From Ndongobacter massiliensis (GTDB lineage: Bacteria > Bacillota > Clostridia > Tissierellales > Peptoniphilaceae), in contig NZ_LT635480.1 in the NCBI RefSeq assembly GCF_900120375.1, forward strand, positions 496,001 to 560,000: 64,000 nt of DNA. Reading direction: 5' to 3'. The notes beneath the pieces are model-generated. The model made no database searches, was not told where the DNA came from, and was given only the letters and a program-made list of their open reading frames with translations. Shown one piece after another: positions 1-64,000 of the stretch (within the stretch, counting starts at the first letter, position 1; every line of letters begins with the position of its first letter). The position numbers and the translations under genes are program-made.

Positions 1-422
1 CTTTTACGGAATATGTCGTTCCCACACGCGATGAGGCAAAAGAAATCAAACGCCGGCTGGAAGAGTCCGAAGAAGCGAAAAAAGAATTGGAAAATGTCTA
101 TAATACGGATGTTTTCGACTCGACCTATGTGAAACGGTACGATGAGGTGGGCAAGGAGGACGAAGCGGTTTTCGATGCCGATTTGCTGACACAGGAATCG
201 GGCAGTGTGGAAATCTATGCCGCAGGAGATCTGTTTCACGTCGTTGTATTGGAAAAGCAGGAGGCAGATTTTTCCGTGCTGCAGGAGCGCATTCGCGAAC
301 AGTACCTTACGAATGCCTATAAGAAAGAAATAGACCGAAAAGCGCGTGAGGCACAGCTGCAACTTTTTCCGGAAAATCTTTCATTTCGCGGAGAATCCGT
401 AAAAAAGTCGGAGGAACCCTGA
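1..422 (+). CDS. C-terminal part of a PpiC/SurA-like foldase (partial)
   Basis: The reading frame is open from base 3 and its start lies before the window, so only about 139 residues are visible. The visible part begins with a charged stretch typical of helical linkers (TRDEAKEIKRRLEESEEAKKEL), then a segment (roughly GSVEIYAAGDLFHVVVLEKQ) resembling the last strands of a parvulin-type peptidyl-prolyl isomerase domain. A basic helical tail follows. Secreted SurA/PrsA-like proteins end this way. No catalytic residues can be checked because the N-terminal part is missing. The assignment rests on overall resemblance and is tentative. The HU gene follows about 90 bases downstream behind its own promoter. 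Confidence 0.4.
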   Translation, partial: FTEYVVPTRDEAKEIKRRLEESEEAKKELENVYNTDVFDSTYVKRYDEVGKEDEAVFDADLLTQESGSVEIYAAGDLFHVVVLEKQEADFSVLQERIREQYLTNAYKKEIDRKAREAQLQLFPENLSFRGESVKKSEEP

Positions 423-439
423 AAAATCGGGGAATATGC

Positions 440-467
440 TTGTAAATGGAAAGCCTTTTGGTATAAT
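440..467 (+). promoter_or_regulatory. Predicted sigma-A promoter for the HU gene
   Basis: TTGTAA at 440-445 and a perfect TATAAT at 462-467 are separated by 16 bases. The -10 box lies about 45 bases before the HU start codon. Confidence 0.6.
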
Positions 468-511
468 GGGGGTACAGTTTTCAGCTGGAATCTCATCTTT
501 AGGAGGAAACA

Positions 512-790
512 ATGAATAAATCCGAATTGATTGCAAAAATGGCCGAGAAGAGCGGTCTGAGCAAAGCGGACGCAACGCGTGCACTGGAGTCTTTCGTGGG
601 TTCCGTAGAAGAAGCATTGGTAAATGGCGACAAGGTACAGTTGGTTGGCTTTGGTACCTTTGAGACACGTGAGCGCAAGGCACGTGAGGGAAGAAATCCG
701 AGAAATCCGGAACAGAGCATTCAGATTCCCGCATCCACTGCGCCGGTTTTCAAGGCAGGAAAAAGCCTGAAAGAAGCTGTCAATAAGTAA
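512..790 (+). CDS. hup: HU family nucleoid DNA-binding protein
   Basis: A 92-residue histone-like protein that binds and bends DNA as a dimer. The N-terminal helical dimerisation part (MNKSELIAKMAEKSGLSKADA) and the family hallmark around residues 46-65 (VGFGTFETRERKAREGRNPRNP) are both present. The latter contains the DNA-wrapping beta arms. The length equals that of typical bacterial HU proteins. The start is set by an AGGAGG about 6 bases upstream. The gene appears monocistronic, with its own promoter and a terminator directly after the stop codon. Confidence 0.96.
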   Translation: MNKSELIAKMAEKSGLSKADATRALESFVGSVEEALVNGDKVQLVGFGTFETRERKAREGRNPRNPEQSIQIPASTAPVFKAGKSLKEAVNK

Positions 791-794
791 ACGA

Positions 795-820
795 AAGAGG
801 CCAGACGGCCTCTTTTTTTG
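795..820 (+). terminator. Rho-independent terminator after hup
   Basis: A 7-bp GC-rich stem (AGAGGCC/GGCCTCT) with a 4-base loop runs straight into seven T's. Confidence 0.88.
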
Positions 821-867
821 TACAGAATTTTAGTGCAATTTTCAGAACATTGCCGGTACCGATTTCG

Positions 868-895
868 TGCACAATTCCCATCGCTCGAGTATAAT
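868..895 (+). promoter_or_regulatory. Predicted promoter for the DtxR-type regulator
   Basis: A perfect TATAAT at 890-895 lies 22 bases before the start codon. The -35 region (GTGCAC at 868) is poor, which fits an activated or weak promoter. I saw no clear metal-box palindrome. Confidence 0.4.
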
Positions 896-917
896 AAAGG
901 AAAGAAAGGGGGGAAGC

Positions 918-1286
918 ATGCATAATGTGAAAGACTCTTCCGAGAATTATTTAGAAGCCATTCACGTTCTGACGCAGGAAATGGGCCATGTTCGGTCTGT
1001 TGACATTGCCAATCACCTCGATTTGAGTCGACCGTCCGTCAGCAAGGCAGTAAAAAAGCTGGAGGAAGGTGGGTATCTTGTGATGAAAGAAGATGGCGGG
1101 CTGCTTCTGACAGAAGATGGCGAACGTATTGGAGAAGAGATCTATGAGCGGCATCAGCTTTTCAAGGAATTGTTGGTCAAGGCGGGAGTGAGCGAAGCGA
1201 TCGCAGAAGAAGATGCCTGCAAGATGGAACATGCTATTCGGGAGTCCAGTTTTCAAAAGCTGAAAGCGTTTGTTGAGAGTCTTTGA
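918..1286 (+). CDS. Short DtxR/MntR-family metal-dependent repressor
   Basis: A 122-residue regulator with the N-terminal winged helix of the family (residues 8-65, VRSVDIANHLDLSRPSVSKAVKKLEE) and the metal-binding dimerisation helices after it. Aligned by eye to B. subtilis MntR, ligand D8 becomes N10 and E99 becomes C101, while E11, H77, E102 and H103 are kept (E13, H79, E104, H105). C-x-x-E-H is the arrangement of the DtxR/IdeR primary iron site. There is no SH3-like third domain, so it has MntR length with a DtxR-like site. The ATG at 918 was chosen over the upstream in-frame start at 867 because AAAGGGGGGAAG precedes it. It overlaps rsmE by 4 bases. Its target genes are not evident here. 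Confidence 0.82.
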   Translation: MHNVKDSSENYLEAIHVLTQEMGHVRSVDIANHLDLSRPSVSKAVKKLEEGGYLVMKEDGGLLLTEDGERIGEEIYERHQLFKELLVKAGVSEAIAEEDACKMEHAIRESSFQKLKAFVESL

Positions 1287-2233
1287 TGCAACAATATTTT
1301 CTGAAACGTGTATTGACCGTCGGACAAGAAGTAGAATTGTCGCAGGAAATCGCGCATCATTTGGGTCATGTCCTGCGCAAGAAGGAAGGCGCAGAAATTC
1401 GACTGGTGGACGCGCAAGGGCAGGTTTTTCGAGCCACCCTTTTTTGGCAGGAAAAGCGACTGTTTGCTCTTGTGTGCGAATCTTTGGCAGAAAACCGAGA
1501 AACGCCGGCGCCAATTACACTTTTTCTGGCTTTGATTAAGCGGGAAAAATGGGAATACGCGCTGCAAAAATGTACGGAATTGGGAGCGGAACGGTTGGTC
1601 GGTGTGACAACGGCACGCAGTGTGGTGTCGTTGGAAGCGATGAAAAAGCGTCGTGCGCGCTATGAAAAGATTTTGGAAGAAGCGGCGGAGCAATCGGAAC
1701 GGCACAAAGTTCCCGTACTTGATTTTGCAGCCGATTTTACGCAGTTGACCAATCCCCGTTGCACCGTGAATTTTATTTGTACGGAGCGCGCGGCAGGGGT
1801 GCCTCATTTGATTGAGGCTTTGCAAGAGGAGCTGCCTTTGGAGAAACAGATGCGGTCAGTCAGCGTCTTTGTGGGTCCGGAGGGCGGCTTTACGGTCGAG
1901 GAAATTGCGCAGGCAAAAGCGATGGGATTTCGCTCCGTTACGTTGGGGCCGCGCATATTGCGGGCAGAAACAGCGGCATCGACCGCTGTGGCATTGATTG
2001 CGGCGCACATGGAGCGTCAGGAAGGAGAGGATATGAATAAGCAGGACAAAAAAGTGGATGCCATTATCAGCGAATCCGAGCAAAAAAACCAAGTTGCCAA
2101 AAAGGGCATGGTTTCTGGCACGGATGTCTACGGGGATGTCGAAAAACGCGAAGAAGAGACCGGCGTGGAAATTCCTACGGAAGATGCCGTTTTGGAAGCC
2201 AAAGAGTGGTCCGATTTGGAGAATCGCAGCTGA
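1283..2233 (+). CDS. rsmE: 16S rRNA m3U1498 methyltransferase RsmE with C-terminal extension
   Basis: RsmE uses S-adenosylmethionine to methylate N3 of U1498 in 16S rRNA. Residues 1-245 carry a normal RsmE: an N-terminal PUA-like part (QQYFLKR...HHLGHVLRKKEG) followed by the SPOUT knot. The knot has its signature motifs VGPEGGFTVEEI near residue 197 and LGPRILRAETAAS near 224. Typical family members stop at about 245 residues. This one reads on without a stop into 66 further residues beginning MNKQDKKVD, described in the next entry. The start overlaps the regulator upstream (ATGA), so the two are probably translationally coupled. The methyltransferase assignment is firm; the role of the tail is not. 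Confidence 0.93.
   Translation: MMQQYFLKRVLTVGQEVELSQEIAHHLGHVLRKKEGAEIRLVDAQGQVFRATLFWQEKRLFALVCESLAENRETPAPITLFLALIKREKWEYALQKCTELGAERLVGVTTARSVVSLEAMKKRRARYEKILEEAAEQSERHKVPVLDFAADFTQLTNPRCTVNFICTERAAGVPHLIEALQEELPLEKQMRSVSVFVGPEGGFTVEEIAQAKAMGFRSVTLGPRILRAETAASTAVALIAAHMERQEGEDMNKQDKKVDAIISESEQKNQVAKKGMVSGTDVYGDVEKREEETGVEIPTEDAVLEAKEWSDLENRS
2033..2233 (+). other. DUF3787-like small domain fused in frame behind rsmE, with its own RBS
   Basis: This segment starts with an in-frame ATG at residue 251 of the rsmE reading frame, preceded at 2021-2030 by a near-ideal ribosome site (GAAGGAGAGG). Its last 25 residues (VEIPTEDAVLEAKEWSDLEN) resemble the conserved end of the small clostridial DUF3787 proteins, as I remember that family. 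It looks like a free-standing gene whose upstream neighbour has lost its stop codon. It could be made both as a fusion tail and as a separate 66-residue protein. Confidence 0.5.
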
Positions 2234-2268
2234 TTTTGCGACAAAACAGATACAAAATAGGGAAGCAT

Positions 2269-2296
2269 AGCAGGGCGTTCACGGCGTCCTGCTTTT
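2269..2296 (+). terminator. Weak terminator after rsmE
   Basis: A stem of AGCAGG/CCTGCT, extended inward by weaker pairs, is followed by only four T's. It lies between rsmE and the alcohol dehydrogenase gene. Confidence 0.45.
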
Positions 2297-2311
2297 GGAA
2301 AGGAAGAAATC

Positions 2312-3466
2312 ATGCGCAGTTTTCATTATTACAACCCGACGCGCGTCTATTTCGGGCCGGAAATCGAAAAGAATCTACAAGAAGAGCTCCTGAAGCAGAA
2401 AGCAAAAAAGGTCTTGTTGATCACCATGGAGTACGCGGAACAATTGGGCATTGAAGCGGATGTAAAAGCGGCCTGTGCATCGGTCGGAGCCGCACTTTTG
2501 ATTGAACGCGATGTTTTGCCCAATCCGCAGGTGGAGCCCGTGCGCGCGTTGCAAAAGATGTGCCGGGAAGAAGGCGTCGATTTACTGATTGCTGCCGGCG
2601 GCGGCAGCGTGATTGATACGGCAAAATCGGTTGCCGTTGCGGCGTGTTCGGAGGCGGATCCGTGGTCGTATTTTGAGGGCGCACCGGTGGAAAAGACGCT
2701 TCCAGTGCTGTGCATTCCGACCATTGCAGCAAGCGGCTCAGAAACTTCCAATGCGGCGATTCTTTCCAACGGCGTGTACAAACGCGGGATGGAATCGGAT
2801 CTCATCTATCCGGTGGCGGCTTTCCTCAATCCTGCCTATACTTCAACATTACCTTGGTTCCAAACTGCAGCGGGATTGGCTGACATCTCTTCCCATTTGA
2901 TGGAACGTTATTTTTCGAATGACCCCGCGGCGGACGTGACGGATCGTCAGATTGAAGGAGCGTTGCGCAGTCTATTGGTGCAAAGCGGACGTTTGTTGGA
3001 AAACCCGAAGGACTTGGATGCGCGCGGAGAAGTGCAGTGGTTGGCGTTAATTGCCCACAACAATTCGATGGATGCCGGGCGTGAAGCTTGTTGGGGTTCG
3101 CATCGCATTGAACACGAACTTTCCGGCATTTACCACTTGACGCATGGCGAAGGCATGGCGGTCGTTTTCGTCGCATGGTGCCGCTACATGAGTGAAGTCA
3201 AGCCGAAAAAACTGGCGCAGTTGGCAGATCGCGTGTTCGGCATTGATGCATGGTCCTTTGACGAAAAAACCGCGGCGCTGCGGCTGGCTGATACCTTGGA
3301 GCAGTTTTACAGAAAACTGGGGTTGCGCACCCGCTTGAAAGAATTTAAAATTGACGAATCAAGGTTCCGTGAGATGGGCGAGCGGGCGACGGAAAACGGC
3401 TCGGTGGGACATTATGTACCGCTGGATGCCGACCGTATCGTAGAAATTTTGAAGCTTGCCTTGTGA
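2312..3466 (+). CDS. Iron-containing alcohol dehydrogenase (butanol dehydrogenase/YqhD type)
   Basis: A 384-residue NAD(P)H-dependent alcohol/aldehyde oxidoreductase of the group III metal-dependent family. The nucleotide-binding AAGGGSVIDTAKS lies near residue 95. Metal ligands are seen in ADISSHLMERYF (Asp and His), SHRIEHELSG and THGEGMAVV. The N-terminal FHYYNPTRVYFG and the length match BdhA/YqhD-like enzymes that reduce butyraldehyde or other aldehydes during fermentation. The physiological substrate cannot be read from sequence. GGAAAGGAAG precedes the ATG. It appears to be a single gene ahead of guaA. Confidence 0.9.
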   Translation: MRSFHYYNPTRVYFGPEIEKNLQEELLKQKAKKVLLITMEYAEQLGIEADVKAACASVGAALLIERDVLPNPQVEPVRALQKMCREEGVDLLIAAGGGSVIDTAKSVAVAACSEADPWSYFEGAPVEKTLPVLCIPTIAASGSETSNAAILSNGVYKRGMESDLIYPVAAFLNPAYTSTLPWFQTAAGLADISSHLMERYFSNDPAADVTDRQIEGALRSLLVQSGRLLENPKDLDARGEVQWLALIAHNNSMDAGREACWGSHRIEHELSGIYHLTHGEGMAVVFVAWCRYMSEVKPKKLAQLADRVFGIDAWSFDEKTAALRLADTLEQFYRKLGLRTRLKEFKIDESRFREMGERATENGSVGHYVPLDADRIVEILKLAL

Positions 3467-3537
3467 TTCGCAGAGCGATTCTTTCAGGATCGTGATATCA
3501 GACATAGTTTGAAAAATGCAGGAGCAACGGTGAGGAG

Positions 3538-5091
3538 ATGACTTTGAATTTACAAAAATTACAGGAAGAGAAGGTTTTGATTCTCGATTTCGGCGGGCAG
3601 TATAAGCAATTAATCGGCCGTCGCGTACGAGAGGCACACATTTTCTGTGAAATTAAGCCCTATTCTACGCCCTTGGAAGAAATTCGTGCGTCCCATTACC
3701 GGGGCATCATTTTGACGGGCGGGCCATATTCGGTGTACGAAGCGAATGCGCCGATGGCCGATGCGGGGTTGACAGCGCTGGGCATCCCCATTTACGGCAT
3801 CTGCTACGGTGCCCAGTGGCTTGCCCATGTTTTGGGCGGCAAAGTGGTGAAGGCGGATAAGGCGGAATATGGTCGTACGGAAGTGCATTTTGATCGTACA
3901 TCTGCGCTCTATGCGGATTTTCCGGAAACGGATGTGGTGTGGATGAGCCACAACGACCGAATTGCAGAGCTTCCCGAGGATTTTCGGGTACTCGGGTCGT
4001 CGGATTCCTGCCCGGTGGCTGCTTTCGGCGACGATGCACGAAAAATTTACGGCGTGCAGTTTCATCCGGAAGTCAATCACACGGAACACGGCGCGGAGAT
4101 GTTGCGCGATTTCCTCATTCGCATCTGTGGCTGCAGCGGACAGTGGACGATGTCTTCGTTTGTGCAGGAAACGATCGAAGAGATTCGGGAGCGCGTAGGG
4201 AACGGAAAGGTACTTGCCGCATTTTCGGGCGGCGTCGATTCCTCGGTGGCAGCTCTGCTGGTGCACCGCGCGGTGGGGAAAAATCTTACCTGCATTTTTG
4301 TGGACACCGGTCTGATGCGCAAGGATGAGGGCGACGAGGTGGAACGCGTCTTTGGCAAAGAATTTGAGATGAATCTCATTCGCGTGGATGCGCGGGCTCG
4401 CTTTCTTGGAAAGCTTGCCGGAGTCACCGATCCGGAACGCAAGCGAAAAATTATCGGGGAAGAGTTTATTCGCGTCTTCGAAGAGGAAGCCAAAAAAATC
4501 GGTGCCGTTGATTTTCTCATGCAGGGCACGATCTATCCCGATGTGATCGAAAGCGGCATCGGTGGTGCCGTCATTAAATCGCATCACAATGTCGGCGGTC
4601 TTCCGGAGCATGTGGATTTCAAAGAGCTCCTGGAGCCACTGCGGGCACTGTTCAAAGACGAGGTGCGAGAAGCCGGCACCGAACTCGGATTGCCGGAGTC
4701 CATCGTGTGGCGCCAGCCGTTTCCCGGACCCGGGCTTGCCGTTCGCATCTTAGGTCCCATTACCCCGGAGCGGGTGCAGATTTTGCAGGAGGCGGATGCC
4801 ATTTTCCGCGAGGAAATCAAAAAAGCTGGTTTTCATCGTGACATTGCCCAATACTTTGCCGTTCTTACCGACATTCGTTCGGTGGGTGTGATGGGCGATG
4901 CGCGCACCTATGATTACATGCTTGCCCTTCGTGCGGTCCGCACGAATGACTTTATGACGGCGGAGTGGGTTCGCTTGCCCTACGAGGTGCTTGAAGTCGC
5001 CTCGAATCGCATCGTCAACGAGGTGGCACATATCAATCGCGTGGTGTACGACATTACGGGGAAGCCACCGGCGACGATTGAATGGGAGTAA
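3538..5091 (+). CDS. guaA: GMP synthase (glutamine-hydrolysing)
   Basis: The 517-residue enzyme converts XMP, ATP and glutamine to GMP, the last step of de novo guanine nucleotide synthesis. Domains in order: class I glutamine amidotransferase with nucleophile Cys89 (GICYGAQ) and the His/Glu of FHPE near 181; an ATP-pyrophosphatase domain with the SGGVDSS P-loop near 230; and the C-terminal dimerisation/XMP-binding domain ending KPPATIEWE. All key motifs are intact and the length is typical. Its last four codons are the start of an 82-bp repeat whose second copy lies at 10236, so the 3' end appears to have served as an integration site. Confidence 0.98.
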
Positions 5092-5161
5092 AACTCCCCT
5101 GTGTGGGAGTTTTACCCGAAAAATAGCGCAGAGCGCGGAGAGCGGTGAAACTGCGTTTTCG
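5080..5161 (+). repeat. Left copy of the guaA-3'-end direct repeat (attL-like)
   Basis: The repeat begins with GAATGGGAGTAAAACT, which includes the final Glu-Trp-Glu-stop of guaA, and continues through an 11-bp hairpin (5088-5098 with 5105-5115) that contains the stop codon. A copy at 10236-10318 matches at all but about four positions plus two one-base insertions. The guaA 3' end is an established target of integrative islands in several phyla. Confidence 0.75.
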
Positions 5162-5181
5162 TTAGTCCCACCATTTAAGGG

Positions 5182-5209
5182 TGACCGATGCATATGCATC
5201 GGTCATTTT
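5182..5209 (+). terminator. Palindromic terminator downstream of guaA
   Basis: Bases 5182-5205 form a perfect 24-base palindrome (half-site TGACCGATGCAT) followed by TTTT. The guaA-proximal hairpin at 5088-5115 has no T tract, so this is the more likely guaA terminator. The second repeat copy does not carry it. Confidence 0.5.
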
Positions 5210-5420
5210 CGAGACCACTCTATTTCTGCACCAGGCCTACCATCCATTCCTTTTAGGAATGGGGTTAGGGCTTGGCGTGGTGGGTCTTCCAAAAGCCAGA
5301 CGGGCTAGCACAAAACTAAGCGAGAAAACCAGTAGGGTTTTCGAGAGGAAAGTGGTAAAAATGGCGAACTAGACTCGTTTCAAATAAAGCTTGGATAGTA
5401 CAAATAGGTTTTGACAGTCC

Positions 5421-5534
5421 ACTGTAACTGGGACTAAAATGTGAACATTTGCAAAAAAGAATAAATTGAATAATAGTTCCATGTACATTACATTTGGATA
5501 AAGAATTAGACCGTAGTCTTTAGGCTGCGATCTT
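5421..5534 (+). repeat. Diverged direct repeat with terminal hairpin, left copy
   Basis: The block starts ACTGTAACTGGGACTAAAAT and ends in a stem-loop followed by five T's. A second copy at 10373-10489 matches about 52 of the first 60 positions and ends in an equivalent hairpin. The copies differ most in the stem but keep pairing, which suggests both formed working terminators. Confidence 0.65.
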
Positions 5535-5641
5535 TTTGTATACATATACTTATTTTAAAATCTTGATTTTATATAATTACATAGGTTGTTATAAATTAGA
5601 TCATTAATTAAGTTGAATAAAATAGTGTAAAAATAGAAGAT

Positions 5642-5666
5642 TTAATCATTATTAAATAAAAAAGGA
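5642..5666 (+). repeat. 25-bp exact direct repeat outside the IS, left copy
   Basis: An AT-rich 25-base block beginning TTAATCATTATTAAATAA recurs exactly at 6788-6812. The copies flank the IS but stand 14 bases off each of its ends, and the 14-base spacers differ. They are therefore not an ordinary target duplication. Confidence 0.7.
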
Positions 5667-5763
5667 TGTAGAGATACAATTGATGTGAGACCAAGAAGAA
5701 AAAAATATAGAGAGAAATCCTGTACAACGAAAGCGTCAACCAAACAAAGAAAGGATTCTCTCT

Positions 5764-6714
5764 ATGTCAACTAGTATAACAAAAACACAGCGATATCTGC
5801 CACATACTTTGGAAACAAGATTTCATGCGGTTAAAGCGTATCGCTCGGGTTTTTCTGTAAGTTTTGTTGTTCGCCGCTATAAGATCTCGAAAGCCTCTCT
5901 AATGCGCTGGAATCGTCGTTTTGACGGAACAAAGGACTCGCTAACAGACCGCTCTCATCGTCCAAAAACCCCGCATCCGAATGCCCATACAGAGCAGGAA
6001 AAAACCTGGATAAAGAATTTCATCCGACGAAATCCAACCACCTCCCTCATTGAACTGTACGCGAAACTCCAGTTTCAGCGTGGCTAGCAACGTCATCCAT
6101 GCTCCCTTTTTCGTTTTCTTCGAAAGCAAGGTTTCTACAAGGAAAAACCGGCAAAGAAGAAGGTCTATGTGCCGAAACCTTACGATACACCGAAAAAGCT
6201 GGGCATAAAATGGCAGTTAGACGTGAAATATGCTCCCAAATCCTGCTACGTGGGAAGAATGCCCGACAAATTTTATCAGTACACAGTTATTGATGAGGCC
6301 AGCAGGGAGCGTTTTATCTACGCTTTTCGCGAACAATCTTCCTACTCCAGTGTGGAATTTATCAAAAGGGCCATCAAGCATTTTGGCTATCAACCCAAAA
6401 TCATACAGACGGATAACGGCGTTGAATTTACCCATTTCCGGGAAACCCTTCGAACGCATCCATTCGATCTGTACTGCCAAAAACAAGGGATTACGCACCA
6501 GCTTATTCGTCCAAGAACACCGAGACACAATGGTAAAGTCGAACGCAGTCACCGCAATGACAATGAGCGCTTCTACGCGCATTTGTCTTTCTACAGCTAT
6601 GAGGATTTGCTTGTACAAATGAAGCGCTATTTGTATAAATCAAACCGGCTTCCTATGCAGATCTTGGGATGGTTAACGCCTATAGAAAAACGAACCCTAT
6701 TGCTGGCGGGTTAA
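5764..6714 (+). pseudogene. Transposase with an in-frame amber codon
   Basis: One continuous frame of 316 codons is broken only by TAG at 6085-6087 (codon 108). The N-terminal part is a helix-turn-helix (FHAVKAYRSGFSVSFVVRRYKISKASLMRWNRRF is its core). The C-terminal part is an rve integrase core with the three acidic residues in QLDVKY, QTDNG and KVERSHR. No frameshift is needed: residues on both sides of the stop join in the same frame. The enzyme would be inactive unless the stop is suppressed or translation reinitiates at 6169. A dimeric start/stop arrangement as in IS3 OrfA/OrfB is unlikely because the frames are identical. Confidence 0.85.
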
Positions 6715-6730
6715 CCCGCCAGCAATAGGG
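6695..6730. terminator. 36-bp perfect palindrome over the transposase stop codon
   Basis: Two 16-base arms (CCCTATTGCTGGCGGG and its complement) flank TTAA, so all 36 bases are self-complementary. The TAA stop of the transposase is at its centre. There is no T tract. Such a hairpin could block transcription entering or leaving the IS. Confidence 0.75.
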
Positions 6731-6787
6731 TAGTATACAGGAGATTCTCTTTTGCTTTTTTGGTCTCACATCATTTACAAATGTACA

Positions 6788-6812
6788 TTAATCATTATTA
6801 AATAAAAAAGGA
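6788..6812 (+). repeat. 25-bp exact direct repeat outside the IS, right copy
   Basis: Identical to 5642-5666. Confidence 0.7.
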
Positions 6813-6895
6813 ATGCTTGATATATGCTAATAAGTGATATATAATTTAATTAGCTATAGAAAATAATAAGAAATAATATTGTCGGTAGGCATCTA

Positions 6896-7856
6896 TGGAT
6901 AAGAGCCGATTCCACTTTGAAAATTACTCTTGTGATTTGATTCAAGAGCAAAGGTATGATGTAAAAATAAAACATATTCTACCAGGCTATCTCATGCATT
7001 TTAATTCATCCAGATTAATTAAAACTACATACATACTAGGATAAGGTTTTCGGGTTGTAGATGCCAAAGATGATGTCTCAAAAAATAACATACTTGGTGA
7101 ATTTTTGGCATTAAAAAAGGACGACACATCGTCCTTTCGAGAGTTTTTCTCAAAATATGTTTTTTTTTATTTTCTGTGAGAATTCGAGATAATTATGAAA
7201 GTACAGACATCAATGAGATAGATGATTTGAAAAATAGATTGTGTGCATTTGTCTATTTATAAACAATCAGTTTTCGATAAATATGCAACAGAAAAAAGCG
7301 AACGTAATTTTCAAGAACTGATGGACGCATCGCTTATTTGCTTCTTGCGCCAACTCCAACAATAAGAGTTGGTAATGAGGAGGTGTTTGAAGTTGGGGAA
7401 AACTCATTGATAAAATATTTAAAGAATATTACAAGCTATAACGAACAGCCTACAGATTATATTCAGGGGCAAGACGGATATAAGCGGCCCGTTTTCAGAG
7501 TCAAAAATTCGATTTTAGGGGTGGATATTTTGAGCTGTCGGTTAAAAAATATTTTAATTATGTTTCTGAGAATGATTTGCTTCCACAGTGGTGTAAGAAT
7601 GTGTACCGAATGTATATATATAAAGATAAATTAAATGATGAAGAGGATGTGAAGTTTGCTATAGATTTCTTGTTTAAATTTATTAACAAATACACACCCT
7701 TTGAGATTAATGAAAGCTACCCTATGCTGATTTTACCGATGACATCTATGAGTAACTTAGCGAAAATGACTTAATGCAGGTGGCGCTTATGAGCCTATCC
7801 AAATATATTATAAAAAGAGAGTTTGAAGAAAACTTAAAAGAGCAACGCCGTATTTG
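6896..7856 (+). pseudogene. Shattered gene of unknown function
   Basis: Pieces of protein-like sequence run in one direction but change frame several times and are cut by stops. They are MDKSRFHFENYSCDL... from 6896, a continuation after a stop near 7043 (GFRVVDAKDD), EEVFEVGENSLIKYL near 7378, YFELSVKKYFNYVSEND near 7525, WCKNVYRMYIYKDKLNDEEDVKFAIDFLF from 7586 and ALMSLSKYIIKREFEENLKEQ up to about 7850. I do not recognise the family. AT-rich composition matches the island. A 9-bp hairpin with loop CACA at 7116-7137 lies within it. Confidence 0.5.
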
Positions 7857-8016
7857 ATATAGGATAAACCTTGCTCCAAATAGTTCCGGCAAAGTCACCA
7901 TATTCTCCATCGATTTATAATGTATACTAAAAATAAAACACCCAATTCAGAATAAAAATCATCTGTAAAACTGGGTGGAAATCTATTTTGAAGATTAAGA
8001 AAGCGAGGATTAATCT

Positions 8017-9090
8017 ATGAAGTGGTTGAAGCGAATATTCACTGGTCTACTTGCCGTGCTGCTCCTATTGAGCCTTTTGGTTTTACTTGTTCGCAGAGTC
8101 AATGCTGGTCGTATAGCGCTGCGAGCCGAGGCAAGCGTTGATGCCCAAGAATATTGGGAGATTAATGGAGCCAGGCAGTATCTGCAGATTCGTGGAGAAA
8201 ACAGAAAGAATCCGCTCATTCTCTTTCTGCACGGTGGGCCGGGCAGCCCTCACGCTTTTATTTCCGCCTATTACCAAAGGCAGCTGGAAGATGAATTCAC
8301 CTTTGTCAACTGGGACCAGCGCGGATGTGGGCGTTCTTATTACGCCAATTCCTCTAATCCTCCGGTTTCTTATGATCTCATTTATCGTGATTTGGAAATT
8401 ATCGTGGAGAGACTGTGTGACACGTATGAGCAAGACAAAATTATCATCATGGCGCATTCATGGGGGACCATATTAGGTAGTCGTTATGCTCAAGAACATC
8501 CGGAGCGTACGGATCGCTATATCGGTATCGGGCAAGTCTGGGATTCCAAGCTCGGTGAAGAAATGGCTACCGAAGAAGCGATTCAGCGCGCCTTGGCTCA
8601 AGGCGCGGAGGATGAAGCCAAACAAATGGAAGCGGCTTACAAAAAGCTGTATCAAGAGCTAGATCGAGGGGAGTTCCACTTGCAATCTGTCACCGATCTG
8701 CGCAAGCTGACGATTAACAAATATCTGGACTCCAAATCATCGATGCCTTTGTGTAAATCCTTGTGGCTGGGGCTCAGTTCTCCGCAAATGAATCTGGATG
8801 ACATGAAATGGTTCTTTAAAAACAGCGATGTTGCGGAATATGAGCGGCTCTTTTCTGCCATTTTCTTAGAAGTTCAAGAATACAGTTTGATAGGCGCTGA
8901 GTTTGAGGTCCCGGTCACAATTATGATGGGGGAAGAGGACTGGATCACGCCTGCTGCGATGTCTGAGAAGTATTTTGACAGCCTCCAAGCACCGGAGAAA
9001 GAGCTTGTGATAATTGAAAAAGCGGGTCATGTGCCTTATTTGGATAATCTGGATGCCTGGAGTGAATCAATTGAAAGAATACTTAATTAA
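8017..9090 (+). CDS. Membrane-anchored alpha/beta hydrolase (proline iminopeptidase-like)
   Basis: A 357-residue hydrolase with an N-terminal membrane anchor (residues 8-27, all hydrophobic) and the catalytic domain predicted outside the cell. The oxyanion region HGGPGSP near 71, WDQRGCGRS near 99, the nucleophile Ser in AHSWG near 149, the acid in EEDWITP near 307 and His in AGHVPYLD near 340 form the S33-type triad. S33 peptidases trim N-terminal proline from peptides, but esterase activity is equally possible. It is the only intact gene inside the putative island, and its GC is nearer the backbone than its neighbours', suggesting separate recruitment. AAAGCGAGG precedes the ATG at moderate distance. 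Confidence 0.85.
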   Translation: MKWLKRIFTGLLAVLLLLSLLVLLVRRVNAGRIALRAEASVDAQEYWEINGARQYLQIRGENRKNPLILFLHGGPGSPHAFISAYYQRQLEDEFTFVNWDQRGCGRSYYANSSNPPVSYDLIYRDLEIIVERLCDTYEQDKIIIMAHSWGTILGSRYAQEHPERTDRYIGIGQVWDSKLGEEMATEEAIQRALAQGAEDEAKQMEAAYKKLYQELDRGEFHLQSVTDLRKLTINKYLDSKSSMPLCKSLWLGLSSPQMNLDDMKWFFKNSDVAEYERLFSAIFLEVQEYSLIGAEFEVPVTIMMGEEDWITPAAMSEKYFDSLQAPEKELVIIEKAGHVPYLDNLDAWSESIERILN

Positions 9091-9184
9091 TCTGTCCTTC
9101 CTGTTTTGTGCGATTTGTTGGAAAAGATGCGTGAAAAGACGTGCGTCTCCTGAGCGTTTTCGTGATATCAGATCATAAAAAAGA

Positions 9185-10089
9185 TTGTGTACATTTGTAA
9201 ATGATGTGAGAAAGCTTACGCATGGTGAAATTTTGTATTTCGGATATCGAATTATTCAAACGAATCCAATAGCTTTATATATGTTGCGAGTTAAGTTTCC
9301 TTTTATTTTTGTATACGAATTTCAAGATACCAATCCTATACAAACAGAAATAATAAAACTTCAGGAAGTAAATCTACAAAAATTATAATAGTTGGAGATG
9401 TTTCCCAATCTATTTATAGTTTTCAAAGAGCTAAGATTTCTGAATTTTTAGAGTTTAATATAAATAATGAAGTAGAAGAGTACTCTATTGAAGGTAATCG
9501 TAGAACAACAGAAAACATTGTAAACTTTTGTAATTTTATTAGATGTTCAGACAAAAATATTTTTCAATCAAGTATAAGGAAATATAAAGATGACAAAACA
9601 ATTATTGAAAAATTTAATAGTTTAATTTTTCAGAAGAAGAATACTATTTTAAAAAATTTGTTTGGAATCAATGATATAGTAATTTAAATTTTTTCAGAAT
9701 ATGACAAAGAAGATTTAAAACAAAATATAAAGTGTCTAAAATGGAATACGTCATATTGTTTATTTAATGAGGGTTTTGTGAGAATAGTATATATGACAGT
9801 TCATTAATCTAAAGGATTAGAATGGGATAAAGTAATTGTAAGCTTAAATCTCAACTAATTTGATAAAAGAGAAGGAGTTAATTTGAATAAAATGTTTACT
9901 TCTCCCGTATTAGTTAATGAAACAACTTTAGATGAATTTACACGCTGGTTTTATGTAGCTTGTAGTCGTGCAAAAAATGAACTTTACATTCATTTAGAAG
10001 ATGAATCTTTGCAGTCAATTATTAGAAGTAGTTTAGAAAAATTTCAAGAAAAAATTGGTAGAGATATTAATTATGAGTTTATACAATAA
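9185..10089 (+). pseudogene. Decayed UvrD/GajB-like superfamily I helicase
   Basis: Several helicase motifs survive in order but in different frames. They are a Walker B-like FVYEFQDTNPIQTEII near 9310, motif III IIVGDVSQSIYSFQRA near 9390, motif IV/V EEYSIEGNRRTTENIV near 9475, motif Va MTVH-stop-SKGLEWDKVIV near 9793 and motif VI FTRWFYVACSRAKNELYIHL near 9935. The N-terminal part with Walker A is missing. Motif II reads YEFQD where DEFQD is expected. Size and motif spacing would suit a compact UvrD-like helicase such as Gabija GajB, but no GajA partner is visible. Non-functional. Confidence 0.75.
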
Positions 10090-10235
10090 AAAATAATTTA
10101 TTCAATCCGGTACTGGGACTGGGACGGGACCAAAAATTTGAAAACGTCCTATAATTAGGTGGATTTGGTGGTACTACAAAAAATAGAATCTTGTATTTTG
10201 AATGGTTTGGGATATATCGGACGTTTGGAAAAGAA
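10090..10235. other. AT-rich non-coding tail left of the second repeat
   Basis: Contains a short tandem (CTGGGACTGGGACGGGAC near 10114) and otherwise nothing I can identify. It lies just before the second guaA-end copy. Confidence 0.4.
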
Positions 10236-10318
10236 GAATGGGAGTAAAACTTCCCTGTGTGGGAGTTTTACCCGAAAAATAGCGCAGAGCGCGAAGAGAA
10301 GTGAAACTGCGATTTTCG
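10236..10318 (+). repeat. Right copy of the guaA-3'-end direct repeat (attR-like)
   Basis: Same start (GAATGGGAGTAAAACT) as 5080, then about 65 further bases with four substitutions and two inserted bases. The hairpin is preserved with one G-U pair. No guaA coding sequence precedes it, so this copy is a by-product of integration or duplication. Confidence 0.75.
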
Positions 10319-10590
10319 GTAATAGCAAAATTTTCTAAAGTGGCTTAATTACAAGCTATAGAGAGAATAAAAACTGTAACTTGGACTAAAATGGGAACAT
10401 TCGTTAAAAAGAATAAACTTAATAATAGTTCCAAGTGGTTTACATGAGAACAAAAAATTAGATCATAACTTAAGTGTTATGGTCTTTTTTATTTGATAGG
10501 TTACACACTTAAAAGCGACAATAAATTGTCGGTTTGAATTCTTGTTATGTCGCAAACGTGATATAATAATTATAATAGAGGCGGACTGCA
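10319..10590. repeat. Diverged direct repeat with terminator, right copy (10373-10489), and leader of the AlbA gene
   Basis: 10373-10489 matches 5421-5534 and ends in a 10-bp stem AGATCATAAC/GTTATGGTCT followed by six T's, a good terminator. The remaining bases lead into the AlbA_2-protein gene. A GAGGCGGAC ribosome site precedes the ATG at 10591. Confidence 0.65.
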
Positions 10591-11922
10591 ATGAGCCGAT
10601 ATATTGAATCAGAAACAATTGAATTAAAAGAAAAATATACAGATACGATTACAAAGGAAATAGTATCATTCCTTAATGGTGCAGGAGGATCAATTATTAT
10701 CGGAGTAAAAGATGATGGTGTTGTAGTTGGTGTTGACAAAGTTGATGAAATTCTTAGAAAAATATCAGATATTATAACAACTAAAATAGAACCGAACCCA
10801 CAAGATGAAATCAGTTCAGAACTAAAATTTGATGAAGGAAAAACTCTAATAGTAATTCATATAAATAAAGGTCATCATCATATTTATTGTCAAAAGAAAT
10901 ATGGATTCTCTTATACTGGATGCTCAATACGAATCGGGACAACCTGTAAAGAGATGACACCGGAACAGATAAAAATTCGATATGAGAAAAAATTTATAGA
11001 TAATGAATACATGCTTAAGAAAAAATCAAATTCATCAGATTTATCGTTTAGGGAACTTAAGATATATTATTCGGAAAAAAATTATCATTTGGAAGATAAA
11101 TCTTTTGAAACGAATTTGAATTTAAGGAATGAAGCCGGAGAATATAATTTATTGGCAGAACTATTATCTGATAAAAATAACATTCCCTTTATTTTTGTGA
11201 AATTTCAAGGAAAAAATAAAGCTTCCATATCTGAAAGAAGCGATTATGGTTATGGGTGTATATTAACGACCTATGGAAAAATAAAAAACAGATTGCAGGC
11301 TGAAAATATATGTATTTCTAATACGACAGTAAGACCAAGAAAAGATACATACTTATTTGATTTTGATTGTGTAAATGAGGCAATTTTAAACGCTTTAGTT
11401 CATAACGATTGGACAATCACTGAGTCACAGATTTCAATGTTTCAGGACAGACTTGATATATTATCACATGGTGGACTTCCTAGTGGAATGACAAAAGAGC
11501 AATTTTTTGATGGAATAAGTAAGCCAAGAAATGCAACGTTGATGAGAATATTTTTAAATATGGGACTTACTGAACACACCGGACATGGAATTCCAAAGAT
11601 TGTAGAAAAATATGGGAAAGACGTTTTTGAAATTGAAAGCAACTATATTAGATGTACGATTCCTTTTGAGCAAGAAGTAATTGACCAAATAGGCAACAAA
11701 AATGTCGGTTTGAATGTCGGATTGAATGTCGGATTGAATAAGACTGAGAAAAAAGTGATTGAACTTCTGATAGAAGATTCAAGTTTGACATCAATTGAAC
11801 TTGCAGAAAAAATAGGTGTAACAAAGAGGACTATCGAAAGAACATTTAAATCTTTACAAGAAAAGAAAATTATAGAAAGAATAGGATCAAAGCGTGATGG
11901 AAATTGGATTGTTGTGGGATAA
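10591..11922 (+). CDS. AlbA_2 (Schlafen-type) / GHKL-ATPase / HTH transcriptional regulator-like protein
   Basis: 443 residues. Residues 5-125 form an AlbA_2 domain (ESETIELKEKYTD, then FLNGAGGSIIIGVKDDGVVVGV). Residues 225-355 form the HATPase_c_4-type region (FDCVNEAILNALVHNDWTI, DRLDILSHGGLPSGM, GHGIPKIVEKY). After a Val-Gly-Leu-Asn tandem the last 65 residues are a winged helix (SLTSIELAEKIGVTKRTIERTFKSLQEKKIIERIG). Proteins of this build are common passengers of islands and defence regions; their molecular role is poorly known. AT-rich codon use is unlike the backbone genes. Intact frame, with a clear start behind GAGGCGG. Confidence 0.85.
   Translation: MSRYIESETIELKEKYTDTITKEIVSFLNGAGGSIIIGVKDDGVVVGVDKVDEILRKISDIITTKIEPNPQDEISSELKFDEGKTLIVIHINKGHHHIYCQKKYGFSYTGCSIRIGTTCKEMTPEQIKIRYEKKFIDNEYMLKKKSNSSDLSFRELKIYYSEKNYHLEDKSFETNLNLRNEAGEYNLLAELLSDKNNIPFIFVKFQGKNKASISERSDYGYGCILTTYGKIKNRLQAENICISNTTVRPRKDTYLFDFDCVNEAILNALVHNDWTITESQISMFQDRLDILSHGGLPSGMTKEQFFDGISKPRNATLMRIFLNMGLTEHTGHGIPKIVEKYGKDVFEIESNYIRCTIPFEQEVIDQIGNKNVGLNVGLNVGLNKTEKKVIELLIEDSSLTSIELAEKIGVTKRTIERTFKSLQEKKIIERIGSKRDGNWIVVG
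11701..11736 (+). repeat. Three 12-base tandem units inside the AlbA_2 gene
   Basis: Units AATGTCGGTTTG, AATGTCGGATTG and AATGTCGGATTG encode (NVGL)x3 between the ATPase and HTH domains. Twelve-base units keep the reading frame, so slippage would change linker length only. Confidence 0.8.
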
Positions 11923-11934
11923 AAATGTGGTTTT

Positions 11935-12195
11935 TGATTTTAGGCATAGAATAGATGCATATTATGAGAATGGAACTTTATATTTTAAATCATATTACAG
12001 GGCGAACTAGATAGTTAATCTGATAGGTAATCCACAGATAGTGATATTTAAAATTTCTGTCAAAGTAGTTGCTTTTATGTTGGTGATTTAGATTCTTTGG
12101 TAAGTGTAAGTAATAGTTGGACTAGGCAAAAATTGCTTAGAAAAGTTTTATCCGCTACTACAACAACGATCGAATTAAAGAAAAGTTATGGGGTC
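11935..12195 (+). pseudogene. Remnant of an unidentified gene
   Basis: FDFRHRIDAYYENGTLYFKSYYRAN is readable from about 11935 and then meets a stop. After a frame change, FYVGDLDSLVSVSNSWTRQKLLRKVLS and TTTTIELKKSYGV run to a stop near 12197. The two parts plausibly come from the C-terminal half of one protein that I do not recognise. Confidence 0.4.
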
Positions 12196-12967
12196 TGAGT
12201 CCGAAGTAATACCGTGAACACATGAAAGCAGTATAGAAAATGTGTTATGAAAAGCAAAATCGAGCAAGCGAAATGCTTACTCGATTAAGTCCAACTTTAT
12301 GGGGTCCCTCTATGGAGCAGGTGAAAAAGCATGAGCGACGGTACAATATGACAGCCAAGTATGTTCTGAATTTTAAAAGTCTAGAACAGATCGTAAAAGA
12401 ATATTTTGAGGCTATCACCGCATAGAGACTGCTTTTTCCGGGCAAAAAGGATAGGCGCTTCCCTTCTCCTGGTCAAGGGACGTTCCCTTTGGTCACTCTT
12501 CGCCCTTGATCCGTCGAAAAGGAAGAACCGGTGAAAGAGTCACCGGAAAAAAGATAAGTATGTCGGAGCATCTTTGGCGGAATGTGTAACATATGTCTTG
12601 ACAGTTAAGATCCTCTCTTTAGTATACACTCTCAATATTCTTCATTAAAAATATAGATATGCTACAATAAAATAAAACAGCTGAGGCAAAAGGTAATCCG
12701 TCGACCGCGAATGACTGCCACATCTTTATATACCAACAATGTTAGGGTAGAAGGTGGGAATTGTTTTTGGCTGGCAGCACCTGTAAAAATGGGAAAAGCA
12801 GGAAATCGGAAGAAAATTTGGTCGGTGGGAAGGCAGAAGATCCTGAAGGAACTGCGGCGAACGCGGAAGGCACTCGAAAGTACGGAATCAAGGTGTAGAT
12901 TGAAGATTGATTGAGCTTCTTTTCAAAAAGAGTGTCCTATTTATTGACAGCATGGGGGTGGGGGAAG
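12196..12967. other. Non-genic stretch between the island and the adhesin gene
   Basis: A 61-codon open frame at 12240-12425 (ERRYNMTAKYVLNFKSLEQIVKEYFEAI) reads like a protein fragment but has no recognisable family or ribosome site. From about 12430 the composition returns toward the backbone. A possible promoter is listed separately. I see no RNA gene and no third guaA-end repeat that would mark an outer boundary. Confidence 0.45.
12598..12626 (+). promoter_or_regulatory. Possible promoter upstream of the adhesin gene
   Basis: Perfect TTGACA at 12599-12604 with AGTATACA about 17-19 bases on. It would leave a ~340-base leader before the adhesin start, so a closer promoter (for example around TACAATAAAA at 12664) may also act. 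Confidence 0.4.
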
Positions 12968-15900
12968 ATGAAGGAAAGAATGAAACGATGGCTGGTCTGT
13001 TTCTTGACCTTGGCTCTTATTTTGAGCAATTTTACGGTGGGGGGCCCTGCCTTTGCGGATGAAACCCGGCCTGTCGTTGGGCAGGTGACAGAGAAAGAGC
13101 CGGAAGGTGCTGATTCCACAGAAGGAAAATCGGAAGAAGAGCGCATTCTCTCTTCCCCTTCGGATGCGGAAGAAATTTCCGGACAAAAGAGTCCATCGGA
13201 ATCATTGACAGAATCTTCTTCCAATGAACCGCAAGAAGAAGTGAATACAGGCTCGGAAGATTTTTTGGAAGAGCAGACAGAAAACACCTTGTCTTCATCA
13301 GAATTGGAGCTTTCCGAGGAGTCCGCTGCTCAGGCGCTTCGGGGATCGGAAAGTGATGCAGATTACAAGTTCCGTGTATCATGGGACAATCCGGTCAATG
13401 CGACGACCGCAGGGTATTCCTATGAGGACGGAGAGCAGACGATTTTAAGTTTCCACGATATGTACAATAAGCTCTATGCGGCTTCGGTAGCAATATCCTT
13501 CAACCTTGTTGATACCGGAAATATACGGATCCTGCCAGAAAGAGCGGTGAAGATAACCATTCCCTCCGTCCTTTTCCGCACCTGGGCGGGTGATGCCAGC
13601 ACGCATTGGGACGGCAAGGCGGACTCACTTTTGGAAAAGGCGCAAATGCAGACGCAGCTTCCGGAGGCGCCCGCAGTCAGCGATTCCTCTTCTTTCAGCT
13701 GGGAAGGTGACCCGACGGATTGCAACGGGACGATCACCATTTTTAACAGCAAACCGATCAATGGATCCAAGACGGATCACATGGTCTTTTCGTACCATTT
13801 TCTCCCGACACTTCTGGGCGTCGATACGAATGGTGATTATTCCAAGACCTTCGAGGTCGGCATTGAGATTGATGCGGATACGAACGGCACCGTCGATTTT
13901 GCAAAAAAGCAGTCGCTGACCGTCAAGGCGCATACGGAAACCAGGGCGCCGAAGTTGGCTTTGACACGCGCGGATAAAGATGCGGAAGGCAATGACGTAT
14001 ATTTCAACTGGCAGCCGGTTTGGGGACCCAAGCCAGCCGATGCGGATGATTTTTTCTACGTCGTTTACCGTGCGGATTTGGAACGCTTTGGAACGAAGAC
14101 GGAATCCAGTACGCAGCCATTTTCCTATCGCTTTGAGAATCTGGGATCCGTCGCCGGAGAGGACGGGGAACTCGCAGGCGCCTGGTGCAGGTCGGATGCT
14201 GCCTTCGAATCTGTGCAGGGAGCAACGGATTTCCGGCCGCCTTTTTCTAATATAGCAAAAAAAGACTGGCAGCAGGTGATCTGGGCGGATGGAGCCGCCG
14301 AAACCGTTCTGAACGAACCGATGGGGATTGACGACAACTTTGTCGACGGAATCGACCAGAAATATCTGGATTTCGGTGGCACATATGTGAATTATATTTC
14401 CAGCCGGAACACGTCCGGATGGAAAAGCTTCTTCCTTCTAATGCGATATCCCAACCGCCTGATTGAGGAGGCGAGGGCAAACGGCGTCGATATGGTGAAA
14501 ACCGGAATCAATGTCCACAATCAGGTAAAGGTCACACAGATCGCCCGGGACGGAAATCCGGCACATACTTTTGTCCGGACGGCGGACGCGGAGGCGAATG
14601 TGCTTCTTCTGGGGAAGGGACAGTACGGATATTGGAAGGATTATGACGGGCGTCCGCACAATAAAAGCGCCAATTCGCCTGGAAATGCCTATGGTGCGCA
14701 GACCGCCCTGTTAGAGGGGAAGGAAGCGCCGATGGAAAGTGGCTCAAATATGTGGGGCGAGCTTTCCTTCCGACATACCGCCGAGACCCGTGCGGCGAAC
14801 CCTAAATGGGACGAAGAGCATGAGACATATACGGCAGCAACGAGATGGATATCCATTGCCGACCGCGGCAAAATTCTGTCGCGACGCCAGGGCAGCGTGG
14901 CAGGCAACCTTGGCGATCTAAAGGATCAACAGTCACTTTCCGATGCCGATATCCGGTACAAGTCTTTTCGAATCTATCTGAGCGAGTACGATGGAATCCT
15001 GACGAAGATCGGTCTCTGGGAGAAAAACACCAAGGAATCCTCCGATTATGCGGCCTACCGCCCGGCGGAGGTCTATATCCGGAAACAGGGCGAGCGTGCA
15101 TATACGAAATATGCGGAGATCTATAAGCGCAATCGATCAAATTATGAGGCCGTTTATGCGGACGGAACCTCAGAGAAGAAGTCGGAAAATCAATATTTTT
15201 CGCTGCCGGACAATGTCGTCGATGTGCGTTTTGCACACGAAAGCAAATTTTTTGCGACGAGAGCCTTTTTTGATGTTGTGGAATATCTCCAGCCGACGGC
15301 TTCCGTCAAGGCCTATGTCCAAAAATGCGTGAACGACGGGCAGGGGACGCTCTATACAGCGCCTGCAGATTTCTGGATGACGGAAAAAAAGAGCGAACGC
15401 GTGGATCTGACGGCGGTGTCCATCCCGCAGGCGGTTTCGGACAGTACCGACGAGGAGAATACGGTTTATATCAGTCATAGCCTATCACAGATCCGGAGGG
15501 ATTCGAGCGTATACTTTTTTATTGACAATTACAGAGACAACGCGGCGAAATCCGAACAGAGGGCGTCGGTCATTCTGATTCCCGGAAACCGCATGGGGAG
15601 GTTAGGCGACGGAATGGATCTGAACCGGAAATATGTCAAGGATTCGGATCTCATGCAGCGCTATGCCATGAACAAAGGGGTGATCTATAACCTTCTTCCG
15701 GCGGGAACCAAAATTGATCCGGACACGCTCAAGGTGGGCCGGCATTATCTCTCCACGACGGAAACCGAAGAATCGCCGGGCGGAGGACTGCGAGACCGCT
15801 ATTCCTCGATTGATCCCTCATTCTATACGGTTGAGTACCTCAAAAATTACAAGAACAGCGGCGCGACCATGGTCAAAATCACGATCCACGATCTGCCAGA

Positions 15901-18754
15901 GGAGGAAAAACCGTATCCGAACGAGAAGTACGGCGCGTATGATTACCCACAGTACAGCCTGTTCATGAAGTATGATCTGATCAACAGCTATGGAAATATC
16001 CGGGACCGGGGAACGGATGTCGTCAATACGGCGGCCTTTGTCAATACCTCGGATGGCGAATGGGATCCGGACGATATCGACTTTTCCAGCAATAAAAATC
16101 CCGCAACCTACAGATATTTTCAAGAGCTGGCGGATTCCATGCGGGATCCTCAAAGCGGAAGCACCGATAATTTCGGCTTGTGTTATAAGCAGATGCACTT
16201 TGAAAATATCACCATTGCCGAAGCGGGAACGGAACAGCAAGTTCGGAATCTGGATAATGGGGAAGATTTCGGCGCCGTAACGGAAGGCGTTGTCGGCAAC
16301 CATCTTTATACGGATACAAATTACCAGTACCGGCTGGCGTATTATCAGGAAAAAGCGGCGAAGGGCGCCGAAATTGTTTTCTATGACATTCTGGATCAGG
16401 CAATTAAGGACGAGACGCCGAAATCCCAGTGGCAGGGAACCTTTACCGGTGTAGATCTGTCTGCGATTGCCGGACGGCTTTCCGCCGGAAGCAAAAATGA
16501 TTATGCGGATCCGAAGCTCTTTTATGCGACGGAGGTTCCGACGGGTGATATGAATGTTGATGACTCCATCTGGCACCCATATCCGGAGGATGATTCGAAT
16601 TTCGATAAAACGCAGGTCAAAGCGATCGCGATCGATGTCCGAAAGGCGAAAAGTGGAAAACCCTTTGTCCTGGCGGAATCTTCCGCGCTGGTCGCGTTCG
16701 TCAACATGAAGGCGCCTTCGGATGAGTCTCTCGATCAAAAATATGCCGTCAATGAGCATCAGGTTAAGGCGGTCAATATTACGGGAACACAACCGACTGG
16801 ACAAGAAAAGCCCGCCTCTCTTTATGCGGCCTGCAAGCTGACCTTACACAAGGTCGATCTGGCTCTTACGAAAGCTTCCGATCCGAAATCCGGAACGGAG
16901 GAAAAACCTGCAGAAATCGCCAATAAAAAAGGCGAGAAGGTCACTTATACGTTGACCGTTCGCAATACGAATGATGCCCTTCCTCTGCAGGACGTCGTGG
17001 TAGAAGATCTTCTTCCGGAGGGATTGAATTTTGATCTGAGTCGGATCAGCGCGTCCAGCACGGCCGTTTCGAACGAGGATTTACAGAAAAAGTTAACACA
17101 GACCCTCGACGGGCGGAAGCTGCAGTGGACCATAAAGACGCTGGAAAGAAGTGAGAGCGTCACCTTCACGATTCCCACAGAACTTTCCGAACAATCCGAC
17201 GAGGTGAAAATCTTTGAGAATTGCGCTGAAGTCATAAAGGCAAATGAGCGCACGCTGAAGATTCTTTCGGATACCACCTGGCACAGTGTTCTGCCGCGAA
17301 AAGATTTGACATTGGCGAAAAAATGGGAAGATGAGAACCAAAATGCGTTGAAAGAGGCGCCGGTTGAGAAGGTTACAATTGGGCTTTACCGGAACGGCAA
17401 TAAGGTGCAAGAGATCGCGCTGGAAGCGTCTGGGGACTGGAAAGCGGTTCTGAAAGATCTGGAGATTTTTGATCCGAAAACTAGGGAAGACTATGACTAT
17501 ACCGTAAAAGAAGAGGGAACGGACAAATCCGATGAAATCCAATTTAAGGATCGCTGGTACAAGGTTATCATTTCCAAAGGGGAGGAAACGGACTTTCTCG
17601 TGACCAACCGGAGGATTAGAACCTGGACGCCGATTGTTCCGGCAACCCGCAAGCTGCAGGTTTCGAAAGCTTGGGAAGGTCTTTCTGGGGAAAATGCGGC
17701 GATGGAAACCGTGCGCGTCCAGCTTCTGAAAAATGGAGAGCCGACCGATCAGATTTTGACCCTGAATGCGGACAACCATTTTACGGCGACCTTCGAAAAT
17801 CTGAAGGATACGGACAAAATCGATGGCATCAGTCCGAAGAACACCTATTCGGTCCGGGAGCTTCAGGACGACGGCAAGATTGTCGAAGAAGGACAAACGC
17901 TGACGATCGGAACACGGGACTATTCCGTCCATTATGAGGAGATGCCAGATAAAAGTATCCGGGTTGTCAATACGCTGGTCAATCCGAAGCGGGTCATTTC
18001 CGGTGAAAAGATTTGGAAGGATGCGAATAATCAGGATGGAAAGCGTCCCGAATCGGTAACGATGCATCTTTTAGCAGACGGAAAGGAAGTTGAGACGCTG
18101 ACGGTTCGCGAAGGAGAGGATGCGGCTTGGCGTTTTGCTTTCCCGGAGGTTCCGACTTACGACGCCGAAGGCAACTGGATCACTTGGACGGTAACGGAAG
18201 ATCCCGTACCGAATTATGAGACGGAAATTCAGCAGACGCCGGACGGGAACGATGCTGCGGAAGCAGACGGCGCAAAATGGACGGTCGTCAACACGCATGA
18301 GCCGGAACGACTCGATATCCCGGTACAAAAACTCTGGGTAGATGGGGAGAATGCAAAGAATCAGCGTCCGCAGTCGGTACAAATTCGTCTCTTTGCAAAT
18401 GGAAAGTCGGTGGAAGAGTTTGTGTTAAAAGAAGGGCCCGACGGGCATTGGACGCACAACTTCCGGAATCTGCCGCGCTACGAAGGCGGAAAAGAAATCG
18501 AGTACACGCTTGCCGAGGTGGAGTGCAAGGGGTATACGAGCGAAATTCGAGGCGATGCGGCAAAGGGCTTCGAGGTGATCAACACGGAGATACCGGAACC
18601 GAAGATCACGAAAGAGGTTTCCGAGAAGACAACGCCGAAAACCGGCGACCAAGGTCCGGCAACGCCGCTGACAATACTGGCAGGTTCCGCTGCGCTGTTG
18701 CTTCTGTCGTTGTTCCCTCGAAAAAAAGAGCGAAACAGAGGTAGAAGGCGCTGA
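12968..18754 (+). CDS. Large Cna-B-domain surface adhesin with TPKTGD sorting signal
   Basis: A 1928-residue wall-anchored protein. An N-terminal signal peptide (KERMKRWLVCFLTLALILSNF, cleavage near AFA-DE) is followed by a Ser/Glu-rich disordered stretch to about residue 115. Then comes a long region of about 1150 residues that I cannot assign, probably the ligand-binding head. A DUF11-type repeat (KKGEKVTYTLTVRNTNDALPLQD) near 1300-1430 precedes four Cna-B domains from about 1440 to 1870. Each has the W-x-D/E start (KKWEDENQN, KAWEGLSGE, KIWKDANNQ, KLWVDGENA) and closes with V(T/I)N. The C terminus has TPKTGD, a hydrophobic helix and a basic tail. An upstream TTG at 12911 is in frame, but the ATG at 12968 sits behind GGGGTGGGGGAAG and directly heads the signal peptide. 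Confidence 0.9.
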   Translation: MKERMKRWLVCFLTLALILSNFTVGGPAFADETRPVVGQVTEKEPEGADSTEGKSEEERILSSPSDAEEISGQKSPSESLTESSSNEPQEEVNTGSEDFLEEQTENTLSSSELELSEESAAQALRGSESDADYKFRVSWDNPVNATTAGYSYEDGEQTILSFHDMYNKLYAASVAISFNLVDTGNIRILPERAVKITIPSVLFRTWAGDASTHWDGKADSLLEKAQMQTQLPEAPAVSDSSSFSWEGDPTDCNGTITIFNSKPINGSKTDHMVFSYHFLPTLLGVDTNGDYSKTFEVGIEIDADTNGTVDFAKKQSLTVKAHTETRAPKLALTRADKDAEGNDVYFNWQPVWGPKPADADDFFYVVYRADLERFGTKTESSTQPFSYRFENLGSVAGEDGELAGAWCRSDAAFESVQGATDFRPPFSNIAKKDWQQVIWADGAAETVLNEPMGIDDNFVDGIDQKYLDFGGTYVNYISSRNTSGWKSFFLLMRYPNRLIEEARANGVDMVKTGINVHNQVKVTQIARDGNPAHTFVRTADAEANVLLLGKGQYGYWKDYDGRPHNKSANSPGNAYGAQTALLEGKEAPMESGSNMWGELSFRHTAETRAANPKWDEEHETYTAATRWISIADRGKILSRRQGSVAGNLGDLKDQQSLSDADIRYKSFRIYLSEYDGILTKIGLWEKNTKESSDYAAYRPAEVYIRKQGERAYTKYAEIYKRNRSNYEAVYADGTSEKKSENQYFSLPDNVVDVRFAHESKFFATRAFFDVVEYLQPTASVKAYVQKCVNDGQGTLYTAPADFWMTEKKSERVDLTAVSIPQAVSDSTDEENTVYISHSLSQIRRDSSVYFFIDNYRDNAAKSEQRASVILIPGNRMGRLGDGMDLNRKYVKDSDLMQRYAMNKGVIYNLLPAGTKIDPDTLKVGRHYLSTTETEESPGGGLRDRYSSIDPSFYTVEYLKNYKNSGATMVKITIHDLPEEEKPYPNEKYGAYDYPQYSLFMKYDLINSYGNIRDRGTDVVNTAAFVNTSDGEWDPDDIDFSSNKNPATYRYFQELADSMRDPQSGSTDNFGLCYKQMHFENITIAEAGTEQQVRNLDNGEDFGAVTEGVVGNHLYTDTNYQYRLAYYQEKAAKGAEIVFYDILDQAIKDETPKSQWQGTFTGVDLSAIAGRLSAGSKNDYADPKLFYATEVPTGDMNVDDSIWHPYPEDDSNFDKTQVKAIAIDVRKAKSGKPFVLAESSALVAFVNMKAPSDESLDQKYAVNEHQVKAVNITGTQPTGQEKPASLYAACKLTLHKVDLALTKASDPKSGTEEKPAEIANKKGEKVTYTLTVRNTNDALPLQDVVVEDLLPEGLNFDLSRISASSTAVSNEDLQKKLTQTLDGRKLQWTIKTLERSESVTFTIPTELSEQSDEVKIFENCAEVIKANERTLKILSDTTWHSVLPRKDLTLAKKWEDENQNALKEAPVEKVTIGLYRNGNKVQEIALEASGDWKAVLKDLEIFDPKTREDYDYTVKEEGTDKSDEIQFKDRWYKVIISKGEETDFLVTNRRIRTWTPIVPATRKLQVSKAWEGLSGENAAMETVRVQLLKNGEPTDQILTLNADNHFTATFENLKDTDKIDGISPKNTYSVRELQDDGKIVEEGQTLTIGTRDYSVHYEEMPDKSIRVVNTLVNPKRVISGEKIWKDANNQDGKRPESVTMHLLADGKEVETLTVREGEDAAWRFAFPEVPTYDAEGNWITWTVTEDPVPNYETEIQQTPDGNDAAEADGAKWTVVNTHEPERLDIPVQKLWVDGENAKNQRPQSVQIRLFANGKSVEEFVLKEGPDGHWTHNFRNLPRYEGGKEIEYTLAEVECKGYTSEIRGDAAKGFEVINTEIPEPKITKEVSEKTTPKTGDQGPATPLTILAGSAALLLLSLFPRKKERNRGRRR

Positions 18755-18774
18755 AAACCGACGAGTCGGTTTTT
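18754..18774 (+). terminator. Terminator after the adhesin gene
   Basis: AAAACCGA/TCGGTTTT stem with loop CGAG immediately after the stop codon. Confidence 0.75.
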
Positions 18775-18861
18775 AGAAAGGCAAACGGATCCCCATAAGG
18801 AGTCCGAAATCGAAAGGCTTTGAAGAAACGAAAAGGGGCTGTTGAAAAATGGCCTTAATAT

Positions 18862-18916
18862 AAAGGGGCTGTGTCGAACGATTTACTCGTTCTGACACAG
18901 CCCCTTTCGCCTTTTT
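18862..18916 (+). terminator. Long second terminator or repeat-type hairpin
   Basis: A 14-bp outer stem (AAAGGGGCTGTGTC and its complement), an inner 5-bp stem and a 7-base loop are followed by CTTTTT. The arm sequence AAAGGGGCTGT also occurs alone at about 18834, suggesting a dispersed repeat family. Confidence 0.8.
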
Positions 18917-19064
18917 GAAAATTGCGTTGGTGTTCAAGAATAGCAAGCTTTCACAGGGAGTGGATGGTCATTTGATTCAGGCAGAGGGGGAGTGAAACTT
19001 CTCCCATTTCTCTTGTACATGTGGCACAATAGTTGGGAAGGGAATATCATAACGGAGGAACATT

Positions 19065-20183
19065 ATGTCGCAGAGCATTTTAACGATTTTGTTTGCCGTA
19101 GTGCTACTGCTGAGCGGCTGTACCGCCGGGCAGAAGGATCAAACAGAGAAAGTGGAAGCACAGGAAACAGAAATGGCTGGACAGATCTCTACGATGTCCG
19201 GGGAGGAGAATAGCTATATGGATACAACGGAAAATGTCATCTATTTGGCAGGCGGATGTTTCTGGGGCATGGAGCAGCTAATGCAGTCCATTCCCGGCGT
19301 CATTGATGCCCAAAGCGGCTATGCCAACGGCACCTGCGCAGAAGACGCCGATTACCGAACCGTATGCAAGGGCGATACCGGTTTTCGGGAAACCGTGCGT
19401 GTGGAGTACGACCCCGAGCAGGTGAGCCTGGATGCGCTGTTACTTGCCTATTTCTATGTAATTGATCCCACGGTGGAGAATCGGCAGGGCAATGACGTGG
19501 GGAGTCAGTATCAGACCGGTGTCTATTACACCAATGACAAGGCCAAAGAAACGGTGGAGCGCATCGCAGAAATAGAACGAGGGCGCAGCGAGAAGTTCCA
19601 GGTGGAAATCGGACCGCTGCGAAACTACTATCCCGCGGAGGCATATCATCAAGACTACTTGGAGAAGAATCCGGGCGGCTACTGCCATATTCCATGGGAA
19701 GAGATGGAATTATTCTCCAAGTTGCGCATCGATCCGGGCGACTATAAAAAGCCGGCGGCGGAGATCATCCGCGACAAGCTGACGGAAGAGCAGTATCGCG
19801 TTACCCAGGAAAGCGGAACGGAACGTGCCTTTACCGGCGCATTCTGGGATCAGTTCGAGAAGGGCATTTATGTGGATGTCGTTACCGGGGAGCCGCTTTT
19901 TTCCTCCACGGATAAATTTGAAAGCGGTTGTGGATGGCCCGCCTTTACAAAGCCAATTGAAGAGCCTGCCGTGGTGGAGATTGCGGACGACAGCCTCGGA
20001 ATGCACCGTACGGAGGTGCGCAGCCGTACCGGAGATTCCCATCTCGGCCATGTGTTTCAAGGTGATCCGGAATCCCCCAATGGCGTGCGCTATTGCATTA
20101 ACAGCGCGGCTCTTCGCTTTGTACCTTACGCGAAGATGGAAGCGGAAGGCTATGGGTATCTCCTGTACCTGTTTGAGAAGTGA
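19065..20183 (+). CDS. msrAB: Lipoprotein methionine sulfoxide reductase MsrA-MsrB fusion
   Basis: A 372-residue extracellular repair enzyme that reduces both stereoisomers of methionine sulfoxide in proteins. A type II signal peptide with lipobox LLSGC (Cys near 19) anchors it to the membrane. The MsrA domain follows with GGCFWG (catalytic Cys near 65) and YHQDYL. The MsrB domain carries [21 protein letters not shown] and the catalytic Cys in RYCINSA near 344. The CxxC zinc pair usual in many MsrB proteins is absent at the expected place (DVVTGEPLF), as in other non-zinc MsrB forms. GGAGG lies 7 bases before the ATG. The placement between two surface proteins suits a role in protecting exported proteins. 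Confidence 0.94.
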
Positions 20184-20204
20184 GACGGCAAGTTGATCAG
20201 CGCC

Positions 20205-20231
20205 ATCTTGGCATGGCATACAAGATTTTTT
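20205..20231 (+). terminator. Weak terminator after msrAB
   Basis: ATCTTG/CAAGAT stem with a 10-base loop, followed by six T's. Confidence 0.5.
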
Positions 20232-20322
20232 CATCTCGGTCCATCTCTGTCGTGTCGCGAATGCAGTCCAGTCGGGTACGGGCGATCGCCTGAGACCGAC
20301 CGGTTACCTACGCTGTTTTTTT

Positions 20323-23283
20323 CTACTGTCTATTTCCGACTTTTCTCCGCCGTACGACGGCAAGAAGCACTAGTGTACCGGCTGACAGCATTACCAAACC
20401 GAGCCAGATCCTCAACGGGTTGGTATCCCCGGTTTTCGGGGTTGTGTCCGACGCGATGGAAATCGAGGGACGGGGTGCGGTTGTCGGTTTTTCTACGGAG
20501 ACCCGGGGCTTTCCGGATGTAGGTTCCTCCGGGGCACTTCCCGGCTTGGTGGATGCGCTGGGATCCGGTTTTTTCGGGTCCGTAGTTTCGCCGTGATCCG
20601 GTTCTTCCAATACTTTATAATCGCAATCCAGGAAGCCGACAGTCAGTGCGCCGCTTGCGACGCCGTCACAGAAGCGATAAACGGGGCGCTGCCCGTTCAT
20701 GGTGTACGAAGCATCCAGAATGGCAAAGCCTTCGTTGTTTGCTGCGGTATCCACCCCGGCGGCGGGAAGAACATGTGTAATTGCCGGCTCTGCATGACCG
20801 CTCAGCGAGATTTTCGCCATTCGATTGCCATACCCGTCGTCCGCCGCTACCCAGAGTACGTGCTCATACGTGTCGTAATCCAGCGCCATGGCGCCGCCCA
20901 GCTTGGAGTCGATGTCCGCAATTTGTACCACCGTTTCATCCGCATTGAGGACGTAGGCGTACACATGGCCATTATCTTCCAATGCCACGAAGAAAACGCC
21001 ATTGGCAACCGCATCGGGGTAGTTGGCAGCATCAAAGGCCGCACCGGTGTTCTGGTCCAGCAATTTGCCGATGACATCGGCATTGGACACCCACTCGACC
21101 GCTTCAATGCCCATGTTTGCGGAAACCTGGGGCAGAGACCCCGTTAAATCCCATTCTTTTTGGGCGGTGAGCACGGTGCCGTCGCCGTTGGGATCGACTG
21201 TCAGAATCGAGTTATAGTTGACTCCTTTGGCACTGTTGTCGCGTTCCGAAGCGATGTAGACCATGCCGTCCCCGTCCACCGTAATGCCTTCGGCATCTGG
21301 TCCCTTCGCTTTTTCATTGCCGACGTCCTTGCGGAAACCGATGCGTTTGCCCAGTTCAAAGCCGGGCGCAAACGTCAGGGTGCCGTCTTTGGCAACGTCT
21401 ATGATCCAGAAAGTCGCCGTTCCGTTGTCCACTGCATAAAGTTTTCCATTGGCAAAATCCAAGCCTGAAGAATCTTCCAGGAAGGTCGGCGTAGTGTCAA
21501 ACACGCGAACCTCGTCGCTGCCGGGCCATGCCACGATTTCTGGGATACCGGCGAATTTATTTGGCGCACCGGGCGTAGGTTCAGAAGTGTTTTTATAGGT
21601 AGTACCGTTTACATCCGGGTACACTCCCCACGTGGGAGCGGTGTGCGATCCTTTTGACCAGGTTGTGGCGGCAATAGGCTGTCCGCTCTCAAGCAGTCGC
21701 ACGGAATCGCCTTTTCCGAGGCCAAAAGCAAATCCGTTCACGCCGTTGTCGTCCTGATAAATGACCAGGAATCCGTTGGCAGGAATGGTGGTGCCTGTTG
21801 GAATGGTGTACGGGTCTTTCTCTTTTTCGTCTAGCAGTACCAGTCCGGAGATATCCAACGCTTCGGCGGTCGGATTGGCGAGCTCGATCCAATCGGGACC
21901 GCCGGCGGGATCTTTGGACTGCACTTCATTGATCACCACCGGATTGACAATCTTATTCCGCTTTCCCTTTGTTGCGGTGGAAAAATCCTGAAAATCACCG
22001 GAGCCGTCCGGAATACGTGCATAGACTCCATTCGCATGACTTGTCCAACGGTATTGGGCGACGATGTTGCCGCCGGCATCATAAATGGTCGCCTCATCCG
22101 CTTTGCCCAGACCGAAGGTAAAATCTTTATTCTGATCGAACACGTAGAATGTGCCTGGCGCTAATGTAGTTCCTTCCGGCACCGGGGTGACGTCCGCTTT
22201 GTGTCCCACCGGGTCATTGTCCAACAGGTGCCAGCCGGAAATGTCCACCGGTTGCGTGCCGACGTTGAGAACCTCCACCCAGTCGATTACATCGCCGTTG
22301 GATTCGACTTCATTGATTACAACGTCCGGGACATAACGGTCATTGGCAAGACCCCTCGTTTCCTTCGTCAGGCAGAAGGTGCCGGCGCCGTCTGGATAAC
22401 GCCCATAGGATGCTTTTGCGGGATCTCCGTCATACGAAGCGTGTTCCGTCCAGCTATATTCGTCCAGTACATTGCCTTCCTTGTCATAGAGTCGAATCGC
22501 ATCTCCGGAACCGATGCCGATGGTGGCTTCAAACGTCCCTGCAAGAAAGCGGTTTGTCGTATCATCATAGATCAGCCCGTTGCTTTTCGCATCCACAACC
22601 AGCAATTCTCCCGCAGCAAGCGTGCTTCCTTTAGGGAAGCGCCAGCGATGATCGTCAGAATTGTCACGCAGTTCAAATCCGCCAAGGTCCAGCGCTTCCT
22701 CCCCGACATTCATCAATTCAACCCAATCGTCCGGGCTCGAATTGATCTCATTCAGCACGAGCGCCGGATTTCCGGACGGCTCTGCAGGATCTGGCGCAAT
22801 TGACGTTGCATTTGCGGCGCCGGGTGTTGCTTCTGCATCGACAAAGCTACCATCGCTTTGCCGCGACCATGTGCCAACTGCGACGCCGATATAGTCATAG
22901 CGATCAACCAGCTTATCATTTTGGTTGTACAATACCGCGGAATCCGCTTTTCCAAGACCGAAGTCGAAATGAACGTTCTCTTCCAGCACCAGAAAAGCTC
23001 CGGGTTCTAGTACTGTGCCCGCGGAAAACGGGGTGGTTTTTCCCTCACTTTTCCGCTCTAGTTCTTTATCATCGGTCAGATACCAGCCGGAGATGTCAAT
23101 CGGCTGCGAACCGATGTTCACAATCTCCACCCAATCATTTCCCTTATCCGGGGCATCCGATTCTACTTCGTTGATAACAACGGTGTTTGGTTGCGGTGAT
23201 TCTGGCTCTTCCGCAAAAACTGGCCCCTGTAACAACAGAACTGCCAACAGAAAAACGCACAGCATCTTGGTTGTTCGTTTCAT
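20323..23283 (-). CDS. Wall-anchored protein with four lamin-tail domains and a beta-propeller-like region
   Basis: A 986-residue secreted protein. Signal peptide (residues 1-24, ending VFA-EE), then four lamin-tail (LTD) domains, each opening with VVINEVES-type or LVLNEINS-type strands and containing DWVE(I/L) and ISGW or LGGF. Their starts are near residues 35, 174, 318 and 448. About residues 580-880 form a repeat-rich beta region with GLDFANGKLYAVDNG, KGPDAEGITVDGDGMVYIASERDN and GGAMALDYDTYEHVLWVAADDGYG. This resembles the SdiA-regulated/phytase-esterase-like propeller. A Pro/Thr/Ser stalk, TPKTGD, a hydrophobic helix and RRRK follow. LTD domains in bacteria accompany secreted nucleases or hydrolases, but no nuclease motif is visible. 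It is convergent with msrAB. AGGAGGG precedes the ATG. Confidence 0.85.
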   Translation of the reverse strand: MKRTTKMLCVFLLAVLLLQGPVFAEEPESPQPNTVVINEVESDAPDKGNDWVEIVNIGSQPIDISGWYLTDDKELERKSEGKTTPFSAGTVLEPGAFLVLEENVHFDFGLGKADSAVLYNQNDKLVDRYDYIGVAVGTWSRQSDGSFVDAEATPGAANATSIAPDPAEPSGNPALVLNEINSSPDDWVELMNVGEEALDLGGFELRDNSDDHRWRFPKGSTLAAGELLVVDAKSNGLIYDDTTNRFLAGTFEATIGIGSGDAIRLYDKEGNVLDEYSWTEHASYDGDPAKASYGRYPDGAGTFCLTKETRGLANDRYVPDVVINEVESNGDVIDWVEVLNVGTQPVDISGWHLLDNDPVGHKADVTPVPEGTTLAPGTFYVFDQNKDFTFGLGKADEATIYDAGGNIVAQYRWTSHANGVYARIPDGSGDFQDFSTATKGKRNKIVNPVVINEVQSKDPAGGPDWIELANPTAEALDISGLVLLDEKEKDPYTIPTGTTIPANGFLVIYQDDNGVNGFAFGLGKGDSVRLLESGQPIAATTWSKGSHTAPTWGVYPDVNGTTYKNTSEPTPGAPNKFAGIPEIVAWPGSDEVRVFDTTPTFLEDSSGLDFANGKLYAVDNGTATFWIIDVAKDGTLTFAPGFELGKRIGFRKDVGNEKAKGPDAEGITVDGDGMVYIASERDNSAKGVNYNSILTVDPNGDGTVLTAQKEWDLTGSLPQVSANMGIEAVEWVSNADVIGKLLDQNTGAAFDAANYPDAVANGVFFVALEDNGHVYAYVLNADETVVQIADIDSKLGGAMALDYDTYEHVLWVAADDGYGNRMAKISLSGHAEPAITHVLPAAGVDTAANNEGFAILDASYTMNGQRPVYRFCDGVASGALTVGFLDCDYKVLEEPDHGETTDPKKPDPSASTKPGSAPEEPTSGKPRVSVEKPTTAPRPSISIASDTTPKTGDTNPLRIWLGLVMLSAGTLVLLAVVRRRKVGNRQ

Positions 23284-23478
23284 AAACCCTCCTTAAATAT
23301 ATGAGACTACAATATTCCAATGCCGACTATAGGAGAGCTATGTTAAATCCACAAGAGAAAGAATGTAAAATTTGTGTGTGTTTTGGGCGGTGCAGATTTC
23401 CATCGGCACTTGCGTTGGGACATCATCTTTCAGGAAGCAATAGGCTGCGATACAATGAACTTATCAGGAGGAACCAAA

Positions 23479-23706
23479 ATGAAGAACAAGAAGGTATGTC
23501 CGAAGTGCGGCAGTCGGGACATTATCATCGTGGAAGGATACAAGGGAGCTTACGGTACCGGCAATAATATTCAGGTGGGGCTAACTACTTTAAGCGCCGT
23601 TCTTGTGGACCGTTATGTTTGCGGGAAATGCGGATATAGCGAAGAGTGGATCCGTCCGGAGGATATTGAAAGAGTTCGAAGGTCCAGACACGCGAAAGAA
23701 TGCTGA
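23479..23706 (+). CDS. Small zinc-ribbon protein
   Basis: A 75-residue protein with two Cys pairs, CPKCGS at residue 7 and CGKCGY near 48, the pattern of a treble-clef or zinc-ribbon domain. The central GAYGTGNNIQVGL is uncharged and the tail is basic. The function is unknown. The ATG at 23479 has AGGAGG 9 bases upstream. The upstream in-frame start would add an unlikely 35-residue leader. It stands alone, divergent from the LTD protein. Confidence 0.7.
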   Translation: MKNKKVCPKCGSRDIIIVEGYKGAYGTGNNIQVGLTTLSAVLVDRYVCGKCGYSEEWIRPEDIERVRRSRHAKEC

Positions 23707-24110
23707 GATCGGGGGACTTTTAGGAAATACGGATTTTTGCGCGACTGCTGAAAAAAGCTATGATTGGAGTTAGGGCAGGACCTTCATCCAGGCGCCCAGG
23801 CAGATCGCAACGCTTCCTTTGTTAACAAGTTTTCCGGGAAAATTGGTGTAGTTGTTTTAACGAAAGAAAAATGAAAAAGCGACTGAAATCAGCGCATTTC
23901 TTTGAAAATAAACAATATTTCGACAATTATAAACTACTTTCTTCATTTCTTTAATGCTTGAAAGTAGTTTATTTTGTTGATAGGATATAAAAGCCGAAGG
24001 GACGAAGACGGAACACGACTCGCATCTGTACGAGTGTGTCGCTGAGGAATGCCCTCCCGATAAGAGGTGCTTTTTTAGCGCGTTCACTTTTTTGATGGAC
24101 AGGAGGCTTT
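23707..24110 (+). other. Non-coding region with two hairpins ahead of the RpiR gene
   Basis: 23930-23941 and 23960-23971 are perfect 12-base inverted repeats (TAAACTACTTTC) with an 18-base loop and a T-rich tail. Around 24013-24076 a second folded stretch (ACACGACTCG paired with CGAGTGTGT) ends in six T's at 24071-24076, just before the RpiR ribosome site. This could be terminator plus leader attenuation. I recognise no named riboswitch class here. Confidence 0.5.
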
Positions 24111-24875
24111 ATGGATTATCCGCAATTGTTGGAAAAGCTGGAAATGTGTTCGTCGAAATTTACAGCTACGGATCGGCAGCTGGCTGATTTTTTCACAAAT
24201 ACGTGGAAGTTGGATGATATATCCGCCCGCTATGTTACGGAACAGGCATTTACCTCCTTCGCATCGCTGACACGGTTTGCAAAAAAACTGGGATACCGGG
24301 GATATCGCGAATTTGCCTTCGATTATCGCAGGGAGACGCCGGAGGAAGTGCAGGGAGTGGAAAAAACGGTTCATCCGAGCATTGTACGCCATGAGGCGAT
24401 GGTGCGGCGTTGCGCGGCTTTGTTGGATCCAAGTGCGGTGAAGGCAATGAGCCGGAGCATCGTAGCGCATCCGCGCGTGCAGTTTTATGGGGTTGGCAGT
24501 TCCGGACTGGCAGCGCAGGATGTATCCATCCGCCTTAGTCAGATGGGCATTGACGCCTCATCCGTGGTGGATGTGCATCAACTGCGCGATAACCACCGTT
24601 GCGTGGATCAATCGACCATGATCGTCGGATTTTCGCTAAGTGCGCAAACGACGGAAATCATGGAGGCGCTGATGCGGGCGAAAGAGTGCGGCGCCTGTGT
24701 CCACTTACTGACGGCGCAGGAACCGGCAAAGCGGTATCAGGCAATCGATGCTGTCCATTATGTGGCAGAAGTGAAAAAGTCAAAGGAGGGGGGCGTTTCG
24801 CCGCAGCTCCCGATTCTCGTTTACATGGACGCCGTTTTAGCGGAAATTGACCGCGAAAAGCAGGCGGGCGCATAG
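24111..24875 (+). CDS. RpiR/MurR-family transcriptional regulator (HTH plus SIS)
   Basis: 254 residues. Residues 1-75 are the HTH_6 domain (LTATDRQLADFF-like, then VTEQAFTSFASLTRFAKKLGYRGYREF). Residues 105-245 are a SIS sugar-phosphate sensing domain (VQFYGVGSSGLAAQD, MIVGFSLSAQTTEIMEAL). Such regulators respond to phosphorylated sugars or related metabolites and usually control adjacent transport and catabolism genes. It is the first gene of the run to 32892, so it probably regulates the TRAP/LarA genes. AGGAGG lies 5 bases before the ATG. Confidence 0.9.
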   Translation: MDYPQLLEKLEMCSSKFTATDRQLADFFTNTWKLDDISARYVTEQAFTSFASLTRFAKKLGYRGYREFAFDYRRETPEEVQGVEKTVHPSIVRHEAMVRRCAALLDPSAVKAMSRSIVAHPRVQFYGVGSSGLAAQDVSIRLSQMGIDASSVVDVHQLRDNHRCVDQSTMIVGFSLSAQTTEIMEALMRAKECGACVHLLTAQEPAKRYQAIDAVHYVAEVKKSKEGGVSPQLPILVYMDAVLAEIDREKQAGA

Positions 24876-24984
24876 TGACAAACGAGGCGTAGGACGCATT
24901 GCAGCGGAGGCTTGGTGACGAAATTGGATGCGCATAGAGCATTCGGTCGGGTCGCGGCGTCGATGCGGTACGAAAGGGGTTGCC

Positions 24985-25683
24985 TTGAAGAAACTGATTA
25001 TTATGGATTTTGACGGCTTGATGGTGGATTCGGAAGTGGCCGCATTCGAAGTTTGCCGCGAAATCCTAAAAAGAGATTATGATTTTGAGCTGTCTCTTTC
25101 CGATCACCTCATCTGCGTAGGTTCCAATACCGCGGTGCTGTGCGCCCATCTCCGGAAAAAATACGGCTTACCGGTCGATCCAACGTCTTTTTCCAAAAAT
25201 GTGCAGTGCGAAGCGCGGCGGCGCGCCTGGAATTTGCCGCTGCTGCCGGGTGTGGGCGATTTTATTGAAAAAGCCCGGAAAATGGCGCATTTAGCCCTGT
25301 GCACCTCCTCCAAACGCGCAAAAATGGAGGCATTTCTTCCTCATTTGGGGCTGGCGGATGTCTTCGATTGGGTGGTGACGCAGGAGGATGTCGAACGCAT
25401 CAAGCCGCATCCCGATCCGTATTGTAAGGTGCTGCAGTGGGCAGAAGTCGAGCCGTCGGAAGCATTGATTTTGGAGGATTCGCACAACGGTTTGCAGGCG
25501 GGAAACGCGGCGAGTATCGATGTGTACATCGTGCCCAATGCGATTACCCGGTACAGTGATTTCCGGGGCGCCAAAGCTGTACTTTCCTGCATCGCAGACT
25601 TTCCGTGGCACGCCGTATCTTTTGCGGAGAAAACGCCGGGAAAGGAAGCATTTTCGAATAAACGCGGAAAATTATTTCAGTAA
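24985..25683 (+). CDS. HAD-superfamily phosphatase/phosphomutase (beta-phosphoglucomutase type)
   Basis: 232 residues with all four HAD motifs: nucleophile and acid in MDFDGLMVDSE at residues 6-16, CTSSKRAK near 108, the Lys of RIKPHPDPY near 143 and LEDSHNGLQAG near 166. The cap domain sits between the first two. Enzymes of this kind hydrolyse or move phosphate on small sugars. A TTG at 24985 (LKKLIIMDFDG) behind GAAAGGGG is preferred to an ATG at 24928, which would add a 19-residue non-homologous leader. Its location between regulator and TRAP genes suggests it handles an intermediate of the same pathway. Confidence 0.85.
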   Translation: MKKLIIMDFDGLMVDSEVAAFEVCREILKRDYDFELSLSDHLICVGSNTAVLCAHLRKKYGLPVDPTSFSKNVQCEARRRAWNLPLLPGVGDFIEKARKMAHLALCTSSKRAKMEAFLPHLGLADVFDWVVTQEDVERIKPHPDPYCKVLQWAEVEPSEALILEDSHNGLQAGNAASIDVYIVPNAITRYSDFRGAKAVLSCIADFPWHAVSFAEKTPGKEAFSNKRGKLFQ

Positions 25684-25799
25684 GTCGGCCACGTACATCG
25701 CGAACATTCCTGCAGCAAAAGGGAGCAGCAGTTCCCGTCGTTCCATCGGCAGAGGGTGTTTGCAAAAAAATGAACAAAGAAAGTTGAAGGGAGCAACGT

Positions 25800-26813
25800 A
25801 TGCATCAGAAGAGCAGGGGAGTCAGGCGCAAATTCGGCCGTATTTTGGTACCGTTTTTATGCCTGTTTTTTATTCTCAGCGGTTGTCGTCCGAGTGTGGA
25901 GACAAGCGGCATCACCATTCGCGTCGGCCACGTCTTGGCGCCGACGCATCCGTACAATTTAGGTTTACTTAAATTTGCGGAATTGGTTGAAGAAAAAACC
26001 GATGGAAAAGTCAAGGTGGATGTTTTTCACAGTTCCCAGTTGGGCAACGAGCGCGACATGGTCGAAGGATTGCAGTTGGGGACCTTGGAAATGGCACTGA
26101 TTTCCACTGCACCGCTGTCCAGTTTTACGACGGACTTTTTAGTATTTGATTTGCCCTTTATTTTCAAAGATGCGCCGCACGCGCGCGAAGTGTTGGATGG
26201 ACCCATTGGAGATCGCCTGTTTGCTACACTGAAAGACCAGATGGTCATTGGGCTTGCCTATTGGGAAAACGGCTTTCGCAGTGTGACCAATAATGCGCGT
26301 CCGATTGAAACTCCGGCGGACCTGGCGGGACTCAAGATTCGCACCATGGAGAACCCGGTCCATATGGACAGCTTCAGCGCGCTGGGCGCGGCACCGACGC
26401 CGATGGCATTTGGGGAGCTGTTTACGGCGTTGCAGCAAAAGACCATCGACGGGCAGGAAAATCCGCTGCCGATTGTCGACACGTCGAAATTTTATGAGGT
26501 GCAGAAGTATCTATCCTTGACGGAACATTTTTATGCGCCGGCACCGCTGTTAGTCAGCGAAGATTTCTTTGAAAAACTTCCGGAAGACATTCAAAAAGCC
26601 ATTCAGGAGGCCGCCTATGAAGCGCGCGATTACGAGCGTGCGCAAATTGATGAGATGAACGCGCGCCTGTTAACGGAACTGGAAGATCGCGGCATGGAGA
26701 TCAACGCCCCGGACAAGGCACCCTTTATTGAAGCGGTGCAGAGCGTATATCAAAAATACACCGGGCTCATTCCGGCCGACCTCATTCAAGATGTAATCGA
26801 TGCACAGAAATAG
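25800..26813 (+). CDS. dctP: TRAP transporter substrate-binding lipoprotein (DctP family)
   Basis: 337 residues. Lipobox FILSGC near residue 29, then a DctP fold: IRVGHVLAPTHPYNLGLLKFAELVEEKT, GNERDMVEGLQLGTLEMAL, LPFIF, and the family arginine that grips the substrate carboxylate in LKIRTMENPVH near 180. QQKTIDGQENPLPIV follows. TRAP binding proteins deliver organic acids (C4-dicarboxylates, sialic acid, hydroxy acids). The Arg suggests a carboxylated substrate here too. AGGGAG precedes the ATG. It is the first of three co-transcribed TRAP genes. Confidence 0.94.
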   Translation: MHQKSRGVRRKFGRILVPFLCLFFILSGCRPSVETSGITIRVGHVLAPTHPYNLGLLKFAELVEEKTDGKVKVDVFHSSQLGNERDMVEGLQLGTLEMALISTAPLSSFTTDFLVFDLPFIFKDAPHAREVLDGPIGDRLFATLKDQMVIGLAYWENGFRSVTNNARPIETPADLAGLKIRTMENPVHMDSFSALGAAPTPMAFGELFTALQQKTIDGQENPLPIVDTSKFYEVQKYLSLTEHFYAPAPLLVSEDFFEKLPEDIQKAIQEAAYEARDYERAQIDEMNARLLTELEDRGMEINAPDKAPFIEAVQSVYQKYTGLIPADLIQDVIDAQK

Positions 26814-26822
26814 GAGGAAAGC

Positions 26823-27341
26823 ATGAAAAAAGCATTTCGATGGCTCGATAAATTGGAAGAGGGCATTCTGATTTTGATGATGGCCATTATGACCATTGCC
26901 ATTGTGACGCAGGTGGTTTCGCGCGTCGTCTTTCACAACTCTCTCGCATGGACGGAAGAGATCGCCCGTTACATCCTCGTCTGGGTGACCTTTGTCGGCG
27001 CCAGTCTCGGTGTCCGCAAAGGCGCGCACATCGGCGTGGAAGCCTTCACCGGAAAATTGCCCGCGCGTACGCAGAAAACCGTGCAGCGCGTGATGTACTT
27101 GATCTGCACCTTTTTCTGCTTGGTCACGAGCTTGTCCAGCATCCGCATTTTGTTGCTGCAGGCGAAAACCGGACAGGTGTCCGCCGCCGTGCAGATTCCG
27201 ATGTGGCTGCCGTACCTAGGCGTCACGGTGGGCGTGTTTATGATGGCGGTACGCTTTTTGGAGGCATTTGCGCAGACTTTTGAAAAAGGCGGAGTAAACG
27301 ACACGGAAGCACCCGCGATGGAAAAGGAAGGGGTTCACTAA
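26823..27341 (+). CDS. dctQ: TRAP transporter small membrane subunit (DctQ family)
   Basis: 172 residues with four predicted membrane helices. The family marker WTEEIARYILVWVTFVGASLGVRKGAHIGVE is at residues 42-72. The subunit partners with DctM in the Na+-driven carrier. Its stop codon shares one base with the start of dctM (TAATG), indicating coupled translation. Confidence 0.93.
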   Translation: MKKAFRWLDKLEEGILILMMAIMTIAIVTQVVSRVVFHNSLAWTEEIARYILVWVTFVGASLGVRKGAHIGVEAFTGKLPARTQKTVQRVMYLICTFFCLVTSLSSIRILLLQAKTGQVSAAVQIPMWLPYLGVTVGVFMMAVRFLEAFAQTFEKGGVNDTEAPAMEKEGVH

Positions 27342-28624
27342 TGGCAAGTATTCTGTTTTTAGGTTTTATTGTACTGGTCGTGATCGGCACCCCGATTGCC
27401 ATCAGTTTGGGTCTGGCATCCATGGTTGCCGTGTGGTTTAAGACGGCAATTCCTCTTGTACTCGTGCCGCAGCGCATGTTTACCGCAGCCGATTCATTTC
27501 CACTGATGGCGATCCCGTTCTTCATGCTCGCCGGTGCACTCATGGAATCAGGTGGCATTTCGCGCCGACTGATTAACCTGGCAAATGCCCTTGTGGGCCA
27601 TGTCCGCGGCGGACTTGCCATGGTAGGCGTTTTGACCTGTATGTTCTTTGCCGCTATTTCCGGTTCCGGTCCGGCAACGGTTGCTGCGGTCGGTTCCATG
27701 ATGATTCCGTCTATGGTACGCGCCGGATATGATGAATCTTTCGCATCCGCCATTATGGCAATTTCCGGTTCCATCGGCATTGTCATTCCGCCCAGCATCC
27801 CCATGGTCACCTATGGTGTCGTCGCAGGCGCATCGGTCGGAGCGCTCTTTATGGGCGGATTTATCCCGGGCATCCTGATCGGCGTGGGTCTGATGATCTA
27901 TGCACATTTTGTGTCCAAGAAGCGCGGGTATGGTGTCAGTGACGCGAAGTTCAGCGCCTCCGCACTGGGCAAAGCATTTTTGGACGCCATCTGGGCGATT
28001 CTCATGCCGGTCATCATTTTGGGCGGCATTTACGGCGGATTTTTCACGCCAACCGAAGCGGCCGCCGTCGCCGTTGCATACGGCTTCATCGTGGGCTTTT
28101 TCGTCTACAAAGAACTGAAATTCAAAGACTTGGCGACAATTTTTGTCAATGCTGCGGTCAGCACGGCAACGGTTATGCTGATTATTGCCGCCGCTTCCGT
28201 ATTCGGCTGGATTTTGACGAGTGAACGCATTCCGGACGCCGTCGCCAACGCCTTTATCTCGATCACTCAGAGTCCATACGTCTTCATGGTCCTGATCAAC
28301 ATTCTGCTGCTCATTGTCGGTACCTTCATGGAAACCAACGCAGCCATTATCATTCTCGCTCCGATTTTCCTGCCATTGGTGCAGAGTTTGGGCATCAACC
28401 CGGTCGCTTTCGGTGTCGTCATGGTCTGCAACTTGGCAGTTGGCATGGTTACACCGCCGCTGGGCGTCAATCTCTTCGTCGCCTGTGGTATTCGCAAGAA
28501 TATGACCATAGAAAAGATCAGTGGCGCGGTGTTGCCGATGATTGCCATCAATGTGGCGGTTATTCTGCTTCTCTCATTCCTCCCGCAGTTGATTACTTTC
28601 CTGCCGGATCTCTTGTTGAAGTAA
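27341..28624 (+). CDS. dctM: TRAP transporter large permease (DctM family)
   Basis: 427 residues, about twelve hydrophobic helices. Typical DctM sequences are present: FPLMAIPFFMLAGALMESGGIS, AISGSGPATVAAVGS, GIVIPPSIPMV and FTPTEAAAVAVAYG. It forms the substrate path of a secondary transporter fed by the DctP lipoprotein. Starts inside the dctQ stop codon; the LarA-family gene follows after 10 bases. Confidence 0.95.
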   Translation: MASILFLGFIVLVVIGTPIAISLGLASMVAVWFKTAIPLVLVPQRMFTAADSFPLMAIPFFMLAGALMESGGISRRLINLANALVGHVRGGLAMVGVLTCMFFAAISGSGPATVAAVGSMMIPSMVRAGYDESFASAIMAISGSIGIVIPPSIPMVTYGVVAGASVGALFMGGFIPGILIGVGLMIYAHFVSKKRGYGVSDAKFSASALGKAFLDAIWAILMPVIILGGIYGGFFTPTEAAAVAVAYGFIVGFFVYKELKFKDLATIFVNAAVSTATVMLIIAAASVFGWILTSERIPDAVANAFISITQSPYVFMVLINILLLIVGTFMETNAAIIILAPIFLPLVQSLGINPVAFGVVMVCNLAVGMVTPPLGVNLFVACGIRKNMTIEKISGAVLPMIAINVAVILLLSFLPQLITFLPDLLLK

Positions 28625-28634
28625 GGAGGCATTT

Positions 28635-29903
28635 ATGTATCAGAGTCGTTGCCCAATCGAAGAAATCCCGATGTATCGCATTCGGCAGCAATTTCCCACC
28701 GATTCCATTGCGGATGTGCGCGCGGAAACTCTGTCGAAACTGCGCAAATTCGGACTGCAAGATCGCGTAAAGCCCGGCATGACACTTGCCATAACGGCGG
28801 GCAGTCGTGGCATTTCCAAGATTGATGTCATTTTGCGTGCCGTCTGCGACTTTTTGAAGGAAGCCGGCGCGAAACCCTTTATCGTTCCCGCCATGGGCAG
28901 CCATGGCGGAGCGACCAATGAAGGACAGTTGCACGTTCTGCACGAGTTAGGTATTACCGAAAAAACCATGGACGTGCCGATTTGCGCTTCCATGGAATGT
29001 GAACTGTTGGGTCATACGGAAAACGGCATGCCCGTGTATTTTGATAAAATCGCCTACGAGGCAGACGGGGTCATTGTCGTCAATCGCATCAAACCGCATA
29101 CGGATTTCGTCGGCACCATCGAAAGCGGACTGACGAAAATGATGGCGATCGGGTTGGGCAATGAACTCGGCTGCTCAACCATGCACGCCTGGGGGCTGGG
29201 GAAGAGTATTCCCGTTTCGGCCCGCCTTTCCAAACAAAAGGTGAACATTGTTTGCGGTCTGGGAATTTTGGAGAACTCTCGCGATGAGACGTACCGGCTG
29301 GAACCGGTGTCACCGGAGCACTTCGAGGAAGAGGAACACGTTCTATTGGAAGAGGCGAAACGCTTGGTACCGCGCCTGCCGGTGGAAGAATTGGATGTGC
29401 TCGTGGTGAACGAAATGGGTAAAATGTTCAGTGGAACGGGCATGGACACCAAGATTATCGGGCGGATGCGCGTGCCGGGCGAGAAGGAGCCAGAGAGCCC
29501 ACGCATTAAGCAACTGGCAGTTTTGAATTTGGCGTCAAACTCCTACGGCAATGCGCTTGGTATCGGCTTGGCGGATGTCACGACGCAAAAGCTGGCGGAT
29601 GCGGTTGATTGGAAAGCAACGTATGCCAATATCATCCCCACGACCTATCTGGAGCGCGGAAAGCTTCCCGTCACGCTGCCGAACGACCAACAGGCGATTA
29701 CAATTGCGCTCAACGGGGCGCACGCGATCGATCCGCACAAGGTACGGCTTGCCGTGGTGAAAAATACCTTACAGTTGCAGGAAATGTGGGTTTCCGAAGC
29801 AGTACGCGCCGAGTTGGCACCCGGAAAGGCGGAAGTGTTGGAGGAAACGCGCTTGTCATTTGATGAAATGGGGAATTTGTGTCTCGGAAAGGAGTCACTA
29901 TGA
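28635..29903 (+). CDS. LarA-family nickel-pincer racemase/epimerase homologue (DUF2088)
   Basis: 422 residues. LarA interconverts lactate enantiomers with a Ni-pincer nucleotide attached to Lys and held by histidines. The corresponding residues are visible: His90 (MGSHGGATNEGQ), His155 (IKPHTDF), Lys168 (SGLTKMMAIG) and His184 (STMHAWG). The Lys-His spacing of 16 equals that in L. plantarum LarA. LarA homologues act on several 2-hydroxyacids, so lactate should not be assumed. The TRAP transporter directly upstream probably brings in the substrate. LarB, LarC and LarE, needed to make the cofactor, are not in this window. AAGGAGG lies 7 bases before the ATG. Confidence 0.88.
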   Translation: MYQSRCPIEEIPMYRIRQQFPTDSIADVRAETLSKLRKFGLQDRVKPGMTLAITAGSRGISKIDVILRAVCDFLKEAGAKPFIVPAMGSHGGATNEGQLHVLHELGITEKTMDVPICASMECELLGHTENGMPVYFDKIAYEADGVIVVNRIKPHTDFVGTIESGLTKMMAIGLGNELGCSTMHAWGLGKSIPVSARLSKQKVNIVCGLGILENSRDETYRLEPVSPEHFEEEEHVLLEEAKRLVPRLPVEELDVLVVNEMGKMFSGTGMDTKIIGRMRVPGEKEPESPRIKQLAVLNLASNSYGNALGIGLADVTTQKLADAVDWKATYANIIPTTYLERGKLPVTLPNDQQAITIALNGAHAIDPHKVRLAVVKNTLQLQEMWVSEAVRAELAPGKAEVLEETRLSFDEMGNLCLGKESL

Positions 29904-30280
29904 AATGGATGCACACAAAGCTGCCCGAGTTTTTGAAAAAACTGAAGGTGGCGGCAACGTCGTATGTGGGTGAAAAAAATTATAAAATTGAAGGACTGGA
30001 AAATCTGAAATCGGCAAAAATGCAATCGCTGCGCACGGGACGTATCGAAGAGGCGATTGAAGAGCTGGCACGTGCGGAAGGCACCGGACGCATTGAAGTA
30101 TCCGTGATTCCGCGAGTACCGGAAACGATGCATACGATTTGTATCAAGTCCTACGACAAGAACGGCGCACCCAAAAAGGCGATCTTGGAAGTCATCAATA
30201 TTATTCATCCGACGGAAGAAGTTGAAACGATGGGCTTCGAGGACATTGAGGATCGCCGTCCTGCGCTCGGTAAACATTGA
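29900..30280 (+). CDS. Conserved-looking 126-residue protein of the LarA operon, unknown function
   Basis: Starts on the ATGA overlap with the LarA-family gene, so it is translationally coupled. A predicted helical, Lys-rich N-terminal third (LPEFLKKLKVAATSYVG) is followed by a mixed alpha/beta part (GRIEVSVIPRVPETMHTICIKSYDKNG, AILEVINIIHPTEEVE). No cysteines, no membrane segment, no motif I know. An accessory subunit or small enzyme of the pathway is possible but unproven. Confidence 0.75.
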   Translation: MKWMHTKLPEFLKKLKVAATSYVGEKNYKIEGLENLKSAKMQSLRTGRIEEAIEELARAEGTGRIEVSVIPRVPETMHTICIKSYDKNGAPKKAILEVINIIHPTEEVETMGFEDIEDRRPALGKH

Positions 30281-30290
30281 GGAGGAAAGC

Positions 30291-31337
30291 ATGAAAAAAA
30301 TACAGTATCGGCTGATCAAAGCCGGAGCGGGCCTCAATGGCATGGTGCCCCTGAATTTAGCATTGGTGGATAAGAAAGATCTGGACGCAGCGGGTGTCTC
30401 CGGGGATGCCATGATTCGCGCGATTGCTGCGGATTTGAAAGCGCCGGTTACGGTCAATATCTTTGACATGGATGCCGTTACTACAACCAGCGACGGCATT
30501 ATGGTGGAAGGCGCCATCGTCAAAATGGGCGCCGGCGATATGGGCAAAGTCCACAAAGAATTCGGAATTTTAGACATGGCCCCGATGGAAGTGACACCGG
30601 AGTTGATTGCGGAGGAACCGCATTTGAAACAGTGGACGGCTAATTTTGAAGGCCGTCGTCTGTTCCGCGGCCCGGATCCGGCGAAAAAGCTGATTCCGGT
30701 GCACAACGTGGTCATGACCGGCCGTGCGGTGAATAACAACTCGGCGACGGAGATGATGAATTCAGTGACGATGGAGGAGATTCTCTTTCCGATTTTGGGG
30801 CAACTGGAGCTCATGCGTGATCATGCTGTGGTCATGGGTCTGACCGGCGAAGTCATTTCGGTTGGCATCGGCATGACCGTAGCGGAAAAATTTGGTCGCG
30901 TATTTCCGACGCGTCAGTTTGGCGCGGGCGATACGGCGCACGGCTCCGGCGAATATGCCAAGACGCTGAAAAAATCGATCCCCATCATTGCGGCGACAAA
31001 AGCAGCGCTGGCGGAGAATTTCATCCGCGCGCTGGAAGCGGGTATGGTGCCGGGACGCGATATCGGTTGTTCGCCGGCCGTGCTGGCTGTGGCGCGGGAA
31101 ATGGGCGCTCCGGTCGATGTCGAAAATATTACGGCAGCGGCGCGCGAAGAATTGAAGAGCGTCGGTGTCGATGTGACCGAGTTTTCCGAGAAGCCGGCGC
31201 GTCGGTTGTCCAATGAGGAAATCATTGCGCAGGCGGATTCGATCATTCCGGGCATCGAAGGGATGCAGAAATTGGAAGCGGATGCTTTGGTTACGTCGAT
31301 GACGGTTTCAGTTGCCGAAGAGGAAGTGATGGCGTAA
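30291..31337 (+). CDS. 348-residue protein of the LarA operon, unknown enzyme
   Basis: Probably cytosolic, with no signal peptide. Gly-rich turns are seen at AGAGLNGMVPLNLAL, MVEGAIVKMGAGDMGKVHKEFGI and RQFGAGDTAHGSGEYAKTL, and an Ala-rich helix at IAATKAALAENFIRALEAGM. PHLKQWTANFEGRRLFRGPDPAKKLIPVHNVVMTGR contains several conserved-looking basic residues. I cannot place it in a family. The ATG at 30291 is preceded by GAGGAAAG; the longer frame from 30222 overlaps the upstream gene without a ribosome site. Its size and its place in the middle of the run suggest a core catalytic component. Confidence 0.75.
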   Translation: MKKIQYRLIKAGAGLNGMVPLNLALVDKKDLDAAGVSGDAMIRAIAADLKAPVTVNIFDMDAVTTTSDGIMVEGAIVKMGAGDMGKVHKEFGILDMAPMEVTPELIAEEPHLKQWTANFEGRRLFRGPDPAKKLIPVHNVVMTGRAVNNNSATEMMNSVTMEEILFPILGQLELMRDHAVVMGLTGEVISVGIGMTVAEKFGRVFPTRQFGAGDTAHGSGEYAKTLKKSIPIIAATKAALAENFIRALEAGMVPGRDIGCSPAVLAVAREMGAPVDVENITAAAREELKSVGVDVTEFSEKPARRLSNEEIIAQADSIIPGIEGMQKLEADALVTSMTVSVAEEEVMA

Positions 31338-31340
31338 TTT

Positions 31341-31694
31341 ATGAACGAAGCGATTATTGCCTACGTTGATAAATCCGTTGTAAAAATTCGGGGGCTTCAG
31401 GTAAAAGGCCTGAAGCCCTTCGAATTGGAAAAGAAGGTGGAGGAGCAGATCGACGGGCGCGTGCGCGTGATCGGCGTGACGGGCGAATCAATTGAGATGG
31501 ACATCTACGGTTTGGATCCCGAGGCAATTTATGCCAATGAAAAAGGTATTGTGCAGGCGCTATCTCTGACGGAGGGCATTGTGGCAAGCGATGTTGTGAA
31601 AATCGATCAAGCGGAAAAAATTGTTGAAGTCGATTATCGGGACATTCCGACCGGGGAGTACATCGGTTGCGCGCGGGAACGGTGGCTGCGATGA
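31341..31694 (+). CDS. 117-residue protein of the LarA operon, unknown function
   Basis: Begins 3 bases after the previous stop and overlaps the next gene by 4 bases. The N-terminal half alternates strands and charged helices (AIIAYVDKSVVKIRGLQVKGLKPFELEKKVEEQ). The tail has IVEVDYRDIPTGEYIGCARERW with a single Cys. There are no recognisable motifs. Strict overlap with neighbours argues for a fixed stoichiometric partner. Confidence 0.72.
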   Translation: MNEAIIAYVDKSVVKIRGLQVKGLKPFELEKKVEEQIDGRVRVIGVTGESIEMDIYGLDPEAIYANEKGIVQALSLTEGIVASDVVKIDQAEKIVEVDYRDIPTGEYIGCARERWLR

Positions 31695-32269
31695 AATGCT
31701 ATTTTCTGCCCACGGGCGATGAAATAGCCGACGGCATTGTCATTGATACGAATACACCGGCGATGTTGCAAATTCTTTTGGAACACGTACCGAGCGCGAC
31801 GGCGACTCGCCTGGCGCCGGTGCGCGACAGCGAGAAGGCCATTGCAGAAGCGTTGCGCCAAGCTGAAGGCGCGGATTTATTTTTTCTCATTGGGGGTTCG
31901 GGCGGCGGACATCGTTTTGATCCTACATTGGGCAAAGACTTTACCCACACGGCCCTTGCAGCGCAATTGAAATCTGCATCCTCTCATGCCGTTTTCGGGA
32001 AAAACGGTCACTTATGGACAAAACTGACAGCCGGCTTCTATGGGAATTGTTTGGTGGCAAATGTTCCCGGCCCGTACCGGGAAGCGGTTGCTGCGACGCG
32101 CGCTTTCTTTCAAGAGTGGGACGCGGCGCATTTGCATGGGGATCTGCAAGAAAACGAAAATGACCGCGCGGCGCTCGCCGAACGGATATCGAAAGCGATG
32201 ATTCAAGCGGTACTGGCGGAATATCCGACAAAAGAGGGTTTGCGATGCGAGAAGATTCCAAAAAATTAG
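31691..32269 (+). CDS. MoeA/CinA-like molybdopterin-binding-fold protein
   Basis: 192 residues. TGDEIADGIVIDTN at residues 7-20 and FFLIGGSGGGHRFD near 69-82 match the MoCF-binding fold shared by MoaB, MogA, the MoeA core and CinA. There are no other molybdenum-cofactor genes nearby, and the fold is known to be used for other nucleotide-like ligands. The start at 31691 overlaps the preceding stop (ATGA). In this operon it may handle a nucleotide-type cofactor, perhaps the pincer nucleotide, but that is conjecture. Confidence 0.7.
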   Translation: MKCYFLPTGDEIADGIVIDTNTPAMLQILLEHVPSATATRLAPVRDSEKAIAEALRQAEGADLFFLIGGSGGGHRFDPTLGKDFTHTALAAQLKSASSHAVFGKNGHLWTKLTAGFYGNCLVANVPGPYREAVAATRAFFQEWDAAHLHGDLQENENDRAALAERISKAMIQAVLAEYPTKEGLRCEKIPKN

Positions 32270-32892
32270 GCGGAGCTCTCTGCACCTTATCCCTTTCCAA
32301 CGCGACACTTGCTGCGGCAGTCCTATATCAAAAAGAGGCTGCAGAGAGTTCGGTCGGCTTTTTTCAGCACCGTTTCCGGGCGCTTGCGCCCATTTTTTCC
32401 AATCTTTCCCGGAACTGCGATGTAGTGGCCATCGACCAATGCCTTGAACGGGCGGCAGATCAATGGCACCCGTCCATTGTTGCCGTTGCCATGAGTGTCT
32501 ATGTACCGGGCGCAAGCGGTCCCACGGGGGGCATCCTCGGCTTTCCGGGGCACCCTTGGACACCCGCCGGGAAGTATATGGAAAAAGGTCCCCATGGGTT
32601 AAGTTTGAGCGGCATGCCGGGCGGTCCAGGTGTCCTTGTGGCGGGTGATTTTACGCACGCGAAGGGGCTATTCAGCCGGTGTGCTCTGCCGGATGGGCGG
32701 TTGCTTGCCGCAACAAAAATTGTCGATGCCATACAAAGAGAAGGTATTTCAACGGCCCTGTGGGTGACCGACGGCTGCGGCGCAAGCGCCGTGGGGCGAG
32801 TCGGCCTTTACGAACAGGGCAGAGTGGAAGAAATCAATCTTCGACAGTTACACGAACAGAGTGATCAAAAGAATCGCCGGCAGCCCAATTAG
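32245..32892 (+). CDS. 215-residue last gene of the LarA operon, unknown function
   Basis: It overlaps the previous gene by 25 bases and its 3' end overlaps the convergent ykoC gene by 45 bases. Gly/Pro-rich core: VAMSVYVPGASGPTGGILGFPGHPWTPAGKYMEKGPHGLSLSGMPGGPGVLVAGDF, then LWVTDGCGASAVGRVGLYEQG. No membrane segments or known motif. The two Gly-rich loops suggest a binding site for a phosphate or a nucleotide. Confidence 0.68.
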   Translation: MREDSKKLGGALCTLSLSNATLAAAVLYQKEAAESSVGFFQHRFRALAPIFSNLSRNCDVVAIDQCLERAADQWHPSIVAVAMSVYVPGASGPTGGILGFPGHPWTPAGKYMEKGPHGLSLSGMPGGPGVLVAGDFTHAKGLFSRCALPDGRLLAATKIVDAIQREGISTALWVTDGCGASAVGRVGLYEQGRVEEINLRQLHEQSDQKNRRQPN

Positions 32893-33582
32893 AAACGCAA
32901 TATCCCAAAATGTCCATCGGAATATGACCCAATTTGTACGCGGTCCCCGGTCCGTAAAGCCTTTTGAAATCATCGCCATGGCTAGGTAATCGGACCAGCG
33001 GACCGTTTTTACGAGCATAATTTTCAATACATGCAGCGATAGAGGAGAAAGATGGACGCCCCGCGCCGCCAAAGCGCGGCGCACCTTGGCGTATTCATCG
33101 CGCATTTTTGGCAAAATACTCCATGCCGCCATGACCGAATAGGCAAAGGTACGAGGCAGGTGCAGCTGCTGTTCATACGATTGGATGCAGGCGACGCGAT
33201 CCTGCAAAAAGGCAAAAACCATGCCGAGACCGCCGAAGGCAAGTGCGCGCGAAGAGAGGAGCAAGCCGGTGTAAAGGGCGGAATTCTGCCAATAGTCGGC
33301 GGAAAGCCCCAAACTGTCCGGACGGTGATAATAATAGCCGGTAAAAAACAGCGAAGCGCCCACAAAAAGTAACAGCAACAAAAATTTTCCATAGCTCTTT
33401 GTCGGACGGTGCAGCAGCACGGCGACTTGGCATAGAGCGAAAACCACTAGATTTAGGGTCCAGCGAAATTGAAACGCGAGCAGGATCGTTGAAAGAATCA
33501 GCCCGATACTTCTGGCAGAGGGGTTAATACCCCGCCAAAGGCGCTCAGAATTTTTTGGACAAGCTGGCGGCGTCGATTTCAT
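32848..33582 (-). CDS. ykoC: ECF transporter T component for a thiamine precursor (YkoC-like)
   Basis: A 244-residue membrane protein with about five helices. The two coupling-helix motifs of EcfT proteins, RRALAARG near 172 and AMISKGFTDRG near 208, connect the membrane part to the ATPases. It is the last gene of a riboswitch-controlled set. The start overlaps the ykoD stop by 38 bases, which is long but no later Met exists ahead of the first helix. Its own stop lies inside the convergent gene to 32892. Confidence 0.88.
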   Translation of the reverse strand: MKSTPPACPKNSERLWRGINPSARSIGLILSTILLAFQFRWTLNLVVFALCQVAVLLHRPTKSYGKFLLLLLFVGASLFFTGYYYHRPDSLGLSADYWQNSALYTGLLLSSRALAFGGLGMVFAFLQDRVACIQSYEQQLHLPRTFAYSVMAAWSILPKMRDEYAKVRRALAARGVHLSPLSLHVLKIMLVKTVRWSDYLAMAMISKGFTDRGPRTNWVIFRWTFWDIAFLIGLPAILLITLFV

Positions 33583-35011
33583 AAAGACCGTCCTCCTTCA
33601 AGTAAAAAATGACATCCGCATACGCCTGCGCCAAGGCCCAGTCATGGCTGGAAAACACGACGCAGGTGTTTTCTTCTCGTGCGGCACGCACCAGTTCTTC
33701 CATGATGGCGAGCGTGTTGCGATAATCTTGCGCATAACAGGGTTCATCACAAAGGAGCAACTGTGCACCTTCCGCCAACAGTGCCATAACGGCTAGCCGG
33801 CGTTGTTGGCCCTCACTGAGTTGAAACGGGGCATAGCGACGAAGCGGCCAAAGTTGTGCGGACTCCAGTAATGTGCGCCCTTGTTTCTCCTGTTGCGCCG
33901 GATCGGGAAACTTGCGCTGCAGGGAAAAGAGCAGTTCTTCACGAACGGTATTTTTCACAAATTGATCTTGCGGGCTTTGGAAAAGCAGACGAATCGCTGG
34001 AGAAATGCGCAGGCGACGTCCGAAAAGACGGGGCGTAGGAGCGAGTGGACCGTCCCACTCGCCGCAGCTTTTGTGAAATCCGGCGAGGGATTCCAACAAC
34101 GTACTTTTTCCAATGCCAGACACTCCCAAAAGAGCATAGAGTTTGCCGCGTTCAAGTTGGAAAGACACTTTCTGCAAAACGTCTTTGTTCCCTCGCGTGA
34201 CACAAAAATCGGAAACAGACAGCAACATTTCTCCAGGCTGTGTTTGTTTTTCTGGTTCGGGATAGGAGACCCCTTGTGCCAGCACGCCATGCTTTGCCCA
34301 GTCGACGGCAGTGAAAGTGCGACATTCCTCCGGTCCACAGGCAAGTTGTCCATGCTCATTTACAACAAAAAAATCGTCCGCAATGCCCTGCCAAGGGCCG
34401 ATTTGGTGATCGACGGCGAGAATCGAAATGCCGCGATCACGCAGTTTTGCAAATAGAGGGAGAATGGCATTGCGCTGCTTCGGATCGACCTGACTGAAGA
34501 TTTCATCCAAAAGAAGCCACTCACACGGGACGGCGAGGCGAATGGCGATATTCAATCGCTGTTTTTCACCGCCGGAAAGTGTTCGAATCAAGCGCTTCTC
34601 GTACCCGGCAAGGCCTACAAAAGCGAGCGCTTCGTGCATGGCAGTATCCATTTTTTCTGGATCCATACAGGCATTTTCCATGACAAAACGCATTTCCCGA
34701 TCGACGCGTTCAAAGCAGAACTGTAAATCGGCATTCTGAAAGAGCAGTCCCATGCGCCGGCTGCGTTCCAAGGGATCCAGGGCTTGAACGGGCATGTCGC
34801 CAAGTAGCACTTGTCCGTCGGTACGCTGTCCACCGTGTTCGGGATACAACCCTGCTGCTAAAAAGAGCAAGGTGGATTTTCCGCAGCCGGAAGGCCCGGT
34901 CAATAGGGAAATTCGACCGGGCTTGATGACAGCGCTGAAATTTTGTACGGTATTTGGCGCTTCCGCAAAGTAGCGGAAAGACACCGCGTCGAAGTTAATC
35001 GCAGAAGGCAT
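33545..35011 (-). CDS. ykoD: ECF transporter double ATPase (YkoD-like EcfA-EcfA fusion)
   Basis: 488 residues carrying two ABC ATPase domains. Domain 1: Walker A GPSGCGKST at 39-47, signature LSGGEKQR, Walker B WLLLDEIF. Domain 2: Walker A GVSGIGKST near 300, degenerate signature LSEGQQRR, Walker B LLLCDEPC where the aspartate is kept. The fused layout is that of B. subtilis YkoD, which powers uptake of a thiamine pyrimidine precursor. The altered second signature suggests asymmetric ATP sites. It starts 17 bases inside the ThiY-like gene. Confidence 0.92.
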   Translation of the reverse strand: MPSAINFDAVSFRYFAEAPNTVQNFSAVIKPGRISLLTGPSGCGKSTLLFLAAGLYPEHGGQRTDGQVLLGDMPVQALDPLERSRRMGLLFQNADLQFCFERVDREMRFVMENACMDPEKMDTAMHEALAFVGLAGYEKRLIRTLSGGEKQRLNIAIRLAVPCEWLLLDEIFSQVDPKQRNAILPLFAKLRDRGISILAVDHQIGPWQGIADDFFVVNEHGQLACGPEECRTFTAVDWAKHGVLAQGVSYPEPEKQTQPGEMLLSVSDFCVTRGNKDVLQKVSFQLERGKLYALLGVSGIGKSTLLESLAGFHKSCGEWDGPLAPTPRLFGRRLRISPAIRLLFQSPQDQFVKNTVREELLFSLQRKFPDPAQQEKQGRTLLESAQLWPLRRYAPFQLSEGQQRRLAVMALLAEGAQLLLCDEPCYAQDYRNTLAIMEELVRAAREENTCVVFSSHDWALAQAYADVIFYLKEDGLYEIDAASLSKKF

Positions 35012-35876
35012 GGCAATAGGTATTCGGCAATTTTTTTTCGCCGAGGATGCCTTTTTCCTGCAGGAAATCTTGCAAGGCGATCCAATCGGCTGTTTGAATC
35101 CGCCCCCAACGTCCCTGCGGATCTAAAAGCAGCGGCTGTAGGTGTTTGATGCCTTCGACCAAAATCGTGCGGTCTACAGCAGGCAGCTTTGCTTCAATTT
35201 CCGGCAACACGGACGGACCTTCGTTGACAACATCCTGATAGCCCTTTTCGGTTGCAGCGAGAAAGTCTGCAATCACTTCCGGTTCTTTTTCCACCAGCGC
35301 GCGGCGTGCTGCCATGGCAGGTGCCGGATAGTTGAAAGGCTGCCCATACTCAACAAAGGGGATGTAGTTCACTTCATAGCCGGCCTGTTTCATGACGAAG
35401 TACTCCCAGTACTTGTAAATCCAGATGGCATCGGCAACTTTTCCGAGCACTTCTTCCGGCTCTCCGACGTCCATCGAAATCTTTTCCACTTTCTCATAAT
35501 CTCCGCCGTCGCGATTTACCAACTCCCCGACAACGGCGTGGAACCATGCCGGTGTCCAGTGGGTGATGCGCTTGCCGGTCAAATCCTTCGGACGTTTAAT
35601 GCCGGCCTCTTTTAACGAAATAATGCCGGAGTCCTGACGATACGACAGCGAGGCGATGCCGATAATGTTTCCGTTTTCTGCAATTTCCGTTAGAATCGAC
35701 GCCTCGGGGCCGACGACAAAATCTATGGTTTCGGGTGCTTTCAAGACACCATGGACCTCCCCGGAAATCGAAAGAGCTAGATTTTTCTCCGCATAGTAAC
35801 CGCGCCTTTGGGCTAGGAGCATACCGGCGTGAATGGTGTTTGGGAACCAATCTAAGATCATATTCAATGTGCGCAT
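34995..35876 (-). CDS. ThiY/NMT1-family pyrimidine-precursor binding protein without a signal peptide
   Basis: 293 residues with the NMT1/THI5-like periplasmic-binding fold: LNMILDWFPNTIHAGMLLAQRRGYYAEKNL at the N terminus, then FVVGPEASILTEIAENGN, LTGKRITHWTP and VADAIWIYKYWEYFVM. ThiY of bacilli is a secreted formylaminopyrimidine binder. Here the conserved domain begins at residue 4, so there is no export signal or lipobox. The THI5 enzyme signature CCCFC is absent, so pyrimidine synthesis by that route is unlikely. It takes the operon place where B. subtilis has YkoF. GGAAAGGAAA precedes the ATG. Confidence 0.85.
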   Translation of the reverse strand: MRTLNMILDWFPNTIHAGMLLAQRRGYYAEKNLALSISGEVHGVLKAPETIDFVVGPEASILTEIAENGNIIGIASLSYRQDSGIISLKEAGIKRPKDLTGKRITHWTPAWFHAVVGELVNRDGGDYEKVEKISMDVGEPEEVLGKVADAIWIYKYWEYFVMKQAGYEVNYIPFVEYGQPFNYPAPAMAARRALVEKEPEVIADFLAATEKGYQDVVNEGPSVLPEIEAKLPAVDRTILVEGIKHLQPLLLDPQGRWGRIQTADWIALQDFLQEKGILGEKKLPNTYCHAFCD

Positions 35877-35922
35877 TGTTTTTCCTTTCCGTTATTGAAC
35901 ACTTTATCTTCCAACCGTGTGA

Positions 35923-36552
35923 TTACAGCGCGTCATCTTCCGCCACCAGATTCGGGCCGTATTGGCGGCCGAGCGGGTACGAGCGCAGCACGCCCGTTTT
36001 TGCCAATCCCTTGCCGAGAATCTCTGCAAAAAATCCGCAGAAGAGGAGCGACGACAGGATGCGCAAGGCGGCCATGGCGGCAATGATGCCCCCTTGTAAA
36101 TTGGCGTATCCGTTGAGATACAGGGTTTGCAGCATGGTGACGAGTGCCGCGCACAGCGCGGAGCACAGCAGACTGCGCCGATCCCATACGCGGTAGCGGA
36201 ATAACGCAAAGCCCAATTCGCAGCCGATCCCTTGAATGACGCCCGTGATGACGACCAACATACCGCCGGAATTGCCCATTAAAAGTTCAATCAAAGCGGC
36301 TAAAAATTCTGTGGTAAATGCCACACCGGGTTTTTGGATGATAAAAGCGGCAATTGTGGCGGCTAAAAACCAAATGCCGTACACAAGTTCAAAGGCAAAG
36401 GGTCCAAAGCCCACCGGGGTCAACGCAGTTTGCAGGGCAAGTCCCAAATAAAACACCCCCAGATAAACCAGTGCAAACAGCACGCCCAACATGGCCATGA
36501 GCAGGACATCCTGCAACCGCCAACTCTTTCCAACATTTTCCGTTTTGTTCAT
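35923..36552 (-). CDS. ykoE: ECF transporter substrate-binding S component (YkoE-like)
   Basis: A 209-residue integral membrane protein of about six helices: LQDVLLMAMLGVLFALVYLGVF, FELVYGIWFLAATIAAFII, PGVAFTTEFLAALIELLMGN and more. The pattern is that of YkoE, the S unit specific for a thiamine pyrimidine moiety. The ATG at 36552 (MNKTENVGKSW) follows AAAGGGGAA. An ATG at 36612 in the same frame touches the terminator T tract and has no ribosome site. First gene of the riboswitch operon. Confidence 0.88.
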   Translation of the reverse strand: MNKTENVGKSWRLQDVLLMAMLGVLFALVYLGVFYLGLALQTALTPVGFGPFAFELVYGIWFLAATIAAFIIQKPGVAFTTEFLAALIELLMGNSGGMLVVITGVIQGIGCELGFALFRYRVWDRRSLLCSALCAALVTMLQTLYLNGYANLQGGIIAAMAALRILSSLLFCGFFAEILGKGLAKTGVLRSYPLGRQYGPNLVAEDDAL

Positions 36553-36613
36553 TGATTTCCCCTTTCTTTTTTGCCGGTTCTTTTGCACAGGGGACTGCCA
36601 CGCGGGAATCATG

Positions 36614-36650
36614 AAAAAAAGCGTCCTTTGCAGAACGCTGCAAAAGACGC
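36614..36650 (-). terminator. Expression-platform terminator of the TPP riboswitch
   Basis: On the minus strand a 13-bp stem (GCGTCTTTTGCAG with its partner, loop CGTT) is followed by seven T's. It lies between aptamer and ykoE start, as expected for termination when TPP is bound. Confidence 0.92.
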
Positions 36651-36660
36651 ATCAAAGCAA

Positions 36661-36750
36661 GTACACTTCCTTCGCAGGCATTACCCCAACAGGTTCAACG
36701 GGTCAGAGCCGGGCTCTTTCTCAGTCGCTTGCGCAACTCCCCTGTGTTTT
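36661..36750 (-). promoter_or_regulatory. TPP (thiamine pyrophosphate) riboswitch
   Basis: Read on the minus strand, the aptamer core motifs occur in order: ACAGGGGAG of P1/P2, CTGAGA after a GCGCAAGCG helix, GACCCGTTGAACCTG, and GGTAATGCCTGCG, closing with GGAAGTGT. It controls ykoE, the ThiY-like gene, ykoD and ykoC. High TPP should switch the operon off through the adjacent terminator. Confidence 0.95.
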
Positions 36751-36919
36751 GCTCTCTGATTATAACACTGGGAATGAAAAATACAAATTCGGGTACTACA
36801 TTCACTAGGTTTGGAGATCAAAAAACTTTCTTCGAGAGTTCTCTTTACAATCACAGCACAGTGACGGTGCGGACAGTGCGTAAAAAAGCGGCAAAATGAA
36901 TACGACGGGAGAATCTATT

Positions 36920-39900
36920 ATGAAAGTGATTCCAAAAATTCGAATTCAAGAAGGTTGGAGCTGGGAAAAAATCCGCCTTGCCTTGGAATACGCTCGGTTT
37001 CTTGGATTTGAAACGGAGTGCGCGGTCTTTCCCATCGCTTCCACGGAAGAAGGAGAGGCGATTCCGGCCAATTGGGCGGAATTGGCATCCTACGGGAAAG
37101 CATCCCAAGAAAAAGGAACGACTTGCAAGAGCGGAGCAGCGGAAGAATTTTCTGCGGAGTATGAACCCGCTTCGCACCACATCGGCGAGTTTTATGATCC
37201 CGATGAGGGACGCTTCACCGGGCTGGAAACCTTATTTTCCCGTGGGAATTTATTACCGGATAAAAATTGTGACTTTCTCCCTGATGCCATGAATTTCCAA
37301 TTTATTCTGCCGGAAAAACCAAGTGCCGCTCTGGTTGCTGCAGCTTGTAACCTCGCATTCCGCTTTGGCATGGAAACAACAGGGTATCAGGGGATGCTCC
37401 TTGCGGAGGAAAACGCCGCAGCGAAAGGCGTAGAGGGAAATCGCATTATTTTTGAAGAAGCAAGCCGTTGCGGCATTTCCTATGAAGAATCGGCGGATGG
37501 GTTGCGCGTTTGTGTGCGCGGTTCCGGGACTTCATTGGCATCTTTTGTCGCAGAGCTTTGCAACGATTTTCCCAAACAAGGCGCTTTTGACACCTGGCGG
37601 GATCGCTTGATGGAACTTGAAAAGACCTTTTCCGGTGCGACTTTGGACGGACAATTGGCAGCGTTGGAAGCAATGGGAGCGCGCGGTGCTACGCTGATGG
37701 CAGATCCTGAAATCGAACAGCGTCGTGTGTCATTGGAGCAGGCTTTCCCACAAACTGTCTTTATCGACTACAAGCAACCGGAGGAAGTGGAGACATGGGC
37801 ATATGATTTTCCATGGGAAGTCGATGTGTTGCGCGAAGAACTGGAGCGGTCGGTCTATCCGAAAGTAAAAGCGGGTGGTTCGGTGCGGATCGAAGCTGCT
37901 GTGAGCGAACCGCCTGAAGTGCGCGAAGCCCTAGCGGATGAGGTGAAAAGCGCTCTACTTCAACGGGGCGCAAGTGCGGCACAGGTGCAAATTGTCTGCG
38001 CCTATAAACAGGGATATTCTTGGATTGATGAACAGGTGTTGCCGATGTTGAGCGAAATCGGTGCGATTGCCTCGGTGGAAATTGGTTTTTGTCCTTTTTT
38101 GCCGCCCGGCGAAACGACTTGGCGCGATGAGGACGGCGCCGTACCTTCTTATCACAATGTGGATGAAAACCCCGACCGTTGGTATGATCTTCCGATTCGC
38201 TATTTGCAGGAACTCTATCCAATTGAAGATGTCATTGTTTCAAAGCTCTTCATTCCGCGGAAAGCGGTCACTTTTGTGAATCTTGCGAATGAAGGAAAAC
38301 CGGATACGACGTATCGTTTGCGCGCTTTTTCCGAGTCCGGATCGATTTTATGGGAAGGATTTTATACGGCGGAAGCCGCGGAGCGTCCGTACTTGGATGC
38401 ATATCCGAAATTGGGAAAAGTGCATCCCCCAACGGGCTATGTGCGCTTTTTCGAAAAGGATGTTCTTTGCTATGAAAAACGCATACCGACCGATCTGGAA
38501 AAATTGTGGGACGTCTATCAGAAAGAGGTGCTGCCGAAATGTCGGGCTTATGTGGAAGCGCAAACGGAAGGTGCGCCGACTGCGGACCGGCAGCCATTTT
38601 TTTCGCAGCTCAAGATGGAAATCGAGCTGAGTGAACCGGATTATCCCTTGCAGAGTCGGCAAGATATTTTTTCCTCGTTGGACGGCTTTCATGAGGATTT
38701 ATATTTTGTCGGATTGGATTATTTTAAGAACTACGGATTGGAGAAAGCAGGCGAGGTATTAGATTCGTCCGGACTTTTGTTGCCCATCCTACATAATCGC
38801 AGCGGAGCGCCGCACATGAAGGTAACGCTCTACCGTCAAAAGGCACCGGCGCCTTCGTATATTTCTTCAGATGGCACTAAGTGCACCTTACAAAGGAAAA
38901 ATCCGGTGTATGTGTGGTTGCGCGCGATGGAAGCGGAGGCCGACGGGTGTCGTGCGGTGCTGCGCATTCGAGGCGCTGAAGAAGCCGTGTGTGCCGGTTG
39001 GGCGCAGGCTTATGCAGATTTAACACAGCGCGGTCTTTTATCGCTGCCAAAACGCATCACCGGCGTGCAGACTTTAGTCTTTGAATTTGAATCCGACGCG
39101 GGAACAATTCAAACGGTTTCGCTACCCGCTTGCGCCGCCGAAGTGCCGCCCAAGGACCGGGATATCCGTACGATGGATTTGGCAGAAGAGTCCGTGCTCG
39201 GCTATGAGCGGACGACGGCGCTCTTGCATCAACTGGAGCGGGTACCCGGACTTGCGGTCTATCCGATTGCCGTTTCCTATACTGGGCGAACGGTTTATGC
39301 CGTGGAAATCGAACCGCATGGGGAAGGGTATATCTCCCGCACAAAACGCATGGCCCGGTATCCGTCGGTGTATATCAATGCAAGACATCATGCGAACGAG
39401 GTTTCGAGTACGAATTCGGCATTTCGTCTGATTCGACGGATTTTGACTGAGAAAGATTTGCAAGAGGCCGTACAGGCGATGAACCTGGTGATCGTACCGA
39501 TGGAAAATGTCGACGGCGCGGCGTTGCACTATGAGCTGCAAAAGGAACACCCGCATTGGAAGTATCACGTTGCGAGGTTTAACGCACTGGGAAAGGAGTT
39601 CTTCTACGAGACGGACAATCCCGAGACAATTCATACAGAAGCTTTGGGCTTCAAGCGTTTGTACGAAACCTTTTCGCCGGATATTTTAATCGACAACCAT
39701 GGTGTGCCGACGCATGAGTGGGACCAGCCTTTTTCGGGATATACGTCTCCTTCCTATAAGGGCTTTTGGTTGCCGCGCTCGCTGTTATATGGCTATTTCT
39801 GGTATGTGACCGATGACGGTTATCGAAGCAATCATGCGCTGAACGAGGTATTTCAGGACGTGATTGCCGATGCCATGGCGGAGGATTCCGAAATTCGCGC

Positions 39901-40267
39901 TTGGAACCGCGAATGGGCGGAACAGTTTGAAACGTATGCGCATGCCTGGATGCCGAAGCTCTTTCCGGCGGATTATTACAAAGAAATGATCCATTATTGG
40001 GTCCCTTCGCCATATAATCCGGCCTATCGATATCGTTCGATTCGCTATCCATGGATTACGAGCGTTTGTTACACGAGTGAAGTTGCTGATGAAACAGCGC
40101 AAGGTTCCTACCTTTCCTTGTGTGCGCGTGCGCATGTGCAGCATGATGTAGCTTTACTTCGCAGCATTGCCGGAGCGAAAAGCGATATGGAACAATGGTG
40201 TACGATTTCCAAAGAGCACATCGATGTGCGGGCGCAGCGGCTGCGTCCGATCGTCGTGCAAAAATAA
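36920..40267 (+). CDS. Very large M14-type metallocarboxypeptidase-like protein
   Basis: 1115 residues with no signal peptide, so probably cytosolic. Only the last third is recognisable: zinc carboxypeptidase motifs ARHHANEVSS near residue 822 (His-x-x-x-Glu arrangement) and IDNHGVPTHEWDQPF near 925, between them VPMENVDGAALHYELQ. The first 700 residues resemble no family I know; they are mixed alpha/beta with repeated acidic helices, for example an EIGFCPFLPPGETTWRD segment. The ATG at 36920 has GGGAGA 8 bases upstream and is preferred over 36896. It may cleave a cytosolic peptide or amino-acyl amide. Confidence 0.72.
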   Translation: MKVIPKIRIQEGWSWEKIRLALEYARFLGFETECAVFPIASTEEGEAIPANWAELASYGKASQEKGTTCKSGAAEEFSAEYEPASHHIGEFYDPDEGRFTGLETLFSRGNLLPDKNCDFLPDAMNFQFILPEKPSAALVAAACNLAFRFGMETTGYQGMLLAEENAAAKGVEGNRIIFEEASRCGISYEESADGLRVCVRGSGTSLASFVAELCNDFPKQGAFDTWRDRLMELEKTFSGATLDGQLAALEAMGARGATLMADPEIEQRRVSLEQAFPQTVFIDYKQPEEVETWAYDFPWEVDVLREELERSVYPKVKAGGSVRIEAAVSEPPEVREALADEVKSALLQRGASAAQVQIVCAYKQGYSWIDEQVLPMLSEIGAIASVEIGFCPFLPPGETTWRDEDGAVPSYHNVDENPDRWYDLPIRYLQELYPIEDVIVSKLFIPRKAVTFVNLANEGKPDTTYRLRAFSESGSILWEGFYTAEAAERPYLDAYPKLGKVHPPTGYVRFFEKDVLCYEKRIPTDLEKLWDVYQKEVLPKCRAYVEAQTEGAPTADRQPFFSQLKMEIELSEPDYPLQSRQDIFSSLDGFHEDLYFVGLDYFKNYGLEKAGEVLDSSGLLLPILHNRSGAPHMKVTLYRQKAPAPSYISSDGTKCTLQRKNPVYVWLRAMEAEADGCRAVLRIRGAEEAVCAGWAQAYADLTQRGLLSLPKRITGVQTLVFEFESDAGTIQTVSLPACAAEVPPKDRDIRTMDLAEESVLGYERTTALLHQLERVPGLAVYPIAVSYTGRTVYAVEIEPHGEGYISRTKRMARYPSVYINARHHANEVSSTNSAFRLIRRILTEKDLQEAVQAMNLVIVPMENVDGAALHYELQKEHPHWKYHVARFNALGKEFFYETDNPETIHTEALGFKRLYETFSPDILIDNHGVPTHEWDQPFSGYTSPSYKGFWLPRSLLYGYFWYVTDDGYRSNHALNEVFQDVIADAMAEDSEIRAWNREWAEQFETYAHAWMPKLFPADYYKEMIHYWVPSPYNPAYRYRSIRYPWITSVCYTSEVADETAQGSYLSLCARAHVQHDVALLRSIAGAKSDMEQWCTISKEHIDVRAQRLRPIVVQK

Positions 40268-40336
40268 ATTGCCGGAAACCAGGCAGCACCGTTGCTGCAG
40301 AAAAGTTCATCCGGGAGGTCCATTTCGAAAAAGGTG

Positions 40337-40373
40337 TTGACAAGGATTTCCCGCGTGTTATACTTATTATAAC
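40337..40373 (+). promoter_or_regulatory. Promoter with overlapping palindromic operator ahead of the GntR gene
   Basis: TTGACA at 40337-40342, 16-base spacer, TATACT at 40359-40364. The operator GTTATA-CTTAT-TATAAC (40357-40373) is a perfect 6-5-6 inverted repeat covering the -10 box. A repressor bound there would exclude polymerase, so autoregulation by the GntR protein is likely. Confidence 0.75.
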
Positions 40374-40401
40374 ATCATAACAACATAGCGAGGAGGGAGC
40401 G

Positions 40402-41127
40402 ATGGCTCCAAAATATCAGGTGGTACAACGGGATTTGAAGGAGAAAATTGATACCGGATATTACCGCGCCGATGAACTCATCCCTTCAGAGCGGGCTTTG
40501 ATGGAGTCCTATGATGTTAGTCGAATTACGGTTCGACGAGCCGTTTCTGAATTGGTGCGAAGCGGCTACTTGGAGACGATTCAGGGCAAAGGAACCTACG
40601 TAAAGCATGTGAAATCGGCCCTCGATATTCTCTCTCTGACCAGTTGTACGGAAGATATTATTAGTTTGGGCTATAAACCGCGGCGCAAGGTGATTTCGGC
40701 GCAGATTGTAAAAGCGACGATGGACGATGTGTACAACTTGTCCGTGGAAGAGGGGGAACCAATTTTTGAATTGACGCGCGTGTTTTATGCAGACGAGGCA
40801 ACTGTCAATTATACGACGTCACGTTTGCGCTATGCGTTGTTTCCAGGGCTGGAGAAGTATCCTTTTGCTGAAGTGTCGCTCTATCGGACACTCGAAGAAG
40901 CTTACGGCTTGGAACTGACTTATGCCAAGCGCTTTGTTGAGGCGGGGTTTCCGACGAAAAAAATCGCCAAGCACTTAGAGATGGAACAACATACGCCGAT
41001 TTTGTTTTTTCATTGCACGAGTCATGGAAATATCAAGGGGAGCGATGTCGCCTTTGAGTCCTATGTCAGTTGGTTTCGCAGCGATCGATTTGCGTTTACC
41101 ATAAATCAGGAACGGAAGAAAGGATGA
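40402..41127 (+). CDS. GntR/HutC-family regulator with UTRA ligand-binding domain
   Basis: 241 residues. Residues 1-70 form the GntR winged helix (LIPSERALMESYDVSRITVRRAVSELVRSGYLETIQGKGTYV). Residues 95-235 form a UTRA domain (EEGEPIFELTRVFYADEATVNYTTSRL, FHCTSHGNIKGSDVAFESYVSWFRSDRFAFT). UTRA domains bind small effectors such as sugar phosphates, histidine derivatives or nucleoside-type ligands. It heads the nucleoside uptake and catabolism genes to 51329 and presumably represses them through the operator above. AGGAGGG precedes the ATG. Confidence 0.92.
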   Translation: MAPKYQVVQRDLKEKIDTGYYRADELIPSERALMESYDVSRITVRRAVSELVRSGYLETIQGKGTYVKHVKSALDILSLTSCTEDIISLGYKPRRKVISAQIVKATMDDVYNLSVEEGEPIFELTRVFYADEATVNYTTSRLRYALFPGLEKYPFAEVSLYRTLEEAYGLELTYAKRFVEAGFPTKKIAKHLEMEQHTPILFFHCTSHGNIKGSDVAFESYVSWFRSDRFAFTINQERKKG

Positions 41128-41190
41128 ATCGTAAAGAGGAGACGAGTATTCTTTCAGGGAAAAGGAAAATGTTATCCAAGGGAGGGAAAC

Positions 41191-42369
41191 ATGAAGAAGA
41201 ACAAGATACTTTCGCTGTTGATGGCGCTGGTAATGGTACTGCTGGTTGGTTGCGGCGGTGCCGGCGAAAAAGGCGGCGAATCCAAGGGCGCCGTAGAACC
41301 GTCAGATGTTAAAGTCGGCATCGTATGCTCGGCGGCGGGACAGAATGATACCGGGTATAACAAAGCGATTGTCGACAAAGCCACGGCTATGTCCAAAGAA
41401 AAAGGTTTCCATTTGCAGGTCGTCGAACCGACCAATGGCGTGCCCAATGCCATTGAAACCTTGGCGGAAGACGGCTATCAGTTGATTTTCTCTATGGAGT
41501 ATGACTTTGAAGCGCTCGTAAACGGCGTGGGCGGTGCGGCGCCGTTGGCGGAGCAGTATCCGGAGACGACCTTTGTCGTGTTTAACGACAACCCGAATGT
41601 AGATGAAAAGGGAGAAACAAAATACAAGAATGTCATTTCCGTGCTTTTCAATGTTAATGAATCTTCCTACCTTGCCGGTTATCTGTATGTGCTTGTGAAT
41701 GAAGCATCGGATAAGCTCTTCGGCGACGGCTATAAATTTGTCGCCCCTGAAGAAGCGCGCGCAGCAGGTTTTATCGGCGGCACGAACTCCAACGGCATTA
41801 CCGTGTACTCGTATGCCTTTATTTCGGGCATGAACGACGCGGCGGCGGAGAGCAACGTAACCTACGATTATTATGCCAAGTATGACGCCGGATTTACCGA
41901 TTCCGCACTGGGCAGCACGGTCGCCGGAACCTTCTTTGACAACAAGGCGAACATCGTCTTTGCCGACGCCGGAATTGTTGGGGACGGCATTACCTCAAAG
42001 GCCAAAGAAGTCGGCCGTTTGGCGATTCAAGTCGACGCAAATCTGGATGCCCAGCAGCCGGGTCATGTGCTGACCTCCGTGTTGAAATTGACGGATGCCC
42101 CGGGTGAAGTGATCTTGAACAGCTTCCTAGAGGGAAAAATCGGCGAGCAGGACAATGTGCAGACATTCGGTATCAAATCCATGGCAACGGATATTACCGA
42201 TCTTTCGGAAATTGCGAAAGTGGTGCAAGATCAAGATGTCTGGAAAGAAATTGTTGACAAAGTGCAGGAAAAACGGCAAGCCATTATCGACGGCTCGCTC
42301 AAAATAATCAATGCACAAAATGGAGATACCTTTGATGCAAGCGCGTATCCGCACGTTATCGTAAAGTAA
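41191..42369 (+). CDS. BMP-family nucleoside-binding lipoprotein
   Basis: 392 residues. Lipobox LLVGC near residue 21, then the Bmp/Med fold: IVCSAAGQNDTGYNKAIVDKA, FSMEYDFEALVNGVGGAAPLAEQYPETTFVVFND, ESSYLAGYLYVLV, VFADAGIVGDGITSKAKEVGRLAIQVDANLDAQQPGHVLTSVLK. BMP lipoproteins of the PnrA/NupA type bind purine or other nucleosides and feed the ABC permease encoded next. GGGAGGG precedes the ATG. It shares only moderate likeness with the second BMP protein at 59768. Confidence 0.92.
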   Translation: MKKNKILSLLMALVMVLLVGCGGAGEKGGESKGAVEPSDVKVGIVCSAAGQNDTGYNKAIVDKATAMSKEKGFHLQVVEPTNGVPNAIETLAEDGYQLIFSMEYDFEALVNGVGGAAPLAEQYPETTFVVFNDNPNVDEKGETKYKNVISVLFNVNESSYLAGYLYVLVNEASDKLFGDGYKFVAPEEARAAGFIGGTNSNGITVYSYAFISGMNDAAAESNVTYDYYAKYDAGFTDSALGSTVAGTFFDNKANIVFADAGIVGDGITSKAKEVGRLAIQVDANLDAQQPGHVLTSVLKLTDAPGEVILNSFLEGKIGEQDNVQTFGIKSMATDITDLSEIAKVVQDQDVWKEIVDKVQEKRQAIIDGSLKIINAQNGDTFDASAYPHVIVK

Positions 42370-42423
42370 GAAATATGGTCAGGGGGGCGGAGTTTCCGCC
42401 CCCTTTGTTACAGAGGAGGACGC

Positions 42424-43971
42424 ATGGGAATCCTACTTCAAACACGGGATTTGACAAAACGGTTTGGCGATTTTACCGCAAATGACAACATCTCGCTCGA
42501 AGTGAACGAGGGCGAAATCAAGTCCATTGTCGGTGAAAACGGAGCTGGAAAAACAACACTGATGAATATGCTGTACGGCGCGCTGCAGCCGACCTCCGGA
42601 GATATCTATATCCGACAGGAAAAAGTACGCTTTCGTTCACCCAAAGATGCGATTGCCCGTGGCATCGGCATGGTCCACCAGCATTTTATGTTGGTGCCAA
42701 GTTTCTCCGTCTATGAAAATATTCTGCTCGGGACGGAAATTGCGAATGAAAGAATACCGTTTTTTGTTGACAAGAAAAAAGAAATTCAAAAGTGTCAGGA
42801 ATTGGTCAATCGCTATGGATTTGATTTGGATGTAAGGGAAAAGGTAGCGAATTTGTCCGTCGGACAACAGCAGAAAATTGAAATTCTCAAAATGTTGTAC
42901 CGTGAAGTGGAATTGCTGATTTTGGATGAGCCGACGTCCGTATTGACGCCGCAGGAAGTCGATGAACTGTTGGCGCAACTCTTGGATCTGAAGAAAAAGG
43001 GAAAGACCATTATCATGATTACGCACAAACTGCGAGAAGTCATGCAGGTCAGCGACTCCATAACGATTATTAAAAAAGGGCAGGTAATCGGCAACGTTTT
43101 GGCGAAAGACACCGATGAAACACAGTTGGCACAGATGATGGTCGGTCGTCGGGTACTGCTCACGGTGCAGAATACGCACGAAAAATCGGCAACGCAAAAC
43201 GTTTTGTATTCGGTCAATAACCTGTCTACGACGGATGAAACTGGGAAAAAAGTCGTCCATCAACTGGGCTTCGATTTGCATGAAGGCGAAATTTACGGGA
43301 TCGCCGGCGTTGAGGGAAACGGGCAGAGTGAATTGGTAAAAATGCTCACCGGCATGATGGAGGCTACGGAAGGCAGTGTCGTCTACAAGGGGCACGACGT
43401 GACCAATTTTTGGGCGGACGACCTGCGCACGGTGGGGCTGGGCTTTATTCCCGAAGACCGCTATGCCGAAGGGTTGTGTCAGGGAATGTCCCTGAGTCAA
43501 AATTCGATTGCCGGCGATATCAAATCGAAAAAATATTCTAATCATGGCATGTTCGATCGCAGGAAGGTAAAAGAGCACTGTCAGCGTCTTATCGATTCCT
43601 ACGACATTCGCATTGCGGATTTTGATGGAAATGTTTCCCAGCTTTCCGGAGGCAATGCGCAAAAACTGATTATTGCTCGCGAGATGGATCGGGAACCGGA
43701 TCTGCTCATCGCCTGTCAGCCGACGCGCGGTGTCGATATTGGTGCGATTGAATTTATTCACCGGCAACTTTTAGAGTTTCGCAAGAGCGGCGGCGCCATT
43801 CTATTAATTTCCTCAGAATTAAGTGAAATCATGAGCCTCTCCGATCGCATTGGCGTCATGTACAAGGGACAAATTATTGGAGAGATGGACGCTGCATCGG
43901 CGACAGAGACGGAATTGGGGCTTTTAATGGCGGGCATTGCGCCTGAAAAAGCACAGGAGGTACAGGCATGA
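42424..43971 (+). CDS. Nucleoside ABC transporter ATPase (two ABC domains)
   Basis: 515 residues: domain 1 with GENGAGKTT near 37-45, LSVGQQQKIEILK and LLILDEPTSVLTP; domain 2 with GVEGNGQSE (degenerate P-loop usual for this family), LSGGNAQKLIIAREM and LLIACQPTRGVD. The layout equals the RbsA/YufO type used by BMP-linked nucleoside importers. GAGGAGG lies 3-9 bases before the ATG. The stop overlaps the permease start by 4 bases. Confidence 0.95.
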   Translation: MGILLQTRDLTKRFGDFTANDNISLEVNEGEIKSIVGENGAGKTTLMNMLYGALQPTSGDIYIRQEKVRFRSPKDAIARGIGMVHQHFMLVPSFSVYENILLGTEIANERIPFFVDKKKEIQKCQELVNRYGFDLDVREKVANLSVGQQQKIEILKMLYREVELLILDEPTSVLTPQEVDELLAQLLDLKKKGKTIIMITHKLREVMQVSDSITIIKKGQVIGNVLAKDTDETQLAQMMVGRRVLLTVQNTHEKSATQNVLYSVNNLSTTDETGKKVVHQLGFDLHEGEIYGIAGVEGNGQSELVKMLTGMMEATEGSVVYKGHDVTNFWADDLRTVGLGFIPEDRYAEGLCQGMSLSQNSIAGDIKSKKYSNHGMFDRRKVKEHCQRLIDSYDIRIADFDGNVSQLSGGNAQKLIIAREMDREPDLLIACQPTRGVDIGAIEFIHRQLLEFRKSGGAILLISSELSEIMSLSDRIGVMYKGQIIGEMDAASATETELGLLMAGIAPEKAQEVQA

Positions 43972-45038
43972 AAGAAAAAACGATTCGGCGTGTAATCAAC
44001 TCCATTTTGCCCGTGTTGGTCGCACTTTTTATCGGCGCGGTGATAATGCTGGGTATGGGATTCAATCCCTTGGAAGCGTACGGCATTATGTTCGGGCGTT
44101 CGCTTTTTACCATGAAAGGGCTGACCAACACGCTGCACACCGCAAGCCCTCTGATCTTGACGGGCTTGGCAATTGCCATTACCTTTCGCGCCAACCTCTT
44201 TAACATGGGAGTCGAAGGGCAGCTGCTGTTCGGAGGCTTTATCGCCGGCTTGGTTGGCGCATATGTGCCCGTTGGCAGTCCGATTTTACACAAGCTCCTT
44301 TGCTTTGCGGCAGCCGTTGCCGCCGGCATGCTCTTTGCACTTTTACCGGCACTGCTGCGCGCTTACCTGCGCGTGGATGAGATGGTGGTTACACTGACCT
44401 TGAATTATGTGATGATGACCATATTGGAATTTCTTTCCTCGGGGCCATTTCGCGATCAGGGAGCTGGCTATGTCGCGACGCCGGTGATTCAGCAAACCGC
44501 GATGTTTCCGCGCATCGGGGCGACGCGCCTTACACCTTTTTTCCTGTTGTCTCTGCTTGTTTTTTTGATTTTATGGGTGCTTATCAAAAAGACCACTTTC
44601 GGTTATAAAATTGAAGCCATCGGTAAAAATCCAAGATTTTCGGAGGCAACCGGCATTCGGGTGCGCAAGAGTATTTTGCAGCTGATGTTAATCAGCGGCG
44701 CGTTGGCGGGCTTTGCCGGAGCGGGACATATGATGAGTCAGGAGTTTAAGTACACGCTTTCATTTTCCGGCACCACAGGACTGGGATGGGATGGCATGCT
44801 CGTTTCCCTGTTGGGCAATCATTCAACCATTGGGGTTCTGATTTCGGCGTTGTTCTACAGTGCCTTAAAAAACGGCGCGGACAGCATCAATATGTACACC
44901 GGTATTCCGAAGGAAATTGTTGCGATCATTCAGGGGCTCATGATTCTGTTTTTGTCCTTCCAGTTTTTGGATCAGCGGTTTCACATTATAAAAAAGTTCA
45001 AAGAAAAAAAGAAGGGAGGGGCAAATGGAGCTGCTTGA
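43968..45038 (+). CDS. Nucleoside ABC transporter permease 1
   Basis: 356 residues, about nine hydrophobic segments. Family marks LILTGLAIAITFRANLFNMGVEGQLLFGG near 65 and FGYKIEAIGKNPRFSEATGIRV near 205, with ALAGFAGAGHMM after. It matches the YufP/NupB-type permeases paired with BMP lipoproteins. It ends with a basic Lys-rich tail and overlaps permease 2 by 14 bases. Confidence 0.94.
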   Translation: MKEKTIRRVINSILPVLVALFIGAVIMLGMGFNPLEAYGIMFGRSLFTMKGLTNTLHTASPLILTGLAIAITFRANLFNMGVEGQLLFGGFIAGLVGAYVPVGSPILHKLLCFAAAVAAGMLFALLPALLRAYLRVDEMVVTLTLNYVMMTILEFLSSGPFRDQGAGYVATPVIQQTAMFPRIGATRLTPFFLLSLLVFLILWVLIKKTTFGYKIEAIGKNPRFSEATGIRVRKSILQLMLISGALAGFAGAGHMMSQEFKYTLSFSGTTGLGWDGMLVSLLGNHSTIGVLISALFYSALKNGADSINMYTGIPKEIVAIIQGLMILFLSFQFLDQRFHIIKKFKEKKKGGANGAA

Positions 45039-45933
45039 ACGCGTTTTATACGACACCATCTATCATACGACGCCGATTCTTCTGTGCGTGTTGGGCGGAC
45101 TCTTCGCCTATAAAGCCGGGGTGTTGAACATTGCCTTGGAAGGCATGATGCTAGCAGGATCCTTTGTTTCCGTTTTGGTGGCAACCCGGTCGCAAAGTCT
45201 CCTATTAGCCTATGCAAGCGCGATTGCCGTCTGTCTGCTGTTGGGTGTCATTTTTTCTTACTTGTCTGTTGAGAAGCGGGGCAATGTGATTATCATCGGC
45301 TTGGCCATCAATATGATTGTCCCCGCTGTTGCCGGTTTTGTACTGCAATTGCTGGACGTCCCCAATCTCACTGCACAGTGGATCAATCCCGCACATTTTC
45401 GGGTGGCACTGCCGGGGGTTCAAGCGATCCCCATCCTTGGCAGTCTCCTCAGTGGACATCCGCTGGGAACGTACCTGAGCTTTTTGACGATCGGACTCGC
45501 ATATGCATTGCTCTACAAAACCAAATTTGGCATTTATACGCGCGTCGTCGGCGAAAAGGAAGAAGCGGCGTCCAGTTTGGGCATCAATCCCAAGAAATAT
45601 CGTTGGGGCGCAATTCTGCTTGGGGCATTCTGCTGTGCATTGGCGGGGCTGAACCTCTCCTATGAGCGATTGGGCATTTTTACAAACAATATGACGGCAG
45701 GACGCGGCTTTATCGCCATTGCGGCCATTTATTGCGGAAAAGGGGAACCCATTCCCAGCGCACTGTATGCCTTTGTCTTCGGCTTGGCGCGTGCTCTGGC
45801 GATCAACCTCAGCATTTACGCCGGCAGTGTTTCCGCCCTCTTTGATATCATTCCCTATTTATTGATGATTCTCATTCTTGCGGTAAATTCCGGTTATCAA
45901 ATTCGAAATTACCGTATGCGCACGTATTGGTAG
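45025..45933 (+). CDS. Nucleoside ABC transporter permease 2
   Basis: 302 residues of the same superfamily (YufQ/NupC type): TPILLCVLGGLFAYKAGVLNIALEGMMLAGSFVSV near residue 15, GIYTRVVGEKEEAASSLGINPKKYRW near 170, and MTAGRGFIAIAAIYCGKGEPIPSALYAFVFGLA near 220. Forms the heterodimeric channel with permease 1. Confidence 0.94.
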   Translation: MELLERVLYDTIYHTTPILLCVLGGLFAYKAGVLNIALEGMMLAGSFVSVLVATRSQSLLLAYASAIAVCLLLGVIFSYLSVEKRGNVIIIGLAINMIVPAVAGFVLQLLDVPNLTAQWINPAHFRVALPGVQAIPILGSLLSGHPLGTYLSFLTIGLAYALLYKTKFGIYTRVVGEKEEAASSLGINPKKYRWGAILLGAFCCALAGLNLSYERLGIFTNNMTAGRGFIAIAAIYCGKGEPIPSALYAFVFGLARALAINLSIYAGSVSALFDIIPYLLMILILAVNSGYQIRNYRMRTYW

Positions 45934-45941
45934 GAGGAGCG

Positions 45942-46502
45942 ATGAAAACAGCACTTATCGTGGTCGATATGGTGAAAGACTTTACCGATCCGAATGGTTT
46001 GGTATTCTACCCGCAAAATCGGGAGGTGTTGCCGAAAATTAAAACCGTCGTGGAGTATTTTCACGAAACGCAGCGCCTGGTTATTTATATGAGACACAGT
46101 TACCGCAGCGGTAAGTTTGATCGCAATTTAGTCACCATGCGTCCGAACTGCATCGATGGAACCGGTGGTGACGAAATCGATCCGATGCTTCCTATTTTAC
46201 CGACAGATTACCAGATTAAAAAACGCCGTTATAGTGCCTTTTTCGGTACGGATCTGGACCTGGTGCTGCGCGAAAATGGCGTCGAACAAGTCGTCATTGT
46301 CGGGACCAAAACAAATTGCTGCATTCGAGCGACGGCAACGGACGCCTACTATCGGGATTACCGTGTCATCGTTTTATCAGACTGCGTGGCCACCAATTCT
46401 GATGTGGTCAATCGCGTACATCTGGAAGATATTCAAAAGTATATCGGGACGGTTATGACCTGGGAGGAATGCAGGAAGGCATTGGAGGAAGCGGATGTTT
46501 GA
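45942..46502 (+). CDS. Isochorismatase/nicotinamidase-family cysteine hydrolase
   Basis: 186 residues. The catalytic triad of the family is visible: Asp8-9 region (ALIVVDMVKDF), Lys of KKRRYSAFFGTDLD near 89, and Cys of GTKTNCCIRATATDAYYRDY near 122. Members hydrolyse amide or ester bonds (nicotinamide, N-carbamoyl compounds, ureidoacrylate). In this nucleoside operon a carbamoyl or ring-opening product of a nucleobase is a reasonable substrate, but that is inference. AGGAGG lies just before the ATG at 45942; the upstream GTG-type start at 45927 is inside the ribosome site. Confidence 0.85.
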   Translation: MKTALIVVDMVKDFTDPNGLVFYPQNREVLPKIKTVVEYFHETQRLVIYMRHSYRSGKFDRNLVTMRPNCIDGTGGDEIDPMLPILPTDYQIKKRRYSAFFGTDLDLVLRENGVEQVVIVGTKTNCCIRATATDAYYRDYRVIVLSDCVATNSDVVNRVHLEDIQKYIGTVMTWEECRKALEEADV

Positions 46503-47424
46503 TCTGATTATCAGCGGATACAGCAGTTTTGATCACATGTTAAAGCTGCGCAGTGACGCGGAGGTGGGCAGAACGGCACTGATTGCCAATGCGACCTGCA
46601 CCAAAATTTATTGGGGCGGCTGCTCAGTCAATGTGGCGGTCGCACTTCAACGTCTCGGTGCCTCCGCGCTGCCGATTTTACGCGTTGGCTCCGATTACGA
46701 GTCCTCCGGGTTTGCCGCGTTTCTGCAAAAGGAGGGCATTTCCACTAAGGCGGTTTCGCAGTGTCCGGATGAAATTTGTGCGCAGTCTTTCCTGCTGCAA
46801 ATGCCTTCCGGAGAACACATCACGACCTTTTACCCCGGAGCGATGGATGAGCGCTATGCCCAGCCTGTTTCCGACGATTGTTTTTCCGGCAGCCGAGCGG
46901 GCCTTATGACGGTGGCGTCGTTGCGCGATAACCGTTATTTTTTAGAAGGAATACAAAAAGCCGGAATCCCCTTATTTTTCGGCATGAAAGGGGATCCGAA
47001 CGCCTTTCCCAAAGATTTTCTTCAAGAGGTTCTGCTTTCCTGTGAAGGCATTTTTATGAATGAAGCGGAACGGGAACAAATTTTAGCGCTTTTTGGCGAA
47101 TCGTCCTTTCATTTCCTTTTTGATCGGGGAAAAGCGGCATTTATCGCCGTCACGCAGGGAGCACAGGGGGTTTGCCTCTACGAGAAAAACAAGCGGGAAC
47201 CGGCAAGATATCCGGCCGTGAAACCGCAGCGAGTGCAGGATACGACAGGTGCCGGCGATGCGTTTTTATCTGGCTTTCTGTACGGGTATCTGAATGGAAA
47301 AGCGTATTCCGTTTGTGCACAGTATGGCGCTGTATTGGCCGCCTGTGTGCTGGAAGAAACGGGATGCTGTACCGGTTTACCGGTGAAAGAACAGTTTGAA
47401 ACCAGAGTGGAAGGGAGTAAATAA
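46495..47424 (+). CDS. PfkB-family sugar or nucleoside kinase
   Basis: 309 residues. The N-terminal substrate region IYWGGCSVNVAVALQRLGA (di-Gly hinge near 40) and the C-terminal signature DTTGAGDAFLSGFLYG near 252, with its catalytic Asp, are intact. The middle is more divergent than in ribokinase. It overlaps the hydrolase by 8 bases and abuts the phosphorylase by one base. It may phosphorylate the free sugar, sugar phosphate or nucleoside of the pathway. Confidence 0.87.
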   Translation: MFDLIISGYSSFDHMLKLRSDAEVGRTALIANATCTKIYWGGCSVNVAVALQRLGASALPILRVGSDYESSGFAAFLQKEGISTKAVSQCPDEICAQSFLLQMPSGEHITTFYPGAMDERYAQPVSDDCFSGSRAGLMTVASLRDNRYFLEGIQKAGIPLFFGMKGDPNAFPKDFLQEVLLSCEGIFMNEAEREQILALFGESSFHFLFDRGKAAFIAVTQGAQGVCLYEKNKREPARYPAVKPQRVQDTTGAGDAFLSGFLYGYLNGKAYSVCAQYGAVLAACVLEETGCCTGLPVKEQFETRVEGSK

Positions 47425-48185
47425 TGTCAACACTTTATATGAAGGCGGATGCCTCCGATATCAGCAAGTATGTTATTTTTTCGGGGGATCCTTGGCGCGT
47501 CAATGTATTTGAAAAGTACTTGGAAAATGTAGAAAAAGTAGCGTTCGCCCGCGAGTTTAATACGTTGACCGGATGGTACAAAGGCGTGCGCATTACAGCG
47601 ACGTCAACGGGAATGGGTGCACCCACAGCCGCCATCGCTATGGAAGAAATGTTCGAATGCGGTATGGAGGTTGCCATTCGCATGGGCACGGTCATGGCAC
47701 TGGATTCCGAGATGGTGGGCGATTTTCTCATCCCTCTTGGCTCTATCCGCAGGGAAGCGACCAGCAATTGTTATGCCGAAAAGGGCTATCCCGCCATTGC
47801 GGACTTTGAAATGGTGCAGCAGCTCAATCAGGCGGTGCAGGAAGCCGGCGGAAAAACGCACAATGGAATTCACTGTACGCTGGACGGTTACTATACGGAT
47901 ATGAAAGAATCGCGCTATTCGAAAACGCGCGGCATCTCACCCGAAAAAACGATGCGGGAATTGGAAGAACTGCATATTTTAGGGGTGGATATGGAGTCAA
48001 GTGCGATGCTGGTCGTCGGGCGTCTGATGGGTGTAAAGACTGCGGTGATTACACTCGCCACGGTATCCAAGAATTTGGAAAAGGCGCTGGAAGAAAAGGA
48101 ACGAATCCAAATGGAAGACCTGTTGTGTAAAGTGACGCTGGATGCGATTGTCAACTACCATGCGTCGAAAGGAGAATCGCTATGA
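47424..48185 (+). CDS. NP-I family nucleoside phosphorylase (uridine phosphorylase-like)
   Basis: 253 residues. Phosphate-binding GDPWRVNVFEKYL near residue 21, STGMGAPTAAIAMEEM near 61, RMGTVMALDSEMVGDF near 86, PAIADFEMVQQL near 120 and the ribose-binding VDMESSAMLVVGRLM near 190 match uridine/purine phosphorylases of the NP-I fold. It would release a nucleobase and give a pentose 1-phosphate. The base specificity cannot be read. The residue after GDP differs from Udp (W instead of D), so the substrate may be non-standard. Confidence 0.87.
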   Translation: MSTLYMKADASDISKYVIFSGDPWRVNVFEKYLENVEKVAFAREFNTLTGWYKGVRITATSTGMGAPTAAIAMEEMFECGMEVAIRMGTVMALDSEMVGDFLIPLGSIRREATSNCYAEKGYPAIADFEMVQQLNQAVQEAGGKTHNGIHCTLDGYYTDMKESRYSKTRGISPEKTMRELEELHILGVDMESSAMLVVGRLMGVKTAVITLATVSKNLEKALEEKERIQMEDLLCKVTLDAIVNYHASKGESL

Positions 48186-49333
48186 TGCGTCCGATGAAGT
48201 TGGCCGGAAACGAACTGCTCTTTGGCAAAGATGTGATGGAGCATCTGCTTGTGATGCCAATGACCCGGGTGAGTATCGTAATCGGGGGCAGCAGTGTCAA
48301 GAAAAATGGGGCATTGGAGGCAGTGACTTCTCGACTGGATTCGCGAAAAATTCCATGGAATCTCATTGAAGGCGTTTCGCAGGAACCGCATTGGCATACG
48401 GTTCTGGAGGGCGGGCAAGCCATGATGGATTTCCAACCGGACTGGATCATTGCCTTGGGCGGCGGTTCCGTCATGGATGCGGCAAAGGCGATGTGGATCG
48501 TTTATGAACATCCAGAACTGAAGTCCCTGGAAGAAATCCTAACGACAAAACCGTTTCCGAAGCTGCGCAACAAGGCACGGATGTGTTGTATTCCGACGAC
48601 ATCCGGGACGGCGAGTGAGGTTTCGCGTTCTATTGTCATCAGCGATGATGAAGCGGGCATGAAACATGGTCTTGGGAATATGGAGATGATGCCGGATGTG
48701 GCACTTTGTGCTCCCGAATGGACATTGTCCATGCCACCGCATGTCACGGCAGAGACGGGAATGGACGCTTTGACGCATGCCATAGAAGCGTATGTTTCTT
48801 TGCGTGCAAACCGCGTTTCGGATATTTTAGCGGAAGCGGCAATCGACGATATTTTCCGCTACCTCGTTCCCGCTTACGAAGACGGCGAACAGTGGGAGGC
48901 GCGGGAAGGGATGCTGGTAGCGTCCATGGTCGCCGGAATGAGCTTTACCAATGTGTCGCTGGGAATTACGCATTCGATGTCGCACACGCTCGGCGGCTAC
49001 TTCAATCTGCCGCACGGACTCTTGAATGCAGTACTGCTTCCCTACGTCATCGACTTCAACAGCAAGGATCCGACCGCAAAGGCGAAGTACGACTCTCTTG
49101 CGAAGAAACACGGGCAGTCGTCGCTTTCGGCGCTCGTTCGGGAAATGAATCGGAAGATGAAAATCCCCGCAGCGATCGGCGCATTGGTGCCCGACGCAAA
49201 AACCTATGAAGCGCGCATTTTGGAGATGGCGAAGATGTCCAAGGCGGACGGTTGCACAAAGACGAATCCGATCATTCCGACGGAAGAGGAATTTGTTCAG
49301 CTTTTGAAGAAAGTATATGGAGGTGTGCAGTGA
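48182..49333 (+). CDS. Iron-containing alcohol dehydrogenase (lactaldehyde/propanediol type)
   Basis: 383 residues with ALGGGSVMDAAKAM near 96, GMDALTHAIEAYVS near 194 and HSMSHTLGGYFNLPHG near 262, which hold the Asp and three His iron ligands. IPTTSGTASEVSRSIVI matches FucO and 1,3-propanediol dehydrogenases. It would reduce an aldehyde made by retro-aldol cleavage, regenerating NAD. It overlaps its neighbours by 4 bases on both sides. It is clearly different from the gene at 2312. Confidence 0.92.
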   Translation: MMRPMKLAGNELLFGKDVMEHLLVMPMTRVSIVIGGSSVKKNGALEAVTSRLDSRKIPWNLIEGVSQEPHWHTVLEGGQAMMDFQPDWIIALGGGSVMDAAKAMWIVYEHPELKSLEEILTTKPFPKLRNKARMCCIPTTSGTASEVSRSIVISDDEAGMKHGLGNMEMMPDVALCAPEWTLSMPPHVTAETGMDALTHAIEAYVSLRANRVSDILAEAAIDDIFRYLVPAYEDGEQWEAREGMLVASMVAGMSFTNVSLGITHSMSHTLGGYFNLPHGLLNAVLLPYVIDFNSKDPTAKAKYDSLAKKHGQSSLSALVREMNRKMKIPAAIGALVPDAKTYEARILEMAKMSKADGCTKTNPIIPTEEEFVQLLKKVYGGVQ

Positions 49334-50061
49334 AACTGATTGCTTATCTATCCAATGGTTATCCGTCGTTGGAAGCGGCGCGCAAGCGCGGTGCCGATTT
49401 TGTCGATGCGGGAGTGGAGATTTTGGAAGTGGATTTTCCCTCGCCGGATCCTTATTTGGACAGCGATTATTTGAAGCAGCGTATTTTTGCCGCCCTGAAA
49501 AAAAATGATAATTATGACGACTATGCCGCATCCATTCTGCAGATGCAAAAAGAACTTCCCCATACGGAGTTTCTGATCAACATCTATGTCGAATGTATTG
49601 AAGCATGGGGAGTGGAACATTTTGTCTCCTTTATGAAGAAATTGGGGCAAAATGAAGTCCTCTTGGTCGGAAACGGCGATCCGTCGATTCGTCAAACGCT
49701 GGAAAAAGAGGGGCTGTATGCTAGTTGTTACGTCACACGGGAAATGAAAGCGGAGGATCTTGCACGAGCGGAGGTTTCAAACGGCTTTGTCTACTTACAG
49801 GCTTTTGCGGAAAAAGAATCTTGCAGTGCCGACTTTCCGACGCTCAAAGATTGTGTGACGAAGGTACGCGAAACCATCGGCGATGCACGCAAAATTTATT
49901 GTGGTGTCGGTATTCATACGCCGGAACGTTTACGAGAGGTTTATGAAGCCGGTGCGGACGGCGCTTTTTTGGGAAGCATTGTGTTGAAAAAAGAAGACGC
50001 CGGGGAGGATGTGCTTGGTTATATCCGAAACTTAAAGAAAGTTGCGCAGGGTGAGGCATGA
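49330..50061 (+). CDS. TrpA-like TIM-barrel lyase without a TrpB partner
   Basis: 243 residues resembling tryptophan synthase alpha: GVEILEVDFPSPDPYLDSDYL (residues 31-51) lines up with the TrpA stretch that holds catalytic Glu49 and Asp60. CGVGIHTPERLREVYEAGADGAFLGSIVLKKED matches the phosphate-binding end. TrpA does retro-aldol cleavage of indole glycerol phosphate. No other trp gene is near, so this copy probably cleaves a different glycerol- or sugar-phosphate adduct. The start is GTG at 49330, overlapping the previous stop (GTGA), with GGAGGT 5 bases before. Confidence 0.85.
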   Translation: MKLIAYLSNGYPSLEAARKRGADFVDAGVEILEVDFPSPDPYLDSDYLKQRIFAALKKNDNYDDYAASILQMQKELPHTEFLINIYVECIEAWGVEHFVSFMKKLGQNEVLLVGNGDPSIRQTLEKEGLYASCYVTREMKAEDLARAEVSNGFVYLQAFAEKESCSADFPTLKDCVTKVRETIGDARKIYCGVGIHTPERLREVYEAGADGAFLGSIVLKKEDAGEDVLGYIRNLKKVAQGEA

Positions 50062-50495
50062 TAAAGCGCGGCATTTCCATCATTACACTGGGGGTTCGCG
50101 ATGTGGATGCTTCTGTGCGGTTTTATCAGCAACTCGGTTGGGAAAAATCACCGGCATCCGATCCGAATATGTGCACCTTTATAAAAACGCCGAATAGTAT
50201 ACTGGGTTTGGTTCCCTATGATTTTCTGGCACGGGACATCGGCGTTTCAATTTCAGAAAAACAACCCTACAGCGGATTCACATTGGCGATCAACGGGGAA
50301 AGTGTCGAAGAAGTCGATGCCATTTTTGCGCAGGCGCTTTCAGCCGGTGCGCGCGCCCATGAAACGCCGCATTGGAAAGACTGGGGCGGACACCCGGGCT
50401 ATTCGGGTTATTTTGAGGATCCGGACGGTTACTATTGGGAAATTGCCTACGCGCCTTTTGCCGACCTTTCGGAGACGGGAACACTTTTGCCGTAG
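50058..50495 (+). CDS. VOC-superfamily (glyoxalase-like) protein
   Basis: 145 residues in two beta-alpha-beta-beta-beta modules: ISIITLGVRDVDASVRFYQQLGW at the N terminus and GHPGYSGYFEDPDGYYWEIAYAPF at the C terminus with the usual metal-ligand Glu. VOC members include lyases, isomerases, epimerases and dioxygenases. It could isomerise or epimerise the sugar or ring fragment produced here. ATGA overlap with the TrpA-like gene. Confidence 0.88.
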   Translation: MIKRGISIITLGVRDVDASVRFYQQLGWEKSPASDPNMCTFIKTPNSILGLVPYDFLARDIGVSISEKQPYSGFTLAINGESVEEVDAIFAQALSAGARAHETPHWKDWGGHPGYSGYFEDPDGYYWEIAYAPFADLSETGTLLP

Positions 50496-50567
50496 AGGTA
50501 TAGGGATGTTTTGCTGCAGAGGTGCAATATAGCTGTTTCCACAGGCATGTAATAAAGAGAGGAAGTT

Positions 50568-51329
50568 ATGAAAGAAATCATTGGAATGGTTCATTTGGCG
50601 GCGCTTCCCGGCACCCCGAATGGAACAAAGTCGATGCAGGAAGTTTTCGAACAGGCGAAGAACGATCTTTTGGCGTTGGAAGAGGGCGGTATGCGCGTTG
50701 CGATCGTGGAAAATATGTTTGACACGCCGTATACCACCGACGTTTCCCTCGACACCCTGATTCAGATGGCGCATTTGTTTACACGTTTGCGGACGGTTTC
50801 CTCCATTCGTTTAGGAATCAATATTCACTCGAGCGACCGGGATCAGGAAATGCTCGTTGCGACCTATTGTGGCGCCGATTTTATTCGCGCGGAGTCCTTT
50901 GTGGAATACCGGGTAACCGGAGGCGGTATGATGAAGCCGATGGCTCCGCTACTCATGCGCACAAAAAAGCGCTTGCAGTCTGAGGTAAAAATCCTCGCCG
51001 ATATCCACGGAAAGCACACGACACCACTCGTCTCCCAGCCCATTGACGCGTTAATTCATGAAGCATTGAGTTATGGCTGCGACGGCATTATTCTTACCGG
51101 TTTGGCCACCGGTTCAGCGCCCACCGTAGAGGATGCGAAATCCTTTAAGGCAGTCTGCGAAGATGCGCAGCTCTATATCGGAAGCGGCGTTACGGCAGAA
51201 AACATTCGCGGATTTCTCCAATATGCCGACGGGGTGATTGTCGGTTCCTCAATTAAAGAGGAGGGAAAAGTGGAGCGCCCTGTGGATGTCAAGCGTGTGA
51301 AAGCGCTGATGCAGGCGGCGGGGGAATAG
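50568..51329 (+). CDS. BtpA/SgcQ-family TIM-barrel protein
   Basis: 253 residues, with the family start IIGMVHLAALPGTPNG, EGGMRVAIVENMFDTPYT near 40, CGADFIRAESFVEYRVTGGGMM near 102, IHGKHTTPLVSQPID near 145 and GSGVTAENIRGFLQYADGVIVGSSIKEEGKVERPVD at the end. BtpA/SgcQ proteins are related to phosphate-binding barrels such as TrpA and TrpF; SgcQ lies in a sugar PTS operon of E. coli. Together with the TrpA-like gene this gives two phosphate-binding barrels in one operon. A clear AGAGAGGAAG site precedes the ATG after a 72-base gap. Confidence 0.9.
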   Translation: MKEIIGMVHLAALPGTPNGTKSMQEVFEQAKNDLLALEEGGMRVAIVENMFDTPYTTDVSLDTLIQMAHLFTRLRTVSSIRLGINIHSSDRDQEMLVATYCGADFIRAESFVEYRVTGGGMMKPMAPLLMRTKKRLQSEVKILADIHGKHTTPLVSQPIDALIHEALSYGCDGIILTGLATGSAPTVEDAKSFKAVCEDAQLYIGSGVTAENIRGFLQYADGVIVGSSIKEEGKVERPVDVKRVKALMQAAGE

Positions 51330-51349
51330 CGAGAAGTTGGAATAAGATC

Positions 51350-51383
51350 GCACAAAAGGCGGGCGTGAGCTGGCCTTTTGTGC
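51350..51383 (+). terminator. Terminator-like hairpin after the nucleoside operon
   Basis: A perfect 11-bp inverted repeat (GCACAAAAGGC) with a 12-base loop. A second 9-bp GC hairpin follows at 51408-51428 and may serve the LysR gene on the other strand. T tracts are weak. Confidence 0.6.
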
Positions 51384-51477
51384 GTGGGGCGATTGATTAT
51401 TAATGTGGCCACCCCCCCTGGGGGTGGCTTGTGGAAGAAAGAAACTACAGATCTTCGATGTAATAAAGTGTTGCATA

Positions 51478-52419
51478 TTAAGTTGTATTCTGCGCTTCTA
51501 AAACGGAAGGAATATTTTTTTGACTGAATATACTTTTTGCAATCCGTACAAATTCTAAAATTATTTTCCACTGATAACTAGTTTTCCGGTATGCAAAGCG
51601 TATGGGATATGAATAGTTTGGGGGGAGACGAAATATGCATAAATTGTTTCTCTGGTCTTTAGTTAGTATTGAGTGAATTGCGCTACTTGGAGCGAAGCAC
51701 ATTCCTAATCCTCTAGAGCAGAGTGCCAAAAGTGTCTCTAAATTATTTGATTGGCATCTTATGATTGGTTCAAAACCAGATTTTCTTATTAGCTCTCTAC
51801 CAATTTGACCTGTGATATCAGTGGGGTTTCCTAGAAGAAAAGGAAAATTTTGGAAATCATTAATATTATCGATAGGTTCCTCTAGGTTCAGCTTTTTACT
51901 GAAGAATTTTTTTGGAACTAATAGCATTATTTCTTCTGAAAAAAAATCAATAATATCTACTCCAAGAACAGGTTTAGCAAATCTCGCAATGACTAGATCC
52001 AATTCTTTATTTATTAATTGTTGTTGGAGCTCTTTGTTTGCTCCTTCAGTCAGTCGAACTTCAATGTTTGGATAGTGTTTATGAAATTCACAAATAATTG
52101 GAGGCATTAGTGAAAGACTTCTGACATAATTAATGCCAATTAGTATTTTTCCACGTTGATTGTTGGTTAAGTCATTAAATTCGTTCCACATGGCTTGATA
52201 GCCTTCAATAATATCATTGGCATGACGTAAATATATTTCTCCTGCATAAGTCAATTGAAGAGGATTGCTTCGGATAAACAGTTGGCACGCAAGTTCCGTT
52301 TCAATACTTTTTATGTGTGCACTGAGGGTTTGTTGCGTAATATGTAGTTGCTCTGCTGCTCGCGTTATATTTTTTGTTTCGGAAACTGCAAGAAAATATG
52401 CCATACTCATAAAATTCAT
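51478..52419 (-). CDS. LysR-family transcriptional regulator
   Basis: 313 residues. The N-terminal winged helix (AYFLAVSETKNITRAAEQLHITQQTLSAHIKSIETELACQLFIR) is followed by the effector domain (GKILIGINYVRSLSLMPPIICEFHKHYPNIEVRLTEG, SRGLGMCFAPSSAI). It is divergent from the methionine gamma-lyase-like gene, the classical arrangement for a LysR activator of that gene and the AgcS symporter behind it. AT-rich relative to neighbours. Confidence 0.93.
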   Translation of the reverse strand: MNFMSMAYFLAVSETKNITRAAEQLHITQQTLSAHIKSIETELACQLFIRSNPLQLTYAGEIYLRHANDIIEGYQAMWNEFNDLTNNQRGKILIGINYVRSLSLMPPIICEFHKHYPNIEVRLTEGANKELQQQLINKELDLVIARFAKPVLGVDIIDFFSEEIMLLVPKKFFSKKLNLEEPIDNINDFQNFPFLLGNPTDITGQIGRELIRKSGFEPIIRCQSNNLETLLALCSRGLGMCFAPSSAIHSILTKDQRNNLCIFRLPPNYSYPIRFAYRKTSYQWKIILEFVRIAKSIFSQKNIPSVLEAQNTT

Positions 52420-52464
52420 GGAGCCCTCCCATAAAGTTCGTAGATTCTAAAAACAGTGTATTTA

Positions 52465-52501
52465 TTGTAATATATACAAAAATCTACAGTTTTACAACTG
52501 T
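52465..52501. promoter_or_regulatory. Two palindromes in the LysR/lyase intergenic region
   Basis: TTGTA-ATATA-TACAA at 52465-52479 (an exact T-N11-A LysR-like box) and ACAGTT-TTAC-AACTGT at 52486-52501. Both are perfect arms within the 150-base gap between divergent start codons, so they are candidate LysR sites. Confidence 0.6.
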
Positions 52502-52572
52502 GGTTAAAGGCGAATAGAATATCAGTGTATCGATGTAGTACAACAATTTATAACTTGAAAGGAAGGGAAAAT

Positions 52573-53745
52573 ATGGACAAAAGAAAAACAAATTATGATG
52601 GGATGGGATTTGATACAAGGGCAATTAAATATGGTGAAGGACCGGATCCGTTTACCAAGGCATTAAATACGCCAATTTATGAAACGACGACCTTTGCCTA
52701 TGATACTTCTGCTGAATTTGACAAAACCATTTGGGATTCCATGGATTGGAAACCGGGTGCACGCATTTACAGCCGTACCACAAACCCGACAACCGGAGCC
52801 ATGGAAAAAAAAGTTGCCTCTTTGGAAAATGGTGAAGATGCAGTTATTGTGGCATGCGGAATGGCTGCAGTAAGTTTAGCATTATTATCACAGCTTAATG
52901 CCGGAGATCATGTCATTTGTTCAGATGATACCTTTATCTGTACCGCGAGTTTATTTGAGGATATTTTGCCATCGAAAGGTATTGAAACAGATCGTGTTGA
53001 AGTATTGGATATAGAAAATATTCGCAAGGCGATGAAGAAGAATACAAAAGTTATATATCTGGAAGCCTTGTCGAATCCAATGCTGAAACTTGCTGATCTT
53101 CCTGCAATTGCAAAATTGGCGCATGAACATGGCTGCAAGTTTATTGTCGACAATACCTTTCTTTCACCAGTAATTATGCGCCCATTAGATCATGGCGCGG
53201 ATATCGTTCTTCACTCCGCAACAAAATATTATGTGGGTCATGGCGATGCACTTTGCGGCGTGATCTCAGGTTCAGTTGAAGATATGAATCGTGTGCGCTA
53301 TTACAATGATAACTTTGGAACACATATCAGTCCTTTTAATTCTTGGTTAGCATTGCGAGGGACAAGAACACTTCCACTTCGCGTTGAAAGACAGTCTGAG
53401 AATGCATTAAAAATTGCAAAATGGCTTGAAAAGAGACCGGAAGTGGAATATGTATTATATCCGGGATTGGAAAGCCATAAGCAACACGAACTGGCAAAAA
53501 AACTATTTACAGGGAATGGTTTTGGAGGAATGGTATGCTTCCACATTAAGGGCGGCTTTGAAGAAATGGCTAAGTTTTGCGATAGCGTAAAGATTCCTCC
53601 CATTGCTGTAAGCTTGGGGGATATTGTTACTTTGATTTATCCAAAAAAGCAATATGGCAATCTTATTCGCTTGTCGGTAGGATGCGAGAATGTTGAAGAC
53701 TTGATCAGCGATCTCGAAAGTGCATTTGCACAGCTAAATTCGTAA
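52573..53745 (+). CDS. Cys/Met-metabolism PLP enzyme, methionine gamma-lyase-like
   Basis: 390 residues of the cystathionine lyase/synthase fold. IYSRTTNPTTGAMEKKVASLENGEDAVIVACGMAAVS near 55-92, YLEALSNPMLKLAD, FIVDNTFLSPV and the PLP-binding Lys in LHSATKYYVGHGDALCG near 210 are intact. The C-terminal RLSVGCENVEDLISDLESAF is typical. Enzymes of this group split methionine to methanethiol, 2-oxobutyrate and ammonia, or act on homocysteine or cystathionine. The AgcS gene 24 bases on probably imports the amino acid. The start with AAGGAAGGG upstream is preferred to the ATG at 52525. Confidence 0.88.
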   Translation: MDKRKTNYDGMGFDTRAIKYGEGPDPFTKALNTPIYETTTFAYDTSAEFDKTIWDSMDWKPGARIYSRTTNPTTGAMEKKVASLENGEDAVIVACGMAAVSLALLSQLNAGDHVICSDDTFICTASLFEDILPSKGIETDRVEVLDIENIRKAMKKNTKVIYLEALSNPMLKLADLPAIAKLAHEHGCKFIVDNTFLSPVIMRPLDHGADIVLHSATKYYVGHGDALCGVISGSVEDMNRVRYYNDNFGTHISPFNSWLALRGTRTLPLRVERQSENALKIAKWLEKRPEVEYVLYPGLESHKQHELAKKLFTGNGFGGMVCFHIKGGFEEMAKFCDSVKIPPIAVSLGDIVTLIYPKKQYGNLIRLSVGCENVEDLISDLESAFAQLNS

Positions 53746-53768
53746 AAAGAGCAAGGAAGGTAAACGCA

Positions 53769-55238
53769 ATGGCTCAAGCATTTTCAAGTTTTTTAGATGC
53801 TGCGGTAAACTTTCTGTGGGGGACACCGCTAATAGTTCTCGTGTTGGGGTCGGGTGCGTTTTTAACAATTGGAACAGGCTTTTTCCAATTTCGGCATTTT
53901 GGCCACTTTATCAAACGGACTTTGGGTTCGTTGTTTGATAAAGAACAGCATGAAGTAGGACATGGACATGTGAGCGCTTTTAACGCGATAGCAACGGCGG
54001 TAGGTGGTGCGGTTGGTGTCGGAAACATTGGAGGAGTCGCAACGGCCATTGCGATAGGGGGGCCTGGAGCGGTTTTTTGGCTCTGGGCCGCCGCCCTACT
54101 GGGCATGGCACTAAAGAGTGCTGAAATTACATTGGCCTGCTATTATCGGAGTTATGATGAAAATGGTCAGCCATATGGAGGACCAACGTATTATATTCAG
54201 AAAGGGATTGGTGCTCTATTACCGAAAAATCTGAAAAGTCTTGCTACAGTTCTTGCGGCGATTTTCGGTATTGGTTTTTCTTTCAATTTTATTTCTGGAG
54301 TACAGGGATATACCATTGCCGAGGGCTTTACATCGGCATTTCCGGTTCCAATATTGGTATTTAGCATTATCTACAGTATTGTCGTGGGCATAATCGTATG
54401 GGGTGGCGGCAAACGCGTTGTTGAGTTTGCAGGAAAAATTGTTCCTCTTATGATTATTCTTTTCGTCCTATCCGGTTTGGGTATTGTGATTTCTAATTTT
54501 TCAAAAATTGGGGAAGCGTTTGCTCTGATAATCAGCAGCGCATTTAATGGAACGGCGGCAGTGGGCGGTTTTAGCGGTGCAGCGGCATCTGTTGCAATAC
54601 AAAACGGTATTGCACGTTCCGTTTTCAGTAATGAAGCGGGACAAGGATCGTCGACAATGGTGCACTCACAGGCGAAAGTTGAACATCCGGTTCGACAAGG
54701 AATATGGGGAATGTTTGAAGTTTTTGTCGATACCATAATTGTTTGTACCATTATGTCACTCGCCATTATTATGAGCGGAGCCTGGCGTAGTGGGATACAG
54801 GGAGCTGCTTTATCTGTAGAAGCATTTGCGACAACATATGGATCACTGGGAGGCAAATTTGTAGGAATTGCCATATTGCTTTTTGGTATTACTACGCAGA
54901 CAGGCTGGTTTTTGTACTACGATGTTTTGTTACGCCATGCTCTTCAGAAAAATATTTCCTTAAAAAACAAAATTTTAGCTGTGTTTCGTGCAATATATCC
55001 ATTACCGAGTTTAATTGCCACGTTTTATACGGTAAAAAACGGATTACCAACCGGGTTTATATGGAAATTAACGGACTTCTTCTGCGCAGTTCCGACGACT
55101 TTAAATATTCTTTGTGTTCTGGCAATGAGCGGGCTTTATTTTCGCCTTATGAAAGATTACAAAGCTCGTTATATGGGAATCGGCGCAATTGATCCGGAAT
55201 TTCAACCATTCTATGAAAACCCGCCGGAAAATCGTTAG
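53769..55238 (+). CDS. AgcS-family sodium:amino acid symporter
   Basis: 489 residues with about ten membrane helices and the alanine/glycine:cation symporter signatures: VSAFNAIATAVGGAVGVGNIGGVATAIAIGGPGAVFWLW near 70-108, KSAEITLACYYR, and GIARSVFSNEAGQGSSTMVHSQAKVEHPVRQGIWGMFEVFVDTIIVCTIM near 280-328. AAGGAAGG precedes the ATG. It likely imports the substrate of the lyase upstream. Confidence 0.94.
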   Translation: MAQAFSSFLDAAVNFLWGTPLIVLVLGSGAFLTIGTGFFQFRHFGHFIKRTLGSLFDKEQHEVGHGHVSAFNAIATAVGGAVGVGNIGGVATAIAIGGPGAVFWLWAAALLGMALKSAEITLACYYRSYDENGQPYGGPTYYIQKGIGALLPKNLKSLATVLAAIFGIGFSFNFISGVQGYTIAEGFTSAFPVPILVFSIIYSIVVGIIVWGGGKRVVEFAGKIVPLMIILFVLSGLGIVISNFSKIGEAFALIISSAFNGTAAVGGFSGAAASVAIQNGIARSVFSNEAGQGSSTMVHSQAKVEHPVRQGIWGMFEVFVDTIIVCTIMSLAIIMSGAWRSGIQGAALSVEAFATTYGSLGGKFVGIAILLFGITTQTGWFLYYDVLLRHALQKNISLKNKILAVFRAIYPLPSLIATFYTVKNGLPTGFIWKLTDFFCAVPTTLNILCVLAMSGLYFRLMKDYKARYMGIGAIDPEFQPFYENPPENR

Positions 55239-55308
55239 CGAATTTTTTCGAAACATTGATGAGCAGTATAAAAACAGTATACCAGAGTGCTTTTAAATAA
55301 GGATGTGG

Positions 55309-55369
55309 AGAAGGGATCGAATCGTTGGAGCCTTAGAAAACCGGAGCCCCAGAGATAAAGATCCCTTCT
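55309..55369 (+). terminator. Hairpin downstream of the symporter gene
   Basis: Perfect 10-base arms AGAAGGGATC and GATCCCTTCT separated by 41 bases. The T tract is poor, so it may be a terminator or a processing hairpin. A 61-codon open frame after it (55376) has no ribosome site and is probably not a gene. Confidence 0.4.
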
Positions 55370-55500
55370 TAAATTTTGGAATTCGATGGACGACGAGAAA
55401 ATATTAGTAAAGAAGATCTTCTTGTGTTTACTGAAATAGATTTAGACCTTTATAAAGAAATTCTGGATTTCAGATTCTTTCCAATGGGGCAGTTACGCCT

Positions 55501-56673
55501 TTATTTATCAAGAACCGGATATAAAACCCAATCCATGTCTTCCACAGCAATCTTCGACTGACAAAAACTGCACACTTGATCCCCGCCGTGCTCGCTTATT
55601 TGATGACTCCCGCAATGAGGACAGGTAAATTGGTCAGGTACATAGTGTACCGGGGTCAAAGTTCCATACTTTCGGGCAATGCATATTTTTAATTTTTTTC
55701 GCCTTTCACGTACATGAACATGTTTTGATGTTCCGGTTAAATATAAGCCCTCTAATTTTCCAAGACATTCGACGATTTCCCAATCATTTTTTCGCTGATA
55801 ACTTTGAAATTGTAAATGTTGTATATTTTTAACAATAAAGCCTTGAGAAACTTTCTCGGGTGCTTGGAAGGGGATCAGAGTTTCCGGATATTGTGTCAGC
55901 AAATCAATGAGACGCATAGTAAATATTTCGCAGGAAAAATGAGCGTCATGACTTCTTATTTTTTGCAGCACCGATCGGTGGCGGGAATAAGCGGCGATTC
56001 CCTTTATTAAGGCGAAGAAAAAAAGTATCGCGCAGAATGTTCCCGCCACGAAGGAGAAAAGTTCCACTTGTTGTGGGCTGATTTTTCCTTTTACTTGTAA
56101 TACGGCTATCAGAAAGAGAGCTATTAAGAGGAATAGGACATAGCGCAGGTTGTGAAAGGCACCTTCTATGAAGAAGCGAGTAAGCAGGTAGTGATACGCT
56201 TCTGTTTGATATCGGGAATGACAATAGGGACAAAAGTAGGTGTCACCTTCGGCTTCCGTCTGAGCCCCACAGTTCAAACAGAAGGGCGGGTTCTTCAAAG
56301 CATAGGGCGCCGTCTGATTGCTCCGATACACAATACTTTCAATAAAAGCATTTCGCATTTTTCGTTGGTAGCGTTTCTTGTTTTGAGTATCGCGGTACGT
56401 TTCCTTGATTTTCGCATTGGAAACGGAAAAGATAACATCCGCTTTGCCATCGGAGACTTTTCGACCGGTAACTTGAGACGAAGGGACGCGGATATCCAAC
56501 TCTTTATGCAAACCAAAATGTTGTAAGATTTCCATTTCTTTGCGAAAACGCTCTGTCTGAGAAAAGCTCGCATAGGTCTTTACTTCTTCCACACTATTAG
56601 ATTTGTACATTCTTTTTAGGACAGGGATATACTGCAGATGGTTCCATTCCCGGGTGAGCGTTCCAAAAAGCAT
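55501..56673 (-). CDS. Zinc-ribbon membrane protein of unknown function
   Basis: 390 residues. The first 130 are soluble and basic. A zinc ribbon CLNCGAQTEAEGDTYFCPYC lies at about 132-151, two adjacent membrane helices at about 175-225 (FLLIALFLIAVLQV and FSFVAGTFCAILFFFALIKG), then a soluble domain of about 110 residues (FSCEIFTMRLIDLLTQYPETLIPF, Tim44-like by feel only), and a second ribbon CPHCGSHQISEHGGDQVCSFC near 358-378. I do not recognise the family. A predicted promoter lies 140 bases upstream on the same strand. Confidence 0.75.
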   Translation of the reverse strand: MLFGTLTREWNHLQYIPVLKRMYKSNSVEEVKTYASFSQTERFRKEMEILQHFGLHKELDIRVPSSQVTGRKVSDGKADVIFSVSNAKIKETYRDTQNKKRYQRKMRNAFIESIVYRSNQTAPYALKNPPFCLNCGAQTEAEGDTYFCPYCHSRYQTEAYHYLLTRFFIEGAFHNLRYVLFLLIALFLIAVLQVKGKISPQQVELFSFVAGTFCAILFFFALIKGIAAYSRHRSVLQKIRSHDAHFSCEIFTMRLIDLLTQYPETLIPFQAPEKVSQGFIVKNIQHLQFQSYQRKNDWEIVECLGKLEGLYLTGTSKHVHVRERRKKLKICIARKYGTLTPVHYVPDQFTCPHCGSHQISEHGGDQVCSFCQSKIAVEDMDWVLYPVLDK

Positions 56674-56812
56674 TTTTACCTCCTACAGCGGCGCTTTATC
56701 TTCGGCCAACGATTAGAAGAGAAAAGCGGCCTACTTATGCGGAGTCATTGAATTCCATGCCTTTTTTATTAAGCCATAAATCCTGGAAAGAGTCCATCAC
56801 TTGTAAAAAAAT

Positions 56813-56841
56813 ATTGTATGGTCTGTAACTTTAATCGACAA
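56813..56841 (-). promoter_or_regulatory. Predicted promoter for the zinc-ribbon membrane protein
   Basis: On the minus strand TTGTCG (56841-56836) and TACAAT (56818-56813) are spaced by 17 bases. The rest of the 334-base gap from 56674 to 57007 shows no gene. Confidence 0.55.
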
Positions 56842-56945
56842 TTTGTTCATCCGAATAAAAACTTGTTTTCCACGAGGCTTTTGCGATCCGTTTTTTGGAT
56901 GCATTGCTTGCAAATGAGCAATTCTGCTCGTTTTTTGGGCGATTT

Positions 56946-56991
56946 TTGAAAATTCAAACAAACAGGAATATAATGTTAGCATAATCTAACA
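56946..56991 (+). promoter_or_regulatory. Strong promoter with adjacent palindromic operator
   Basis: TTGAAA at 56946-56951 and TATAAT at 56969-56974 with 17 bases between. TGTTAG-CATAAT-CTAACA (56974-56991) is a perfect 6-6-6 inverted repeat starting at the last base of the -10 box and covering the likely transcription start, a repressor-type position. It drives the membrane methyltransferase gene and perhaps the hydrolase. Confidence 0.75.
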
Positions 56992-57007
56992 AACGGAAAG
57001 AGAAGGG

Positions 57008-57565
57008 ATGATCTTGGGAAAGAAGATGAGTATAATAAAAAAACAGGAACATTTGCCTGTTTATGGAATAGGACCTGTTTATGTTGCCTTCATCTTATTA
57101 CTAACGCTTACAGCGGTACTTTTAAGGGATCGTCCTATACTTGCATCCGGAAGGATATTGGCGTTCAGAATACCGATTATCTTTATCGGCGCTCTTTTCA
57201 TTGCGCTATCTATTTTTCTTTGGATCCAGGCTGTTTTGGCGTCAAATCTGGCTAAACATATCGAAAAGAATTATTTGGTGACGTCGGGCGTTTTTGCTTG
57301 GGTACGAAATCCGATTTACTCCGCATTTATGATCCTGTGTACGGGGATACTTTTTATTGTCGGCAATGCATGGTTTATTCCTCTACCTTTTTTTTACTGG
57401 GGGCTTTTGACCGTGCATATGAAGAATACGGAAGAAAAATGGCTGCAAGAAAGGTATGGCAATGCGTACTTGAAATATTGCGGGAAGGTTCACCGCTGTT
57501 GGCCGTCGATACCGAAAGGAGTGAAAAATAAAGGAGAAAAAGAGCATGACAAGCGCTGCTTTTAG
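57008..57565 (+). CDS. ICMT/PEMT-like membrane methyltransferase or reductase-like protein
   Basis: 185 residues with four to five membrane helices. The C-terminal third has the isoprenylcysteine carboxyl methyltransferase/phospholipid methyltransferase pattern: LVTSGVFAWVRNPIYSAFMILCTGILF (G-x-x-x-x-x-R-N-P-x-Y) and EEKWLQERYGNAYLKYCGKVHRCWP. Bacterial members methylate unknown lipids or small molecules. The ATG at 57008 sits right against AGAAGGG; a second ATG at 57026 behind GGGAAAG has better spacing, so the true start may be six residues later. Confidence 0.8.
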   Translation: MILGKKMSIIKKQEHLPVYGIGPVYVAFILLLTLTAVLLRDRPILASGRILAFRIPIIFIGALFIALSIFLWIQAVLASNLAKHIEKNYLVTSGVFAWVRNPIYSAFMILCTGILFIVGNAWFIPLPFFYWGLLTVHMKNTEEKWLQERYGNAYLKYCGKVHRCWPSIPKGVKNKGEKEHDKRCF

Positions 57566-57684
57566 AAGAAAAGTGCAATGCTTTTCGTTTTTCATTGACT
57601 GTAAACTATTTTGAACTTGTAATTATTCCAGTGAAAAAAGGGATAAAGAATCTTCAGAAATCGATTCCAAAGAGAGGCATACAA

Positions 57685-58425
57685 ATGAACTTTATTACAT
57701 ATGGAGATCATAAAAATAAGTCCTTACTCTTTATTCACGGACTGGCGTCTACAGCGGATTTATGTTTTAAGCCTCTTTTACCCAGTTTGCAAAATTATTA
57801 TGTGATTTTCTGTGAAATGGACGGCCATTGTGCGACCGCACCCAATGAAATCCGATCAATGAAACAAAGTATTGATGCCATAGAAAATTATATTGCAAAT
57901 GAGATGAATGGAAGTATTTATGGACTTTGCGGGTTTTCTATGGGAGCCACTATAGCTGTGGAACTGATTGCCAGAGGAAATATCTCTGCTAAAAAAGTCT
58001 TACTGGACGCCGCTATCACGATTGAAATGGGATGGAAGGCATTTCCCCTGACCTGGGCGTTTCTAATGGGTAGCGCCAGAATTCAAAATGGGAAATCCAT
58101 CCCCAAAATTCTCCGAGACAAGATATTCGGCAAGGATAACAACGGTATTATCGAAATGATGTATCCGAAAATTACTAAAAAAACGATTCAGAATGCCTGT
58201 AAATACCTTTATCATTATGAAATACCTGAGAATTTACGAGAATTCAAAAATCCGGTCTTGTTTTGGCGAGGCAGTGAAGAACCCATTCCCGCGAAAAGTG
58301 AAAAAAAGCTCAAAGAATACTTGCCGCATATGACAACGGAAGTTTTTGAAGGCATGGGCCATGGTCAATTTCTTCATGAACATCCTGAAGAATATGCGGA
58401 TAAGCTGAAACAATTTATCCGATAA
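57685..58425 (+). CDS. Alpha/beta hydrolase
   Basis: 246 residues, cytosolic. LLFIHGLASTADLCFKPL gives the oxyanion loop, GFSMGATIAVEL near 97 the nucleophile Ser, FWRGSEEPIP the acidic region and FEGMGHGQFLHEHPEEYADKL the His. The fold is certain, the substrate unknown. A start at 57685 (MNFITYGDHKN) with AGAGAGG upstream is preferred; the longer frame from 57595 would add a 30-residue leader. It follows the ICMT-like gene by 120 bases and may share its operator. Confidence 0.82.
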   Translation: MNFITYGDHKNKSLLFIHGLASTADLCFKPLLPSLQNYYVIFCEMDGHCATAPNEIRSMKQSIDAIENYIANEMNGSIYGLCGFSMGATIAVELIARGNISAKKVLLDAAITIEMGWKAFPLTWAFLMGSARIQNGKSIPKILRDKIFGKDNNGIIEMMYPKITKKTIQNACKYLYHYEIPENLREFKNPVLFWRGSEEPIPAKSEKKLKEYLPHMTTEVFEGMGHGQFLHEHPEEYADKLKQFIR

Positions 58426-58553
58426 GTTTTCCCACTTAAATAATAACGAAAAAAATGGAAGTAGATTTTGCAAGGAAAGCATTTTATAGATGCTCAAATG
58501 AAGGATTCCGGACGGGATTTCCAGCTTTCTTTTCAAGTCTCATAGAAAAATCG

Positions 58554-58602
58554 GTGACAAAATGAAAGCTAAGGAGTATACTAATATTGAAAGAAACGTT
58601 TC
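58554..58602 (+). promoter_or_regulatory. Promoter with LacI-type operator for the second nucleoside operon
   Basis: GTGACA at 58554-58559 and TATACT at 58577-58582 with a 17-base spacer. The 10-base palindrome GAAACGTTTC at 58593-58602 follows at the expected transcription start. It has the central CG and half-sites of LacI-family sites (RbsR or CcpA-type cre). Confidence 0.7.
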
Positions 58603-58628
58603 GGAAATATGTTTCGCAGGAGGGCGAT

Positions 58629-59543
58629 ATGAAGATATTGAATTTTGGTTCTTTAAACATAGATATAACATATCGTGTTCCGCATATGGTACAACCCGGG
58701 GAAACGATACGGGCTCTTCGTTATGAAAGATTTTGCGGGGGAAAAGGCTTAAATCAATCCATAGCTTTAGCACAGGCGGGCGCAGAGGTATTTCATGCAG
58801 GTTGTATCGGTGTGGACGGGGAAATTCTCAACACCAAGCTCGAACAGGCCGGTGTGGATACGAGATTTCTTCGGCGCGTGGAGGGTCCTTCCGGACACGC
58901 GATCATACAGATTGATGATAGGGGACAGAACAGTATTGTCATTTGCGGAGGTGCGAACGAACTTGTAGATGTCGAATATATCGAAGAAGTATTTCAACAA
59001 TTTGGAGAAAACGATGTCCTTTTAGTGCAAAATGAAATAGCCAACGTTGACTACGCGATTGACGTAGCCGCGAGAAAAAACATGCGGGTTGTATTAAATC
59101 CTTCCCCATTCGACGATCAGATTCTACGGTTTGACTTGAATCGTATTGATTGTTTTATTTTAAATGAGGTTGAAGGGCAGCAAATGACGGGGTGTGCGAA
59201 AGCGGACCCGCTGGAGATTCTCGAGGAAATTCAAAATAGGTATCCTCGGGCTGCCTGTGTGTTGACCTTTGGAAAAAAAGGTGCTTATTTCTCCTATGCA
59301 GGTCAAACAGTATTCCAACCGGCATTTCAAGTAGAAACGATCGACAGTACCGGTGCGGGAGACACTTTTACCGGCTTTTTCATTACAGAATTCTTAAAAA
59401 ACAATGATCCGAAGGCTGCGTTGCGCTATGCTTCGGCTGCTGCGGCCCTCTCTGTAGGAAGAAAAGGGGCTTCCAGTAGCATTCCCGCCAATGCGGAGGT
59501 TCAACAGTTTTTAGAGAGAGTTGTCATTGGACAAGGAGAGTGA
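58629..59543 (+). CDS. Ribokinase-like PfkB kinase
   Basis: 304 residues. N-terminal GSLNIDITYRVPHMVQPGETIRALRYERFCGGKGLNQSIALAQAGAEVFHAGCIGVDG is strongly ribokinase-like (substrate lid and GGKGxNQ). The C-terminal DSTGAGDTFTGFFITEFL near 232 holds the catalytic Asp. GKKGAYF and ASAAAALSVGRKGASSSIP follow the ribokinase pattern. It probably phosphorylates ribose or a nucleoside delivered by the BMP transporter behind it. AGGAGG lies 6 bases before the ATG at 58629; the TTG at 58587 would sit over the operator. Confidence 0.92.
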   Translation: MKILNFGSLNIDITYRVPHMVQPGETIRALRYERFCGGKGLNQSIALAQAGAEVFHAGCIGVDGEILNTKLEQAGVDTRFLRRVEGPSGHAIIQIDDRGQNSIVICGGANELVDVEYIEEVFQQFGENDVLLVQNEIANVDYAIDVAARKNMRVVLNPSPFDDQILRFDLNRIDCFILNEVEGQQMTGCAKADPLEILEEIQNRYPRAACVLTFGKKGAYFSYAGQTVFQPAFQVETIDSTGAGDTFTGFFITEFLKNNDPKAALRYASAAAALSVGRKGASSSIPANAEVQQFLERVVIGQGE

Positions 59544-59767
59544 AAATATAGAAAAGGCGTCTAGATGTGGATAGCAGGTTGCAATAGGCGATCCCTATTA
59601 CGAAGAACGTAGTCAATACATGGCGCACACCGAATGGGTGTAGCTTGCAGAAAGGGGGGGGGGGGAGTACAAAGGAAGAAGTTTAATACATATGTACGTC
59701 AGTTTGTTTTCTGTGGGGCGGATAGGCAAATTTTGCAAAACCGGAATCACATTTACAGGAGGGGATC
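59544..59767 (+). repeat. Leader with a run of 12 G's (59654-59665) before the second BMP gene
   Basis: A G12 homopolymer lies 102 bases before the BMP start codon, with nothing else gene-like in the gap. Such tracts change length readily. It is outside the coding sequence, so any effect would be on transcription or leader folding. Confidence 0.75.
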
Positions 59768-60901
59768 ATGTTAAAAAAGTTTGGAAATATCTTTACATTG
59801 CTTTTGGCGATTGTGGTGTTGACAGCTTGTGGAGGTGGAAATAAAGAAGGAGAAAGCAAAGCGGATGGGAGTAAAACAGCAGGAAACGAAAACAAACCTT
59901 CTTTTGCTTTTATCGTAACGGATCAATTGGGAGATAAGTCTTTCAATGACTCGGCAGCGGAAGGAACCAAGCGGATTGCCGAAGAATTAGGCTATGAAAC
60001 AAAAATTATGGAAATCGGAAGAGATCAGACAAAATGGGAGCCTACCATTCTGGATGTCTCTGAAAGCGGACAATATACGGCTATCTTTTTAAACGGATCC
60101 GGAACCAAGGAGATTGTGGAGCAGATTGCGGGCGACTACCCGAATCAAAAATATGTGTTATTCGATGCAGATATCGAGGAGGGAAAATACGACAACGTCT
60201 TTGCGATTCGTTATAAGCAAAATGAAGGGTCCTATCTTGGTGGCGTCGTAGCCGGCTTGGTGACTTCCTCCAAAGAAATGCCCAATGCAAATCCGGAGCC
60301 AAAGATCGGATTTATTGGTGGAGATGAAAATCCGATTATCAGTGACTTTTTAGTAGGCTATATTGAAGGAGCCAAATCGGTTCTTCCGGATGTGAAAGTT
60401 TACGTTTCCTATGTGGGAAGTTGGAGTGATACAGCGAAAGCGAAAGAATTGGCAAATGCACAATTTGCCAAAGGCGTCGATATTATTTTCCCTGCAGCAA
60501 TGACAGCGGGCTTAGGCGTTGTGGAAGCGGCTGCCGAGCAGCAAAAATATGTAATCGGTGTTGATTCCGACCAGGCCTCTCTATTGGCTGAAACGGATCC
60601 TGAAAAAGCAGAAGTGATTTTGACATCAGTCATTAAGAATGTTGGAGAGTCTTTATTCCAATATGCAAAAACGGTTGGGGACGGAACCGATAAATATGGA
60701 ACAACGGAAGTGCTCGGGGTGAAAGAAAAATCAACAGATATTGTTGAAAATGATTTTTACAAGAAAAATGTTCCGCAAAGCATTCAGGATGCTGTTTCAA
60801 AGGCACGTGAACAAATCATGAATGGAGAAGTTAAGGTTTCTACCGCTCTGGGTGTCGAGCAAGAAGAAGTGGATAAAATTGTCAATTCTGTGCAACCGTA
60901 A
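59768..60901 (+). CDS. BMP-family nucleoside-binding lipoprotein (second copy)
   Basis: 377 residues. Lipobox VVLTAC near residue 21, then FAFIVTDQLGDKSFNDSAAEGTKRIAEELG, QYPNQKYVLFDADIE-like strands, NEGSYLGGVVAGLV, IGFIGGDENPIISDFLVGYIEGAK, DIIFPAAMTAGLGVVEAAAEQQKYVIGVDSDQA and VILTSVIKNVGESLFQYAKTV. It is closer to the classical PnrA/NupA form than the copy at 41191. AGGAGG 7 bases upstream. It is the binding protein of the ABC genes that follow. Confidence 0.94.
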   Translation: MLKKFGNIFTLLLAIVVLTACGGGNKEGESKADGSKTAGNENKPSFAFIVTDQLGDKSFNDSAAEGTKRIAEELGYETKIMEIGRDQTKWEPTILDVSESGQYTAIFLNGSGTKEIVEQIAGDYPNQKYVLFDADIEEGKYDNVFAIRYKQNEGSYLGGVVAGLVTSSKEMPNANPEPKIGFIGGDENPIISDFLVGYIEGAKSVLPDVKVYVSYVGSWSDTAKAKELANAQFAKGVDIIFPAAMTAGLGVVEAAAEQQKYVIGVDSDQASLLAETDPEKAEVILTSVIKNVGESLFQYAKTVGDGTDKYGTTEVLGVKEKSTDIVENDFYKKNVPQSIQDAVSKAREQIMNGEVKVSTALGVEQEEVDKIVNSVQP

Positions 60902-60913
60902 TGGAGATAGCCA

Positions 60914-62446
60914 ATGCCTAATATTCTGGAAATGAGAAATATCACAAAGATATACCCGAATGGTGTGGTTGCTTTAAAGGATGTCAATTTTCAGGTGGCA
61001 GAGGGTGAAATCCATGCTTTAATGGGGGAAAATGGAGCCGGGAAGAGCACTTTAATGAAAGTGCTCTTCGGGCAAACCCCTTTGGATAAAGGAGAAATTC
61101 GATTTCAAGGGGAAAAAGTAGAAGTCAAAAACCCGCAGAACGCGCTTGATCTCGGCATTGGCATGGTTAGTCAGCATTTCATGTTAATTGATGAATTGTC
61201 AGTTTATGAAAATGCAATATTAGGGCAAGAACCTTCAAAACTTGGTGTAATTAATCGAGAAGCCGCCATCGATTTGGTAAGAAAAATCGGCGAAAAATAT
61301 GACCTCCAGGTTAATCCGGAAGAACTTGTGGGGAATCTTTCGGTGGGACAAAAACAAAAAGTAGAACTCTTGAAGGTTCTGATTCGTGGATCCCGTATCA
61401 TTATTCTTGATGAACCGACAGCGGTATTAACTCCACAAGAAACACAGGAGCTATTTAAACAATTATTAATATTAAGAAATGATGGATATACCATTATTTT
61501 TATTACCCATAAAATCCGGGAAGTGATGCAAATCTGTGATTCCATATCGGTGCTGAGAAAGGGACGTTATGTCGGAAGTTTGTTGAAGCAAGAGGCAACG
61601 CCGGAAGCAATTTCTCGTATGATGATTGGACGAGATGTGGAATTGAATTTCCCAAAAAAGGCGACAAAATTTGGAGAAACGGTTTTGTCGGTCAAAAATC
61701 TTCATGTACGGAATGCGGAAGGAAACGCGGTTCTCAAAGATATTGATCTGGATCTGCATGAAGGGGAGATTTTAGGGATCGCCGGTGTAGAGGGAAATGG
61801 GCAGACGTATTTAGCCGATGCAATCTTTGGACTGGAACCGGTAGAAAGTGGTTCCATTGTGTTTCTCGGCAATGATATCAATGCCTTATCCGTTGCAGAA
61901 AGGAGACAAGCAGGTCTTGGCTATATTCCGGAAGATCGCATGGAAACCGGATTAGCAACAGGGCTCAGCGTGCTCGAAAATCTTGCTGCGGATAAGATTC
62001 CGGGAATTCCAAAAAATCGGTTTGGTTTGATCAATTTTACGGAGTTAAGGAATAAGGGGACGAAGATTGCTCAGGAATATTCCATTGTAACAGATAGCGT
62101 CAACTCTCCTGCGGTCGCACTTTCGGGTGGGAATATGCAGAAAATTGTTGTAGCAAGAGAGCTTTCATCACACCCCCGCGTATTAATAGCCAATCAACCG
62201 ACGCGCGGAATTGACGTAGGGGCACAAGAGTTTATTTGGGGACAATTGGTGAAGTACCAAGAAGAGGGAAATGCCGTCGTTTTGATCTCAGCGGACCTCA
62301 AGGAATTGCTTGAGTTGAGCGACACCATTGCTGTCATGCTGGATGGTTGTGTTGTGACAAAATTAAAAAATGAGAATTTAACAGAAGAAATGCTTGGCTA
62401 TTACATGCTTGGCGTAAAAAATGTGGAAGAAAGGGAAATCAGATGA
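60914..62446 (+). CDS. Nucleoside ABC transporter ATPase (second copy)
   Basis: 510 residues with two ABC domains: GENGAGKST near 38-46, LSVGQKQKVELLK, IIILDEPTAVLTPQE; second domain GVEGNGQTYLADAIFGLE, LSGGNMQKIVVARELS, VLIANQPTRGIDVGAQ. Same architecture as the copy at 42424. The stop overlaps the permease start by 4 bases. Confidence 0.95.
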   Translation: MPNILEMRNITKIYPNGVVALKDVNFQVAEGEIHALMGENGAGKSTLMKVLFGQTPLDKGEIRFQGEKVEVKNPQNALDLGIGMVSQHFMLIDELSVYENAILGQEPSKLGVINREAAIDLVRKIGEKYDLQVNPEELVGNLSVGQKQKVELLKVLIRGSRIIILDEPTAVLTPQETQELFKQLLILRNDGYTIIFITHKIREVMQICDSISVLRKGRYVGSLLKQEATPEAISRMMIGRDVELNFPKKATKFGETVLSVKNLHVRNAEGNAVLKDIDLDLHEGEILGIAGVEGNGQTYLADAIFGLEPVESGSIVFLGNDINALSVAERRQAGLGYIPEDRMETGLATGLSVLENLAADKIPGIPKNRFGLINFTELRNKGTKIAQEYSIVTDSVNSPAVALSGGNMQKIVVARELSSHPRVLIANQPTRGIDVGAQEFIWGQLVKYQEEGNAVVLISADLKELLELSDTIAVMLDGCVVTKLKNENLTEEMLGYYMLGVKNVEEREIR

Positions 62447-63507
62447 AAAAGCAAATCGACAAAATCAATATATATCGTTTGGTTTTAGCGGTTTTCATAT
62501 CTGTAATCGCTATATTCCTGATTATTTTTTGCGTCAGTAAAAACCCAAGTCAAGCTTTAAAAAGCTTTTACATAGGGCCGTTTTCTTCTCTGCGTCGCAT
62601 TGGAAATATTATTGAAGTTTCCATCCCTTTGATGTTCTCTAGTTTGGCGACGGTTTTTCTGTTTCGAACGGGATTGTTTAATTTATCCGCAGAAGGTGCC
62701 TTTTTTATCGGTACCGTTGTTGCAACGGTCATCGCCCAAGTATTCAATAGCTGGGGGATTTTTGCATTAATTCTGGCCATTCTTGGTGCCATGGTTGTAG
62801 CCGCAGGTGTAACGACATTGCCCGGGGCATTAAAGGTAAAGATTAACGCAAATATTATTGTCACTTCCTTGATGATGAATTTTGTATGTCTGAATCTTGG
62901 CTTGTTTGTCATTCATTCGTTCTTCTTGGACAATAGCTTGAACACGCCTTATAGTCATAAATTTGGGGAAAGCTTCAAATTGTTAAACATTTTACCCGGC
63001 ACGCGCGTACACATCGGCTTGGTTGTTGCGATCGCAGTAATTATTATGGCGACTTTGCTGCTGAATCATACGGCATTTGGACTGCGGTGTAAAATTATCG
63101 GATCGAATTCCAAATTTGCGCGGTATGCGGGTTTGTCGAGCGATAAAATCATCTTGCAAACGCAGATTATTGGTGGTGCGATTGCCGGTTTAGGGGGAGC
63201 CATCGAGCTGTTTGGCATGTATAATCGTTTCCAATACGGCGGCCTCACGAATCATGGTTGGGAAGGAATTCCGATCGCGATTATTGCCAGTCATAACCCA
63301 AAATATCTGCCCTTAGCAACCTTATTTTTCGCCTATTTGAAAATTGGAGCCGATATTATGGCCCGGGAAAGTGATGTTCCCTTTGAGATTGTGCAGGTGA
63401 TTCAGGCGATCATGATCGTGATCATATCTGCACAAGCGCTGTTAAAAGGAGCGAGGAAGAGGAGGTTGTTGCGTCAGATAAATCAAGGAGAGAATCAAAA
63501 TGCTTGA
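62443..63507 (+). CDS. Nucleoside ABC transporter permease 1 (second copy)
   Basis: 354 residues, about nine membrane helices; SSLATVFLFRTGLFNLSAEGAFFIGTVVATV near 65 and FGLRCKIIGSNSKFARYAGLSSDKIILQTQIIGGAIAGLGGAIEL near 208 are the family marks. Basic C-terminal tail. Overlaps permease 2 by 8 bases. Confidence 0.94.
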   Translation: MKKQIDKINIYRLVLAVFISVIAIFLIIFCVSKNPSQALKSFYIGPFSSLRRIGNIIEVSIPLMFSSLATVFLFRTGLFNLSAEGAFFIGTVVATVIAQVFNSWGIFALILAILGAMVVAAGVTTLPGALKVKINANIIVTSLMMNFVCLNLGLFVIHSFFLDNSLNTPYSHKFGESFKLLNILPGTRVHIGLVVAIAVIIMATLLLNHTAFGLRCKIIGSNSKFARYAGLSSDKIILQTQIIGGAIAGLGGAIELFGMYNRFQYGGLTNHGWEGIPIAIIASHNPKYLPLATLFFAYLKIGADIMARESDVPFEIVQVIQAIMIVIISAQALLKGARKRRLLRQINQGENQNA

Positions 63508-64000
63508 TACATTGAAACTTATTTTCAGCCCGGATTACTTTTTTACAGTGATCCGAGTAATGACGCCGATATTTTTTGCTGCACTGGCATGCATGATGTT
63601 TTACAAGGGCGGAGTGGACGCCATCGGTACAGAAGGAATCATGCTCATTTGCGCGTTAACCGGTGTCATTGGCGGGCACTATATTGGGAATGCTTTGGGC
63701 GGTGTTCTCACCGGGGCTCTTACCGGTGCTTTTATCAGTATAATTTACGTTTTTGTAACGCAGCGTATGGAAGTCAATGAAATTTTAGCCGGAATTGCAG
63801 TCAATACGCTGGCGAGTGGACTTACAATCTTCATTCTCTATTTATTGGTTGGCGAAAAGGGATCGTCGCAAAACTTGCCGAGTCCGACCATTCCGAATAT
63901 CCAAATCCCCATCATAAACAAAATCCCTCTACTGGGCGAGATTGTTTCAGGGCACAGCGTTTTAACCTATGTCAGCTTCATTCTGGCCGCAGTCAGTTAC
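63500..64000 (+). CDS. Nucleoside ABC transporter permease 2 (second copy), cut by the window end
   Basis: Reading frame open from the ATG at 63500 to the last base, 167 codons visible. MTPIFFAALACMMFYKGGVDAIGTEGIMLICALTGVIGG near residue 20 matches the start of YufQ/NupC-type permeases, as do QRMEVNEILAGIAVNTLASGLTIFILYLLV and the loop before GEIVSGHSVLTY. The remaining part lies outside. Confidence 0.9.
   Translation, partial: MLDTLKLIFSPDYFFTVIRVMTPIFFAALACMMFYKGGVDAIGTEGIMLICALTGVIGGHYIGNALGGVLTGALTGAFISIIYVFVTQRMEVNEILAGIAVNTLASGLTIFILYLLVGEKGSSQNLPSPTIPNIQIPIINKIPLLGEIVSGHSVLTYVSFILAAVSY

Follow-up and report, generated by a model that had tools for sequence, protein, structure and literature searches.

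The window, a stretch of 64,000 nucleotides of the Ndongobacter massiliensis genome, contains an operon of nine contiguous genes (window positions 25800-32892) that encode the TRAP subunits DctP, DctQ and DctM, a LarA homologue, and five further proteins, X126, X348, X117, a MoCF-fold protein and X215, which we refer to as the module. All the genes named in the initial annotation were found where it had placed them; together with two genes upstream of the operon, the stretch reads:

24111..24875, + strand: RpiR/MurR-family regulator, HTH_6 and SIS domains (Pfam PF01418, 39 bits; PF01380, 32 bits)
about 24985..25683, + strand: HAD-family hydrolase (PF13419, 105 bits); start uncertain, TTG 24985 or ATG 24928
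25800..26813, + strand: DctP, TRAP solute-binding protein with a lipoprotein-type leader (PF03480, 348 bits)
26823..27341, + strand: DctQ, TRAP small membrane subunit (PF04290, 119 bits)
27341..28624, + strand: DctM, TRAP large membrane subunit (PF06808, 418 bits)
28635..29903, + strand: LarA-superfamily NPN-dependent 2-hydroxyacid epimerase/racemase, group 22 (NF052515, 507.7 bits)
29900..30280, + strand: X126, 126 aa, module protein 1, no Pfam family; present in all 24 module loci
30291..31337, + strand: X348, 348 aa, module protein 2, no Pfam family (22-member alignment)
31341..31694, + strand: X117, 117 aa, module protein 3, no Pfam family (alignment of relatives)
31691..32269, + strand: MoCF-fold single-domain protein, CinA/MoeA-like, module protein 4 (PF00994, 42.5 bits)
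32245..32892, + strand: X215, 215 aa, module protein 5, fast-evolving, with TGGI and GGPG motifs (alignment of relatives)

From DctP onward the intergenic spacing is -25 to +10 bp, which bears out the earlier view that these overlapping or nearly touching genes form a single operonic module. The gaps between the RpiR and HAD genes (109 bp) and between the HAD gene and DctP (116 bp) are looser, and both upstream genes are local neighbours not seen conserved with the module. Promoter and terminator scans gave results at chance level.

The LarA homologue does belong to the LarA family. It matches the NCBIfam model 'NPN isomerase group 22' (NF052515) at 507.7 bits, above the curated cut-off of 400 bits, and Lar_N (PF09861) at 43 bits; no separate C-terminal Pfam domain was detected at E 1, and the group-22 model spans residues 2-383 of the translated part. 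R58, H90, H155, K168 and H184 are invariant among 15 group-22 relatives. With residue roles taken from published work (PMC12611868, PMC11770544), alignment to LarA_Ip (9eia) maps H90 and H155 as the catalytic histidines, H155 corresponding to the second of these, His174 of LarA1. Spacing and motif gave the remaining roles, K168 being the counterpart of K184, the lysine that binds NPN covalently, and H184 that of H200, the nickel ligand; R58 occupies the position of the phosphate arginine R75. His155, Lys168 and His184 had been read as the nickel-pincer ligands; all three are present, but H155 is catalytic rather than a ligand by the 9eia alignment. On sequence evidence, the predicted epimerase has a complete set of cofactor-binding and catalytic residues, and the cofactor pathway is encoded as well: larE, larB and larC, for which a search elsewhere in the genome had been proposed, were all found, 8-11 kb beyond the window (LarE, TIGR00268, 247 bits; LarC, PF01969, 449 bits; LarB, 57% identical to its homologue in locus L075). 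No characterised substrate was found for LarA group 22 (hereafter LarA22), and most LarA groups lack a known substrate or pathway.

What, then, does the transporter bring in? The carboxylate substrate suggested earlier from an arginine of DctP is borne out by the carboxylate residues R160, R181 and N221, which fall where the counterparts of Arg152, Arg173 and Asn213 of 4P47 would be expected. The closest solved relatives of DctP are 4nq8, 4pdd, 4p9k/4pak, 4p47 and 4pdh, and for the solute-binding proteins nearest to it crystals with pantoate or erythronate have been described (PMC11668362, PMC5812351). The same PDB set comes up for the DctP of a module operon that also has genes for PdxA2 and a D-threonate-kinase-family protein. 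We infer that the substrate class is a tetronate-like hydroxy acid of about four to five carbons (C4-C5).

The neighbourhood was examined for conservation, and X126-X348-X117-MoCF(-X215) proved to form a recurring block, present in about 23 loci across many Bacillota families, which is beyond chance; the unassigned genes are therefore real. These loci usually adjoin TRAP genes and LarA22 and often pyruvate:ferredoxin oxidoreductase (PFOR). Of the 24 module loci, 11 have PFOR (TIGR02176, 1898 bits) or a related 2-oxoacid:ferredoxin oxidoreductase no more than 9.5 kb away; beside the window operon there is no PFOR, which counts against the scheme favoured below. In a phylum sample, LarA22 is present in all ten module-bearing genomes versus 85 of 398 genomes overall (hypergeometric test, 1.3e-7, without phylogenetic correction), and the module is missing from 75 of those 85. 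The module-linked LarA22 proteins are clustered without forming a single clade (4 changes versus 10.8 in shuffles), indicating repeated gain or loss of the pairing. Both Sedimentibacter acidaminivorans and S. hydroxybenzoicus have the module. X348 was not found on plasmids or phages, and the literature search turned up no description of the module.

Why does a MoCF-fold protein lie next to a nickel-pincer enzyme? The initial annotation suggested that both deal with nucleotide cofactors. Taken further, the module could be accessory nickel-pincer machinery that repairs or modifies NPN or loads it into LarA22, with MoCF and NadD-like neighbours handling pyridine nucleotides. The strong co-occurrence of module and LarA22 would fit such a role, as would the larB and larC genes flanking the module in L066, the larBCE genes close by in L075, the NadD-like gene inside the module in three loci, and the three module-bearing genomes in which LarC was not found. 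However, the MoCF protein accompanies X126, X348 and X117, not LarA. The host genome holds a second X126-X348-X117-MoCF copy (L064) with its own TRAP genes, PFOR and 4-hydroxybutyryl-CoA dehydratase (AbfD) but no adjacent LarA; another genome (G542) possesses the module and no LarA22; and the 75 LarA22-bearing genomes mentioned above do without the block. Moreover, one copy per transporter would be needless for a cofactor system. The proposed MoCF-pincer link is thus not upheld, and we consider cofactor machinery very improbable; the module is probably a substrate-converting enzyme instead.

The MoCF protein scores 42.5 bits against PF00994, for which the cut-off is 26.6, and carries the motifs PTGDE...GGSGGG...PGP. 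It has in common with the CinA N-terminal domain, MoeA and MogA the TGDE start motif, the GG(S/T)G loop and the PGP motif, and differs from them in being a single domain, in its GGSGGGHR and GKNGH motifs, and in its occurrence in genomes without MoaC. As 8 of the 22 module-bearing genomes, including two of about 99% completeness (G857 and G182), lack MoaC, a molybdenum-cofactor role in general was rejected.

For the four proteins that the initial annotation had left outside any family, profile searches with all four and structure predictions for X126, X348 and X117 yielded no confident family or fold. X126, X348, X117, X215 and their alignments gave no convincing match in Pfam, NCBIfam or the PDB. 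Relatives scanned against Pfam one by one returned only noise for X126 (21 sequences) and X348 (22 sequences), and no Pfam family was found among 21 relatives of X117 or 15 of X215. None of the four has a UxaA, IlvD/Edd or AcnX domain by Pfam, and X348 shows no detectable similarity to any dehydratase. Profile comparison revealed no relation of X348 to LarA, X126, X117, X215 or MoCF, nor of X117 to X126. Two matches were judged to be noise, that of X117 to D-lysine 5,6-aminomutase beta (E 0.2, weak) and that of X215 to the designed PPR protein 6een, a short stretch that fails on its own. Invariant residues are D59, D83, E109, H111, N148-N150, E154, E163, E199, R203, H217, K227 and K237 in the 22-member alignment of X348, and C110 and R114, close to the C-terminus, in X117. 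Might these proteins belong to a known enzyme family but have diverged so far that profile searches miss them, and serve an ordinary known pathway? The MoCF fold is recognisable at 42 bits only, X215 evolves fast (about 20-25% identity among relatives), and library coverage is limited. Against this stand the noise-only scans of the individual X348 and X126 members, the lack of a convincing sequence relative in the PDB, and predicted AF2 models without a confident fold match, and we regard the idea as distinctly improbable.

An AF2 model of X126, X348 and X117 from L071, chained by reading through stops solely to join the three frames, is of low confidence (pLDDT 62); its X126 part resembles histidine-kinase ATP-binding domains with Z up to 7.3, inside the noise range of the tool, and the comparison bears only on the families in its hit lists. 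Folded alone, X348 gave a pLDDT of 74 and a pTM of 0.79. When this model was re-aligned by VIA, the rows listed were mostly of one fold class (HisR, PrpF, methylitaconate isomerase, DapF, PhzF) over residues 1-344, weak but coherent, with best Z values of 4.0 and 3.9. The module may accordingly be pictured as an isomerase or second epimerase, in which X348, with a diaminopimelate-epimerase/PrpF-like fold, would move a proton at another carbon and, together with LarA22 at C2, convert any stereoisomer to the form used by downstream kinases or dehydrogenases. Such an activity would suit operons with a DUF1537 kinase and PdxA2, which require a correctly configured tetronate. Yet the Z values are far under 8, the level the tool treats as notable, Foldseek with the X348 model returned nothing below E 0.37, and hhalign against PrpF gave a probability of 0.6% with a set of 12 sequences, eight others having been dropped for stops in frame as read. 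X348 has no Pfam match to DapF, PrpF, PhzF or proline racemase. Compared with enzymes of the DapF/PrpF/PhzF fold, its model shares a weak overall topology (Z about 4), with no sequence similarity detected and no conserved cysteine. Furthermore, the hydrogen on C3 of a 3-hydroxy acid lacks acidity, making direct proton transfer there unlikely without an oxidised intermediate. We consider this alternative unlikely.

The earlier reading of the locus as 2-hydroxyacid epimerisation plus further conversions retains its hydroxy-acid pathway, supported by LarA22, the TRAP transporter and larBCE, and loses its MoCF-pincer cofactor link. That the operon serves hydroxy-acid catabolism is very likely. We favour a role in breaking down a small monocarboxylate that bears one or several hydroxyl groups: DctPQM would import the hydroxy acid, LarA22 with its nickel-pincer cofactor would invert the C2 hydroxyl by reversible hydride transfer, and X126-X348-X117-MoCF-X215 would act as a multi-protein enzyme converting the acid of the right configuration to a 2-oxo acid. 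In many homologous operons PFOR would then oxidise the 2-oxo acid to an acyl-CoA. We give this scheme of import, inversion and conversion an even chance as a whole. The module reaction would most likely be of a dehydration or isomerisation type and take place on X348, which we guess to be the catalytic subunit. A dehydratase or lyase step specifically is guessed chemistry and rather doubtful: the known chemistry of the DUF1537 kinase and PdxA2 (L051, L095, L096) needs an intact vicinal diol, a poor fit with a dehydratase. Somewhat short of even is the chance that the five proteins together form a multi-subunit enzyme not described before, which draws on a repurposed MoCF protein and on new families, partners a nickel-pincer epimerase and converts hydroxy acids in anaerobes by chemistry yet to be described. 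The repeated tie of LarA22 to the same unassigned block offers a testable route to the group 22 substrate and to a probable new enzyme. Should the block be an enzyme, families without a current Pfam or NCBIfam model would join anaerobic hydroxy-acid metabolism in Firmicutes.

How does the operon compare with known systems? The window LarA resembles LarA group 22 (NF052515; groups of Desguin et al. 2020) in its full-length match above the cut-off, catalytic histidines, covalent lysine and nickel histidine, and departs from LarA1 and the lactate racemases in that F175/F176 (F/F being usual in lactate racemases) are replaced by the hydrophilic T156/D157. Operons that combine LarA with sugar-acid dehydratases likewise contain a transporter, LarA22 and an acid-processing enzyme, and the window operon has X126-X348-X117-MoCF-X215 in the place of the dehydratase. 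In the six loci compared, LarA22 without the module is accompanied by UxaA (L035, L074), IlvD/Edd (L036, L049) or AcnX (L041, L043); module loci lack these dehydratases, with the sole exception of a separate, divergent UxaA cluster in L074. In L051, L095 and L096, tetronate operons with a DtnK/OtnK-type DUF1537 kinase and PdxA2 adjoin genes of the module and of LarA22, and their solute-binding proteins belong to the same clade as that of the window operon. In contrast to these operons, the window operon has neither the kinase nor PdxA2, and the tetronate pathways known so far do not include such a module.

The initial annotation had grouped a LarA homologue, TRAP uptake genes and several unassigned genes into a single module. 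The grouping is real and was mostly well described. The genes are contiguous, and a block of them is conserved in relatives.

24111-32892, eleven genes, all in the same orientation
25800-32892, nine contiguous genes from DctP to the 215-residue protein, separated by gaps of -25 to +10 bp

An RpiR regulator and a HAD hydrolase lie upstream of the nine-gene run, each set off by about 110 bp, and neither was found as a conserved partner across related loci. With Pfam and NCBIfam, the families assigned among the eleven are RpiR, HAD, DctP, DctQ, DctM, LarA and one single MoCF domain. The profile searches proposed for X126, X348, X117 and X215, named for their lengths in residues, still give no match above noise in either database. 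Several neighbors were read from sequence. ECF-type transporter genes occupy 32848-36612 on the minus strand, among them a 293-aa NMT1/THI5-like protein without an obvious signal peptide (34995-35876), and the last gene of this group converges on X215, sharing 45 bp with its 3' end. On the other side lie a fusion of peptide-methionine sulfoxide reductases A and B carrying a lipoprotein-like leader (19065-20183) and, on the minus strand (20323-23283), a secreted 986-aa protein whose lamin-tail-like domains are repeated and whose C terminus bears a hydrophobic anchor.

With X348 as a probe for relatives at order, class and phylum level and in named genomes, we compared 24 loci, two of which probably overlap as fragments of a single operon from the same assembly; sources include Sedimentibacter acidaminivorans, S. 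hydroxybenzoicus and Candidatus Petromonas tenebris. The suggested check of neighborhood conservation bears the module out: X348 is accompanied by X126 in all 24 loci, by X117 in 23 and by the MoCF protein in 21, the three without MoCF all being on short or ending contigs. X215 evolves fast and was found in most loci. The unassigned genes are real and form one module, and it is this conserved module, rather than the LarA operon itself, that is the unusual element. Of 398 genomes sampled from the phylum, 10 carry X348 (one 77-residue match discounted). A plasmid and phage search gave no record carrying it, and none was seen beyond Bacillota-type records in a named-genome scan relying on narrow peptide patterns.

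What accompanies the module? Group-22 LarA scores above cut-off in 21 of 23 module-bearing assemblies, two of them probably the same assembly, and in all 10 module genomes of the phylum sample versus 85 of 398 overall (hypergeometric P = 1.3e-7 over 398 genomes, ignoring relatedness). Among 32 group-22 LarAs placed in one tree, those linked to the module cluster (4 changes versus 10.8 on shuffling) yet do not form one clade, and the link is therefore not simple co-inheritance. A TRAP transporter is close by in most module loci; L097 instead has, upstream, an ABC transporter of the oligopeptide/Dpp type (3278-8856, read from sequence). No more than 9.5 kb from the module, 11 of 24 loci have PFOR or a 2-oxoacid:ferredoxin oxidoreductase related to it, and seven have a 4-hydroxybutyryl-CoA dehydratase homologue (own-genome copy, 828 bits to 1U8V). 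The genome itself carries a second block.

1648346-1650765, second X126-X348-X117-MoCF block (locus L064, G000:C1:1642155-1653651)

After this copy come TRAP genes of its own, before it lie PFOR, 4-hydroxybutyryl-CoA dehydratase and a GntR regulator, and no LarA adjoins it. Because the module is duplicated per transporter, it looks like a substrate-processing step rather than a cofactor factory.

Which step? Group-22 LarA loci without the module had a sugar-acid-type dehydratase in the six cases tested (UxaA-type in L035 and L074, IlvD/Edd in L036 and L049, AcnX in L041 and L043). Module loci lack these types, apart from the UxaA of L074, which is part of a separate, divergent LarA/Tct cluster. 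Together with PFOR beside modules, this suggests that the module converts an acid to a 2-oxo acid. Three loci (L051, L095, L096) that combine a DUF1537 kinase and PdxA2 with group-22 LarA and module genes make a simple dehydratase less likely and would also allow an isomerase.

As to the acid converted, a DctP arginine had been taken earlier as a sign of a carboxylate substrate; the carboxylate residues of DctP map to R160, R181 and N221. The nearest solved solute-binding proteins are 4nq8, 4pdd, 4p9k/4pak, 4p47 and 4pdh, all of which except 4p47 we take to be pantoate/erythronate structures. DctP of L095, in an operon with a D-threonate-kinase-family/PdxA2 pair, retrieves the same PDB set, and that of Sedimentibacter best matches 4pdh. 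Open and sugar-bound forms aside, structures of this neighborhood hold pantoate or erythronate, although such ligands mostly co-purified (PMC11668362); pantoate/D-erythronate is a TRAP ligand class from the EFI screen (PMC5812351). Given these relatives and matches, our best guess for the window operon is a tetronate-like acid. Operons with 4-hydroxybutyryl-CoA dehydratase, we infer, may handle a five-carbon acid.

X348 is the likeliest candidate for the catalytic subunit, since numerous acidic, His, Asn and Lys positions in it are invariant. Its AF2 model (pLDDT 74, pTM 0.79) gave no Foldseek match. Most entries listed on VIA re-alignment are enzymes of the DapF/PrpF/PhzF fold, but the best Z, 4.0, falls under the noise line and profile comparison did not support the likeness, so such a fold is a lead only. 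The module MoCF protein, a single PF00994 domain, shares TGDE and PGP motifs with CinA/MoeA, whereas GGSGGGHR and GKNGH are its own. Two loci have another MoCF protein, MogA/MoaB-like, directly behind it (L072, 11130-11624; L094, 7661-8167). Molybdopterin is ruled out as the general ligand of the module MoCF protein, since MoaC was not found in 8 of 22 module genomes. A pyridine-nucleotide role is possible but weak; it is kept because a NadD-like (cytidylyltransferase-family) gene lies between X348 and X117 in three modules (L076, 11144-11773; L050, 5328-5927; L077, 11165-11782) and because larB and larC flank another, together with a 2-oxoacid:ferredoxin oxidoreductase in one orientation (L066, 4490-14024; group-22 LarA lies elsewhere in that genome).

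Pincer cofactor genes, sought elsewhere in the genome as initially advised, are all present: consecutive genes at 568.4-571.2 kb encode LarE, LarB and LarC, 8-11 kb past the window end. Three further LarA paralogues neighbor a D-threonate-kinase-family gene (checked by profile) and PdxA homologue, a UxaA-type gene, and another TRAP transporter with a DHDPS-type gene (these read from sequence). LarC was not found in G924 (98% complete, five group-22 LarA matches), G787 or G856, though each has group-22 LarA and the module, which suggests that LarC has diverged in them or that they obtain the cofactor without LarC. The window LarA scores 507.7 bits against the curated group-22 cut-off of 400. 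Residue roles follow PMC12611868 and PMC11770544. H90 and H155 align with the two catalytic histidines of Isosphaera pallida LarA (9eia), and K168 (covalent lysine), H184 (nickel-ligand histidine) and R58 (phosphate arginine) were placed by spacing and motif; none of the five varies among 15 relatives. The residues His155, Lys168 and His184 of the initial annotation thus stand, but H155 is an acid/base residue rather than a ligand. With both catalytic histidines present, ordinary C2 inversion would be expected, and in keeping both the window LarA differs from the single-histidine LarA subfamily (PMC12611868).
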